Assembly: GCA_037447655.1 (NCBI GenBank) | Contig: JBBHKE010000501.1 | Location: forward strand, 1-64,000 | Length of the DNA: 64,000 nt | Source: Zygnema cylindricum | Lineage: Eukaryota; Streptophyta; Zygnematophyceae; Zygnematales; Zygnemataceae | Reading direction: 5' to 3' | Position numbers and translations under genes: made by a program | The notes under the pieces: model-generated | What the model was told of the DNA's origin: nothing | The model's database searches: none | The model's input: only the letters and a program-made list of their open reading frames with translations | Shown here: piece after piece, positions 1 through 64,000 of the stretch | How the letters are laid out: each line of letters begins with the position of its first letter | Position numbering within the stretch: position 1 is the stretch's first letter

Positions 1-272
1 ATATAATTTTTTATTTTATTTTATCAAGAATTGTTTTATATTTTATAAAGAGATACCATTTTGAATCACCTAACTTAACCTTTAATTCTTTCAATATGGT
101 CCCTTTATTTCCCAACAACAACAAGGTTAAGAGGTTGCACTGGTCGTTTGTGTTAAACGAGAATATCTTTGCACCTTTCTTTATCAACCTTAAACTGCTT
201 TCCAGATAAAACCTGAACACTCAACCGCTTTCCAGATAAAACCTCAACAACACCTGCAAAGATACCACTGTG

Positions 273-370
273 ACCATTAGAATTAATTCTATGAGCTTTT
301 ATACAAAATGATTCTAGCTAACCATTAGAAATAATTCTATGAGCTTCTATACAAAATGATTCTAGCTAAC
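273..370. repeat. Two-copy 48-bp tandem duplication
   Basis: A block beginning ACCATTAGAA starts at 273 and again at 321 and differs at only a few bases. It is a simple two-copy direct repeat in AT-rich DNA. Confidence 0.8.
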
Positions 371-3300
371 CTCTCTTATATTTAAAAGAAACATTTTTTT
401 CTTTTCTTAACATTTTTTTTTCTCTCAAACTTTTTTTTGGTAGAATTATCTGTTTATTTTTTAAGAGTTTAGTTTCTTATTTTTTTAACATTTTTTTTAA
501 CGAAATTAGTTCTAAAATTAGTTGTTTACTTTTTCTCACATTTTAGCTTTGTTTTGTGTCAAATTATTAAACAAGACATAAATGTGTTTTTGCAAAAGCT
601 ATGGATGAGTGTATTGTTTTTTTTTTAATATTTTTTTGGCAAAATTAGTTATTTAATTTTGTCTAAATTTTAGCTTTGACTGTATTTTTTTCTTTTAAAC
701 ATTTTTTTGGCAGGGTTACTTAATGTTTACTTTTGCTCAAATTTTAGTTTTGTGTTCAAATACCCAACCAAACAAATAAATGTGTCTTTTAAAAGATGAA
801 TGTATTAGACTGTAAAACAAAAGCTTAGTTTTACGGTTGAAATTCATGAAATTTGAAATATTTATTGTTATCAATAAAAAATGATTTACAAAAAAATGTA
901 AAACAATATTCAAATAAACTATTTTTTTAAAAATCGCGTCAATAAAAAAATGTTTATGTATATGTTTGATTGAATTAAAAGTAGGACGTTAATTAGTTTC
1001 ACATTTTTAACAACGATATATATTTATTATTCTTGTCTTTGATCAGTATAGGCATTGACCGTTTCGTATTTAAAAAGGTTCTTTACTACATGATATATTT
1101 GTTGTTGAATTTGGTTTTCAAAAATAATCTTTATGGTTTTGAAAATATGGTCTTTTTAGTTTTAAATCTTTTTAGTTTTGAAAAACAGGCTTCTTGGTTT
1201 TAAAAACACTCTTCTTAGTTTTAAAAACACTCTTTTTAGTTTAAATATAAAAAATAGTTTTTTGAAAACTTATTGCGTGGTGTTTTACTTTAAAATTTTA
1301 AAATTTAATTTTATTGTTGTTTTTACTTCAAATTTTACAAAATTAATTTTACAATTAAAAAGATTGTTCAATAATATGATGTTTTCGATTTAAAATTTTA
1401 AAATTAAAAAAAATTATATCTAATAGAATGTTAAATAGTGAATGTTTAAAATATTGTTTTTGCTTTAAAAATTAAAAATTTAATACTACAACTGAAAAAA
1501 TTGTCAAACCAAAATTTAAATATTTAATTAATAGATTGTCTAATCCGATATTGAAAGGTTCTTTTTGCTTTAAAATTTTAAGATTGTCTAATTGGATGTT
1601 GAAACGATTGTTTTTGATACTGAAAAGATTGTCCAATACGAAGAATGTCTAATCAAATGGTATGTTTACTTCTAATGGTGTTTTTGTTTTAAATTTTTTT
1701 CAATCAAATGGTGTTTTTGCTTTAAATTTTTAAAAAGATTGTTCAATGTTGTTTTTGATTTAATTTTTTGTTAAATTTAATTTTATAGTTAAAAAAATTG
1801 TCTAACTAAAATTTTAAATTTTTTAAAAAAAAATCGTCTAATCGGATGTTGAAAAGATTGTTGTTACTTTAAAATTTTATAATTTACTTTCACTATTGAT
1901 GGTGTTTTTACTCTTGATGGTGTTTTTGTTTCTGGTATTTTTGAAATTTTATTCAATTTAATTTTACTGCTGAAAAAAATTGTTCAACCAAAATTAAAAA
2001 TTATTTTAGCTTTAAAATATTAATATTTAATTTTACTGCTAAAAGAATCGGCCAATTAAAAAATTGTCCGATTAGATGGGAAAGAAAGTCCAATCAGATG
2101 GCATAATCAAATGGTAAAGATTGTCCAATCCGATATATGGTGTTTTTGTTTTAGTGTTTGTCCAATCAGATGGTGTTTTTGTTTTAAAATTCTCTTATTG
2201 TCCAATCGATAGATGGTGTTTTTGTTTTAAAGATTGTCTAAATTGTTATTATCCAATCAAAGATGGTCTTTGTGCTTTAAAATTTTATTATTGTGCAATC
2301 GAATGACAAACGTGTAGTATACTTTATGGTGTTTTCTTTTAAAATATTGTTATTGTCCAAATGTTGTTTTTGTTTTGAATTTATATTAATGTTTAATCGG
2401 ATAACACACGTGTAATAAAAGTTAAGTTTCATCTTCTCAACGAAATGAAAGTGTGGATGTCACAATAAAAGCTCGTTTGAAGTATTTTTTTCTTTTGTGG
2501 ATTTATCATTCCATACACTTTAATGTGTTATTTCAGTAAAAAATTTATCGCAGTGTTTTTTTAAAATTTTAATCTTAATTTCTTTACTATTGAAAAGATT
2601 TTAAAATCTAATTTTATTGTTTTGTTATTGTCTAAATGGTGTTTTTAAATTTCTGTAGTGTGATTCTAAAATTTAATTTTATTGTTTTGTTATTGTTTCA
2701 ATGGTGCCTTTTAAATTCCTCGTAGTGTTTTTATTTTAAATTTTAAATTTCATATTACTACTGAAAAAATTTTAAAATTTGATTTTATTGTTTTTTGTTA
2801 TTGTTCAAATGGTGTTTTTGCTACAAAATTTTGTGTTTTTACTTTAAAATTTTGTTACTATCCAATCGGATGACAGACATATAATACAATTTAGGTTTTT
2901 CATCTTCTCAACAAGATGAGAGTGTGGATGTCACAATGAAGTCTCATTTGAAGTTTTTTTATCTATCATTTTGTGTTATTTCAGTATAATTGTTGTTGTA
3001 GCGTTGATTATTGAAAAGATTTTAAAAGTTAATTTTATTATTTTTTTGTTATTGTCCAAATGATGTTTTTGCTTAAAACTTTTATGTTTTTATTTTAAAA
3101 TTTTGTGTTTTTTAGTAAATAATATTTTTTTTAAATTTGGTGCTTTGCGTTAAAATTTTATTATTGTCAAAATGGTTTTTTACTTTTAAATTTTATATTG
3201 TCCAATCGGATGATGACGTGTAACAATTTAAGTTTTATTTTAATAAGATGAAGGTGTAGATGCCACAATAAAAGCTCATTTGAAATAAATCTTTTGTGGA

Positions 3301-3726
3301 TCTATCATTCTGTATAATTTCAGTAATACTATTGTTGTAGTATTTTTGCTTTAAAAATTTAAAATTTAATTTTACTACTGAATAGATTTTAAAATTTTAC
3401 TATTGAATTAAAGATTTTAAAGTTTTATTTTTATTGTTAAAAAAATTGTCCAATGGAATTTTTTTTTTTTCGTTTTGTGAGTTTATCATTTTGTGTAATT
3501 TTAGTTATCATTTTGTGTAATTTCAGTAATATTGTTCTGGATCTTTTTACTATTGAAAAATTGTCCAATTGAAGTATTATTTTTTGTTTTGTGAATTTAT
3601 CATTCTATGTAATTTTAGGTATCATGTTGTTGTCCAATTGATGTTGAATACAATTTCAGTTGTAATTTTCGTGAACTGTACTTTTCGAATACATAATTGT
3701 GCGTACGCTATTTTCAGTATGGTACT

Positions 3727-3808
3727 GTTGTTTCACGTCCCTTTGTGTCGGTTCATGTAAATTTGTTGTTTCACGTCCCTTTGTGTCGGTTCATGTAAAT
3801 TTGTTGTT
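3727..3808. repeat. Two-copy 38-bp tandem duplication
   Basis: The block starting GTTGTTTCACGTCCC occurs at 3727 and 3765, with identical sequence through the following TTCATGTAAATTT. It is a recent two-copy tandem duplication. Confidence 0.85.
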
Positions 3809-5044
3809 TGTGTACGGTATTCCTTCAGTAGCTGAACGTATTTTGTAATCATTGTAATCATTTTGTCTTAGCTTAGTGGAACGTTATATTCTTTGATTAC
3901 GTCCGTCGCACCTTTCACGTACGTTCAAGTGTACCTTACATTATTTATTGTAGATTTTGATTCTTTTCTTTCAGATTCCTTTGTACGGAATATTCCTTTT
4001 GGTTTACTGGCCGTCCACCGACTTTGTAATTGGTCGTCACTAGTCACACCTTTTGTCCTTGCGGTTCTGATTCTTTGTGGACGTCGTGTAACCAGTCCAC
4101 TCTAAATGTAGAGTTAAACTTAGTAATTTTATTCTGTCCATTTGTACATCAAATTTTAACCGATTATAAGGAGAAAGACTTTTCTCCTGTGCTTCTCTTT
4201 GTATTCTTTTGTTTCTTTGTATTATCTTTGTTTCCATGTTTTTCTTTGCCATCTCTTCTTCCTTGGATATCTTTCTCCAATATCTCTCTCTTCACCATGC
4301 CCTTACCTTCTACAATTGAAGTATTATTTTTCGTTTTGTAAATTTATCATTCTATGTAATTTTAGGTATCATGTTGTAGAATTTTAGTAATACTTTTGTC
4401 GATCAATGATCTATTATTGTTGTGGATTTATCATTCTGTATAATTTTAGTTATCATTCTGTGTAATTTTAATAAGACTGTTGCTATTTCTTTTATTTTAT
4501 TTTATTATTGAGTAAATAGTCTATCATTTTATGTAAGTTTATTAACTCTTTCTATTATTTAATGTTTCTATTAAATAAAAGATTTTAAAATTTGGTTTTA
4601 TTAAAAAAATTGTTCAATCAAAATGCGGATCTATCATTTTATGTAATTTCAGTTATCATTTAATATTTCTATTGAAAATATTGTTCAATCGATTTTAAAA
4701 TTTGAGTTTTTTCATTGAAAAGATCAGATGATAGGTAGATTTTAAAATTTAATTTAACTATTGGAATTTTTTTTTTTTTTATTTTGTGATCTATCATACT
4801 GTGTGATTTTGTTATCATTTTGTGAATCAATTTTAAAATTTTATTTTACTCATTGAAAGATTGTGTCAATCGTAATTATCATTTTTGGACCTAGATTCTG
4901 TGTACCTTAGTTATTATTTTGTGTATCAATTTTAAATTTTAAAATTTAATTTCACTAGTGAAAAGATTGTTCAATCGCATGACAGGCAGATTTTTAAAAT
5001 TTAATTTTACAATTAAAAGGTATTTTTTCTTGTGGATCTCTCAG

Positions 5045-5128
5045 TCTGTGTTATTTTAGTTTTGTTATGTATCGGTAAAAAACTTATCTGTGTTATTTTA
5101 GTTTTGTTATGTATCGGTAAAAAACTTA
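5045..5128. repeat. Two-copy 42-bp tandem duplication at a transposon end
   Basis: The block TCTGTGTTATTTTAG to AACTTA is repeated at 5045 and 5087 and overlaps the left end of the TATCG-rich element starting near 5099. The second copy runs on into the body of the element, so the duplication arose at the element boundary. Confidence 0.8.
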
Positions 5129-6226
5129 TCGCGATAACACCGATACCGATACTTATCACTTATCGAACGGTTAGAGGTCCCGATATATCGGTCGGAGACC
5201 AACAAATTCCATATCGACGAAAACTTAAAAAATATATAGTACGTATACTATAGTACTTTACAATACAGTAATATATTGTTTTACATTATTTACATTATAT
5301 AGCGAGGAATGTCATGTATAATTTGTTCCGTATCTATTTAACTGATAATTGTTACGGACAGCGCAGCACGTAAACGTAGACAAATATAAAATAATACTTT
5401 ATAGTTCTAAAACTATACTACCGAAACAAAAAAGATAAAATACATTGTAAAATTCGAGAATCAAACTTAAAAAAAAAAAAAAAACGAACTGACGAACAGA
5501 GCAGACTCAACAGTCGATGTCCAACTCGTACAGATTTAAACATTTTTACGGAGACTACGTAGTATTCGTCTTTTTTATACTCTTCGTAAAATTTGTGTAA
5601 AATTTCGCTGTACGGCCATATACAAAAATGTACGAAAAGCGTAATATTAAAAAATCCTTAAATTTTTTAAAATATACGGAAATTTATAAAATATATACGA
5701 ACTTGTATGAAAGTGTGCCCTAAAAAACCTAATAGTACAGAATATCTACGGCTGTCGTACTGAAATATAAAAAAACGTACGGTAATGTACCTTGGAAACC
5801 CTAAAAAATATTGTAAAATAGCCATAAAATGTATCAACAACGACGGACACTATACGTAATTGTAAAAATATTGTACGGGTACAAAGTAAGGTACGCATTT
5901 TATTTACTTTTTATCATCGTTTGATTCGTACTGTACATAGTATTCGTTAGTTTATGCCGTGCATAATATGAGCACGCGACATCTATGGACTGAACACATT
6001 TGTCAGACTGCCGCCATTTACATCCACCATATTTATATATACGGTCCGTACAATTATCACCCATAGTTATCGATATCAGTATTATCGCCGATAATAACCG
6101 ACAAATATCGGTTATATATCGGTAATAACATTGATAGCGATATATCGTACCAATATATCGATTATAGGGTACCCGAAAAAATGTCCATATCGGTTATCGA
6201 CAAATCTTTACCAATACACAACACTA
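5099..6226. mobile_element. TATCG-palindrome-rich nonautonomous DNA element (hAT-like)
   Basis: About 1.1 kb bounded by imperfect inverted ends: left TAGTTTTGTTATGTATCGGT, right (read outward on the other strand) TAGTGTTGTGTATTGGTAAA. Next to each end are clusters of CGATATATCG and TTATCGATA palindromes. The element sits inside the GTGTAATTTCAG satellite. A smaller relative is at 15680-16025. No transposase frame is visible. A clear target duplication could not be found, so the hAT assignment rests on end resemblance only. Confidence 0.55.
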
Positions 6227-6239
6227 AATTTTCGTTAAT

Positions 6240-7745
6240 ATTTTGTGTAATTTCAGTAATGCTGTTGTGGATTTATCATTGTGGATCTATCATTTTGTGT
6301 AATTTAAGTTACCACTTTGTTTAATTTCAATGATGTGGATCTATCATTGTGGATCTATCATTCTATGTAATTTTATTTGATCTATCATTGTGGATCAATT
6401 ATTATGTGTAATGATATGTAATTTTATCTGATTTATCATTGTGGATTTTTCATTTTGTGTAATTTTAGTTATCACTTTGTGTAGGTCGGTACAATTATCG
6501 CCGATAGTTATCGATATCGGTAACTCTGGTGGCGATATATCTTACGAATATATCGATTATCAAGTAACAGAAAAAATGTCCATATCGGTTATTGGCAAAT
6601 CCTTACAGATACACAACACAAAATTTTAGTTATCATTTTGTGTAATTTCAAAAATGCTGTCGTGGATTTATCATTGAAGATCTATCATTCTGTGTAATTT
6701 GAGTTACCAGTTTGTTTAATTTTAGTGATTTAGATCTATCTTTGTGGATCTATCATTATGTGTAATGATATGTATATTATGTGATTTATCATTGTGGATT
6801 TATCATTTTGTGTAATTTCAGTTATCAATTTGTGTAATATATGGATCTATCATTTTGTGTAATTTCAATTATTAATTTCAATTATCAGTTTGTGTAATTT
6901 TAGTAGTGTGGATCTATCATTGTAGATCTATCATTCATGTCATCTATCATTAAGGATCTATCATTTTGTGTAATTTCAGTTATCAGTTTGTGTAATTGGA
7001 TTTATCATTGTGGATTTGATTTATCATTGTGGATCTATTATTCTGTGTAATTTGAGTTACCAGTTTGTTTAATTTTAGTGATGTGGATTTATCATTGTGG
7101 ATCTATCATTCTATGTAATTTTATTTTATCTATCATTGTGTAATTTCAGTCATAAGTTTGTGTAATTGGATTTATCATTGTGGATCTATCATTTTGTGTA
7201 GTTTGAGTTACCAGTTTGTTTAATTTCAGTGATATGGATCTATCATTGTGGATCTATCATTTTATGTCAATTTATTTGATCTATCATTGTGAATCTATCA
7301 TTGTGGATCTATGGATCTATCATTTTGTGTAGTTTGAGTTACCAGTTTGTTTAATTTCAGTGATGTGGATCTATCATTGTGGATCTATCATTCTATGTAA
7401 TTTTATTTGATCTATCAATGTGGATCTATCATTCTGTGTAATGATATGTAATTTTATTTGATTTATCATTGTGGATTTATCATTTTGTGTAATTTAAGTT
7501 ATCAGTTTGTGTAATATCTGAATCTATCAGTTTGTGTAATTTCAGTGATCAGTTTCAGTTATCAGTTTGTGTAATTTTAGTTGTGTGGATCTTTCAGTTA
7601 TCAGTTTGTGTAATTTTAGTTGTGTGGATCTATCATTGTAGATCTATCATTCTGTGTAATTTCAGTTATCAGTTTGTGTAATTTGAATGATGTGGATCTA
7701 TCATATTTTAGTAATGTGGATCTATCATTCCGTGTAATTCCAGTT
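6240..7745. repeat. Degenerate satellite, GTGGATCTATCATT...GTGTAATTTCAG units
   Basis: Dozens of imperfect tandem units are built from GTGGATCTATCATT, TTGTGTAATTTCAGTTATCA and AGTTACCAGTTTGT, with spacings of about 30-60 bp and some higher-order repetition (for example near 6240-6400, 7000-7150 and 7150-7400). There is no coding signal. The same motif continues more thinly leftwards to about 3.3 kb. Confidence 0.75.
6484..6622. mobile_element. Truncated right end of the TATCG-rich element
   Basis: This segment matches the right-terminal ~180 bp of the 5099-6226 element (shared GATATATC palindromes, GAAAAAATGTCCATATCGGT and the terminal ACACAACAC). It lacks the left half and has internal deletions. 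It is embedded in the same satellite. Confidence 0.6.
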
Positions 7746-8229
7746 ATCAGTCTTTATTAAATTATAGTAATAATGTTTTTATTGTTAAATTTTACTATTG
7801 AGTAAAAGATTTTAAAATATTGTATTTTACTATTGAGTTAAACATTTTAAAATTTATTTTTACTATTGGAAAGATTGTTTTTCAATCGGATGTAATTTCA
7901 GTAATACTATTTATGTTGTTAAATTTTACTGTTTCTGTTGTTTAATTTTACTATTGAGTAAATGATTTTAAAAGATTGTTTTTACTATTGAGTAGAGGAT
8001 TTTAAAATTTAATTTTACTATTAAAAAAATTGTTCAATTGGGTGACTAACGTGTAATACAATGTGGGTTTTATCTTTTCAACAAAATGAGATTGTGGATT
8101 TCCAATGAAAGCACATTTGAAGTATTTTTGTTCTTATGTAAATTTATCGTTATGTGTATAGTAATGTGTATAGTAATACTGTTGTCGTAGTGTTGTTGTC
8201 GTAGTGTTTTTGCTTTAGAATTTTAGAAT
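7746..8229. other. AT-rich spacer, nothing recognised
   Basis: AT-rich sequence with repeated TTTTACTATTGAGTAAA-type phrases links the two satellites. No gene, RNA or regulatory element is visible. Confidence 0.6.
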
Positions 8230-9860
8230 TTGATTTTAGTGCTGAAAAAATTGTCCAATCGGATGACAAATCCATCATTGTTCAATCCTATTGTCCAATA
8301 ATTTAATTTTACTGATGAAAAGATTGTTCATTGGAATAACAAAGCAATTATTGTTCAATCAATCTGACAAATCAATATTTGTTCAATAAGATTGTCTATT
8401 TGTCCAATCGGATGACAAATCAATCATTGTCCCATGAATCAGACAAATCAATCATTGTTCCATCAGATTGTCTAATAATTTAATTATATTGCTGGAAAGA
8501 TTGTTCAATCGGATTGTCCTATAAAATTGTTTTATCGAAGAAAAAAAATTGTTGAATAGATTGTGAAATCGGATGAAAAAATCAATCATTCTCCAATTAA
8601 GTTGTCTAATAATTTAACATTACTACTAAAAAAATAATCAAATGACAAATCAATCATTGTTCTATCAAATTGTCCAACAATTAAGTTTTATTGCTGAAAA
8701 AATTGTTAAATCGAATTGTCCAATCGGATCATGTTGTCAAATGTGTATAATAAATTGTTCAATCAAATTGTCCAATCGGGTGACATTGTCAAATCACTGT
8801 AAACTCATTAATATTGTTACTTTTGTCGTAGTATTTTTTTAAAATTTTAAATTAAAATTAAAGAAAATTGTTTTTGTTCTAAAATTTTAAATTAAAATTT
8901 TAAAATCTGATTTTACTGCTGAAAAGAGTGTTCAATCGGATAGTCCAGTAGGATGATATTGTCAAATCTGTATAATAATTTGTTCAACCGGATTGTCCAA
9001 TCGAATGACATTGTCAAATCTCTGTAATTTCACTAATATTGTTACTATTGTTGTAGTATTTTTTCTTTAAAATTTTAAAAAAGTGTTTTTGCTTTAAATT
9101 TAAAAAAAAAATATGCTTGAAATATTGTTCAATCGGATTGTCCAATCGGATGACATTGTCAAATCTACGTAATAACATTGTCAAATTTGTATAATTTCAG
9201 TAATAATGATGCTACTAACATAGTGTTTTTGCTCTAACATTTTAAATTAAAATTCTAAAGTTTAATTTTACTGCTGAAAAAAATATTCAATCGGATTGTC
9301 CAATCGGATGATATTGTAAAATCTGTGTAATTTGGTTAATACTGTTACAGTTACGACAAACAGTTGTTGTCAAATTACATTGTCAAATCTGAATACAATA
9401 TTGTCAAATCTATGTAATTTCAGTAATATAATTACTAATATAACAACTGTTGTCGTAGTTATTTTGCTTTAAAACAACTATTGTCGTAGTGTTTTTGCTT
9501 GTCCAATCGGATGATATTGTCAAATCTGAGTAATTTCAATAATATTGTTACTACTACGATAACCATTGTCGGATGACATTGTCAAATGTGAATGCGATTG
9601 TTCTTGTTGTCGGATGATATTGTGAAATTTGTGTAATTTCAATAATATTCTTACCGTTACGACAACTTTTGCCATTTTTTTTGTTTTAAAACAATTATTC
9701 TCGTAGTGTTTATATTTTTAAATCTGAATTTTAATTTTATAGTGTTTTTGCTTTAAAATTTTAAAATCTAGTTTTACTGCTAAAAAAATCGCAATTTTAA
9801 AAAATAAATAAATTTTAAAATTTAATTTTACATCTGAAAAGATAGTCCAATCGGATGACA
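8230..9860. repeat. Degenerate satellite with TTGTCCAATCGGATGACA motif
   Basis: The motif TTGTCCAATCGGATGACA, often followed by TTGTCAAATCTG and TAATTTCA, recurs many times at irregular spacing. More degraded copies occur at 1.5-2.4 kb and 2.86 kb, so the same ancestral satellite underlies most of the first 10 kb. No open frame of interest is present. Confidence 0.7.
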
Positions 9861-10219
9861 TTTTCAAGTAACTTTGTGACCATTGGAGCACAGAGTATCC
9901 AGCTTATATGAAGCCTCTAGTATAATATTTGCCCTTTTGACTTTCCCATTGAATAAGTGTCGCCCTGAACACACAAGTTTATATTTTTAAATCTGAATTT
10001 TAATTTTATAGTGTTTTTGCTTTAAAATTTAAAATAGTTTACTCAAAAAAATCCAATTTTAAAATAAATAAATTAAAATTTAATTTTACATCTGAAAAGT
10101 ATCCAATGGATGACATTTTCAAGTAACTTAGGACCATTGCAGTATCCACTTATGAAGCCTCTAGTATAATATTTGTTTTTGACTTTCCCATTGAATAATG
10201 TCGCCCAGAACACACAAGT
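9708..10219. repeat. Two-copy ~269-bp tandem duplication, second copy riddled with deletions
   Basis: The block beginning GTTTATATTTTTAAATCTGA at 9708 recurs at 9977 and runs to about 10219. The second copy is shorter because it has many scattered one- to three-base losses relative to the first, for example in the stretch around 10120-10150 compared with 9870-9910. See findings for a possible assembly explanation. Confidence 0.75.
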
Positions 10220-10257
10220 ATTATGACCTCCTCACCTTGTGAAGGTTAAATCCTGAG

Positions 10258-10453
10258 AAGTAATAAAATCACTAGATTTGCTCCTCGAGCATTAAGTTAT
10301 GGCTAGCCAAAGATTGTCGTATAGATACAAAGTCTCTCAAAGAGAGACGTCGCGAAAGTAATAAAATCACTAGATTTGCTCCTCAAGCATTAAGTTATGG
10401 CTAGCCAAAGATGGTCGTATAGATACAAAAGTCTCTCAAAGAGAGACGCCTCA
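10258..10453. repeat. Two-copy ~98-bp tandem duplication
   Basis: The block TAATAAAATCACTAGATTTG through TCTCAAAGAGAGACG starts at 10261 and again at 10359 with only a few differences. It abuts the 269-bp duplication to its left and the tRNA-like dispersed repeat to its right. Confidence 0.8.
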
Positions 10454-11100
10454 AAATTTTAAGTTCTAAATCCCTCTCTAAACCTCTTACTACTGCTGTA
10501 CCTAACCAATCACCAATCACAAGACTATAAAGTACAAGAAAGCATAGGTGCCGCTGTACTTCTTGTACGGCCATTGTACAACATTGGCCGTATGGTTGAC
10601 TCTTGTTGATTTTTAAACCATGGTCGCTCTCTCCGTAATGTCCACCATCCACTCATGGCCTGCCACGTGTCATCTGTTGATGTTTAGCTCGTAAACCGCC
10701 AAACGACCATTCTGGTGCATCGGCTTCACTGTGAGTCGTCCGATATGAAGAGGACATTAAATTCCGTCCGTCTACCTTCAATGTCATTTCGTGTATGTCA
10801 TTTTGTTTCGCAATCCGTTAAATGGAGTATGTATTGAGGTACATTTTAAATATAAATCAGACCCTATGTACAAAACGCTTCATCAAGACCTAACGGATAG
10901 GGCGAACAGGTATGTTGTACGCCGGTCACTCTGCATGTCTTAGGATCGAATCCTAGTATGACCGCCTCTCTTTTGCGAGGGGCTGTGCCTCCAGCTCCCT
11001 AAACCTATCATCTTGCCTATCTTCTTGTCTGCCTCAGGCAACCATGGCTGTTTGCTAGTCCTCATTGACTACGACAATTTTGAGGACCTTAGTAAAATTA
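10375..11100 (+). repeat. Dispersed repeat with TATA-like box and tRNA-like module, copy 1
   Basis: This block aligns by eye with 18880-19650. Shared landmarks in the same order are TCTCAAAG-GAGAG, AAATTTTTAAGT/CCTCTA, a CCACGT-containing stretch, a TATA-like TTTTAAATATAAATC at 10845-10858, CACCCTATGTAC-like sequence, a tRNA-like module whose B-box-like GGATCGAATCC lies at 10943-10953, and a downstream CCATGGCT...TGACTACGACAA box. Its left edge overlaps the 98-bp duplication. It may be a tRNA-derived SINE embedded in a larger element; no protein is encoded. Confidence 0.55.
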
Positions 11101-11155
11101 CAGGCTGACAAAAAGATAAAAAATAAAATACCTTTTTCATCACTCCTCTTATTTT

Positions 11156-12720
11156 CTAGTTTATCTTTTGCTTCAGCCCACACTTCTCCCTACAAAATAC
11201 CAATTTGGGAGAACGGACCGGTTTAGTCATCATATCTACTACATTCTCCGAACCCGGTCTATATTCCACACTAATTATTTTATCCTCAACCTTCTCTCTA
11301 ACAAAGCTCAATTTGATATCCTTATGCTTTGCTTTAAAGTGATGCTTTGGGTTTGTTGTAATTGCAATTGCAACTTGATTATCACCATATATTCTTCGGA
11401 CTCCGTGTTTTATAGAACAAAGTTATTGAAGCAATGATTTCACCCACATCAATTCTTTCAAGCCAAACAAGAAGCCATATACTCAGCCTCCATGGTGGAT
11501 TGAGCAATAACCCTTTGATGCTTATTGCTCCAATAGCAAGCCCCATTTCCAACATACAACACATACCCAAAAGTAAACCTCCTTATCACAGCATCCCCAT
11601 AACTGGCATCACTCCAAGTGATGATGTTAGTATTACCCCCCCCCCCAAATGCAACCACAGATTTTTCGTTCCTATCAGATATTTAAAAACTCTCTTTGTT
11701 GCCTCCCATTTCTTTTTAGTGGGAGCATTTAGACTCCGACTCAACACTTTACAGCTGCAGCTAAATCAAATCTAGTATAATTCATAAAGTAGATTAAGTT
11801 GCCCACTACTTGCCTGTAAGAAATAGTCTGCATGAACTTCTACCCTTCAGGTTCTCGTTCATCGACAAAAATCACAACTTTTGCTTCCAAACTCCCTTTA
11901 CTTCCCTTATTTAGTTCCATTGGAGTTGTACAACTATTAGCCTTGTTCATTTGAACTTTTCGAGTATGTTCCCAATAGCCTTTTATTGAGTTAATCTGAT
12001 TATTTTCCGATATATGTCTCTCTTTACCTGAATTCTCAAAAAATATCTTGCCTCCCCCATATCCTTCATCTTAAATCTACCTTTTAGATATGTTTTTAGT
12101 TTATAATTTTTTCCCTATATTTACTTAAATGAAGCAAATCATCAACATAAATTGCAATAAAAGTAATGTTTTCCTCATCTTCAAACACGTAAATTAAGTG
12201 GTCCGAGCTGATCCGAATGTATCCCAAATCTGTAAACAATTCATCGAGCTTCATATTCCACTATGTGGGCGTTTGTTTCGGACCATACAAAGATTTGATC
12301 AATCGGCATATCTTGCTCTCCTTTGCTCCACAAACCCTTCGGACTGTCGCATAGAAATCCCCTCTTCCAACTCTCCATGTACGAAGGCCGTCTTGATGTC
12401 CATTTAATGCACTTTCATGACTTCTGCTGCCGCTTGACTGAGAAGTATCCAGACGGAGGGAAACCTAACGACCGAGGCAAATGTCTCCTCGTAGTCAATT
12501 CCATTTTCCTGAGTAAATCCTTTTGTCACTAACCGAGCCTTGTATCGCTCAATGGTGTTATCCAGGTTAAGTTTCAGTTTAAATACCCACTTACACGCGA
12601 TTTCTTTTGGTCAGGAGGACAGTCCACCAGCTCCAACGTATCGGCCACCATAATTGACGCCATCTCTTTATTAATTGTTGTCTTCCACGGGTTCCTCTCA
12701 GGACAGTTCATCGCCTCACC
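11156..12720 (-). pseudogene. Ty1/copia retrotransposon pol remnant (reverse transcriptase - RNase H)
   Basis: Read on the minus strand, conceptual translation with several frame changes and stops gives the copia reverse transcriptase order: CKWVFKLK near 12600-12560, then MDIKTAF, KSLYGPKQ in place of the usual KSLYGLKQ, and the catalytic YVDDL near 12140. These are followed by the RNase H segment WSDASYGDA and QSTMEAEYMA near 11460-11630. The usual pol tail (DNQ-AI, KHKDIK, and TKP near 11220) ends at a TAG at 11156. Integrase, gag and clear LTRs were not found. The frame is broken by multiple stops and frameshifts, so it is an inactive fossil. Confidence 0.85.
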
Positions 12721-13130
12721 ATAAGTTTAGTGTTCATGGGGGTGAGACAGTTTGGTTACCTTGTTGTTAACTTGTTTCTCGTTTAGCCTTTTGCTTTTTT
12801 TAAAAGAATAATCCAAAATAAACTTTAAAATTAGAAAAATGGTGAAATTAAACAATGTTGCCTTGTGAAAGAAAGTAGGGCCACTTCGAATTGTTGGAAA
12901 AAAATTGAGCATGTTTATGAAACTAAAACATCAAACAAATACATTGTAAAGGGGAGAGGTTTTGTGGCTTGTAATCCATGTTTCATTGTTTATCAATATT
13001 AGTCAATAAACGGTACTTCAACAATTAACACTCACACATGTTCAGCTTCGGCCGACACGGATAGTTTTAGAGCACTTCTTCGTAAGTTTCTTTCACAAAC
13101 GGAGGCGAAAACGAGTGACCGAAAAAAAAT
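12721..13130. other. Spacer, nothing recognised
   Basis: AT-rich sequence between the copia remnant and the hAT remnant. Part may belong to the 5' region of the hAT element, but no terminal inverted repeat could be recognised. Confidence 0.4.
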
Positions 13131-13134
13131 TGCG

Positions 13135-15018
13135 AAAATGGGGGCGTTATGTGTTGCGAGGACCTTCGACCATTTTCGATGGTTGACGGTTCAGGTTTGA
13201 TTTGTTTTGAATTCCAGTTTGGATGGCTTTAATGTATATGTCATTATGACTTGTTTTGTTAATAAATTTATATTTTTGAGCTCTATCACTATTTATTTAT
13301 ATATAATTTATATTCGTACGCTTCTTTTTATTTTAGTATTAATATTTGGTTGTCATGATGTTGTTTTGGTATAAACTTTGTTTATTGATAATGGTTAGTA
13401 ATTGTATGAATTTTTCTTATTGATTTTTTTTTGCTCCCAAGTTTTCAAGCATTTTTCAAGCATTATTTGATGTTGGTGTTTCGTCTAAAAAAAGTGTTGA
13501 CATCGACCAACTACTCTTGTCCATCAATAGAGTAAAAAACTACATTATATCTTCTGCCAAATAAATTTGTTATTTGATCATCCCAAAACTTAAAGAAAAT
13601 ATTGATAACAATATTTTTGTCACATTTACGACCGATCTCTAGACCGAGAAAATAAAAAGAACCTCGTTCATGTCAATAACCGCTCACTTAAATGACAAAT
13701 AATTTAAACTTTATGCATGGACGCATGAAGTCGATCATTTTCCGGAGGAAAAACCTAGCGCGGAAAATGTTTTAGCGGCTTTCAAAAATTGTTTAACCAA
13801 TTTTGAAATGTCCAATTTTGATGTTTTGGAAAACCGTTGCGTTGTTGTGACCGAGAGTGGCTCTAACATGCGTGCGGCTGAAGGTCTACCGATTTTTTAT
13901 TTGGATACCTTACGCGGACCATAAAATTGTTTTAATTGTGACAATGATTTTGAACAAGAGGGAAACTTCCAAACACTACAAATAAGATGTGGAAGTTTTT
14001 GAATTGTTTGATCTAATAAACTCGTGTAAATCATTCGTCACATTTTTCAAACAGAATCATTTTCAAAATCTTTTGAAAAACATTTTGAAACAAAAAATGC
14101 AACGCGGTGGAATTCTTTGCTCCGAATGCTTAAGAGTATTTACGATGCATTCAATGAGATATGACCAATCGCTCAAGCAAAAAATAAATTAATGCTTTTT
14201 GCTTGTATTGATAAGACTCACTTTACCGAACTTATACAATTTTCGGGAAGGTTTTAAGAATCGACCCTAAAGCTGAAAAAGTTAAAAGAACCAACTTTAA
14301 ATTTGGTTTTGTTTGAACTATAGTCTCTCCATAACCATCGTAAGATAAAAAAAGCATCTTACAATAGCGATGAAAAAGAATGCCCGACCGATTCCCCAAA
14401 CTTGCAAAATTTGAAAGAACTTTTTATGAAATTTGCGCTACCGAAGTGGGGCCTTCATAAGTATCATATTATCGCGGCTCTCTTAGATCCCCAATAAAAA
14501 CAAAAGCTTGAAATAATTACGGTACCGAAAAGGGAAATTGAAAGCGCGAGAGTCAAACTTCGAGAGCTCGCACACGACTTCGGTGATGTCGTTGATTACG
14601 GTTGTCTTCAACGTATCACAAAAGAATGAAAAACGTCGCAAATTATGGACGGATTCCACAATTTTTTTGGTGAGCACGTTGACGAAAATGAGGTTTTTAT
14701 TACCACCGACAAAAAAATGCTTGTTAGTGATGAATTGAAACGTTGTTTTGATTAAAACTTAACCAGTGACAAAAAATTGAACTTTAACATACTTGAATGA
14801 TGGAAAAATAATAAATTGTGCGTGCGAAAGATGGATGATTTACTATTCTAGCCGGTGTTGCTAGATATATTCTAGCTATTCCGGCTTCTAGCTCCATGTC
14901 CGAATGCAATTTTTTGGATGCCGGGAACACGATAACAAAGAAGAGGAGCTCACTAGCGGCTTCAATTGTTAATGATCTTTTGTGTGTTAGATCCAACCGA
15001 GATCTTTTAAATGCATAG
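13135..15018 (+). pseudogene. hAT-family transposase pseudogene (DAYSLEEPER/RICESLEEPER-like)
   Basis: Conceptual translation across stops and frameshifts shows hAT landmarks in order. A segment containing EDLRPFSMVDGSGF lies near 13145-13195, followed by an intron-like T-rich gap. Then come a helical block (VKNYIISSAK), FVTFTTDL, a TRWNS segment (KNATRWNSLLRML near 14090-14125) and the C-terminal dimerisation region (PASSSMSECNFLDAGN, KKRSSLAAS) ending at TAG 15016-15018. TRWNS-type and C-terminal dimerisation motifs typify plant hAT transposases with BED zinc fingers; no BED finger could be seen. Many in-frame stops show it is inactive. Confidence 0.8.
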
Positions 15019-15679
15019 TTTTTGTTTTGTTTTGTTTTCTATTTATTGTTTATTTTTTAGTATTAGTTATATATATAATATTTCTTTGTTTATTTTTTGT
15101 ATTTCACAAATTTTATAGTGTTTGTCTTTTCTTTTTTAAAACCGGAATGCTTATTTTTACTAAATTACCAAATCGCAGTATTTATACCACATTTAGATTT
15201 ATAAATTTTGTGTAATTTTTAAGTTTGAGGTTCAGTAATTGTATAATTGAGTTGAAAATAGGACGAGGTTGTGATTTTACTATTTCTATATTTGATACTA
15301 CAAAATATATTTGTTTTTTTTGCTCATCACAATGTGTTTTTTGCTAATTGATTTTCTATGTGAAAAAGAAAGATTTTTTTTTTTAAGCACACATAATTAA
15401 GACTTTACCCTTGTTGCATAATTCATTACATAGTATCGTAGTCAAAATAAAAACCATATGAAAATTGTAGCGGAAAATTTAGATTTGCGAGAGAATAAAC
15501 ATTGATATAAGAGTTTAAACATTAATCTAAGAGTTCTACGCAAAATTAGGAACAAATCTCTTGAAAGAGGTGACTGTCGAGGAAATAAAATATTTGTAAA
15601 GGGGGATGGCAAAAGACAAAATAGTAAAAAGAAAAGGTATACGATCTATTGGTTTGCAAAGGGATATATACCACTACAC

Positions 15680-16025
15680 TAGTGTTGGGTATCAAGTAAA
15701 TTCATATCGCGATAATTTCGATATTCGATATATCGAATATCAATCGTGCAGACTCCTCGATATATCGTACCGAGACCAACATAAATCATCATGATATATA
15801 TCGCAAAAAATGGGTGTCCGTACAGTTTAAGTACGAAAAATCTTACGGATTCGCGTCTCCCTCTAACTAAGCGCGCGCGGAGATGAAAATATTCGGAAAA
15901 AATAATCGCATAAATATCCCGATATTTAGCTTCTCCGAGCCTGGATTCCATATATCGATTATCGGATACCTAAAATTCGATATATATATCGAATATCGGC
16001 AATAGGTCTTCGATACCCAACACTA
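15680..16025. mobile_element. 346-bp hAT-type MITE with perfect 8-bp target duplication
   Basis: The element starts TAGTGTTGGGTATC at 15680 and ends with the exact reverse complement GATACCCAACACTA at 16012-16025. It is flanked by the direct repeat CACTACAC at 15672-15679 and 16026-16033. An 8-bp duplication and TAGTGTTG-type ends are hallmarks of hAT elements. The interior carries TCGATATATCGA palindromes like the 5099-6226 element. It encodes nothing convincing and lies about 660 bp beyond the hAT transposase fossil. Confidence 0.88.
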
Positions 16026-16038
16026 CACTACACCACTC

Positions 16039-16704
16039 ATTGTTATTAGTGTTAATAAGTCATTACTACTTATAGCCAAAAATCACAAAATATAGTTAAC
16101 AACATTACTTAAAGTAGTGGACTATAACCTGCCACGTCTCTTTGCATTTAATAGTTTTATTAATCATAATTTTTCTTAAACACTACATCGCGAATCGTAA
16201 TTAGCGTTATTAACGCTAATTCCGTCACCACGGATTTTGACCCCAAAACAAAAATAAAACAGTAAATAACGCTAAATTATTTTATATTTTACTTAAGGTA
16301 TTTTTTGAATCAGCGTTAACTTTTATAATATAGTATCACTTAAAATCGTGTGGCTTACGGTCGGTGTCTGACCGTGGAAAGTTGTACTGTAGTAACCAAA
16401 AAAATACAAAAAAATGATTTAATACATGTCGTTATGATGTAACTGCGTTTTCACAAACAGCGTAGTGCAAACGTCATAATGACGTGAAAATGTACGATTG
16501 TCAGATTCTGTATGTGTACCTAAAAGATATTAAAAGCGGATAATTATTACGGACAGAAGCTCAAATTAGAGTTATTGATAACCAGAGTACAATTTTTGTT
16601 TGAAAAAACCAAAAAAATATAAATTAAAATTGATAACATTAATTATTTATTTACGATAATTACGATTCGCGGTGTAATAAATGCTTAACGCTAATAACAA
16701 CGAG
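16039..16704. mobile_element. Outer MITE with TTGTTATTAG-GTTAA ends, split by a nested MITE
   Basis: Left end TTGTTATTAGTGTTAATA and right end (reverse complement) TTGTTATTAGCGTTAAGCA form imperfect inverted termini about 660 bp apart, most of it taken by the nested element 16186-16674. A similar pair of ends bounds 42968-43476. The exact boundaries are uncertain. Confidence 0.4.
16186..16674. mobile_element. TA-flanked MITE (mariner/Stowaway-like), copy 1
   Basis: Ends CATCGCGAATCGTAATTA and (reverse complement of the right end) CACCGCGAATCGTAATTA, flanked by TA at 16184-16185 and 16675-16676. Other members with the same CACCG(C/T)(G/C)AATCG termini are at 40875-41400 and 41517-41993, with a truncated end at 33323. 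TA duplication with short inverted termini fits nonautonomous Tc1/mariner elements. No open frame. Confidence 0.75.
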
Positions 16705-16941
16705 CGTTGTATTTTGTACTTTTCCGGTTACGACGGGCACGGTTAGTCGCGAGAAATCGATTTTCGGTTAACTTATATTTTCGTAATCTCGTCTTGGTTA
16801 ACGGTTAACAATTTCGGAGCGTGACATAACCTGGTCGGGGGTCAAGTACTCAGATTTTGGAAGAAAAAAAACGACCGGTTTCGGTTATCTAAAATTTTGA
16901 CTTTTCCGACCTCTGCTTCAGATGTACAATATTTGATAAAA

Positions 16942-17640
16942 CTAGTAAATCACGCCCGTTACACGGGCATGGACTGTGTCCTATTTTTCATGCCCGTTAC
17001 AAGAACCTCGATAGTGTTCCGTTTATCATGTCCGTTTTTCATGCCCGTTACATTTAGGACCGTGTCATGTTTATCAAAACGTCAAAGTACAATTGTACTA
17101 TTTTATACGTTCGTACGGACATTTGTAGACGCGACCCAAAACAAAACGATTTACGAAAATCGGTTGACAAGATCAAGCTACCAAAATCGATGTTATGGAC
17201 AGTGTCCCGTTTATCATGCTCGTTTATCATGCCCGTTTACACGCGCATGGACCACGTTTTGTTTATCGAAACGTTTAAGTACTTTTTGTATTATTTAAGA
17301 CGTCCGTATGTACATTCGTCTACATTTGTAGACGCGACCCAAAACAGCATAACGATTGACGAAAATTCGCGATTGACGGAAATCGAACGGTCACGAACGA
17401 GGGATAGACGGCTGAAGACTCATTACTGCAAGTGGCGGGCGGTTTCATCTGTATTCAATGACATGTTCGGGGAGCCAAGATCGGACGGTTATAAACGATT
17501 ACCGATAGGGTACTTTGAAAGGTACCCGATCGTTGCTGTCGCCCAAGGGGACAGAGTTACCCGTTTGATGACGTCGATCGAGGGACAAAGCTATCGGTTC
17601 GCTGACGTTCGCCGAGGGACACGTAGTTTACGGGTGTAGA
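16942..17640 (-). mobile_element. Helitron-like 3' end with internal ~195-bp duplication
   Basis: On the minus strand the sequence shows a hairpin (GCCCGTGTAACGGGC, 16954-16968) followed by GTGATTTACTAG ending at 16942, with a T next. This is the Helitron 3' signature (hairpin, then CTRR, inserted before T). The body lies to the right, where a block with TTTGTAGACGCGACCCAAAAC recurs at about 17116 and 17324. The 133- and 190-codon open frames over this area are repeat products. The 5' TC end was not located, so the right limit is only the visible repeat extent. Confidence 0.6.
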
Positions 17641-18879
17641 CGGACTGAAAGTGGGCCTATTTTAAGGTTTTAAAACGGACGACCAATGGTCTATAATTTG
17701 TATAAAAATGAAGCAAGTACCTGCGCGCAGTAAAATTTGTCTCTGCGATTCGCGCTTTCATTATTTTGACGCTTAGGGTAGCCTTCATTAGAGAAAAAGT
17801 GGGGATTTTTCCTGAGGGCCGTGCCGTTTCACGTCACTAATCCTACAGTTTGTTAAGACCGTGCACATGGAGGACAATTCTCAAAGACAAAACAAATAAA
17901 AATGGGCCGCGTGGAAAAGGGAAAAAAAATCCATGATGAGCACGCGCGTATGTGCGTACAGGTCGTAAGGGCCACGTGCCTTCCGCCAGGGTGGTTCCAA
18001 TTCGACATAAATTATCCCGTCACGCTCCCACCTTCAAAGTTTGTCCCCGCCTCTTTGTCGTTACGTTTTGGAATTTTGGGTAGTACATTTAATGCCCTCT
18101 GTACGAGTCATCAATTACCTTCGGTGGTGCAGACATTTCCTCCGCTAGTATTGATATTACCTCCGTTCGTACAAATATTGCGTTTAGACTTTGCATTCTA
18201 AGATTCTTTCATCTTTTTAAGCATCTAGTATTAACCTACGTGTTACCAACCAGAATGAGCCACGCAAATAAAAAGTGGTTTATTGACGCGACCTAATGGA
18301 AGGCACGCCCTTCAGTAAAATTTTATGTACAATTACAGATATGCCTAGACACAAAATAACGTTAATATCTAAGTTAGCGCTTACACAAATTCAGTGTTTT
18401 GTCTCTAATGCTAATGACTGTGGTGCAACCTGACGGAAAATCTATTGAGAATTTATGGCAGTAAATGTACTCCTTATTATAGGAAGTTTCCCATAAACCG
18501 CACTTTTGATCCAGCCACAAAGCTTGTAGTTAATAGTACGATAAAAACACTTTATAACCGTGCGTTTCGCTAAACGCTTCATATTTTAAAATATATTGCT
18601 AAAATAGTAAAACGACGGAATGAACCCGAGCGAGGTGAAAGTTTCCTACCGCGAAACCGAAAGCCTCGTCGAAAGCCACAGGCAAAAAACAACAATTCTG
18701 TGTCCTCCATTGGACCACAAAATACAATAAGCCTCTAAATGGTATTTAACTAACCCACTTTAAATCACAACCACTGCTGTCCAGGAAGGCAAAATGACAG
18801 TTTGACTGCACCCCTATGCAGCCTAGACTCCCCTGAGTTCGTAGGAAATAGAATCACTGAAAACGGCCAGCCAGCCGAT
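17641..18879. other. Intergenic, nothing recognised
   Basis: This stretch is of ordinary base composition. The 99-codon open frame at 17902-18201 has no recognisable motif and no splice context, so I do not call it a gene. Confidence 0.4.
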
Positions 18880-19650
18880 AAGTTATGAGGCAGTAAAAAT
18901 GCCAATTTGTACAAACTCTCAAAGGGAGAGGTGACTACCAACCAAAATTTTTTAAGTCCTGATTCCCTCTAATAACTTTTATCTTCTGAAGTACGGACCA
19001 ATCAGATTATTGTACCGTACCAAAAAGTACTGTTGTCGGTGTACATTCTGTACGACATATGTACGACAAGGCTAAAATGTTGACCCGTGTCGGATTTTCA
19101 CTCGTCCGTACGTTCCTCGGAATTCCCATGACCAAATGTCATCTCTCCACTTGGCTCCAGGTCATGCCACGTCATAAAACGCCAAAGTGACCTTTCCGGA
19201 ATCTCGGCAAAGACGTATGCCGTTGGATGCAAACCGACAAATGTCGTCCGTTGAAACAAATGTCAGATTCATTTGTTTCCAGCGGGGTCCAGTTCGCACT
19301 GAATTTAACCCATTTTATGATGTAACATTTACATTTCCGTTAATCGGATTATGGGATGTAACATACTTTAAATACAAATCACACCCTATGTACTCTAGCG
19401 AACATCCACAACAGACTGGTTAGAGCGGACGTCTATGCCAAGCTCTACCGGTCGGGGTTCGAGTCTTGTTGGACTCAACCTTTTTGTAGAGAGTGACTTA
19501 AGGTCACTCTCTAACCCTATCTATGGAGCGGAGGTAGCCATGGCTAAATCACTCTCTCTCTCTCCTTCAATGACTACAACAAGTATGGGGGTAAGAGAGA
19601 AGAGATGAAGACAAGCTGCCTGCATGTTCCCCTTTTCGGCTAATATTAAG
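18880..19650 (+). repeat. Dispersed repeat with TATA-like box and tRNA-like module, copy 2
   Basis: Same landmark order as 10375-11100: CTCTCAAAGGGAGAG, AATTTTTTAAGTCCTGATT, a stretch with CCACGT, a TATA-like ACTTTAAATACAAATC near 19367, CACACCCTATGTAC, then an A-box-like TGGTTAGAGCGG (19418-19429) and a B-box-like GGTTCGAGTC (19456-19465), then CCATGGCT and TGACTACAACAA. The tRNA-like part resembles a tRNA head, but its T-stem is poorly paired, so it is not called a functional tRNA. Confidence 0.55.
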
Positions 19651-19718
19651 ACCTAGAAAATAACAAAAAAAAACTATTTATTTCAACAAAAACAATTTCA
19701 ACTACGCTTTAATTAATG

Positions 19719-20441
19719 GTGCGTCTCCATGTGCCAAAGTAAGGGCTTTTTTTTGTCGTTTTCCTGTAAAACTTAGAGCAGTACCGCTTAAGTTTCAACC
19801 GTACAAAAAAATTGAAAAAAGGAGAAGTACATTTTGCGTCATCGTCGAATTTATGATGTACTACATGTTATCGTCTAATGTTCTTCGACCCACGGCCACG
19901 CCAAAAAACGTCATCTTCAAAATTTTATTTTAAAAACAGGGACGATGTGTTTAAAAACAAAGTATTTTCGAAAACAAATGGGAACACGTATTAGCACGTG
20001 TACAAAAATTTACAAAAGTTTCAAACGAAGTCAATCGACGGCGAAATGTACACTATTCGTTATATTTTGTCCGTTTGCGTTCAAGTATGACGAGGCAAAG
20101 TACACAATTTGTTATTTTTTGTCGGTTTGCGCCCGGTACGGATTTTTTTTCGCCATGGGTCTCAAGATTCCAATGCCATTTCACGTCGAGCGGAGAAGTG
20201 ACGCAAAGGCAAAATGCATCGTCTTCAACAGTGAAACGGCACAGGCTGGGAAGGCGGTACCTTTACAATGTCACGAAAAGTCATGCGACGTCACAAGCAG
20301 CTACAAAAAATAATGTGCGTCATCACTAATTGTAAACGCTGACAGCCGTCACGGGCATTGTCACACCCGAAATCCGGGTCCGCCGAATCTGCGTTAAAAA
20401 ACAAAATTATTTCTCTGAGTTTAAAGTACATGGAGACGCAC
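19719..20441. mobile_element. TIR element (GTGCGTCTCCATGTR ends), copy 1
   Basis: The left end GTGCGTCTCCATGT is matched by ACATGGAGACGCAC at the right. The interior (for example CGTTTTCCTGTAAAACTTAG and GAGAAGTACATTTTGCGTCA) is repeated in the same orientation at 33442-34223. No clear target duplication and no transposase frame; the 122- and 84-codon open frames are not conserved between the copies. Confidence 0.7.
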
Positions 20442-22560
20442 GCTAAGTCAACTTTCACTGCGTGATGATGACGTATGCGCTCGTCCGTTGCATTCCTGAC
20501 AAGCTTTCGGAGAAGGAACCATAAGTTCGTATGTTTCATAAGTATTTTTCCTTGAACAAGTATTTGTATTTAGTTATTTTGCTATTGAATTTGTAGTTTT
20601 GTCCCATAGTTGTTCAAATCGCGCAATTTTTTCCTTTTTTCCGATTAAAACGTGTAATGTGAGAGCGACAGACCCAAGGCGGACAAAGCTGGTCGGTGAG
20701 CCAAAACCAAACGCCACGCGAAAACCCAAAGCGGTAAGTTATGTGTCGGGTTTGTAATCGGCTGCCGTATTTGAAACCCGACACGTGGTAAACGAGGTCC
20801 TCCAATGTGCTCGGAAAGTCAGCACGATGAAAACGGCTCACTAAAACCCGACAGAGTAACGGGTTTAAACGCCAAATACGAAAACGTCAGGAACATATGG
20901 CCTCGTTTTCCCGCTTTTAGATACCCGTTTATACTGATTACGCATGTTGGCTGCCTCTCAGGTGTTTTTATGTTTGCTTTCGAGAGTATAATCCGTTTGC
21001 ATATTAAAAAAAAAACAAATGAACAATTAATAAGTATTTGGGACCATATGGACCACAAGTGAAAAATAAAGCATGATTAGTGTAAAATAGGCATATCGAG
21101 CTATTCTGTACATTGTGCTTATAACACTTTGGTTTATGATACAAACATTTTTTTAACTTATAAATCACAAATGCCTGGGATTCAAATGATAAATAAATTC
21201 ATACGATAAGTTTAAAATTTTCCTCGACTTTTGAGTGACTTTTACATGCCGAAGTAGAAACATTGTCATAACCCTTTATCTGCGGCGATAGACCATTTGG
21301 GGACAGAAATGCGATTTTTTTAGTGTAGCATAGCAACACTTCCTGTTCTTTTAATGGCGTATAAACCGTAATTTAAATTCAGTATTCCAAAATGATAAGA
21401 TGTAATTTTCAATTTAGGACTCTTCTCATTAAATGTTGCGGTTCATATCTAACAATTAAACATGAAATCGGATAAAATGTTGTTTAATCGTCTTAACACG
21501 TTATATTTAAACACACATGGTGCAAAATTTGAAATATAAAAATTGACTGGCAATTCTCACGATATTAAATTTAATAAATTAAAAATTAAACATTTTCGTT
21601 TTGTCGATTAAACATAACATCTATGATCGTCGTTTATAGTATATTGCCTCGTGGACTCAAAGGTTTATACTACTTTGACATGTAACATAAAAGTTGAAAA
21701 TATTGGAATGTAGGCTTAGAAAAAACACCCCCTTCAAATTGCCAATTTGTATGAGCTCTAATAATAAGGTTTATAAGTGTCGCACCCCAAAACCAAGTAA
21801 AAAAGAAAAAGTTAACTTAACCCGTTCGTTTGATGTTTATTCTTTGATCCGTATTTATCATATGATGGCAAAACATTCAATTTTAACCATGATCGAGTTG
21901 TAGAGGCGGGCAATGTGGTAAGTTATTGACGAATTAAGAACTAAAAATGCCAACAACCAGTTTATTTCAGCCTCAAATGGTTTTGTCCCACATCGGACGG
22001 AGTGCTACTTGTAAGACGGGTATTCGTAAAAAACAGAGGGAACGTTTTTGTATGTTATAAAATTGAACTTGTGATAACGTAAAATGTTTATATTTGTTGT
22101 TTAAAATGACCTCACAACTTTAGGTGTTTAGCCATCTCGTCGGGCCAGCAAGTGGTAGGTACGACGTTTGAATATATTAATATGAAACCCAAGATGGAAA
22201 TATTTGAAGGTGTTGATACAAGTCAGTAACATAAATTAAAGTTACTTATTTTGTTAAGATTGGCCCCTTCAAGGTTTAGCGATTGTAGAACCCATTGTGG
22301 TTCACCCATTAAGCTCCTATGGAATAAATGAAACCCTTACCCTAGGGCGAAATGGGTTTGGTTACAAAAATAATGAGTTATATAGTTAACATTTTGTTTG
22401 GTGGTGGGCCCAAACGCACTTCCTCCCTTTCTGGTTTGCAACTTTGGCATACCAGACGTCAAATCAAAAGTTGCTCCACTGAAAATCCGTAAATAGTGTA
22501 CTTTTGTCCAGATTAAACTACGGTCAAGTGTCGAACTTGTTGAATACTACAGTAGCTGAA
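20442..22560. other. Intergenic, repeat fragments only
   Basis: Contains an inverted pair TGTCGGGTTT / AAACCCGACA near 20746-20785 that could form a hairpin, and a ~38-bp segment (20601-20640) whose reverse complement recurs at 34587-34628. No gene is supported. The right part precedes the gene at 23048 and may hold its promoter and 5' UTR, but no clear TATA box or UTR intron can be assigned. Confidence 0.45.
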
Positions 22561-23047
22561 AATAGAAGCCGTACGAATGACGTTTGCTTTCACACGTGAT
22601 CGGATCCATCGCCACTCCGGCCGTCCTGGGAGGAACCGAGATTCACGCTGTCGATCTAATCAAACGTCAGCTCTAAATCTTAACCGTCGGTTTCTCTCGC
22701 ACATAGTACAATTTCCAGTCAACGGAAGCTGCGGCAAAACTGCAAGAAGTAAAACTATCTCAAGCATAAAATGCTCGCAGGGCCAAAGGAGAACAGGAAG
22801 CTGTCAAGCTGGAAACAGAGTGAATATAAGTACACGAGAATACACCAGGTTTTCCACTACGGAAGTATAATTGCTGTTTGAAATAATGTGTGCTGTGCAG
22901 AAGAATGCTGGCATACTCAGTCCATTGTAGCCTTAATTTGTCCTTGTATTTCTCTATTTTAGGTTCCTTGCTCTTCAGTTTTATCTGTTTACAGCTGTGC
23001 ATGAATACCTCTGCAGTGTTCTAACTCCTGTATAAGTCTCACCAAGT

Positions 23048-25531
23048 ATGTTGGCTCGAGAGACCATGGGAAGAAATGGATCGTCGCTGCAAGCGTCTTC
23101 CAGGAACGGCAAAACTAACGAGAAGCTTGCTATTGGTCGACTTGTTGTTGGCCCAGACTTGACTCGTAGTAACTCGTCCACTTCTCGTACGGATTCAGAG
23201 ACAAGTAATGTTAGCGGTAATCGTCAAGGTCTGCCTTCATCACTTTCGCATGGTGACACGTCAGCAACCAATGACGATTCAAACAGGAGGGTTGCAGGAG
23301 TTCCATGGTCTGATCAGGCGTATCCTCCGTACATTGATCATGGAGCAGGCTGGAATGCAAACGAGGAGTATAGTTCGAGAAATGTTGCACCTTCTGTAGT
23401 AAATGTGGGACCTGTTAGGAGTGGACAAATTCCTGACTTTCACAAACGTGGAATGGAAGGGATTCAAGTTTCGGAGCCTCCTGTTTGGGAAAAGACATGG
23501 CACCCTCCTTCTGGACCTCCTGCTTCGGAAGCCTATCATTCTACTCATGGAAATCTGCCAGATTCAGTTCAACAACACTCTCTTCATCCTCAACAGCCTT
23601 TAGGCATGCCCGATACAGCTGTCAGAGTTTCTAGTCACTCTTCAACTGCCGAGTATCATCAAGTCTATTCGTCAGCGGGGGATCATCGATTTCAGCAAGA
23701 ATACTCCAGCTGGCAAGCTGCAAATGGAAAATTTTTCTCGGAAGGTTTGCCTCCGCAAGCGATGTTACATGGTCAAAGCAATGTTCGGCATCCTCCATTA
23801 CCAACAGCTGTTCCTCCATGGGCGATTTCCAGCCAAGAGGAGAATGTAGCAAATGCTGGAGGTATTTACAATTCAGATGAACTCCCCTTACAGTATGATT
23901 ACCCCAATAGCCACTCGAGACCTGCTGCTGTAGAGAGGGAAGAGCTCCGCAGTTCTGGCAGTGGAGGTTTTGACAGGAGCTCCAGTGGGACTGGGAGTGG
24001 CACTTTATCTCCAGAAGTTCCTGGTATAGACTCCAATATTACAGGAAATGGTCACAGTAGTTCCTCAGGCGGTAATCTATCAAGGGTCAATAGCTTCGAA
24101 TTGCAAAATGTACAGAGTTCAAAGGGTCCAAAGGAGAAATCTGAGGGGCCAGCGCGATGGGGAGCGATCGCTCTCGAACATATGGACACTTTCGTTTCAA
24201 GAAGCTCTTTTGACCGGTCTGAAAACAAGCCAAAGTTCCGGAGCACACCTTCAGGAATACAGCCAAAGCAGTTGTCTACGTCACCTTCAGAGGGTCAACT
24301 AACAGCCCGGCCTGCGACATCGACACCAGACGATTCTCGGCTACCTGTACGCCGCCAGCTGTCACCTTCTCTTTCCTCTACATCAAAACAGAGTACTGGG
24401 CAGTCGAATGAAGGAATAGGGGCGTCAAACCCTTCAGTAGTGCAAGCAAAGAATGTGAACAAACTAACTGGAGTATTTATGAAACTTCAGCAGCCCGAGG
24501 GAGTTCAACAGGTTCAGCAGTCTGTGCATGGTTCCCCTCCTCGCCCACAGAATGCATCGGCTTTGCCTTCTCGACGCGAAGGAAACTTCACGTCACCACC
24601 CTCTGGACCTATACAGTCTTCCATCGCGACTGGTACTACATCCTCTGCCACACAGCCTCCTCTCCAGAATCAGCTTGCATCGCGCCCGACCTCTGAAGCC
24701 GTTCAAAACGAAGGAGGGGGACATCTGCCTCGTCGTTCTCAATCTGACATGTCATTACTCAAGACATCAATGCAGGCTCTGCAAGTCACTGTTCAGGGAG
24801 TTGCTCAGTCAGTGCAACAAGTTACAACTGCTCACCAATTGCAGACACAATCCAGCAATTCCATCAGTCAAGAACTAAGTGAGCTTCGAGCTGCGGTGTC
24901 AAAGCTTTCCGAAGGTCTGAATGCTGGCTTCATGCAACTGGCAGCACTCATTCGCCACAAGTACGTTTCAGCCCTGAACTGTATATGTCTTCATTTTTTT
25001 TTTTTAAGCTTGCCTCAATCATCTAGCTTAAAATATTATAATGCTTTCATTCTGTCTCAGCTTTTCATGAACCTTTTTTTTGAATGTTGTAGATTTTCCT
25101 GCATTGGCCATGCATGAGGTTTTCAGCTAGTGAGCAAGGCATGCAGTCTGAATTGTTTATTTGAAGTGAGTAAGCTGTAGGAAATATTAGCGGCTAATTG
25201 TTTGGTGGTGGTGAAACATGGGGTGCAGGGATACACAGCAGCAGGCACGCCTATTAAACCTTGCAACCATGTATGACCAGGACGCTCTTGTGCCGCTGCC
25301 CTCAGATCTCGGCATCATTCCCAGCAATTTTCCAGCCACTCGAAAGGACTTCGTGGATTTGACACCAGAAGCAGTCTTGGAGCTTCTGAAACATTACAGT
25401 CTGCAGTTGGATCCTGCAGACATGCGGTGAGTCCGGCATGCTTGATGGAAACATTTGTTTTCATGAAGAATACTGGTCATTACATCAATCCTAATGAATC
25501 ATACCAGCTGTGGATGTCTATATAGTTTATA

Positions 25532-25614
<83 letters not shown>

Positions 25615-26057
25615 GTCTCTCTCTCTCTTTTCTCTCTCCCTCTCTCTAGGCCATGCCCATGCTCTCTCTAGTCCCTTCTTTTGACATTTACAACGATTTT
25701 TGCATTCCCAATCAAGATTTGGTCCTGTTCTGCTCTTTACTTTTGTTTTTATTTGAAGAAAGCTACACTGTGAATCACTACTAGCATTATTAACACTTTT
25801 TTTGTATTGGTTTGTATTGGCTCCTGAATACGCCATAAAAAATACTGTTTGCTTCTGTAAAGCGTCAATTCTTTTTGCGGTTGATAATCGTCTATGTCAT
25901 TTGTAACAATTTCTTTACTGGAGTAGCGATTCACCGACAAATTGTGGTGTCAATGCACTCAAGATGATGTTGCAAAACCAATCTCAATTGTTGTGAGATT
26001 ATGTTTTGGTGCAGGCTTGAATATTTAGGACGCTTTGTTGGCCTACGATGGGGCTGA
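23048..26057 (+). CDS. Serine/proline-rich protein of unknown function, 717 aa, three exons
   Basis: Model: exons 23048-24960, 25229-25426 and 26015-26057, joined at GT-AG introns with phase kept at each junction. The long first exon encodes a low-complexity, probably disordered region rich in S, P, Q and G. Residues about 567-638 look helical or coiled-coil (LQVTVQGVAQSVQQV, SQELSELRAAVSKLSEGL). Exons 2-3 give a compact, acidic, leucine-rich tail with VPLPSDLG, TRKDFVDLTPEAVLELL and RLEYLGRFVGLRWG, then a stop at 26055-26057. The short last exon shows why the tail is easily missed. Translation may start at 23048 or at the second ATG, 23066, which has a better context (ACCATGGGA). I do not recognise the family. 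A scaffold or regulatory role is conceivable from the composition, but that is inference only. Confidence 0.75.
25534..25648. repeat. (CT)n microsatellite in intron 2 of the 717-aa gene
   Basis: About 115 bp of nearly uninterrupted CT dinucleotides, then impure CT-rich sequence. It lies between exon 2 and the tiny last exon and creates a spurious RE-repeat open frame on the minus strand. Confidence 0.95.
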
Positions 26058-27655
26058 CACAGAAAAAGATGGAGACTATCATCTTCATTGCTGAAAATTG
26101 GAAAAGTGAAGACAAGAATTTGAGCGAGGTCAACATGTCCATTTCAAGACAACGTGGAAGTCATGATGCTTGTATTCTGGCGAGGAAATTATTGTGCTGA
26201 CCAGAGGAAATTATTCCGTATGCATGATTTGAATCGTATAAATGACTCGCAGAATTTGCTACGTGGAGCATCATTTTTGCGTTTATGATGGGGCATTCTT
26301 TTCCTTTATTATCGAAAAGATCAATGTGTGATCACCTGATGCAAGTTTGTAAGCGATGTAGCTGGGCCGAAACGAGGGAATTATAAATAGGGAATAGAGA
26401 CGAGCAGTGGAGGAGAATAAGGGGTGTGGTAAAAATCTTTCAGCGATAGGGAATAGAGACGAGTAGTGGAGGAGAATAAGGGGCGTGGTAAAAATCTTTC
26501 ACACCTAAGTCTGGAATCAATCAGTTTTTTGTAGCCAGGGTAGTGTGATAATCAGAGTCATAGAAACCTTGAATATGAGATTAGGTCTGTGATGATTTCC
26601 ATATCCACAACGTGACAAAGTTTAAGATCGAATTTCATAAATTAATGAATCTGATAGCTTATCTTTCTTTGGTGTAGCTAGAACAATAATCTGAAATAAG
26701 GGAACAAGATGCACAATGGTGGTTCTCGGTTTTTAGTCAGTGCATATAACATCAGAATAGAAACTAGAATTTGGGATGACCTAGTGTGACTCGAATGTAC
26801 TGCACCATAATTGTGGTTGAACAAATATGTTGTGACAAAAGAGACCTCAAACGATTGTCTTTGGATGTTACTTATGATTGATAGTCTTCTGAGTCCCTTG
26901 TCTGTTTATGATACTGGAATTCAATGTTTATTCAGACGGCACTCAAATTTGGTGCAGACGCAGTAAGCCTGCATAAAGAGGAAATAAGTTGCTGATTGTT
27001 TGTACCAGAAGTGCTATTTCTGTGTTGAATTGCATTTCTGTTGATGGTAGCTGCCGACTCGGATTGGTTGGGTACCATTTAGGACGGAAAAACTAGCTGA
27101 CAAGCTTTGTCCAAGTATGCTGTGCTATTTCTGTCAGAATATTTCAGGTGACTGTGGGGAGGAGGGATGGATGGTGAACAAATTTATGCTGCCCAGAAGG
27201 AAATGTTTCAATTAGCTTCGTCGACAGGCGGCAGTCTTAAAGACGGCAGATGTCAGTCATGTTTTCCAGAGTGTTTGCATGATTCTTGCAGTTAGTGTTA
27301 TATGGGTTTGAAGGAGTGTTTGCATTGTCTGTTTTGCTGCAAGTACATGGTCCGTCATCAACTTTCATATGCATTTGACAGCTTACATTAACTCTTACGA
27401 GGTGACATAATTTGGTCGGAAGAAGTGGACACGAGATAATAATCTTCCAGTGGATGGAGTTTCTGTTGTATATTCTATCCCTGCCGCAACTAGCTGCTAG
27501 GTTGCAGGTTAACTGGAGAAAACCCTAAGGCAGTGAGTGGTTGGCTGAAAGTAAAGCAGACAATCGAACAGAGATCTAGTCTTCCATCTTCCCTTACCCC
27601 TTCTCCTCTGCCTTGAGCATCGATGACTTCATCCTCCTGCTTCCCTTCCACCATG
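26058..27655. other. 3' flank of the 717-aa gene; no further gene
   Basis: Presumably 3' UTR and spacer. A 59-bp tandem duplication is at 26387-26503. No splice-supported coding sequence was found. Confidence 0.5.
26387..26503. repeat. Two-copy 59-bp tandem duplication
   Basis: The block ATAGGGAATAGAGACGAG to AAAAATCTTTC is present at 26387 and 26446 with two base differences. It lies about 330 bp after the stop codon of the 717-aa gene, possibly in its 3' UTR. Confidence 0.85.
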
Positions 27656-28735
27656 CAGTCTGTTTCCCTCTCCTTAATACCCCAACCCCGCATGCTTTTC
27701 CCACCTCTTTTCCACTCCAATCACCTCCTGCACACACTTCTTAAACCTCTTCACCTATTGTCCAACACCTGCTTCCTCTTCCAAGTCACCATTTCCTGAT
27801 CCAAGATAACGCACGCATGTGTATTCCTCGCTTTCTCTTCCCGATCTGAGTTTTTCCTTCTTACATTCTGAACTATCACCCGAGGTGACACACTCATTTT
27901 CAGCTGTCACATGGCTAGCTTATAACATTGAGACATTACATTTCCACTTCCCTCTACACCACATTTCTGCGGAAATAAGTATCATCCAACCATGTCAAAG
28001 GGGACACCGGCAGAGACAGAAGGGTTGACCAGTGAACTGAGCATACTATTAAATTTATGTTCCTATGCCTTCACTAACCGTGGAGGCACAAGCAGTCTTA
28101 GTCAATCACTTTTCCTGTGGCGGTTCAACCCCCTCAACATCATCTAAAAGTCTTATGAAAGGGTCTTGATACACTTGGCATCTTCATAAAGATCACTGAA
28201 TTTGAACTCTGGGGGAAACAGCTGAAAATTGCAGAAAATCCTTGGCATTTCAAGTACCGGAAATAACTATGTTTGTAGAAGCCCTCACTTCATAACATGT
28301 GTACCTTCAAACCATATTGTGAATCATGTATCACCATGTGGATCACACCTCATATGATATAGACTTCAGTTAACACTACAGAGTCACATCAAATAACATC
28401 AAGGTTCATGTTATACTATCCATACAGTATTGGCTCCTGAAAGTACGATTCAGAAGGAAAAACATTATGAGCACACCACTGCAAAGTTGCAAGCAAAATA
28501 TTTTGCAGACAAAAAAAGAAATCAATTCTTATGCAAAAAAATTAATTCTTATGCAAAAAACCGTCTCAGGAGGGCAAGAAACAAAAAAAGATGACAGTTT
28601 TGCAAAAGTCAGGCAACTTCTTATCATCTATCTGCTGTAAGTCACATGGACATGTAAAACAAACTTCCTTTCTTCAAAAATGCACTAGACAGAGCTGTGA
28701 AGTAAGTCATCGACAAAAGACCGATTCCTAGGACT

Positions 28736-31700
28736 TCATCCCTGAAGCCTACTCATACTCCTTGAGCGTATAATGCTTCTTCCCATGTTGAGGTCCGGTG
28801 TTCGAGCCCCATCGTTAACATTCTCCACATTAACAGTCTCGACATTAACGGGCAAAGTTGGTTGAGAGGCTCCTGCAAGGGACCAGCTACTAGGACTTCG
28901 TCTAGATGTGCGGACGGATGTAGATGTTGTCTCCTCTTTCTTGGTTCCAGACACACCCCGTCGACGTGACCTCTCAGCCCTCTCACCTCCCAAACGAGAA
29001 CTGCTTCGGACAGAACTTGTCGCTCCACCAGAACTGTGATTGCGGTGATGTCCCCCGGATGATTTTTTGCTTCCTGTTGGAGCTCGTGTGGAAGACCGTC
29101 CACTCCGTACTTGAGCCCCACTAAGACCTAGGCGGCTTCCATCTGCTGCAGCTTCTCTGGCAGAGATGGTCTTCACAGAGTTGTGGTTGAGGTATATAAG
29201 ATGAGGCAGCAAACCTGTCATGGAAAAAGATAAAAGAGAAATACATGAGCCTCGGAGTGGAAAGAAGACAGCTGGATGGGAACAAAAAACGTGAGGAGAA
29301 AGCAAATGGAAAAACCTCAATGCAGTTCGGTTCTCAAGTAAAGAAAATGCTAACTTGAATGGCTTTCCATGCTTAACTTGCTCAGATAACCCCAAGCCGC
29401 GATTTTCTCACAGATCTCCGCCCTAAAGTCCTCACAACATTCTTTTTCTACAGGCTGTGAGACAAGAAGAAAAGGAAAACATACCAGTGATAAAGCGCTT
29501 GAAAGCATCTTCCCCAAGATTTACATGAATGGGATTTCCTGCCAAGTTCAGAGATTGCATGGACCCATAATTGGCTGCTAGTTGACTCAAAGCTTTTGTA
29601 CTTGTCAGCTTGTTGCCGCCCAAGTCCAATACTGCTAGCTTCAGCAACCGGTGGAGACCCTCAACTTCACTTATCTTGTTCCCAGCCAGATAAAGCTCAC
29701 GAATTGAGGTGCAACTAGCCAGACCTGAACGCCCATACAACAGTGGAGATGTGTTAAATCGTGTAAAAAGACAATACCCAAAGAAGGAGATGAAAAAACC
29801 ATGACATTCACCAAATTATGAGTTCAAAGCCCAAAATAGCAATCCTTTAGAAGCTGAGAGCACAGCAGAGGGTTTCTCTACTACAAACTATAACTCCATA
29901 ATCTTGTCAAATTCACAACAATCACAAAAACGAAGAAGACAGAAGCCCATATAGCACACTTACCATGTCCAATCCGTGTCAGACGGTTGTGACCAAGGTT
30001 TAGGATTCTCAGGCGAGTCATATCCCGCAGTCCCTCTATGGCGACAAGGCGGTTGTGAGACAGATCAAGACTGTGGAGACTGCGTGGCAGTGTCCCCGCA
30101 TGTATGCGACCTGTAAACAACATTAAGATGTAAGTATAGTGCAGTAGCAAGTATCGAACAGAACATGTAAGTACCCACTGGTGACATGTAATTATCCTGC
30201 AGTAACATGCATATGTGATGAAATAATACGTTATTATCATAAGTAACACATAATTAGAGTGCAGCACCATACAAGCATCCTGCAGTAACACGCAAGTCGC
30301 ATGCAACAACAGTAAAGCATCGTGCACTGGAACAGGAGCTGAAAATCACCATGCTCAAGTTCAACAAATTTTGCATGAATTGAAATTCCAGAAGCCCTCA
30401 GCAACAAAGGGGGATGACATCGAAGGTCTGTCTCTCACCAATGGAATTGTGTGAAAGGCAGAGACTCTTCAAGTAGTGGAATGATGCCAAGGCAGGCACA
30501 ACCTTCAGAGCACGACATGGAAAATTAGCCGCTCCTGCAGATCTATCGAGAGTCTTTGCACAACGATTTGCATACTCCACATCCATATCAAGTAAGGCCC
30601 CACTGCCTCCTCCTCCTCCTGATGACTCAAAGCCAAAGCCTTCATGTCCTACAGACAGTCCCCCTAACGCTGCCAGCTGTCCAGAGGACATAGCTTTCTT
30701 CCCGTGTGAGAATACAGGCACAACTGAATGAGATGACTGCAATTCTTCCTCCTGAGAAAACTCTAGTAAATGAGGCTGTTCAATATCATCTGGAGAAAAG
30801 GAGCCCTCTAACGCAACTCGACTCACCCACTCACGAACCCTAGCCATACTCCCACCTGAAAGCCTCCCTGACAATAAAGCAGCGGCCAAAAGCCTTTTCT
30901 GTTCATTTGCATCTGCTCCTTTCAAATCAATTCCTTCCACGACAGTTAAAAGTTCATCACAATTTCCGTCTTTGTTTTCGGCCATGGAGACCACTTGGCC
31001 CAAGACTTCCGGTGCACTACGAGCACTTGGCGCCTTCCAGTCGGCTTCCATCTCTCCACTCAATGGAGACAATACCTCAGAGGAATAATCCTTCCCTCCT
31101 GAAACTTCCTTCAAAGACGCATTCAGCGATATACTTGGAGTAGCTCTCTCGACCTTGACCTCTCCCTCCCTCCCTCTGCTCCCATCTCCCTCTGCTAGTT
31201 GGTCTGAAGATGTGGATCTGTCTTGTTCGATTTGAACAGACCTTTCCTGATTTACTACCTCCATTGTTTGAGGCATAGAGCTCAAAGTGGTCAGCTGGGA
31301 AGTCCATGCTCCATCATCTCCTTCACTTGGAGCAGATCTAGCAGCATCTCCAAAATCATATTCTGACAGAACCCTAAATGTATTTCCAGGATCACTAAGA
31401 TGGCATCCCATTCCTCCTTCATTATAAGTGCCTTCTCCACAACGCGACAAACTTTCATCACTTGCAGATCGTCGATGTACCATACTTCCTCCACATCCGT
31501 CACTGATGTCACAACCGTCTGATTCAAAGGCATGTACTTCACCACCGATATCAGATCCGCCTTGTACTCCATTTTGCTCGATTTCATCTTCACAATTCTC
31601 TTTCTGTGAATCACTCCTTTTGTCTTCCCGACCGTTTTGTCCCTTCATATCTCTTCCTTCTCCAAAATATACTCCAGGGTCACTGAGATGTTCCGGAACC

Positions 31701-31948
31701 CCGTGCTCCCTCTCATCACAATAAGGCAAAGATTGCGTTATGCAGCTGACAGCCGACGGAGAAAAATCGGCGCTTTGAGAATCGCCGGCAGAAATGATAT
31801 CGCCTGTGGATCTCGAAAACTTTCCACGCGATATTGGCAAACTCGAAGGAGTCTCTTTCAACTCAGGTCCTTTCTCTTTCCCATCCATGACTTTAGAGGG
31901 CCGTTTCCTAGTAAGAAGAGAGAACAATCCAAGCTTGCCCATTCCCAT
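28736..31948 (-). CDS. LRR protein, 'outer arm dynein light chain 1-like' plant family, copy 1 (791 aa)
   Basis: Exons on the minus strand: 31948-30439, 30110-29964, 29724-29485 and 29214-28736. All introns are GT-AG, and the same phase (one leftover G) is kept at each junction. Residues 1-480 form an acidic, serine-rich, probably disordered region beginning MGMGKLGLFSLL. From about residue 488 there are 22-residue leucine-rich repeats: LKSLCLSHNSI, LHSLDLSHNRL, LRILNLGHNRL, IRELYLAGNKI, LAVLDLGGNKL and LNLAGNPI, then the capping motif LLPHLIYLNHNSVK. A basic S/R-rich tail (to residue 791) ends RSMSRLQG. The order, spacing and LAGNKISEVEGLHRLLKL motif match what I recall of plant proteins annotated as outer arm dynein light chain 1-like; they are not dynein motors and their function is poorly known. 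A G-box pair lies upstream. The frame is intact. A near-identical paralogue is at 36139-39437. Confidence 0.88.
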
Positions 31949-32233
31949 GGTGGCAGCTTAACCGGAAACAACTTTTTTCTAGAAGAACTCCACTCACTCT
32001 TAACTCAGAAACTGCCAAAACGTAAATCCTCTCACAAACAATTCAAGTGCTTAGGTGTAGCCAGAAATCCGTACAAATGGTTGTACTCTCGAGAGTTGAG
32101 AAGCGGTCTTCTCTCCCTTCTCGCAGCCCGGGATGTCACATTTGAACAGAGGATAAAAAGAGGATAAAATCCCCTCCTTTCAGGTCCTTAGCCGTAGTCC
32201 AGACAAACCCCGTGGACCATGCGCACAAGACGC

Positions 32234-32294
32234 CACGTGTGCAGTTTCTCCAAAGAGCGCCAGGTGTGCAGTTTCTCGTGCGACCTGACACGTG
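32234..32294. promoter_or_regulatory. G-box pair upstream of LRR gene 1
   Basis: Two CACGTG hexamers (32234-32239 in GCCACGTGTG and 32289-32294 in GACACGTGGC) lie about 290-350 bp upstream of the start codon at 31948. Both are kept in the duplicate at 39723-39728 and 39778-39783. In plants such ACGT cores bind bZIP and bHLH factors (light, ABA or stress responses); use here is inferred. Confidence 0.5.
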
Positions 32295-33322
32295 GCACGC
32301 CCACGCGTGCGGGGGATGCTAAAGGACGGGCCAGAGTGGACGGAGGAGGAAGGGAAGGAAGGGGCATGCAGAGGCCAGACGACAGGGGCAGGTGAGCCCG
32401 AGAAGGGAGAGAGAGGAAAGAGATAGAAGGGAGGAGGAGAGAGGGATAAAATAGAAGGTGGTTGTTCAAGCTTTGTCTAACGGACCGAAAGCGAGTTCTG
32501 ACAGGCGGAGAGAACTAAAGTGGGCGGCGTTAAATGAAAGTACAGTACAGTACACAGCTTTGCAGAGGGTTCAGGGTCGCTCGTGCGGTCAAACGTAAAC
32601 GAGACTTAAAATATCGTACGAACGCCGAGCGAAAAGCTACCGGTAAGCGACAGCTGTAAGCTGTCCTCCTGTCCGCGGCCTGGCAGAGACCATTCGGCAG
32701 CGACACGCGTAGAATCAAAGACACGAGTACAGGACAAATTCGGGTGTCGCATATTCGTTGGCCACCTGAGAAGAACGTGAGGTTCCTGAATCTCGATTAT
32801 TGTCGGACGGCAGTGGATGCTAGATATTTTTATACTTGTGATGTCGCTCCAATATTGGTGTATGTCCAAGGCTGGTCGTCGGCACATGTCGTCCGAAGTG
32901 CACCTTTGGCAAACGATTTCGTCCGTCTGCAGGAAGAGTTGCCCTTGTTGCGCGTTGTGACCAGGTTGACGAGGCCAGGGGGTACGTTTGACATACGCGC
33001 AGGAAGAGGTACACCGTACATATTTTGAATGTTCCGTTTCAAACTTCATAATAATTGGCGTGACATTCGAAACGCGGAACTGACGGTTAACCGCCTTTGA
33101 ACGTAGACAGTTGCGATTGTACCCTGCGAAACTGAAATTTAACGTTCAGCAGAAATAATATATTGTCCGTACGCTTAACGACCGTCAAAACGTTTTGTAA
33201 AATTAGGCGCCAAACGTCATCGTCTACCGTACTGTCCACTCCTTTTCGAACTCAGATTCGGCTGTATAAACTTCACTTCAATTCGACATAGATAGAACTC
33301 TACAGTACTGTACTGTACAGTA

Positions 33323-33441
33323 CACCGCGAATCGTAATTACTAATTAGAGTAATGAAAAAATTAGAGTACAAAAACTTTAAAAAAACAATTAGAGTAATG
33401 AATGCTAATTTATGTGATAGAGCTGTTTCAAGTATGAAGTT
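33323..33441. mobile_element. Truncated end of the TA-flanked MITE family
   Basis: TA then CACCGCGAATCGTAATTA at 33323, matching the 16186 element for its first ~18 bases, then AATTAGAGTAATGAAA sequence. No matching right end follows before the TIR element beginning at 33442, so it is truncated or interrupted. Confidence 0.5.
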
Positions 33442-34223
33442 TAGGGTGCGTCTCTGTGTGCTTAAGTAAGGGTTTTTTTCTGACGTTTTCCTGTAAAACT
33501 TAGAGCCGTACCGCGTAAGTTTCAACCGTACAAAAAAATAGAGAAAAAGAGAAGTACATTTTGCGTCATCATCGAATTTAAGATGTACTACATGTTGTCG
33601 TCTTGTGTTTTTCGACCCACTTCGACGAAAAAAAACGTCATCTTCAACCTTATGTTTAAAACACATGCGCGATGTGTTTTAAAATTAGGGATTTTCTATA
33701 AACAAATAGGAACATATATTCGCACGTGCCGTAATTTTCGAAAATTATCAAACGATTTCAAGCGACGTGGAAATGTACACGATTCACTATGTTTTGTCCG
33801 GTTTTGTTTAATACGACAGGGAGAAGTACACAGTTTTTTTTGTTTTGTTCGTTTCCATCCAGTTTGGATTTATATTTTGCAGGGGTCTCAAGGTTACGAT
33901 ACCATTTCACGTCGACCCGACAATAGACGCAAAGGCAAAGCGCATCTCCTTCAACCGTAAAACGACACAGGCTGGAGGGCGGTAGGTGTACCATGTCACG
34001 AAATGTCACGTGACATCACAAGCAGTTACTGAAAATAACGTGCGTCATCACAGATTGTAGACGTTGACAGCCGTCACAGGCATTGTCAGCATATACAATC
34101 GTCACACCCTTAAGTAACAATTTCGGTGTTACACATAGGGACACTTTAAATCCGGGTCCGCCGGATCTGCGCTAAAAAACAAAGTAAGTTTGCTAAGTTT
34201 CAAATACATGGGGACAAACCCTA
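33442..34223. mobile_element. TIR element, copy 2 (relative of 19719-20441)
   Basis: Left TAGGGTGCGTCTCTGTGT and right ATACATGGGGACAAACCCTA are inverted ends. The interior aligns in order with 19719-20441 (TTTTCCTGTAAAACTTAGAG, AGAAGTACATTTTGCGTCAT, GATGTACTACATGTTGTCGT). It encodes nothing conserved; its origin class is uncertain. Confidence 0.7.
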
Positions 34224-34324
34224 ACTCGTAGAAATCGGAGAGGTCAATTTGAAAAAATCGTTAGTGATTGTGAATCCGTACTATTCCATACAAGTAAAAG
34301 AATTTGAATTTTACATGTGCCGCA

Positions 34325-34545
34325 GTTTGTACATTTTCCGTACAATTTCCGTCTCTATTCGTGATAGTCCGTACATTTTCGATACAATTCCGTACATTTT
34401 CCGTAAAATTCTTGTTCAGTTTACCGAACAGAAAGTACTACGAAGTGCAACTTATCTTTTCATCAAAGTCCGTACATTTCTCGTACAAAACCGTACAGTT
34501 TCCGTAAAATGTCCGTTTAGTTTACCGGACAGAAAGTACATCACG
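34325..34545. repeat. Array of CCGTACATTTTCCGTA-like subrepeats
   Basis: At least eight degenerate copies of CCGTACA(T/A)TTTCCG, with two copies of a longer block CAGTTTACCG(A/G)ACAGAAAGTAC (34418-34437 and 34518-34538). Such short clustered repeats often occur subterminally in DNA transposons. No terminal repeat could be matched. Confidence 0.5.
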
Positions 34546-34802
34546 TTTTTTCACGATTTTTTCAAAATTCACGAATAATACGTAAAAATCGGAAAAAATG
34601 AAAAAATCGCGCGATTTGAACAACTATGAAAGTTGGCTTCTCGTCTTGTTCGTGAAACATTTCGTGCAGAATAATACTGTACTGAATCTTGCAACTTTTT
34701 TTGTATTGAGAGTTTTGCATATTGAAATGTCACATACGATTCATACCATATACGCCATTCATACGCTACGTACGCTTCGAACATAAGCCAGAGGTCGCAA
34801 AC

Positions 34803-34910
34803 GGTCAACCGAAACCGTGACTGGCCGTTAACCGACCGCCCGCGCCGGATCCGGAACGGATTCGGTTGCCAAATTTTGGGGGTCGGGCGGTTACGGTCGG
34901 TTGACTCACC
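34803..34910. repeat. GC-rich imperfect inverted repeat (hairpin)
   Basis: Left arm GGTCAACCG...ACCGACCGCCCG (34803-34841) is complementary, with gaps, to right arm CGGGCGGTTACGGTCGGTTG (34883-34904). It is a fold-back structure of about 108 bp, likely a MITE remnant. Confidence 0.5.
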
Positions 34911-36138
34911 AAGAAAAAAAAAACGGTCAGTAACGGTCGGTCAAACAAAAAACCAAAAAAAATGAAAATTTTGTACTTTTTTTTTCCAACATTATTGTTC
35001 TTTGTACTTTTGGTATCGTGGAAGTACGTGGCATCATGATTAGCGTCGCAAATCTGACAGTCTGTTTCCCTCTCCTTAATACCCCAACCCCGCATGCTTT
35101 TCCCACCTCTTTTCCACTCCAATCACCTCCTGCACACACTTCTTAAACCTCTTCACCTATTGTCCAACACCTGCTTCCTCTTCCAAGTCACCATTTCCTG
35201 ATCCAAGATAACGCACGCATGTGTATTCCTCGCTTTCTCTTCCCGATCTGAGTTTTTCCTTCTTACATTCTGAACTATCACCCGAGGTGACACACTCATT
35301 TTCAGCTGTCACATGGCTAGCTTATAACATTGAGACATTACATTTCCACTTCCCTCTACACCACATTTCTGCGGAAATAAGTATCATCCAACCATGTCAA
35401 AGGGGACACCGGCAGAGACAGAAGGGTTGACCAGTGAACTGAGCATACTATTAAATTTATGTTCCTATGCCTTCACTAACCGTGGAGGCACAAGCAGTCT
35501 TAGTCAATCACTTTTCCTGTGGCGGTTCAACCCCCTCAACATCATCTAAAAGTCTTATGAAAGGGTCTTGATACACTTGGCATCTTCATAAAGATCACTG
35601 AATTTGAAACTCTGGGGGAAACAGCTGAAAATTGCAGAAAATCCTTGGCATTTCAAGTACCGGAAATAACTATGTTTGTAGAAGCCCTCACTTCATAACA
35701 TGTGTACCTTCAAACCATATTGTGAATCATGTATCACCATGTGGATCACACCTCATATGATATAGACTTCAGTTAACACTACAGAGTCACATCAAATAAC
35801 ATCAAGGTTCATGTTATACTATCCATACAGTATTGGCTCCTGAAAGTACGATTCAGAAGGAAAAACATTATGAGCACACCACTGCAAAGTTGCAAGCAAA
35901 ATATTTTGCAGACAAAAAAAGAAATCAATTCTTATGCAAAAAAATTAATTCTTATGCAAAAAACCGTCTCAGGAGGGCAAGAAACAAAAAAAGATGACAG
36001 TTTTGCAAAAGTCAGGCAACTTCTTATCATCTATCTGCTGTAAGTCACATGGACATGTAAAACAAACTTCCTTTCTTCAAAAATGCACTAGACAGAGCTG
36101 TGAAGTAAGTCATCGACAAAAGACCGATTCCTAGGACT

Positions 36139-39100
36139 TCATCCCTGAAGCCTACTCATACTCCTTGAGCGTATAATGCTTCTTCCCATGTTGAGGTCCG
36201 GTGTTCGAGCCCCATCGTTAACATTCTCCACATTAACAGTCTCGACATTAACGGGCAAAGTTGGTTGAGAGGCTCCTGCAAGGGACCAGCTACTAGGACT
36301 TCGTCTCGATGTACGGACGGATGTAGATGTTGTCTCCTCTTTCTTGGTTCCAGACACACCCCGTCGACGTGACCTCTCAGCCCTCTCACCTCCCAAACGA
36401 GAACTGCTTCGGACAGAACTTGTCGCTCCACCAGAACTGTGATTGCGGTGATGTCCCCCGGATGATTTTTTGCTTCCTGTTGGAGCTCGTGTGGAAGACC
36501 GTCCACTCCGTACTTGAGCCCCACTAAGACCTAGGCGGCTTCCATCTGCTGCAGCTTCTCTGGCAGAGATGGTCTTCACAGAGTTGTGGTTGAGGTATAT
36601 AAGATGAGGCAGCAAACCTGTCATGGAAAAAGATAAAAGAGAAATACATGAGCCTCGGAGTGGAAAGAAGACAGCTGGATGGGAACAAAAAACGTGAGAA
36701 AGCAAATGGAAAAACCTCAATGCAGTTCGGTTCTCAAGTAAAGAAAATGCTAACTTGAATGGCTTTCCATGCTTAACTTGCTCAGATAAAACCCCAAGCC
36801 GCGATTTTCTCACAGATCTCCGCCCTAAAGTCCTCACAACATTCTTTTTCTACAGGCTGTGAGACAAGAAGAAAAGGAAAACATACCAGTGATAAAGCGC
36901 TTGAAAGCATCTTCCCCAAGATTTACATGAATGGGATTTCCTGCCAAGTTCAGAGATTGCATGGACCCATAATTGGCTGCTAGTTGACTCAAAGCTTTTG
37001 TACTTGTCAGCTTGTTGCCGCCCAAGTCCAATACTGCTAGCTTCAGCAACCGGTGGAGACCCTCAACTTCACTTATCTTGTTCCCAGCCAGATAAAGCTC
37101 ACGAATTGAGGTGCAACTAGCCAGACCTGAACGCCCATACAACAGTGGAGATGTGTTAAATCGTGTAAAAAGACAATACCCAAAGAAGGAGATGAAAAAA
37201 CCATGACATTCACCAAATTATGAGTTCAAAGCCCAAAATAGCAATCCTTTAGAGGCTGAGAGCACAGCAGAGAGTTTCCCTACTACAAACAATAACTCCA
37301 TAATCTTGTCAAACTCACAACAATCACAAAAACGAAGAAGGCAGAAGCCCATATAGAACACTTACCATGTCCAATGCGTGTCAGACGGTTGTGACCAAGG
37401 TTTAGGATTCTCAGGCGAGTCATATCCCGCAGTCCCTCTATGGCGACAAGGCGGTTGTGAGACAGATCAAGACTGTGGAGACTGCGTGGCAGTGTCCCCG
37501 CATGTATGCGACCTGTAAACAACATTAAGATGTAAGTATAGTGCAGTAGCAAGTATCGAACAGAACATGTAAGTACCCACTGGTGACATGTAATTATCCT
37601 GCAGTAACATGCATATGTGATGAAATAATACGTTATTATCATAAGTAACACATAATTAGAGTGCAGCACCATACAAGCATCCTGCAGTAACACGCAAGTC
37701 GCATGCAACAACAGTAAAGCATCGTGCACTGGAAAGAACCTTAACTGTGAGGCTGACTTGATTTTCTCAATCCCTGCCATAACAACTTAAAATAAAAAGC
37801 AGTACAGACAGGAACATAACAACCATCGCAACAACCACAGAAGCTGAAAAATCACCATGCTCAATTTCAACCAATTTTGCATGAAGTCCTATCAGAGGGA
37901 TGACATCGAAGGTCTGTCTCTCACCAATGGAATTGTGTGAAAGGCAGAGACTCTTCAAGTAGTGGAATGATGCCAAGGCAGGCACAACCTTCAGAGCACG
38001 ACATGGAAAATTAGCCGCTCCTGCAGATCTATCGAGAGTCTTTGCACAACGATTCGCATACTCCACATCCATATCAAGTAAGGCCCCACTGCCTCCTCCT
38101 CCTCCTGATGACTCAAAGCCAAAGCCTTCCTGTCCTACAGACAATCCCCCTAACGCTGCCAGCTGTCCAGAGGACATAGCTTTCTTCCCGTGTGAGAATA
38201 CAGGCACAACTGAATGAGATGACTGCAATTCTTCCTCCTGAGAAAACTCTAGTAAATGAGGCTGTTCAATATCATCTGGAGAAAAGGAGCCCTCTAACGC
38301 AACTCGACTCACCCACTCACGAACCCTAGCCATACTCCCACCTGAAAGCCTCCCTGACAATAAAGCAGCCGCCAAAAGCCTTTTCTGTTCATTTGCATCT
38401 GCTCCTTTCAAATCAATTCCCTCCACGACAGTTAAAAGTTCATCACAGTTTCTGTCTTTGTTTTCGGCCATGGAGACCACTTGGCCCAAGACTTCTGGTG
38501 CACTACGAGCACTTGGCGCCTTCCAATCGGCTTCCATCTCTCCACTCAAAGGAGACAATACCTCGGAAGAGTAATCCTTCCCTCCTGAAACTTCCTTCAA
38601 AGATGCATTCAGCGATATACTTGGAGTAGCTCTCGCGACCTTGACCTCTCCCTCCCTCTCTCTGCTCCCCTCTCCCTCTGCTAGTGGGTCTGACGATGTG
38701 GATCTGTCTTGTTCAATTTGAACAGACCTTTCCTGATTTACTACCTCCAATGTTTGAGGCAAAGAGCTTAAAGTGGTCAGCTGGGAAGTCCATGCTCCAT
38801 CATCTCCTTCACTTGGAGCAGATCTAGTAGCATCTCCAAAATCATATTCTGACAGAACCCTAAATGTATTTCCAGGATCACTAAGATGGCATCCCATTCC
38901 CCCTTCATTATAAGTGCCTTGTCCACAACGCGACAAACTTTCATCACTTGCAGATCGTCGATGTACCATACTTCCTCCTCCACATCCTTCACTGACGTCA
39001 CAACCTTCTGATTCAAAGGCATGTACTTCACCACCAATATCAGATCCGCCTTGTACTCCATTTGGCTCGATTTCATCTTCACAATTCTCTTTCTGCGAAA

Positions 39101-39437
39101 CACTCCTTTCATCTTCCCGACCGTTTTGTCCCTTCATATCTCTTCCTTCTCCAAAATATACTCCAGGGTCACTCAGATGTTCGGGAACCCCGTGCTCCCT
39201 CTCATCACAATAAGGCAAAGATTGCGTTATGCAGCTCACAGCCGACGGAGAGAAACCGGCGCTTTGAGAATCGCCGGCAGAAATGATATCGCCTGTGGAT
39301 CTCGAAAACTTTCCACGCGATATTGGCAAACTCGGAGGAGTCTCTTTCAACTCAGGTCCTTTCTCTTTCCCATCCATGACTTTAGAGGGCCGTTTCCAAG
39401 TAAGAAGAGAAAACAATCCAAGCTTTCCCATTCCCAT
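36139..39437 (-). CDS. LRR protein, 'outer arm dynein light chain 1-like' plant family, copy 2 (792 aa)
   Basis: Exons on the minus strand: 39437-37925, 37512-37366, 37126-36887 and 36617-36139, with the same phases as copy 1. Exons 2-4 encode the same residues as copy 1 as far as I can compare. Exon 1 has about 20 substitutions and one inserted glycine (GCGGGSM against GCGGSM). An open frame runs on past the exon 1 donor into the intron (DVIPLIGLHAKLVEIEHG), but the GT at 37924-37923 is the likely donor: only splicing there keeps the 22-residue LRR spacing (SIG joined to RIHAGTLPRS) and matches copy 1, whose intron hits stops earlier. The gene is intact and its promoter G-boxes are kept, so both copies may be expressed. 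Confidence 0.87.
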
Positions 39438-39722
39438 GGTGGCAGCTAAACCGGAAACAGCTTTTTTCTAGAAGAACTCCACTCACTCTTAACTCAGAAA
39501 CTGCCAAAATGTAAATCCTCTCACAAACAATTCTGATGCTCAGGTGCAACCAGAAATCCGTACAAATGGTCGTACTCTCGAGAGTTGAGAAGCGGTCTTC
39601 TCTCCCTTCTCGCAGCCAGGGATGTCACATTTGAACAGAGGATAAAAAGAGGATGAAATCCCCTCCTTTCAGCTCCTTAGCCGTAGTCCAGACAAACCCC
39701 GTGGACCATGCGCACAAGACGC

Positions 39723-39783
39723 CACGTGTGCGGTTTCTCCAAAGAGCGCCAGGTGTGCAGTTTCTCGTGCGACCTGACACGTG
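39723..39783. promoter_or_regulatory. G-box pair upstream of LRR gene 2
   Basis: CACGTG at 39723-39728 and 39778-39783, conserved in sequence and spacing from the unit 1 promoter, about 290-345 bp upstream of the start codon at 39437. Confidence 0.5.
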
Positions 39784-40874
39784 GCACGCCCACGCGTGCG
39801 GGGGATGCTAAAGGACGGGCCAGAGTGGACGGAGGAGGAAGGGAAGGAAGGGGCATGCAGAGGCCAGAAGACAGGGGCAGGTGAGCCCGAGAAGGGAGAG
39901 AGAAGAGAGAGGAAAAAGGGAGGGGGAGAGAGGGATAAAATAGAAGGTGGTTGTTCAAGCTTTGTCTAACGGACCGAAAGCGAGTTCTGACAGGCGGAGA
40001 GAACTAAAGTGGGCGGCGTTAAATGAAAGTACACAGCTTTGCAGAGGGTTCAGGGTCGCTCGTGCGGTCAAACGTAAACGAGACTTAAAATATCGTACGA
40101 ACGCCGAGCGAAAAGCTACCGGTAAGCGACAGCTGTAAGCTGTCCTCCTGTCCGCGGCCTGGCAGAGACCATTCGGCAGCGACACGCGTAGAATCAAAGA
40201 CACGAGTACAGGACAAATTCGGGTGTCGCATATTCGTTGGCCACCTGAGAAGAACGTGAGGTTCCTGAATCTCGATTAATGTCGGACGGCAGTGGATGCT
40301 AGATATTTTTATACTTGTGATGTCGCTCCAATATTGGTGTATGTCCAAGGCTGGTCGTCGGCACATGTCCGAAGAGCACCTTTGGCAAACGATTTCGTCT
40401 GAAGTTCTGAACCTTGCGATTTTCGCGCTACGGACAAAGTGTGAGACTTTTACTCTCGACGTCTGCAGGAGAGTTGGCCTTGTTGCGCGTTATGATCAGG
40501 TTGACGAGGCCAGGGGGTACATTTGGAACAGAATCCTGGAGGCGCAGGAAGAGGTACACCGTACATTTTTTGAATGTTCCGTTTCAAAACTTCATAATAA
40601 TTGGCGTGACATTTGAAACGCGGAACCTGACGGTTAACCGCCTTGATCGTAGACAGTTGCGATTGTACCCTGCGAAACCTGGAGTTTAATTTAACGTTCG
40701 GCTACATCAGCAGAAATAATATCTTGTCCGTACGTTTAACGACCGTCAAAACGTTTTGTGAAATTAGGCGCCAAACGTCATCGTCTACCGTACTGTCCAC
40801 TCCTTTTCGAACTCAGATTCGGCTGTATATACTTCACTTCAATTCGACATAGATAGTCATAGAGTCATAGAGTA

Positions 40875-41400
40875 CACCGCCAATCGCTATAACTACCGTG
40901 GTTTACGCTAATTAAGATCTTGAAAATTTTGAAAAAAAACATGCATTCTAATTGTTTAATAATTCTAATTTGGGTCTTTGAAAAATAAAATGTCGGTCGC
41001 AAACATGCTTACACTAATATAGGTAGCTTTACAAAATCTGACAAATCGTACACAAATCGTAACTTCACACTGTCGAAACTTGGTTGCTGGACGAACATGT
41101 GCGAACGTGAAATTTGACAACCCAACTTTATCCCATTTTTAGAGCGCATATTCTCATGCGCCCGCAGTTACTAAACATAAGGAGCTGTAATTTTTCACTT
41201 AAAAGGTACGACTTTGTACGGTCAGACAGTGACCGTACACCACACTATTGAAACTAAAACATACTTTCATATTGTACGGTACTTGGAAATAACCCTAAAT
41301 GGCATAAAGGAAAAAATAGAATAAGCTACGCTATTTGAGAATAAAATAAAAAAAAGCGGGACGGAATTAGCGTACACTACGCTAATAGCGATTGGCGGTG
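40875..41400. mobile_element. TA-flanked MITE, copy 2 (526 bp)
   Basis: Perfect inverted ends CACCGCCAATCGCTAT / ATAGCGATTGGCGGTG flanked by TA at 40873-40874 and 41401-41402. It sits about 20 bp beyond the right edge of duplicated unit 2. No coding capacity. The ends match the 16186 and 41517 elements. Confidence 0.85.
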
Positions 41401-41516
41401 TAAGTTATCAATATTATCGAACAAAATGGACCATGTGAAAAACAATACGAACCGTATTCAATGATCGCAGTTTATGGCCGGAAGATGATGATCTGGATGC
41501 TGAGTACAATACAGTA

Positions 41517-41993
41517 CACCGTGAATCGCATTGGCGTAATGAATAGATAGCGTATGAAACAATTGGCGTACTTTACGGTAAATTGTGTTTTTCGGGTACA
41601 CCATGATATAATTTATCATGCTCTAATTTGTAAAGCTGCTTTGTAAAATTTTCAGCGCATAATATGTCCACACTAAACATGAAATGTACGAAACTGTTCA
41701 AATCGTACGCCGTCGCGTTTTTGACATCTGCGTATGCCGGAAAATATTTACGCAATATATATTATTATATTTTCTGTACTTCTAAAATTAAAAATGTACG
41801 AAATAGTACAGATCTGGCAGTCCGTACACCACACTATTAAAAAGGAACTAAATTACAGTTATGAACCGCATTGAGCGGGGTACCTCAAATAACGTGCAAA
41901 AACATTTAGCGTACTTTATTCTATTTGAGAATTTGCCCCAAAAAAAGGGGTACCCCCAATTAGCGTCATGTACGCTAATAGCGATTCGCGGTG
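41517..41993. mobile_element. TA-flanked MITE, copy 3 (477 bp)
   Basis: Left CACCGTGAATCGCATTGGCG, right (reverse complement) CACCGCGAATCGCTATTAGC. TA at 41515-41516 and 41994-41995. Flanking bases ACAATACAG and CTGTACAG show insertion into a GTACA-type microsatellite. Together with copy 2 it fills most of 40.87-42.0 kb. Confidence 0.8.
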
Positions 41994-41995
41994 TA

Positions 41996-44900
41996 CTGTA
42001 CAGAACTGTCCTATATTGTACATTTGTACTGTACTGGAATCACCGAACCATTGAAAATTCAAAATTGTGAAGCAATGATAGAAATGTTCTCGGAAAGCAC
42101 AGTTTCCATACAATTTTTCTCAAAAGGTGTACCCGAAGCAATGTGGGGGTATTATACTGTCCTCTAAACTGTGCAAGTCTATGTACGGTTATCCTGTTGG
42201 CGTCCGCCTAGCAATTAAGAGTGTCCATATAGAAGGCTTACAGATCATAGTTCAAAGTAAGCGTTTTATGGTAGGCCTTTGGTAGGCGCACAAAGCTTGG
42301 CACAAAACTCGCGCAACGTAGGCATACTGTATGTGTGTTATTGCACACTGTACGAGGGTACCGAATCTGGCGTATGTTCATAGTACAGCGCACGCCGCCG
42401 AACGAATTTTAGCGAACTGACACGGCGTAGGATGACGTGCGCGGGAAAACCGGAAAATAAAAAAACCCGCGGACGAATCTGACGATATTCCTGTCGTAAG
42501 TTGTGTTATGGGCTTTTCATGTGATCTTCAGATCGTTACTATCAACGACCGTCAGATCGTCCGAATCTGACGGTTAAATAAAAAGTCGCTCAAAACTCAG
42601 AGAAAAAGATTTTTTGTCCGTTTTTTTTTTTAATTTAGACATGACGTTTAATTCTATCGAACCATGTGCAACTCAACCCTGTTACTATTTTATTTCATTT
42701 TGCGGCCAATACAATATGGGTCTTAAGGTAGTATTGAAATTACGTACAATAGGCATATTTATGGGTGTACTGTCTACTTTGAACTATACTACAGATGAAC
42801 AAAAGTACACAAATGGTGCTTACTGATTGTTTTATATATTTTGGAATAGTAAGGAAGTACTTTTCTGGTTTGTTTTAAACCACGGATAGGGCTTTCTAGG
42901 GTGTTCTTTGGTTCATTAGGCAGAAATTTCGTTAAACTATTTGAATAGTACACAGCTAGTGTTATTAGCGTTAAAAAAAAAAGCGTAATTTAATGTTAAA
43001 CACATTGTGTATTTGTGTCAAAAAAAGAAAGCATTAAATTTTGCATTTCGCTGAGCTAGCACCACCACTATTTAAAGTGCAAGTAACTACTTTGGCGCTT
43101 GACCGATGAGATCGTCGTGGTGTTTGAAAACATGCACAACATAAATTAAATTAAAACTCAACACTATTTTCGGTTAATTTACACTATTTTATGCTTTATA
43201 TTAAGTAATGTTCCTGCTCTTTTCGGCGCCTAAGAAGTATTAAAAGTTAATTTACACGCGATATACTTAACGCTGTAAAAATGTGATGTCACGTGGACTT
43301 TTTTAACGAAGACAAACTTGTCGTACATAGAGCTATTTTTTACGAAACGGTTAACATTCAATGAAAACTTCCCATATTAGCATTAATCATAACTTGATGT
43401 TAACAACATCGCTTTATGATTCTAGGTCAAAAGAAGCAGTGATAAAATTAATGTCATTAACACTAATAACAGTAAGCGATGTTATTTCAACTAGACCCGT
43501 TATTTGGTGGCATTCAGAATGCTCGAAAGAAGATTTGAGCCATATACTTCAATTGGGGCCAACTCTGCACGAGACAAAATGAACAGAACTGGTCATAGTA
43601 GTACCCCCCGCCCATTGCTATTAGTTTCGAAAATTTTCTAGACGTTATTAGGTCTCTAAATTTATCATCAAAAGTTGCATTTTTTCGTTTTAGACTATGT
43701 AGGACTTTACTGAGAACACAAACTTGTAAACCAATCAAGCACACGGGGACCAGAAAAATCGATGGCAAAGACGAAGATGAAAAACTAAATGTGGATGAAA
43801 GCAAACAAAATTAAAAAACAGTGCGGAAGAAACTAAAACATAGACAAAAGGCGACCAACCAAAGGCATAAGTAAAGGCCAACGAGGGAGGCCAAGCGTGC
43901 ACTTTACAACGGAGGAGCATGCATGAAACATAGAATCAATGGAATATATGTAGCCAACAACCGAGCTCTATGACCATGCCCACAACTAAAGAGAAAGCTT
44001 GCACACGAAGAATCAAAAGAAAACGCCTCGAGAAGCCCGGACCAAATGGTGGCCTTAATTTGATTAGTAATTACTTATTAGACACGCGCATTTGACTTCC
44101 GAATAAAGGTGGAGAGAACGGACATATCTGCTAAAGCAAGCCAAGGAACATATCTGGAGACGCCAAAATGGATTACTCTAATGCGCAAACAGTGTCCGAA
44201 GCACAAGGTGAAACAATTAAATAGTCGATGGGAAGTTTCGAAGTCCTACACGTTATAAACATTATAGATTCTGAAGCATTATATAGGCTACAGATGACAT
44301 TTTGTAAAATGTAAACTAAAGAAGTTGAATATCCAACATGCAAAAAAAAACAAATACTTAATTGCTCCCTAAAATCATTGTCGTAGATATTACGTTACTC
44401 TAAAGCATGTAAAGCGCCGCAATTCTTATCACAAATTTTGGCTTTTTCTTAACCTAAACCAACCTTGCCTAATACGCGATCAAACTTTCGTTCTTCCTTG
44501 TAAATTTTTATTTGTAATAGACAACAACCTACCTTAACCTACTTACTTAACCTAACTTCAACCTACTTTTCCTTCAAACAAATAAAATCAAACCACACAT
44601 TTTGACTGAGAACTTATTCTTCTTACCACTCTTTGCGCACAGCCCTTGGTCACTAGACCATGTATTGTCATTATTAGTAACACCAAATCAATACCCCAAA
44701 ATCATAGCCCTTGAACCTATGATATAATTAGTAACACTGCTTGACTTTTTCTTAACGCTAAAGTTTTAATCGTTTCAAAATCAACCACGTCTTTCAAAAC
44801 AGAATTGGGATTAATCGAATTGGCATAACCCCCTCGTAAATAATTCCTTCACTCCAATAACGATGTGGGGTGTACTAGAGGCTGCTTTAATCAACTAGGT

Positions 44901-45278
44901 TGGGTCGTTGCAGGAAAACCAATAAGCGGTGCAAAGCACTCCTTAACAAAAATCGAAAGTTCAAACAAGTTATCACTACAATAAATCGTGATATGGGACA
45001 AATAGGCCCACTAAACATCCACAAAAAGTTGTCGCCGATTCTAGCAACACATTGGATATAACCTTCATCTTGAGATAAAGAAAATGAAGGCCTTTCCATT
45101 TTTTATTAGCAGAGCTTGCAAAAAAAATATGGTGTTTTGCATTCGTAGGAGATTGTGCATAACCATATGTAGCTTTTTGACATCAAAGTTTGTCGAGGTA
45201 TCATGAAGGATTGTACAATTCACAAATATATACCAATGGCACAAAATTAGACATAATACCGTTTATCGATAATTATGA
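41996..45278. other. Intergenic, MITE-rich, no gene supported
   Basis: Apart from a probable MITE at 42968-43476, I see no feature. Small open frames at 43514-43920 and 44887-45099 (minus) have no recognisable motif. Poly-A-like and simple AT segments are present. Confidence 0.45.
42968..43476. mobile_element. Probable MITE with TGTTATTAGCGTTAA ends
   Basis: Left GTGTTATTAGCGTTAA and right (reverse complement) CTGTTATTAGTGTTAATG form inverted ends about 500 bp apart, like those of the outer element at 16039-16704. Target duplication not identified. Confidence 0.45.
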
Positions 45279-47235
45279 TTAATGATACTCCGGCCGTCCC
45301 ATTCCATGTAAATCACGAATACGTTTATGACCGGCATGATGTCCAAACTTTTTAATCGAAGCCCATTTTTCATTCTCCACTTCAAACTCCTCCAATTGAG
45401 CAGCCCCCAACGTCACTTGTTCTTCGTGATGGATCTGCACCAAAGACCAACCACAAGTAACGTAAACGAGCGCCTATCACTTAGAAATTGACATATTCAT
45501 ATATTTATTGAAGAAATTATAAAAGGATAAAAAGAATTTGCCACAGATGTTCTTGAGTAAGAGGACTGAAACAAGGACCTAGAGCAAAACTACAACTCCA
45601 CCGCTCTTTTCATGTGTGTAGTAGAGCTTCACGACGTGGTAAAGTGTCTATACAAAAACTGATATGATTAAGAAGCAGTGTTAGGTGCATGCTCCAGGAA
45701 TAGAGTAGCCTTTGCACATAGAAAAGGTTTTTCCGTAGGCTATTGAATGACAACCTAGCAAGAGTTACATAGCTAGTTAGGATCTGCTTGAAATTTATAA
45801 GTTTTAACATCCGGACTGGTCCAACTGCTTGGTACTAAAGCCAATGGTGGCACCAGTGATTTGTCAATGTGAAAAATGAGCATTAAACCGGTTTTCAAGC
45901 CATCCTCCAACATTAGACCATGGATCTTCGTGTGATACACAAAATATGATGTGCGTCAGTGATGTCACAATTTCTTACAAAGAAAAAAAATACATCACTG
46001 CATTCCATGAAAGTTCAACCTGTTTGGAACTAGTATTATTGACATGTTAGACCAAACCATAGCAACACAAGTCAACAGGTGGACACCATTAGAAAAAGAA
46101 AAATCAAATCACCTTCTCCAAAGCAGCAACTTCTGCCAAGTGTCTTTGAGCCAGCTTTCGCCACTTAAAGGCCAATCGCCCCTCCTTGCTGTCCTGTTCC
46201 ACAAGCTTGAATGTAATCCGTCGTTTTCTAATTGGTCGGTCGGGAAACTGCTCAATTGAGGCAAAAGAGGCTCGTACCGGCCGAGGTAAACCTCCGAGCA
46301 TAAAAAGTTTTTCTTCAAATTCTACAACCACCTGGTCAGTCAAATCAAGAAAACAAGGGATGAGAATGCAGTATTGGTAAACAAGTTCCTTCCCAGTGTC
46401 CCAATTCCCAGGGTAGAAGACATACAATGGTTAGACATAATCCATATATCCATAACGGAATGTACACGTCAGTCATTATCTGATGGCAATGTTTTCCACG
46501 GGCATACTGATACTTATTTGCTTCACCTCTTTGGAAACCAATGAAATAGTGACTGTCGCTCACTTAAAGCCGTAAAATGCCACAAAAAATGAAACACGAT
46601 GTCAAGCCAAAATCTGCCATGCATGAACCTTATCTTTGACTGCTTGTTATCAGGTTATCCTTGACTGCAAATGCATCAGGTTTTTTCAAAACTTCAAAGC
46701 ATGAATGAAAACCTTAGGTCAAATCGATCCCAAGCAGCAAGGAACTGCAACATCAGATCATTCAATAGAGTTCCGGAAACTACCGACCAAAAAATACCAA
46801 AAGTCAGTTACATATTTCGTTTTGGCAAAATCATCTTTCTCCCATCCTTCAAATTATAATGGCTTAGTTGGAAGGTAGAACATGAGACTTACACACTATG
46901 CAATTGGTAGCGCTTCAGAGTTAGAATGTACAATCATGGAACTTAGGAAACCATAACAATATTAAGTGAGAGCTCCATACATTCTCCGCCTGTTCCCTTG
47001 TTGCCATCTCCACTAAAGCAGCAGACACTTTTCTTTTGACATCAAGGTCGTGGAATAAAAGATTGGCAGATACAATTTCTCCGAACTGAGATATAGCACT
47101 TTTCAGAACATCAACGGAAACGGCAGGAGACAAATTGTCAATATACACAGTTTTTTTAACCTGCTCTTCAAACTGTTCTATTTTTAAATTTTCATCCTCA
47201 GTAGCTGCTAAGTGGGACGGTGAAACCCCGGCCAT
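45279..47235 (-). CDS. RRM-domain protein, EDM3/AIPP1-like (209 aa, three exons)
   Basis: Exons on the minus strand: 47235-46981, 46331-46113 and 45434-45279, all GT-AG with phase 0 junctions. Residues about 27-85 form an RRM: KTVYIDNLSPAVSVDVLKSA is the first strand (RNP2-like) and helix, and AALVEMATREQAEN carries the RNP1 strand position in an atypical form. Exon 2 supplies LGGLPRPVRAS, DRPIRKRRITF and a helical segment FKWRKLAQRHLAEVAALEK; exon 3 an acidic helix (EEQVTLGAAQLEEFEVENEK) and a basic tail ending GRPEYH. This order resembles Arabidopsis EDM3/AIPP1, which acts with EDM2 and ASI1 in proper transcription through intronic heterochromatin. The resemblance is from memory. Without splicing, exon 2 would run four codons further to an in-frame TGA near 46104, a less complete protein. 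The gene is head-to-head with the signal peptidase gene. Confidence 0.8.
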
Positions 47236-47474
47236 GGAGCCTTTGGTATGAGAATGTCGACAAGCAACTCGTATACAGTAGTGCCTTAGTCTTCAATTCT
47301 TAATGGCTGCTCACATCAGACGGTGAAGCAATAAGATCGAACCAGCTTCCAGTTCAGCAGCGTGCATGTTACGTTACGGTGGTAGAATCGCGGCAAAGGC
47401 AGTACGAAATTATGACTGCAGGCGCTTCCATTTAGAAATAGCATTCCTTAGGCTTAGTTGCATTAGTCGCCACA
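47236..47474. promoter_or_regulatory. Bidirectional promoter region (239 bp between start codons)
   Basis: The RRM gene starts at 47235 on the minus strand and the signal peptidase gene at 47475 on the plus strand. The interval must hold both 5' UTRs and promoters. No TATA box is obvious, which fits housekeeping bidirectional promoters; this is inference from layout. Confidence 0.6.
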
Positions 47475-49544
47475 ATGCACTCTTTTCTCTTCCGTGCCAA
47501 CACTCTTGTCACGCTTGCGGCAACTGCACTTGCCGTATTATGCTTACTAGCATCCGCAACAGACTATGTACATCAGGCTTCGCCAACGGCTCTTATAAAG
47601 GTGTGATAATGTGTGAAGGTGGGAATGAGTCGGTGCCTTTTTTTTTGTGTTTTGTGTATGTGATCATTACATGTGACGATGCTGTGATTTCTGTGTGTGC
47701 AGGTGGCGAAAGTGGATCGGTTTGGCAGGTGGCCGGCAGGTCCTTACACAGGAAATGATGAGGTAGTGGACTCTACCTATTCTCTTTTTCGCTGAAGGAA
47801 TGCGAAGATATTGTTTAGTCTTCTTCATTTCTACACATTCAAATTTCACATATATACGTGCAGAACGATAGGAATCAGGGAGTTGCATGGAAAATGCTTG
47901 GTGTGTTAAGTGAACCTTTCTTGGTCTTATCTGATGATTTTGACACTATTGCAGCCAAATTGTGTGGCTTCTTTCCATTTTTTATCAGTGTAATGCAAGC
48001 TGTAATGCATAGAAATTTAAGTAAAGTAAACCCGCATTGGCATTGTGATTTATGGATGTCTTTGATCGGTCAAACTAACACATATGTAGAGGTAGATCTT
48101 ATGTGGATCTATATGTCAAAGAAGTCTTGAGTTGACCTTGTTTGGATATGGAACTCGTGTACTTGGTTCTTGTAGGCTGCAGACCAGAGCTAAGTTTGTT
48201 GAACAGGGTCTGCTTGAAGCGTGACTTCGTGTGCTCTCGATTTTTTGTCTCTTGCGCCTAATTCTCGCAAAGAGCCTGCTACAAAGACACCTGGCAATGG
48301 CTTTTTCCAACGGCAGGTTGTGTTGGACAGGTGGGATTAGTCCTGGACGTTACGGCAGACCTTTCATCAGTTTTCACTTGGAACACCAAGCAGGTATGCT
48401 GATTAAGTATACATCGAAAGAAAAATGCACAATGATTTGCTTCAGTCTCTTTCCTATTCTTTTTCATTGCATGATCAAAACATGGCATGCCAAAGTTCCC
48501 TTGCAAGCCTCACACATTACTTCATGCGATGTCTCAAAAGTTATGGTCCTTACACCTAGGTAGAATTCCCTAAAGCTGGCTGGCAGCCTCTGTTGTCCTA
48601 CTTGTTTTGCAGCTTTTCGTATTCATTTGTGCGGAATATGAGACGCCAAACAACTCTTTGAATCAGGTGATGGAACCAATCTGTGACTTTTTGTAGATTG
48701 GCCTAGGCATGCAGTTTTAGTTCCTTCTGTTTTCTCCACGACAAAACAGTCTTTAAGCTAGCTTAATTTCAGCAGGATGTTGCAACTGATAAGACAGCTG
48801 CTTCATTGACCTGGCGTGTGTTACGTTTTGCCCATAGTTGTGTAGAGTGGCTGAAGACTTTTATAGTGGAAATTATGAACTGGAGTAGGCTGACTGGCTG
48901 GACTGGTCTGGCTGTTATGTTTGTGGAGATTTGTTGATCCTATTTGAGCTAATTTTTAAGGTTATGACAGACATGGACATATGAAAACCATATAAGTAAC
49001 TTCTTTCGCTCCAAAGAGTTTCTCAATTATCCTTAGTACTTGTGCACAAACAATTGCCCCTTTCGTGTAGTTTTACGGTTGTCACAGTTTTTCTTTTTGT
49101 CATTAATAAAATTCGGGACAAGCACTCATCAATCTGTGCAAGCTCCTCAAAATTTTGTTCATTGCAGGTCTCTCTCTGGGATCGTGTGATTGAACACAAG
49201 GATGATGCAAAGCTAAGGCTACCATTCAACCGAAGCAAATATTACTTTATAGACCAGGTGCATAGCCTGCCCATCGATATTCACCCTTGCAGATGTTTGG
49301 ACTTATATCATGAGTTGTCGGGGTCTTCTCTTACATTCAGGTGTCTTTGTCATCTTCGGAGCTGTTTTTACTTTTAAGGTCAAAATGATTGAACATCTTT
49401 CTGTGGCTTTTGCAGGGCAATAATTTGAAGGGGCGACAGTTCAATCTTACTTTGTATTGGAATGTCATGCCTGTTGTGGGTGGTCTGTACACTGGCAAGA
49501 AAGTATTTTCTGGGTTCACCCTCCCAACTGAGTACTTGCGTTAG
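47475..49544 (+). CDS. SPCS3: Signal peptidase complex subunit 3 (SPCS3 / SPC22-23), 173 aa, six exons
   Basis: Exons 47475-47600, 47703-47762, 48331-48393, 48613-48666, 49168-49257 and 49416-49544, each ending on a codon boundary with GT-AG introns. The product begins MHSFLFRANTLVTLAATALA, a single N-terminal membrane segment with a cytosolic start, as in plant SPC22. The lumenal part has the family motifs VDRFGRW...NDE, LDVTADLSSVFTWNTKQ, LFVFICAEYETPNNSLNQ, VSLWDRVI, KYYFIDQGNNLKGR and FNLTLYWNVMPVVGG. SPC3 subunits are non-catalytic ER-membrane partners of the SEC11 peptidase that remove signal peptides from secretory proteins. Length and motif order are normal for the family. The short exons (54-129 bp) leave no long open frame, so a simple ORF scan misses the gene. 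It shares a 239-bp promoter interval with the RRM gene. Confidence 0.95.
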
Positions 49545-51440
49545 ACCTTTGTTCACAGTTATGTCATGTTTTCAAGACATCCCCGTCATTCCCATGTGAA
49601 CAAAAAAGTAGTTTCTTGGATAAATGTACCATTGTTGTAGAAAGATCCGGACCTTGTCAATGTCAATTTCATTAGTCACTTCAAACAATAAAAACCAGTC
49701 GGTGTATAGTAGATAAAGGCTATGGCTACCGATGAAGTGTTTTAACAGATGAGGGAGATCCACTTTAATCCATTTTGCAAATAAGAGCACTGAGCACTGT
49801 GGTTTAAAGTGGAGGTTTATTTTGTACCGTGGTAGGAGCTGGCAGCATTTTTTGTCACCCTTGCTTGGTCAGTATCACACTTTCGATAAAGTTTATCTTT
49901 TCAGGTGTGAAAAATATATATGCTTCTGTTCTCTCCTCGATGCTGTTATTTCCACGTTTTTACGAGAGTATGAGACACAATTCTGGAGTATTTGTCGGCT
50001 TTGGATACCTCATGTAGGTTCGGAAGTTGTAGTTTGATCTCGAGGGGGAAATCCATTCAATCTTGGAGGTATTTGCGAGCGGTTTGAACGATCAAAGCTT
50101 TATCGGCCTTCTCGGAGTAATATCACAGTTTGGACCAATGACCCTGGTTCTTTGGTTCCCTGACTCTTGGTGAGGACGGTCTTCTGCAAGCTTTTGACTT
50201 GTGTAAAGCCTGTATTGTGTTTTTGGAACACTAGTTATTATGCTTATTTTTACCTGATCTCGAATCGTGAAGCTAGTTAGGCAACTTCTTGGGGTGAACC
50301 TGAATAGCCCTATGCTTCAAAAATGTGATCTTCCTTCTTCCAAATCAGGTTTTGAGGAAACGTGAAACTCCCATCATTTGAGGATGTGGGGAGGAACTAT
50401 GGCGTAGCTCTAGTAAACATGGTTATACAGGATTAAGCGTGTCCATCTCCTCATATCTTTTCCATGTGTTCACTGGTTCAAATGTTTGTTTTCCTCTCAA
50501 GCACCAACTTTTTGGAGTTTTTCATTAATTTCTGTCAAAAGTCCATGTGTGGGCGTTAACAGATCACCAAGTGGACGAATGTGTTTCCATTTGAATTGCT
50601 GAAAGAATATATGGGAATGTTAGCGCGGAAAAATGAGTCTTGTCAATTCATTTTATTCATTCATTCATGAATTAACATGGAACCCACGAAGCAGTACAGG
50701 AATTGGTAGTGTACTATAATCTACTGTTGTACGCTTTACCAGCATAAGAACTTGCGCAGTATTTCATCAATTTGCACACAGATTTGGTGAGGGATATACT
50801 CTTGAAGATGCAAATGTTTCCGTTGATTGAATCACACACATCATACACAGTTGTATGTTGTGGTATTCCAGGGTTTTTCAATACTCTTCCTTTGTAGAGG
50901 ACATGAAAATACGTTCAACCCTTCGAGTACAGTTGTCAATCAATTACTGCAATTGTTAAAATAAAAGTTATGTTAAGAACAATATGAGAATGAATGAATA
51001 GCGGTGGACATGAAGTAGCTTCCACTGGTTCCGGTATTCTGATTGTGCTGACTTGAGAACCCATCAGTATGCCAGGACCATGTTAATACCCATACTTTCG
51101 ATCTGTGGCGATAGTGTCATTCCGACTATGGTTGTCCTGTAGCATGGTTGGGTGATGAAACCTGTTTTTTCCCCATTTTAGCAAACATGCGTTTGTGTGA
51201 CATCTCTCGCACAGGATGCGATGCCTTTCGGGCCAGTTAGCAACATCCATTGACTGACCTTTCACCTACATCATTAACATTCCATCTTTATACAAATTGT
51301 AGACCTTTGACCGTCTGTCTGAAAACCTTTAAACAGGCGTTGGTTGTCCGCCCCGCACGTTGTCTGTCTGCGCTTCTGTCCGGAAACGTCTGTATGACAG
51401 GACACGTCCATGCCCGTCCATGCCCGTGTAACGGGCATTG
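49545..51440. other. 3' flank of the signal peptidase gene, no further gene
   Basis: Presumed 3' UTR and spacer of ordinary composition. I searched both strands for splice-bounded coding pieces and found none I could support. Confidence 0.4.
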
Positions 51441-51449
51441 ATTTACTAG
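51340..51449 (+). mobile_element. Helitron-like 3' end
   Basis: A hairpin GCCCGTGTAACGGGC (51422-51436) is followed by ATTGATTTACTAG ending at 51449 and then T. This matches the minus-strand end at 16942, including CCATGCCCGT upstream. Only the 3' end is recognised; the 5' end and length are unknown, so the left limit given is nominal. Confidence 0.6.
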
Positions 51450-54400
51450 TGGTTAAAAAATGTCTCCAGACTTCCTATGACCTCTAGTAGCCGATTTAAG
51501 ACACCAGGATGTGAATTCTCTAAATGACGCCTACAATTATGGAACGACAAATGCAAACGCGGTACATTTGGCATATATCGTGATGTACATGTTCGCAAAT
51601 TCCGGCACGCTAATCAGCCTCCGCAGGTGGGAACAAAGCTAACTAATAAATCTGTTTGTATTATGGACGCTCATATGTTTGTTGCGACCATGAATTATTT
51701 TATTGCAGGCTTTATCATCCATGGAATAGTTAGCAATGGGAGGCAACAAAGCAAGATTACATAAAAGATGACATGTAAAAGTAACATGCCCATTACAAAA
51801 TAATGGAATGACATGCCTTATCATTTGAATCTTTAAGCATTTTGTTAGCACATAGTTAAAATGACGGCTAATGTAGGCAAAATGGAAGGATGTAGTTTAG
51901 AAAGTATGTTAGGAAAGTAAGATAAGACAGTACATTTGTTTTTTTTTTTTTGTCCGAAGTATATCTGATATAATCATAGTTATCAGATACAAATTTAGAG
52001 CTTACCATACTCATAAGAAAAAAAGCTTAAAAAAAACTACTGCACATCAAATTTACACAGAAAAAACAACGGTTTACAAGAGGAAACGAATCAAGAAGTA
52101 TCTTGAGAGGGACTGGGATTTTCATTGAAGGATCATACTATTTTTGCTTCCCTTTATTCCTTTGAATGCAGTTTGGTCATTCGGATAAAGACCAACATGT
52201 TTGCACCGTTCTTCCTAGGTCAACCCTTCATCACTGACCTCTTGATAGTTGCATTTAGTATGTGCTCAAATCTTTCAGCTCGTTTAGTACCTTGTTCCAT
52301 TGTACGGCAGCACTATAGCTTGTAGTGACACGTCGCCCAATAAACTCGGCCCTCGAGGGCCGAGAGCATCACTTTACTGAGCTAGGGTTCACGTCAGCAA
52401 GTACAATAATGTCTAAAATTCGTGTGGGCGTAGTACGGCTCGACGGCTGATTTTATTGGTAATCAACCTGCTTCCGTCACGGCCGGCTAACCATTTTCTC
52501 GCGAGTCTAGCCGGCCGTTTTCTGGTGGAATCAGCAACGCAGCGTAGCTGGCGCATAGAAACCACACGAATGGACCGCGAGAGCAGCTTTCGCGAAACTA
52601 AGGCGACTAAAATTGTGCATAGAACGAGTTTCTTTAGCGCAGTGTATAGAGACTTCAACTGTGACATAGAAACGGAAGTGGTCAGCGCAAGAGCGGCTTA
52701 CCAGGTCGAACTACAACTTGGAGCATACAAAATTAAAAATAAGGGAGTAACCGAAATAAGGAGCGCACTGAAATGAAACAACAGATTTAGTGCGAGCAGT
52801 GTGACAAAAAAATTGATTTATCCGATCCGTTTGAAGTCGAGACGTGGGAGAGGCCTATTGGCAGATGTGAGATAAACGTAACACGAAACAAAGACAGGCC
52901 ACGACTGGTGACAACTTCGACGGTGGGTTAAAAAATATAATTTGGGCCGTTTAAACGTATTCCAATGGATGGCAGAGATTGAGGCCGTTGATCTGGAATT
53001 CTGGTACCTAATTGGAAACTGGAACTTGTGTGGATTGTACTTTTTTGACACTTCCGTGTTCATTTGGCGGCGGACATTTTCTTCCTACGCATCAGTTACA
53101 CTGGTTTGTCCGATTTGGCCTACAAAATTTGGCGAAGCCTGCGAGGAATATGTAGCCCGCCAAAGAATGTTGACCGGCCGTGAGGAAAACGAGTTGACTT
53201 TGAGAAATCAAAGTCATTGATTCTGTTTGCCGTCAATCCGTACCAAACTTTTAACGCATTACGTACGTTTTGTACTTACTTGCGCCAAGTAACAATCGCT
53301 CATGCGAAAGTGTTTCCCTTTTGAATTGATCGCCTAGTAAAACGGTTTAAATCGTTGGAAAAGATAAGCTATGCGACGCGAAATAGCGGTTGGATTGTAG
53401 TGTGCCTCTGTCCTTAGCTCGCTGAGCGTTCAAACGCACCACCGAACGTTTAAACACTTACCGTACTCTTACCGTACTTTATCCATGGGACCGACCAGCC
53501 GACACGAGTCGGTTACTGTTGTAGTTCCTGAAGTTAGCTGCACATGCTCAGTTTGGTACTTTGGTCGTCTAGCTGACGGCGAAATCTCGCAGTATCATTG
53601 GTCAAAGAAATAGGTTGACCACGCTGCGCCACTATCCGGCCAGTTCATTAAAAGCACGCGCTTCACATTCTTGTCCAAAACGCCAACGCTTCCACGTGTC
53701 TCCACCTTCCAGGAGTTAAAAGGACAGTCCACGTTCGTCCACGCCACGCTAAATTACTTGTCCAAGGCACCGTCGTTTACGTGTCATCATTACTTGGATT
53801 GCATAAAATCTTAGCTGTATATTTCTGCCACGTGTATTAATCTAGTAAAGGATTTTAGGATGACCTCACATGTTGAAGGCGATCGGTTTACAATTACGAA
53901 CAGTGCAAAAAATCAGAATCGGGCTCATGAGTTATTTTGACGCCAACATTTTTGCGGACCTACCTCGTCGCCACGTACTCGTCACCGACATCCTAAAGAT
54001 TGTAGACGATTCGATCAAATAAAAAGGACAGGATCTTCAGCGGGATCAGGAGAAAACTCCATTGTGTAAAAAAGAGCCTTCCAGTTGCCCAAAAAGTTAA
54101 CAGACAAGCGAGCACTTTTCCTTCCCAAACAAACTTTTCAACCACTTGGATTCATTTTCTGCATTGCCATTATTACACACAAAAAACGGCCTGCTCAATT
54201 CAGAAAATTCAAAAATAATAGGCCAATCCTGTAGATACTAATTCTAATTGGCCTGCGATAGTTTAAAGAAAACGTAACGCAGTTGTGCGGGGGGTTGAAA
54301 CAGTAATGTAACGTCCTTCCAGTTTTCACCCATGGGCTACCACTGTACGATCTGAGCAGTGTCTTTTCGATTGAGATGTACGGCAAGCGTGAATATAAAA

Positions 54401-55395
54401 TTTTCAAGTTTTCAACATGGGAAAGTACAGTACAGTACAGTACAGTACAATACAGTACAATATTGTACCCTTCATCTTTTCCCAAGATACGCTCTTCAGT
54501 CAAAGCGTCGACAAGACACCATTCCGGCTAAACTGCACTTAGCTCGGTTTTTATTTCCTATCGATGAAGCTCCGCGATCCGTTACAGTAGCGTTCGCACG
54601 TGTCCTACTTGTGTAATATTCGACGATCAGGCTTATTGTATTCGTACATTTTCTGCATTAAATGCCATCGTCGTCGCGGCAAACAGCTATGTCGAACCGA
54701 TGCCGCCGACTTGTACGATATTTTCCCATTTGCTACATGCGCGCCACCTGGCACATGAAATACGTGACCAATCGTATTCTCTACTGCTCGCAATAATACC
54801 GTCGCAACTTCGAATCCCACCGAATCTTCTTTCGCTAAAACCGACTTCCACAAAATCCGCTGTAGGAAACACCGCGCATTGTTGTTGCCTTGTTAGTGTG
54901 TTTTCCGCGACGTAAAACATGTTTCTTGCGTGCACACCTGTCAAGCTTTCAGTTGGATGCCGCCAATCGGAAGGTGAGAATCATAACTTTCCGTATCAAC
55001 CGTCAGATTCAAAAATTTGAAAAGTGTGCACGGAATAAAAGTATGTTTTAAGTGGCGAAATAAAATACTAACACTAATAATGGTAATCGTACTCCGCCGG
55101 AAGACGGAATACTTGCTCGAAAAAATTGCGTACGCCAGCGAAAAAGACAAAAAGACCATAAATGAACCGACAGTGGCCAATAAAAACAGTCCTACGACCA
55201 ATGTAGCAGGCGACCGTGAAAGTCAGTCAAAATTCAACCAAAATTTGCCGCCATTTTTTTTTCTTTGGTCTCCTTTTCTTTACTTTTTCTCTTTCGTTTT
55301 TCAACTTTATGTTCTTTTCTCGATCCTCTTTCCTCCCCCCCTTCCCCCTCTCTCTCTCTCTCTCCCTCCCCTAGTACTCTATTTTGGGCGTATTC
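51450..55395. other. Intergenic and upstream region of the RING-TRAF-kinase gene
   Basis: No gene is supported. The 106- and 92-codon open frames at 52456-52776 and 52942-53220 have no motif. ACGT-core sites lie at 53693-53698 (CACGTG), 53780 (ACGTGTC) and 53829-53834 (CACGTG). A GTACA microsatellite lies at 54424-54467. The last ~700 bp may contain the promoter of the gene starting at 55396, just after a CT-rich tract at 55340-55370. Confidence 0.45.
54424..54467. repeat. (GTACA)n pentanucleotide microsatellite
   Basis: Seven to eight nearly perfect GTACA units. Shorter runs of the same motif occur at 32538-32552, 33300-33322 and next to the MITE at 41517-41993. Confidence 0.9.
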
Positions 55396-58300
55396 ATGGC
55401 CTCCATCTTCCTGAGGTGTCACAGCGGGGGCGAGGACAGCGAGTGCACTTGCCAGGAAGTTTCCAAAGACAGGTCAATTTCGTTTTTTTTTTGTGCACTC
55501 CTTGGTTCGAAATTTTTTGGTGCATGAGACCGTACAGGGAGGACTGTACGGACATGTGGTGGAATTCTACGAATATTTAGTGGAATTGTACGGATTTTGG
55601 TGACGCTGTACGGATGGTATAATAATGTAGGGGAATGGGGGGTCTAGAATTAGGGAAGGAGGTTCGAATAGGGGTGCAATTTTTTTTTTTTAGTGCATTT
55701 TTACGTTTTAAATCTCCTTTTTTAAATTTTTGTTTGTGATTAATTCAACAAATTTGGTTCGAAATTTGTAATTAATTTCTTTTTGGACTAGTACACGAAA
55801 AAAAAAATTCTAGGGACGTTTTCCATACATATATATATTATTTTCCAAGATTTGTCAATTTTTTATGTTTTTATGCTTTTTTTGTTGTTTTTATATTTAT
55901 ATTCTTCGGAATGATTTTTGTTTCCGATCCATTTTTTTCTAGTGGAGATTCCAGATCAGTTTAGAAAACCTAAAAATAAAACACTTTTAGACTTAGAAAT
56001 ATATTCTAGAAATTTGCAACTTTTTTTTTTTTTGTCCTTTTCGTTTGGCGATTGTTTTTCTTTTATCAATACCTGCAATATGTATCTAAAATACTGCCCA
56101 ATTTTCTGGTTCAATAATTAACCAGCGCTGTTATCCTTTTTTTTTTTCCTAAAAAATACTCTTTTGTACATAAAATATTTTTTTTGACCCAAAATTATTT
56201 CACCTTAAATCAGGTGTCCAATCTCACCCATTCACCCATTTCTTTTTAATACTATGATTATTATGTTATTATTATTTATTGTTATTATTATCTATCATCA
56301 TTTTATGATTATTATTATTTTATTGTTATTATCATTATTATTATTATGATTATTAGGATTTTATGATTATTTTTGTAGTTATTCATTACTGTTGCTATTT
56401 GTTATTGTTGTTTACTATTACTATTATTATTCTTTATTTTCTGGCATCTTTGGAAAAAGGGTATTTGAGATTTTGGGTATTTTCCCCATCCCTTCAATTT
56501 TTCTTCTTTACATTTTTTTCTTCTTTTTCTTTATTTTTTATGATTATTTATATATATTATTTTTTGCTGCAGTATTATACCGCGGAGACCGAAGCTGGAG
56601 GAGATCGCGGTGGCGCCCATTTCGGAGGAGCTCAGATGCCCACTATGCAGAGAGGTGGGGGGGGAGGGAAGGGAAGGGAAGAGAAAAAAAGAAAAAAGAA
56701 AATAGGAAAATTTACTATGCAGAGAGGTGGGGGGGGGAGGGAAGGGAAGAGAGAAGAAAATAAGAAAAAAGAAAATAGGAAAATCCACTCTGCAGAGAGG
56801 TGGGGAGGGAGGGAAGGGAAGAGAGAAGAAAATAAGAAAAAAGAAAATAGGAAAATCCACTCTGCAGAGAGGTGGGGGGGAAGGGAAGGGAAGAGATAAG
56901 AAAAAAAGAAAAAAGAAAATAGGAAAATAAGAAAAGAAACAACAAGGAAAATAAAAAAATAAGAAAAGAAAGAGTTAAGAAAGAAAAGGAAAATAAGAAA
57001 ATATAGAAAATGGAAAATAGGAAGAGGGAAAGAGAGATAGAAAGGAAAAAAAAAGAAAAAATCAATGACAGAAAAACGAAATAAAAAAAGAAAGGAAGGA
57101 AAGAACGAAAAAAGAAACGAAACGGAAACTTTTTGACAAATGAAAAGGAGTGGCCGTGGAATTTCGTTGTTAGTCAATTTATCATTTCGCCTTAAAACAA
57201 CTTCAATTCTAGTTTTTCGGGAAATTGAAAAGCTCTGATTGGCCGAATAGTGTACAGAAATAGGTTTCCAAAATAAAAAAAGAGGTCGAGATAAACAAAG
57301 CAGGGAGCGGAAGGGGGAGAGGGAGGGGGAGGGAGAGAACGAGAGGGAGGGGCAGAGGGAGGGAGGCAGAGGGAGAGAGGCAGAGGGAGAGGAAGAGGAA
57401 CGGAGAGGGGGAGAGGGGAGAGAGGGAGAGGGAGGGAGAGGAAGAGAGTGGAAGAGAGGAGGGAGAGGGAGAGAGAGGAAGAGAGTGGGAGAGAGGGAGG
57501 GAGAGGGAGTGAGTGAGAGGGAGTGAGGGAGGGAGAGAGGGAGGGGGAGACTGGGAGAGAGAAGGGATGGAGAGGGAGAGAAAGGGAAGGGGAGGGAGAG
57601 GGAGCGAAAGGGAAAGGGAGGGAGAGGGAGCGAAAGGGAAAGGGAGGGAGAGAGGGAAAGGGAGGGACAGAGAGGGAGAGGGAGGGACAGAGAGAGGGAG
57701 AGGGAGGGACAGAGAGGGAGAGAGAGAGGGGAGGGAGAGGAAATGAGAGGAGAGGGAGGGGAGAGGGAGGGAGGAGGGAGGAAGGGAGAGAGGGAGGGAG
57801 AGAGGGAGGGGGAGAGGGAGGGAGAGAGGGAGGGAGAGAGGAAGGGAGAGGGAGGGAGAGAGGGAGGGAGAGGGAGGGAGAGAGAGGGAGGGCGAGGGAG
57901 GGAGAGGAAGGGAGAGGGAGAGAGAGGGAGAGGGAGGGAGAGGGATGGAGAGGGAGGGAGAGGGAGGGAGGGGGAGAGAGAGAGAGCGAGAAGGGGAGAG
58001 AGGGAGAGAGAGGGAGAGAGAGGGGGAGAGAGAGAGTTATCCCTGATTCAAATCTGATGCGTTTGGTTCTCCAGGTCCTCGACAACGCTGTGACAGCTGT
58101 CTGTGGCGACACCTTTTGTCAGTAAGCCCTCTCCCGGGCCCTCCTCAGCATGCCACGTGGGCAAGATCAGTGCGACACGTGTCACGTGACATGTCACGTG
58201 GCAGAGTACATGTGACACGTATCACAGGGTGGGTTCCTCTGACAGCTGGCTGCGGGGGTGCAGGGAGTGTCTGGTGGAGGCGAGTGCAGCAGAGGACGCC

Positions 58301-61300
58301 ACCTGTCCACAATGTTTTGAACCACTGGAGGTGCCTGTCTCTCTCTCTCTTTCCTCTCTCCCCTCTCTCTTTCTCTTCTCTCTCTCTTTTTCTCTCTTTC
58401 TGGCACCTCTCTCTCATTCTCTTCTTTCTTTCACTCTCACCCTCCCTCTCCTTCTCTCTCCTCTTTCGCTTTCTTCTCTTCTCTCTCTCTCTCTCTCCCT
58501 CTCACACGTTTTTTCTCCACATCGATCTTCTGTCTTACCCCTCAAATTCCTCCTTCCCGCCTCTCCCTCTCTCTCCCATTTTGTCCTTTCCACTGTCTCT
58601 TCCCTTTCTCTCCGTCACCCTTTGTAACTCACCTCTCCTGTCCTCTCTGCATTTTCTCTTTTCCCTCTTCCCTTTCTCCCCTTCTTGCTTTTCTTTTTCT
58701 CTTTTCCCTCTTCCCACTTTTTTCCCTCTTTTCTTCCCCTCCCCTCCCTCCCTTTCCCTCCATCCCCTTCCCTCCCTCTCCCTCCAGTCTGGCCCCATGC
58801 CCCCTTGCCGCATGGCCCGCAAGCTCCTTGGCGGCACCCGAGTCCGCTGCGAGAACTCCCTCTCTTTTGACCTCTCCGTTTCTCGCTTTACACCCGCCGC
58901 CCTGCGGGGCTGCCCGGCTCTCGTGGCCTTCCAGGACTACCCGGCGCACCTGCAGGCGAGTGGAAACCCTAACCCTAAAATGACTCAGCAGTGCCGGGAG
59001 GGAAGAGTGAAACGTAGGAGTTTGAAGGCGGGGAGAGAAAGGTTGGAGGAGTAGGACTTGGAGGAGTGAAGTATGGGAGAGGAAAGGCTGGGAGAGGAAA
59101 GCGTGGGAGAGGGGAAGGCTGGGGGAGGAAAGTCTGGGAGAGGAAAGTCTGGGAGAGGGAATCCTGGAAGAGTAAAACCTGGAGGACTAAAAAGAGGAAA
59201 CTTTGAAAGATGAATGCGTAAAAGATCGGAGGGCTGAAAAACCAAACCGTAAATGATCAAGTTCAAATAGGGCAAATTCAGAAAGAGCAAGCTCTAGATG
59301 TTTAAACCACTGCACTTGCAGGTGGGTTAAAAACTTAGAAAAAACCAAGCTCTGAATGAAAAAAGAAAAGTATGAAAAAGCAAATTTAATCAGATTCTTG
59401 AAGAGCAAATTCTGGTAGAAATGTCCAAATTCTGAAAGGCAAATGTTCTAAAAGCAAACCCTATGAGGCACGAATTATAGTGTGGATGTGGAGATGTGGA
59501 GCGGGTGGCTGTTTTGGTTAGGTAGGTTGTTTTTTGATTGGCAGTAGTTTAGAGTAGATTAAATCAAGTGGAAAGCCAATCCGAATTGAATCGATGTTTT
59601 GAATATAAGCGAGGAATTCTCCGAATTTGATGGTTTTAGTCTAGAGTGAAAGAGACTGTATGGAATTTAATGGATTGGCACATGTAAAATAGCGGTTTTG
59701 GTAACGATATTAGTGTGGAAAGAAATGGACAAATATTTTCAAGACTTGGCAACCACCATAGAATCTTAAACTTTGAAAATCTAATAGACTGTTTTAAGTT
59801 CGGAAGTGCTATCAAACTCCAAGGGAACTCCAACAGCCAATCGAAGAAATTGTTGACAACCAAAAAAGGATAATGCTTTTAGATTAGTTTTTCCAGTACA
59901 AATCCTGATCTTAATTTCACATATTAGGTGTTGTTCTTGTTTAGAAACAATATGAATTACAAAACTCTTGCAAACTGGAAGTTTGCAAAATTGACTTCTA
60001 TTACAGAAAAAGAAGAATTTTGCCTCTCTCTCCCTCTCTTTCCCCTCTCCCTCTCCCTCCCCTGGTCCCCCCTCCTCTCTCTCTCCTTATAATTCATAAA
60101 CATATTATTACATATTATTACATATTAAATCATATTAAATATATCATATTTGTTATGGATCTCTGTCGGCTCGCCTTCTGATTCCAAACACAATCAGTCT
60201 GGAACTCTCCTGACCTGGGAAAACTATACCAAAACGTTTTCTACGCAATTGTAAACATGGTCACAAAAGCGATTGACAGTAAGCAAAATGCTGATGGTAA
60301 GCGTGACAGGGTTCATTTCCTTGTCAATAACCTGGCCAGTTTTCTGGCTGGCTGTCTGGCTGACACGCGGCACCTCTTGCAGACCTGCCGCTACGCCTTG
60401 CTGGCGTGTCCGTACCAGCTGGCAGGCTGCCAGCTGGCAGTGGAGAGGGCGGCATACGACTTGCACTGCCAGCAGTGTGAATACCGCCCAGAGATCTGCC
60501 AGTGAGTGGATAGGAGGCAGGAGGGAGAGGGAGAGAGAGAGGAAGAGGAGAGGGAGAGGTTGAAGTAGGTTTGAGGAAGCAGAGGAGAGGAATGTGATGA
60601 GAGGGAAGAGGAACGGAGGGAAGTGGTTGGAGGAGGAGTGGGAGAGAGATAAGGGAGCGGGTGGGAAAGAGGGAGAAAAGGGAGAGGCATGAAGGGAGGA
60701 AAAACAAAGTGCGGAAAGTTGTGGAGAGTGGAAGGAGGGTCGGAAGGCGGCTTCAAAGTGTCACTGTGGAGTGCATGCAGTCACTGAGAATGTGCCACGT
60801 GGCAGCAGGTGTGGCCAGGAGATCTCCCGGGCGCAGAGAGAGGAGCACAATTCTATTTGTCCGGCCGGAGATGATCCATGTCCGCATGCTCAGTTTGGCT
60901 GTGTTTTCAGAGGGGGACGAGCCAAAGTAGTCGAGCACCTCGTCATTTGCCCTTACGAGATGGTCAAGATGGCTTTGTACAAGCCGGTGAGGATCCATGG
61001 CTTCCTTTTAAAGTTGCACCATTTTTATGCTTGCTCCATTTTTGTCTTGTAGTGAATGCATTGTAGTTTGCCTTGTCAGTTGGTTAGAGAGTTTAACCTT
61101 TTCTCCATAACTTTACAAAGTTTAAAGTGGCGTCTATATAACAAGAACTAAGATATGTATGAACAAGGATAACAAAAAAAGACGACCTTTTTTCACACTT
61201 TGTTACACCTAAGTTTTGCAGAACACCAAAAACTGCGTGTCTTTTAAATGTTCACATCCTGTTACTTAAATTTGAGTAAAATACTAAACGGATAAAAACG

Positions 61301-64000
61301 ACAAATTTGATCGTCTCAATGCAATAACTAATGCTTCTGTTATGCTGTCGCACTTTAAAGATATAACATTACACACCCTTTTTTGCATTTTATTTATGAA
61401 AAGTTTAATTGGAGCCTTGTGAAAGCGTTGTCCGAAGACAACAAAGCAAACTAAGATGTGATACCGTCGCCCCTATTCCAAAAATGTATCCACATTAAAT
61501 TAGAATAACTTCTAAGATTTAAGATGGCACGCCCTTTATAATACAATTCACCGTCTATAAGTGTTAACTGAATTGACTACTTGATTTCGATAGGTTGTCA
61601 GTTCTTGTTACAAGACTGATCACTCATAGGGTAGTGAAGATTTTACCTATAAATGTTGTCTCACTCTCACACTTTATCCCAAAATTATGAAAACTTTATT
61701 TTTCACACACTTCAAAATAATATGTTCCCAAAATGTGCCCTCAATGTACTTTTATGACACTTCAAAATAATATGCTATGCATAATGTTTGTGTATTTTTA
61801 ACAAAAACAGCATCCCTTATAAAATTATACCAGAATGCGGATAATTCCTCTGCAATCAAAATTGTAAACTTTTGAACTTTTGTTATCAAACATAATTGTT
61901 CATGGAAAACAAGGAACTTTGAGATATCTTTGGGAATACTTTGAAGTTACTCATGTCATTTTACAGTCAAAATTGAAAGTTGAAGACTCTTTGGCCTTAA
62001 TGTTTGTCAAGTTAACAATATTTTATATTTGTGTAGAAGAGAAAATGAAAATAGTAACACTTATCATTAAATACTAAACAGAAAGATGGAAATATTTCAG
62101 GTTCCGAACTAAATGACATTTATTTGATGAGATTCTAATCTTTTGTTCAATGTCAATATTAATTCGATGAACTCGCCTTGACTGTAATTGTTTTCAGTTG
62201 ACAAGAAGCTTAAAATAAAAACTATGGTAACAGGGGAGTTGCTGGAAGCTGACGCATTCTTTCTGCAATCAGGGTTTTAAAGCTTATGTTATTTTTTATG
62301 CTTGCGGATTTTGCAGCTGCCTGATAATCCCATCAAACCTAAGCAGATGATTAGCAGGAAAGCTACTATGGATAAGTTCACAGACAAAAGCACTGCACAA
62401 CTAAAATTAGTTTGAAAAAAAGATTGTTTCTTAAGTAATTTTTTTTCACAGAGAGCGAGACAGGAAACTTGACGGAATTTTCGGCATAAGCGTTTCGATG
62501 CAAAGTACTTTTCTTTTTCTTTTAGGGTTTTCTTGTATTTTTGTATTTTTTTCTGATGCTGAAGGGAGAAACAGGTTGCGGAAAAGGCAGTGGACGATTG
62601 TTTGTCGGCAGTAAAAAGTGAAGCCTCAAATTTGCAGTGGAACCATAAGGGAGAGACAGAGGAGTTAGAGAAGCTTTTTGAACAAGTGAAGGAGGGAGCG
62701 TTGTTTAAGTTTGATGAACTCACAAAGAATGTTCCAGAACAATTAAGGTACAACGTCCACTTTTTACAACTGAAGAAATTTTCGGTTGTTGGAGAAAGGT
62801 GTCGTTTAGTGTTTTTTAGTGCATTCTATGTTCCAGTTTCTTGTTCAGATAATGACTAATTGTTCACAACGTCGAAAATTATGTGTTCTAGGCACGAAGA
62901 TTACCTTTCAATAAGGTTAGATTGTTGAAAAAAATCTTTAGTGACTAGATTTGTCAGGAAAAGTTGTGGATCTCTCTGAGGTTGAGTGGTTCTATGCGAG
63001 GATAAGTTATTACATAGGAAGTTTTTTAGAAGGCTGTTTTAACCAAAATAAAATTTTACAAGTCGAGATTTATACTGGTGCAAGGAGATGGCTAGGATGT
63101 GAAGAAGCTGAAAAAAGAACGTGCTCGCTGTTTAAATGTAAGAATTGGTCACATTAGCTTTTTAATTGAGAAATAAATGAAAGACAAACTACGGTGTTGA
63201 ATCGATTATCAATACTCAGAAACATCTTAGGAAAAATAGTTCAGTGAGAGGGAGAGAGAAAGAGGTGGGAGAGTGGGAGAAAAGGAGCAATTTCAAGGTT
63301 CCATTTTCCAGTTACCGTGATGTAAAAAGCTTCTAAATTGAACAGGCATTCTTATGGACTTCCCCTTTCCTCTTTATTCTCTTCTCCTATCCATCCCCAT
63401 TTTTCCTCACTCTCCCATTTTCCTCACTCACTGAGCGTGAAGGCATGGTTGTTAACAGAATAGAGGCAAAAGAAAATTTAATGGAGGCTCTTGGCGCTTT
63501 GGAGCTCCTACCTCCCTCTCCCTCCTCAGATTCTTTCCGTCAACTCACAACTCCAAGGTGGACTCTCTCTCTATCTCCCTCTCCCTCTCCCTCTCCCTCT
63601 CCCTCTCCCTCTCCTTATCAGCTTTTGCAAAACCAATAGCATGAGTAGTGCCCAATCAACCTTAAATCAACCATAAATACTGTGGATAACCTCGACTTTG
63701 TCGATATTTGTGGTCTCTTTAAAATTTGCAGTTATCCTACAAGTACGAGTACCGAAAGCGGCAAATCCGAAGAAACCCTATTTAGTTTGGAGGACGTCTC
63801 TCTCGCGACAAATAATTTTTCGCAGGCGAATCTGCTCGGGAAAGGAGGTTTTGGATCCGTTTTTCGAGGAATGCTATATGGAACTCCGGTTGCAGTCAAA
63901 CGTCTCCATCCAGGAGGAAACGCTCGAGAATTCGAATTCGAAGTCAGTATCCTGCAACGGATTCGACATCCTCATGTGGTGCTTCTCATGGGCTGTAATC
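55396..64000 (+). CDS. RING finger - TRAF-type zinc finger - Pelle/IRAK-like protein kinase fusion (3' end beyond window)
   Basis: Exons: 55396-55472, 56573-56654, 58075-58121, 58264-58330, 58788-58955, 60383-60501, 60809-60986, 62575-62747, 63459-63557 and 63732 to beyond 64000. Every junction keeps phase; an in-frame TAG precedes the ATG. Numbered without an optional exon near 62318, residues 48-86 are a RING finger (CPLC, CGDTFCQEC, CPQC) with Asp65 where the usual His ligand stands. Residues 92-246 carry TRAF-type zinc fingers (RKLLGGTRVRCEN, HLQTCRYALLACPYQLAGC, CGQEISRAQREEHNSIC, FGCVFRGG...VEHLVIC). Residues 247-304 are a charged helix. The kinase starts about 354: FSLEDVSLATNNF, glycine loop 373-380 (GKGGFGSV), Lys393 in VAVK, helix-C Glu407, RIRHPHVVLLMGC. 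Expected roles are ubiquitin ligase plus Ser/Thr kinase, probably cytosolic since no signal peptide or membrane span is seen. The intron after 58955 needs a GC donor. Splitting into two genes is possible but unlikely, because phases match throughout. Confidence 0.82.
56641..56930 (+). repeat. 72-bp minisatellite that duplicates an exon end and its 5' splice site
   Basis: Four tandem units of about 72 bp start at 56641, 56713, 56786 and 56858. Each begins CACT(A/C)TGCAGAGAGGTGG, which in the first unit is the last 14 coding bases of exon 2 plus the GT donor, followed by purine-rich spacer. The array therefore contains four copies of the splice donor context. Confidence 0.9.
57299..58036 (+). 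repeat. ~740-bp polypurine (GGGAGA)n tract in intron 2
   Basis: Nearly every base on the plus strand is G or A, in GGGAGAGGGAGGGAG-type repeats. Together with the preceding GA-rich part from 56655, most of the 1.4-kb intron is purine. It generates large spurious open frames on both strands that should not be annotated as proteins. Confidence 0.95.
58154..58219. promoter_or_regulatory. Cluster of four CACGTG hexamers inside a 142-bp intron
   Basis: CACGTG at 58154-58159, 58176-58181, 58183-58188 and 58195-58200, then CACGTA at 58216-58221. The arrangement is near-palindromic (GACACGTGTCACGTGACATG). The host intron (58122-58263) separates the two halves of the RING finger. A further CACGTG lies at 60796-60801, just before another exon. 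Regulatory use is inferred. Confidence 0.5.
58331..58787 (+). repeat. Polypyrimidine-rich intron (TCTCTC, CCCTCTC)
   Basis: The intron between the RING finger exon and the first TRAF zinc finger exon is almost wholly C and T on the plus strand. This is opposite in strand bias to the purine intron only 300 bp upstream. Confidence 0.9.
58956..60382 (+). other. Intron of the RING-TRAF-kinase gene with telomere-like and GGGAGAGGAAAG repeats
   Basis: After a GC-type donor the intron holds AAACCCTAACCCTAAAA (58966-58982), the plant telomere-type repeat in short form. A purine-rich GGGAGAGGAAAGTCT repeat lies at 59077-59170, and a 3-unit ATTACATATTA run near 60105-60130. No exon was recognised within it. 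Confidence 0.6.
60987..62574 (+). other. Large intron with a candidate extra exon near 62318
   Basis: Most of this AT-rich stretch shows no coding signal. At 62318 a strong acceptor (ATTTTGCAG) is followed by 32 open codons in the required phase (LPDNPIKPKQMISRKAT onward) before TGA at 62414. A donor would have to be the weak GTTTGA near 62411. If used, it would add about 30 residues between the zinc fingers and the helical region. Confidence 0.4.
63571..63612. repeat. (CTCTCC)n microsatellite just after a 5' splice site
   Basis: Pure CCCTCT hexanucleotide repeats begin about 14 bases after the donor at 63558. This adds to the polypyrimidine bias of introns in this gene. Confidence 0.9.

Follow-up and report, generated by a model that had tools for sequence, protein, structure and literature searches.

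Receptor signalling usually assigns kinase and ubiquitin ligase to separate steps. Ligase–kinase fusions are already known, in the plant U-box kinases (PUB kinases) and in KEG (Keep on Going, Arabidopsis). The PUB kinases carry a Pelle-family kinase and an E3 domain on one chain, and kinase-then-U-box is the usual order in land plants; in KEG the RING precedes the other domains. In animals, a RING with TRAF-type fingers and an IRAK/Pelle-family kinase are found on TRAF6 and IRAK, respectively, which are separate proteins. A RING followed by zinc fingers is also the layout of the SINA/SIAH ligases.

The sequence studied here, hereafter the window, comprises the first 64,000 bases of a contig that ends at 68,908 (C387:1-64000), from a genome of 352,776,454 bases in 2,689 contigs. 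At the end of the window, we identified what is probably a single gene for a cytoplasmic protein with a RING, TRAF-type zinc fingers, a linker, a Pelle-family kinase of the receptor-like cytoplasmic type and a helical-repeat tail, which would couple phosphorylation to ubiquitination. The one-gene reading is based on the predicted exon chain, the intact kinase motifs, the complete ligand sets of the RING and the fingers, and the matching exon structure of a paralog across the fusion point. The paralog, on contig C1585, provides the strongest of this evidence.

Like the PUB kinases, the predicted protein has a Pelle-family kinase and an E3 domain on one chain, but in place of a U-box after the kinase it has an N-terminal RING and TRAF fingers. 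No U-box is present among the Pfam matches of our 860-aa model, which includes the kinase C-lobe beyond the window, and this contig (to 68908) carries none of the genome's 19 U-box matches. The window kinase presumably resembles the U-box kinase group, and the D-x-G motif lacks the F in both, reading DMG in the window gene and DVG in a U-box kinase on C1038 whose sequence (C1038:143001-147000) we read as a kinase-then-U-box gene. A kinase match followed by a U-box match on the same strand, less than 1 kb apart, is found in the same genome on C1038, C2136 and C1269, in agreement with the first-pass annotation, which had called the domain order at our locus reversed relative to U-box kinases. 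Together with the plant-type kinases, these kinase-then-U-box pairs indicate a streptophyte. The further statement of the first-pass annotation that the U-box follows the kinase in the known plant fusions does not cover all cases: KEG, like the window gene, has a RING, a kinase and repeats on one chain, its repeats being of the ankyrin and HERC2-like types (PMC5385374). Neither family appears among the Pfam matches of the 860-aa model, which has TRAF-type fingers, and the paralog carries Sel1 repeats. With TRAF6 and IRAK/Pelle, the locus shares the RING, the TRAF-type fingers and the kinase family; however, the MATH/TRAF-C domain of the TRAF family is absent from the 13 Pfam matches of the 860-aa model, whose 3′ end is uncertain, and from the 12 of the paralog model. 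The SINA/SIAH ligases likewise have a RING and then zinc fingers, and their Sina_ZnF profile (cut-off 32) matches the window part with 31.3 bits, the 860-aa model with 28.0 and the paralog with 42.8, but the window gene has four TRAF-type fingers and a kinase, and the SINA substrate-binding family is absent from the Pfam matches of both models.

Ten exons in the window (55396-64000, plus strand) join into a single open frame with consistent phases, as seen by translation across the splices. They use AG acceptors and GT donors, the sole exception being a GC donor after 58955. Exon 1 (55396..55472) supplies a putative start codon and residues 1–25 and is tentative; an in-frame stop lies upstream at 55372. 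The RING is spread over exon 2 (56573..56654), which encodes its first half (CPLC) and equals its C1585 counterpart in length (82) and phase, exon 3 (58075..58121) and exon 4 (58264..58330), which encodes its end (CPQC) and has 67 bases. For exon 4 we placed the start at 58264, which yields canonical RING spacing and the same length as exon 4 of the paralog; the alternative at 58246, also in frame, disrupts the RING spacing and was rejected. Exon 5 (58788..58955) encodes the first TRAF-type zinc finger and is followed by the GC-AG intron, exon 6 (60383..60501; 119 bases, again as in the paralog) encodes the second, and exon 7 (60809..60986) the third and fourth. A 1.6-kb intron (60987-62574) separates these zinc-finger exons from exon 8 (62575..62747), which encodes a charged linker between fingers and kinase that is conserved in C1585. 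Exon 9 (63459..63557) is a second linker exon whose phase is conserved in C1585, and exon 10 (63732..64000 at the window edge, continuing to contig position 64277) encodes the N-lobe of a Pelle/RLK-family kinase. The C-lobe, correctly placed outside the window by the first reading of this DNA, is found in exon 11 (64711-65299), which completes the kinase. Exons 12–14 (66059-67677) are tentative, and the 3′ end of the gene is uncertain and may run past the contig end. A join of exons 13 and 14 through a non-GT donor was dropped for a GT-AG join, with both exons still tentative.

Two repeat arrays accompany the 5′ part of the gene. A 72-base tandem repeat in four copies occupies 56640-56928, its unit taking in the 3′ end of exon 2 and the splice donor, and intron 2 contains a 720-base purine-rich repeat tract (57315-58036). 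Elsewhere in the window, positions 1-10000 are very AT-rich (GC 22–28%) and carry many degenerate short tandem repeats, unlike the remaining sequence. A large direct duplication (27656-33295 and 35058-40856, ~7.4 kb apart) has pieces that are 90–99% identical, and its second copy includes a leucine-rich-repeat open reading frame (ORF) at 36837-37217. An ORF on the minus strand at 46924-47292 encodes an RRM RNA-binding domain. When ten other window ORFs were searched with Pfam, the curated cut-off was passed by LRR families and RRM_1 only, and tRNA and Rfam scans (gathering threshold) of the whole 64-kb window returned no matches.

The predicted chain carries, in order, a RING (residues 48–86), four TRAF-type zinc fingers (112–234), the linker and the kinase, as the first-pass annotation had proposed for a single frame. 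In the 426-aa part encoded within the window, zf-TRAF (6.9e-8), zf-C3HC4_2 (3e-7) and PK_Tyr_Ser-Thr (1.2e-6) all scored above their curated Pfam cut-offs, while Pkinase reached 23.5 bits, below its cut-off of 31.7 as long as the C-lobe was absent. With the C-lobe included, the 860-aa model matched Pkinase at 368–619 (6.4e-41). In the same model, zf-TRAF matched in two stretches (2.2e-9; 38.3 bits, cut-off 27) and zf-C3HC4_2 at 47–86 (7.3e-7), the RING scoring above three Pfam cut-offs. The helical-repeat tail is clear in the paralog, which ends in nine Sel1 repeats (3.4e-91); the signal in the window gene is a weak TPR_2 match at 834–859 (0.01), below its cut-off.

The RING ligand positions of the window protein read C-C-C-D-C-C-C-C, with Asp at the fourth position, where His is usual. 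The RING of the paralog has all-Cys ligands and scores 20.0 bits, just below the Pfam cut-off of 21. If the Asp and the low score signify degeneration, the protein would lack ligase activity and consist of a kinase joined to a zinc-finger scaffold. We regard this as unlikely, because the other seven ligands are Cys in both proteins and the window RING passes three Pfam cut-offs. In plant RING-D proteins, Asp can be one of the ligands.

The four zinc fingers (112–149, 156–179, 186–204 and 211–234) follow the pattern C-x(n)-C-x11-H-x3-C, and the paralog likewise carries four. In the PDB, the RING is matched best by RING1B, COP1, RBBP6 and TRIM proteins, TRAF6 ranking lower, and the fingers match FBXO30 and SIAH. 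The label 'TRAF6-like' used in the first-pass annotation is therefore too specific and fits the layout only, since the RING matches many RING families, the fingers are near those of FBXO30 and SIAH, and the model has no MATH/TRAF-C domain. The action of TRAF6 next to IRAK in animals stands as a fair functional lead, but not as homology of the whole. A true animal-type module derived from TRAF6 and IRAK would account for the combination of a RING with TRAF-type fingers and for the presence of TRAF6 among the PDB matches, some chains spanning residues 41–207. Such a derivation is extremely improbable: besides the missing MATH domain and the closer resemblance of RING and fingers to other families, the best 60 of 2733 PDB matches of the kinase are led by plant LysM, lectin, Pto-type, FERONIA and BAK1 kinases, with IRAK4 following, as expected from the proposed kinship with Pelle and plant receptor-like kinases. 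Judged by its sequence, the kinase belongs to the RLK/Pelle family. Its catalytic motifs are intact (GKGGFGSV glycine loop, VAVK, HRDLKPAN and DMG at the DFG position), and the D-x-G of relatives read from this genome is DMG or DVG as well. The top 19-residue hydropathy mean is 1.63, so the protein has no long hydrophobic segment on this simple scale, which is not a dedicated predictor; on the same scale it lacks a transmembrane segment, as do the cytoplasmic RLK/Pelle kinases (RLCK).

When the genome was searched with the window protein, C1585 gave matches to both the zinc fingers and the kinase, all on one strand. The gene model built there has ten exons that correspond to window exons 2 to 11, with all entry phases equal and identical lengths for three exons (82, 67 and 119); no counterpart of window exon 1 was identified at this locus. 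All exon ends of the paralog fall on GT or AG sites, and its frame is open throughout. However, the ends were placed manually with reference to the window gene, and the agreement is thus not fully blind. The two proteins have the same domain order and align collinearly from the RING through the end of the kinase. Identity is 29/66 in the RING (z 13.4), 53/149 in the zinc fingers (z 21.0), 15/56 in the linker of exon 8 (z 8.0; none of 2,000 shuffles as good) and 96/182 plus 61/108 in the kinase; exon 9 alone, at 8/30, falls short of significance, since 79 of 2,000 shuffles do as well. Nine introns of equal phase are common to the two genes, eight of them at exactly corresponding positions of the alignment and one displaced by a single column, and three of the nine sit between the zinc fingers and the kinase. 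The two kinases pair in three trees (support 89/89, 92/92 and 84/87), which share rows and carry long-branch warnings, the pair being starred by the program in none. Because a second gene shows the same build, the fusion appears to be genuine and inherited, and not a gene-prediction artefact.

We considered whether two neighbouring genes, one encoding a RING/TRAF-zinc-finger protein and the other a receptor-like cytoplasmic kinase, had been wrongly chained. In-frame ATGs occur in exon 9 of both paralogs, just upstream of window exon 9 and in the paralog kinase exon before the glycine loop, and the genome contains both ligase-only and kinase-only relatives. In addition, a copy on C626 (C626:454571-460000) has a RING/zinc-finger half that is 98.9% identical to C1585:200633-206080 but departs abruptly from it ahead of the linker and kinase, and 18 kb of that contig (C626:442001-460000) yielded no kinase match; an incomplete duplication, a haplotype difference or a misassembly may account for this copy. 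Conservation between the loci points the other way, namely that of linker exon 8 and of the phases of the three finger-to-kinase introns, with a matched phase-2 donor and acceptor at both. Read-through past exon 8 would stop after 37 residues in the window gene and after 11 in the paralog, and these endings are not shared. The order also repeats at C1585 and at a third locus, C2160. Assuming 113 to 2,000 kinases in the genome, the probability that a kinase falls by chance in the 5 kb downstream of either locus, on the same strand, is 0.0008 to 0.014 for each; these figures serve as a guide only because the lower count is one of exon matches from 109 of 507 candidates scored. In the window gene, the kinase exon contains no in-frame ATG from the preceding stop to the glycine loop, which implies that it needs upstream exons. 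Two wrongly chained genes are thus a very unlikely explanation.

A single locus might instead yield two products, the full-length fusion and a kinase-only or ligase-only transcript, through an internal promoter or early polyadenylation. The in-frame ATGs in both exons 9 and in the paralog kinase exon would permit a kinase-only transcript, and the 1.6-kb intron between fingers and linker would also suit such an arrangement. The fused form would in any case require the conserved linker to be retained, and we judge a two-product locus improbable, with the single fused protein as our preferred reading.

Besides the window gene, distinct zinc-finger loci are found on C1585 (with its partial copy on C626), C2160, C948 and C2434, and two of these four have a kinase match. 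At C2160, finger matches at 53482-53682, 53027-53155 and 52092-52259 are followed by a kinase match at 48382-48819 that is 51% identical to C1585, all on the minus strand and thus in the order and strand relation of the window gene; the locus is known from finger and kinase matches alone, with a RING not among them. A further RING and TRAF-finger gene on C948 (C948:106001-116000) has its RING (51.6 bits) within a single ORF. The stretches examined around the zinc fingers of C948 and C2434 contained no kinase match. A genome profile search with PF02176 returned three places, the window gene not among them because introns split its fingers, so that the genome counts are lower bounds. Kinases of this type are numerous and often clustered (on contigs including C2131, C1480, C30 and C1098). 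At five kinase loci (C1739, C1098, C145, C2141 and C1080), no RING or finger match was found in the 10–20 kb examined for each. Sel1 repeats follow the kinase on C1739 and C145, and divergent kinase-like copies flank the kinase on C1080. In a search of viral_contigs for the RING–TRAF–kinase family, 42 stretches fitted the pattern and none encodes a relative.

In the mechanism that we propose, the zinc fingers and the repeat tail would dock the protein on a partner complex. Kinase activity, through upstream phosphorylation or autophosphorylation, could then switch the RING ligase, by analogy only, and the switched ligase would act on neighbours or on the protein itself. One molecule might in this way relay a phosphorylation signal and ubiquitinate the complex. 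Among tested cases KEG comes closest: its kinase activity promotes the ubiquitination of KEG itself (PMC5385374).

We tentatively propose, as a possibility that goes well beyond the one-gene reading, a fusion family of two genes and a probable third that places a TRAF-type ligase and a Pelle kinase on one polypeptide. With its Sel1/TPR docking tail, it would be an independent, plant-lineage, single-chain counterpart of IRAK–TRAF6, in which ~64% of aligned zinc-finger residues differ between members while all nine introns of the shared region are kept. We found no report of a RING, TRAF fingers, a Pelle kinase and a Sel1/TPR tail together in our searches of open-licence papers, including PMC6118397, PMC11096116, PMC5385374, PMC4378952 and PMC12196615. 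The presence in this genome of both a U-box after the kinase and a RING–TRAF module before it suggests that Pelle-family kinases gained an E3 module at least twice. A conserved one-chain version would allow the direct question of whether phosphorylation gates the ligase in cis. It would also set module types of the animal IRAK–TRAF6 pair on plant-type kinases, and so raise the question of whether the pairing of kinase and TRAF arose more than once.
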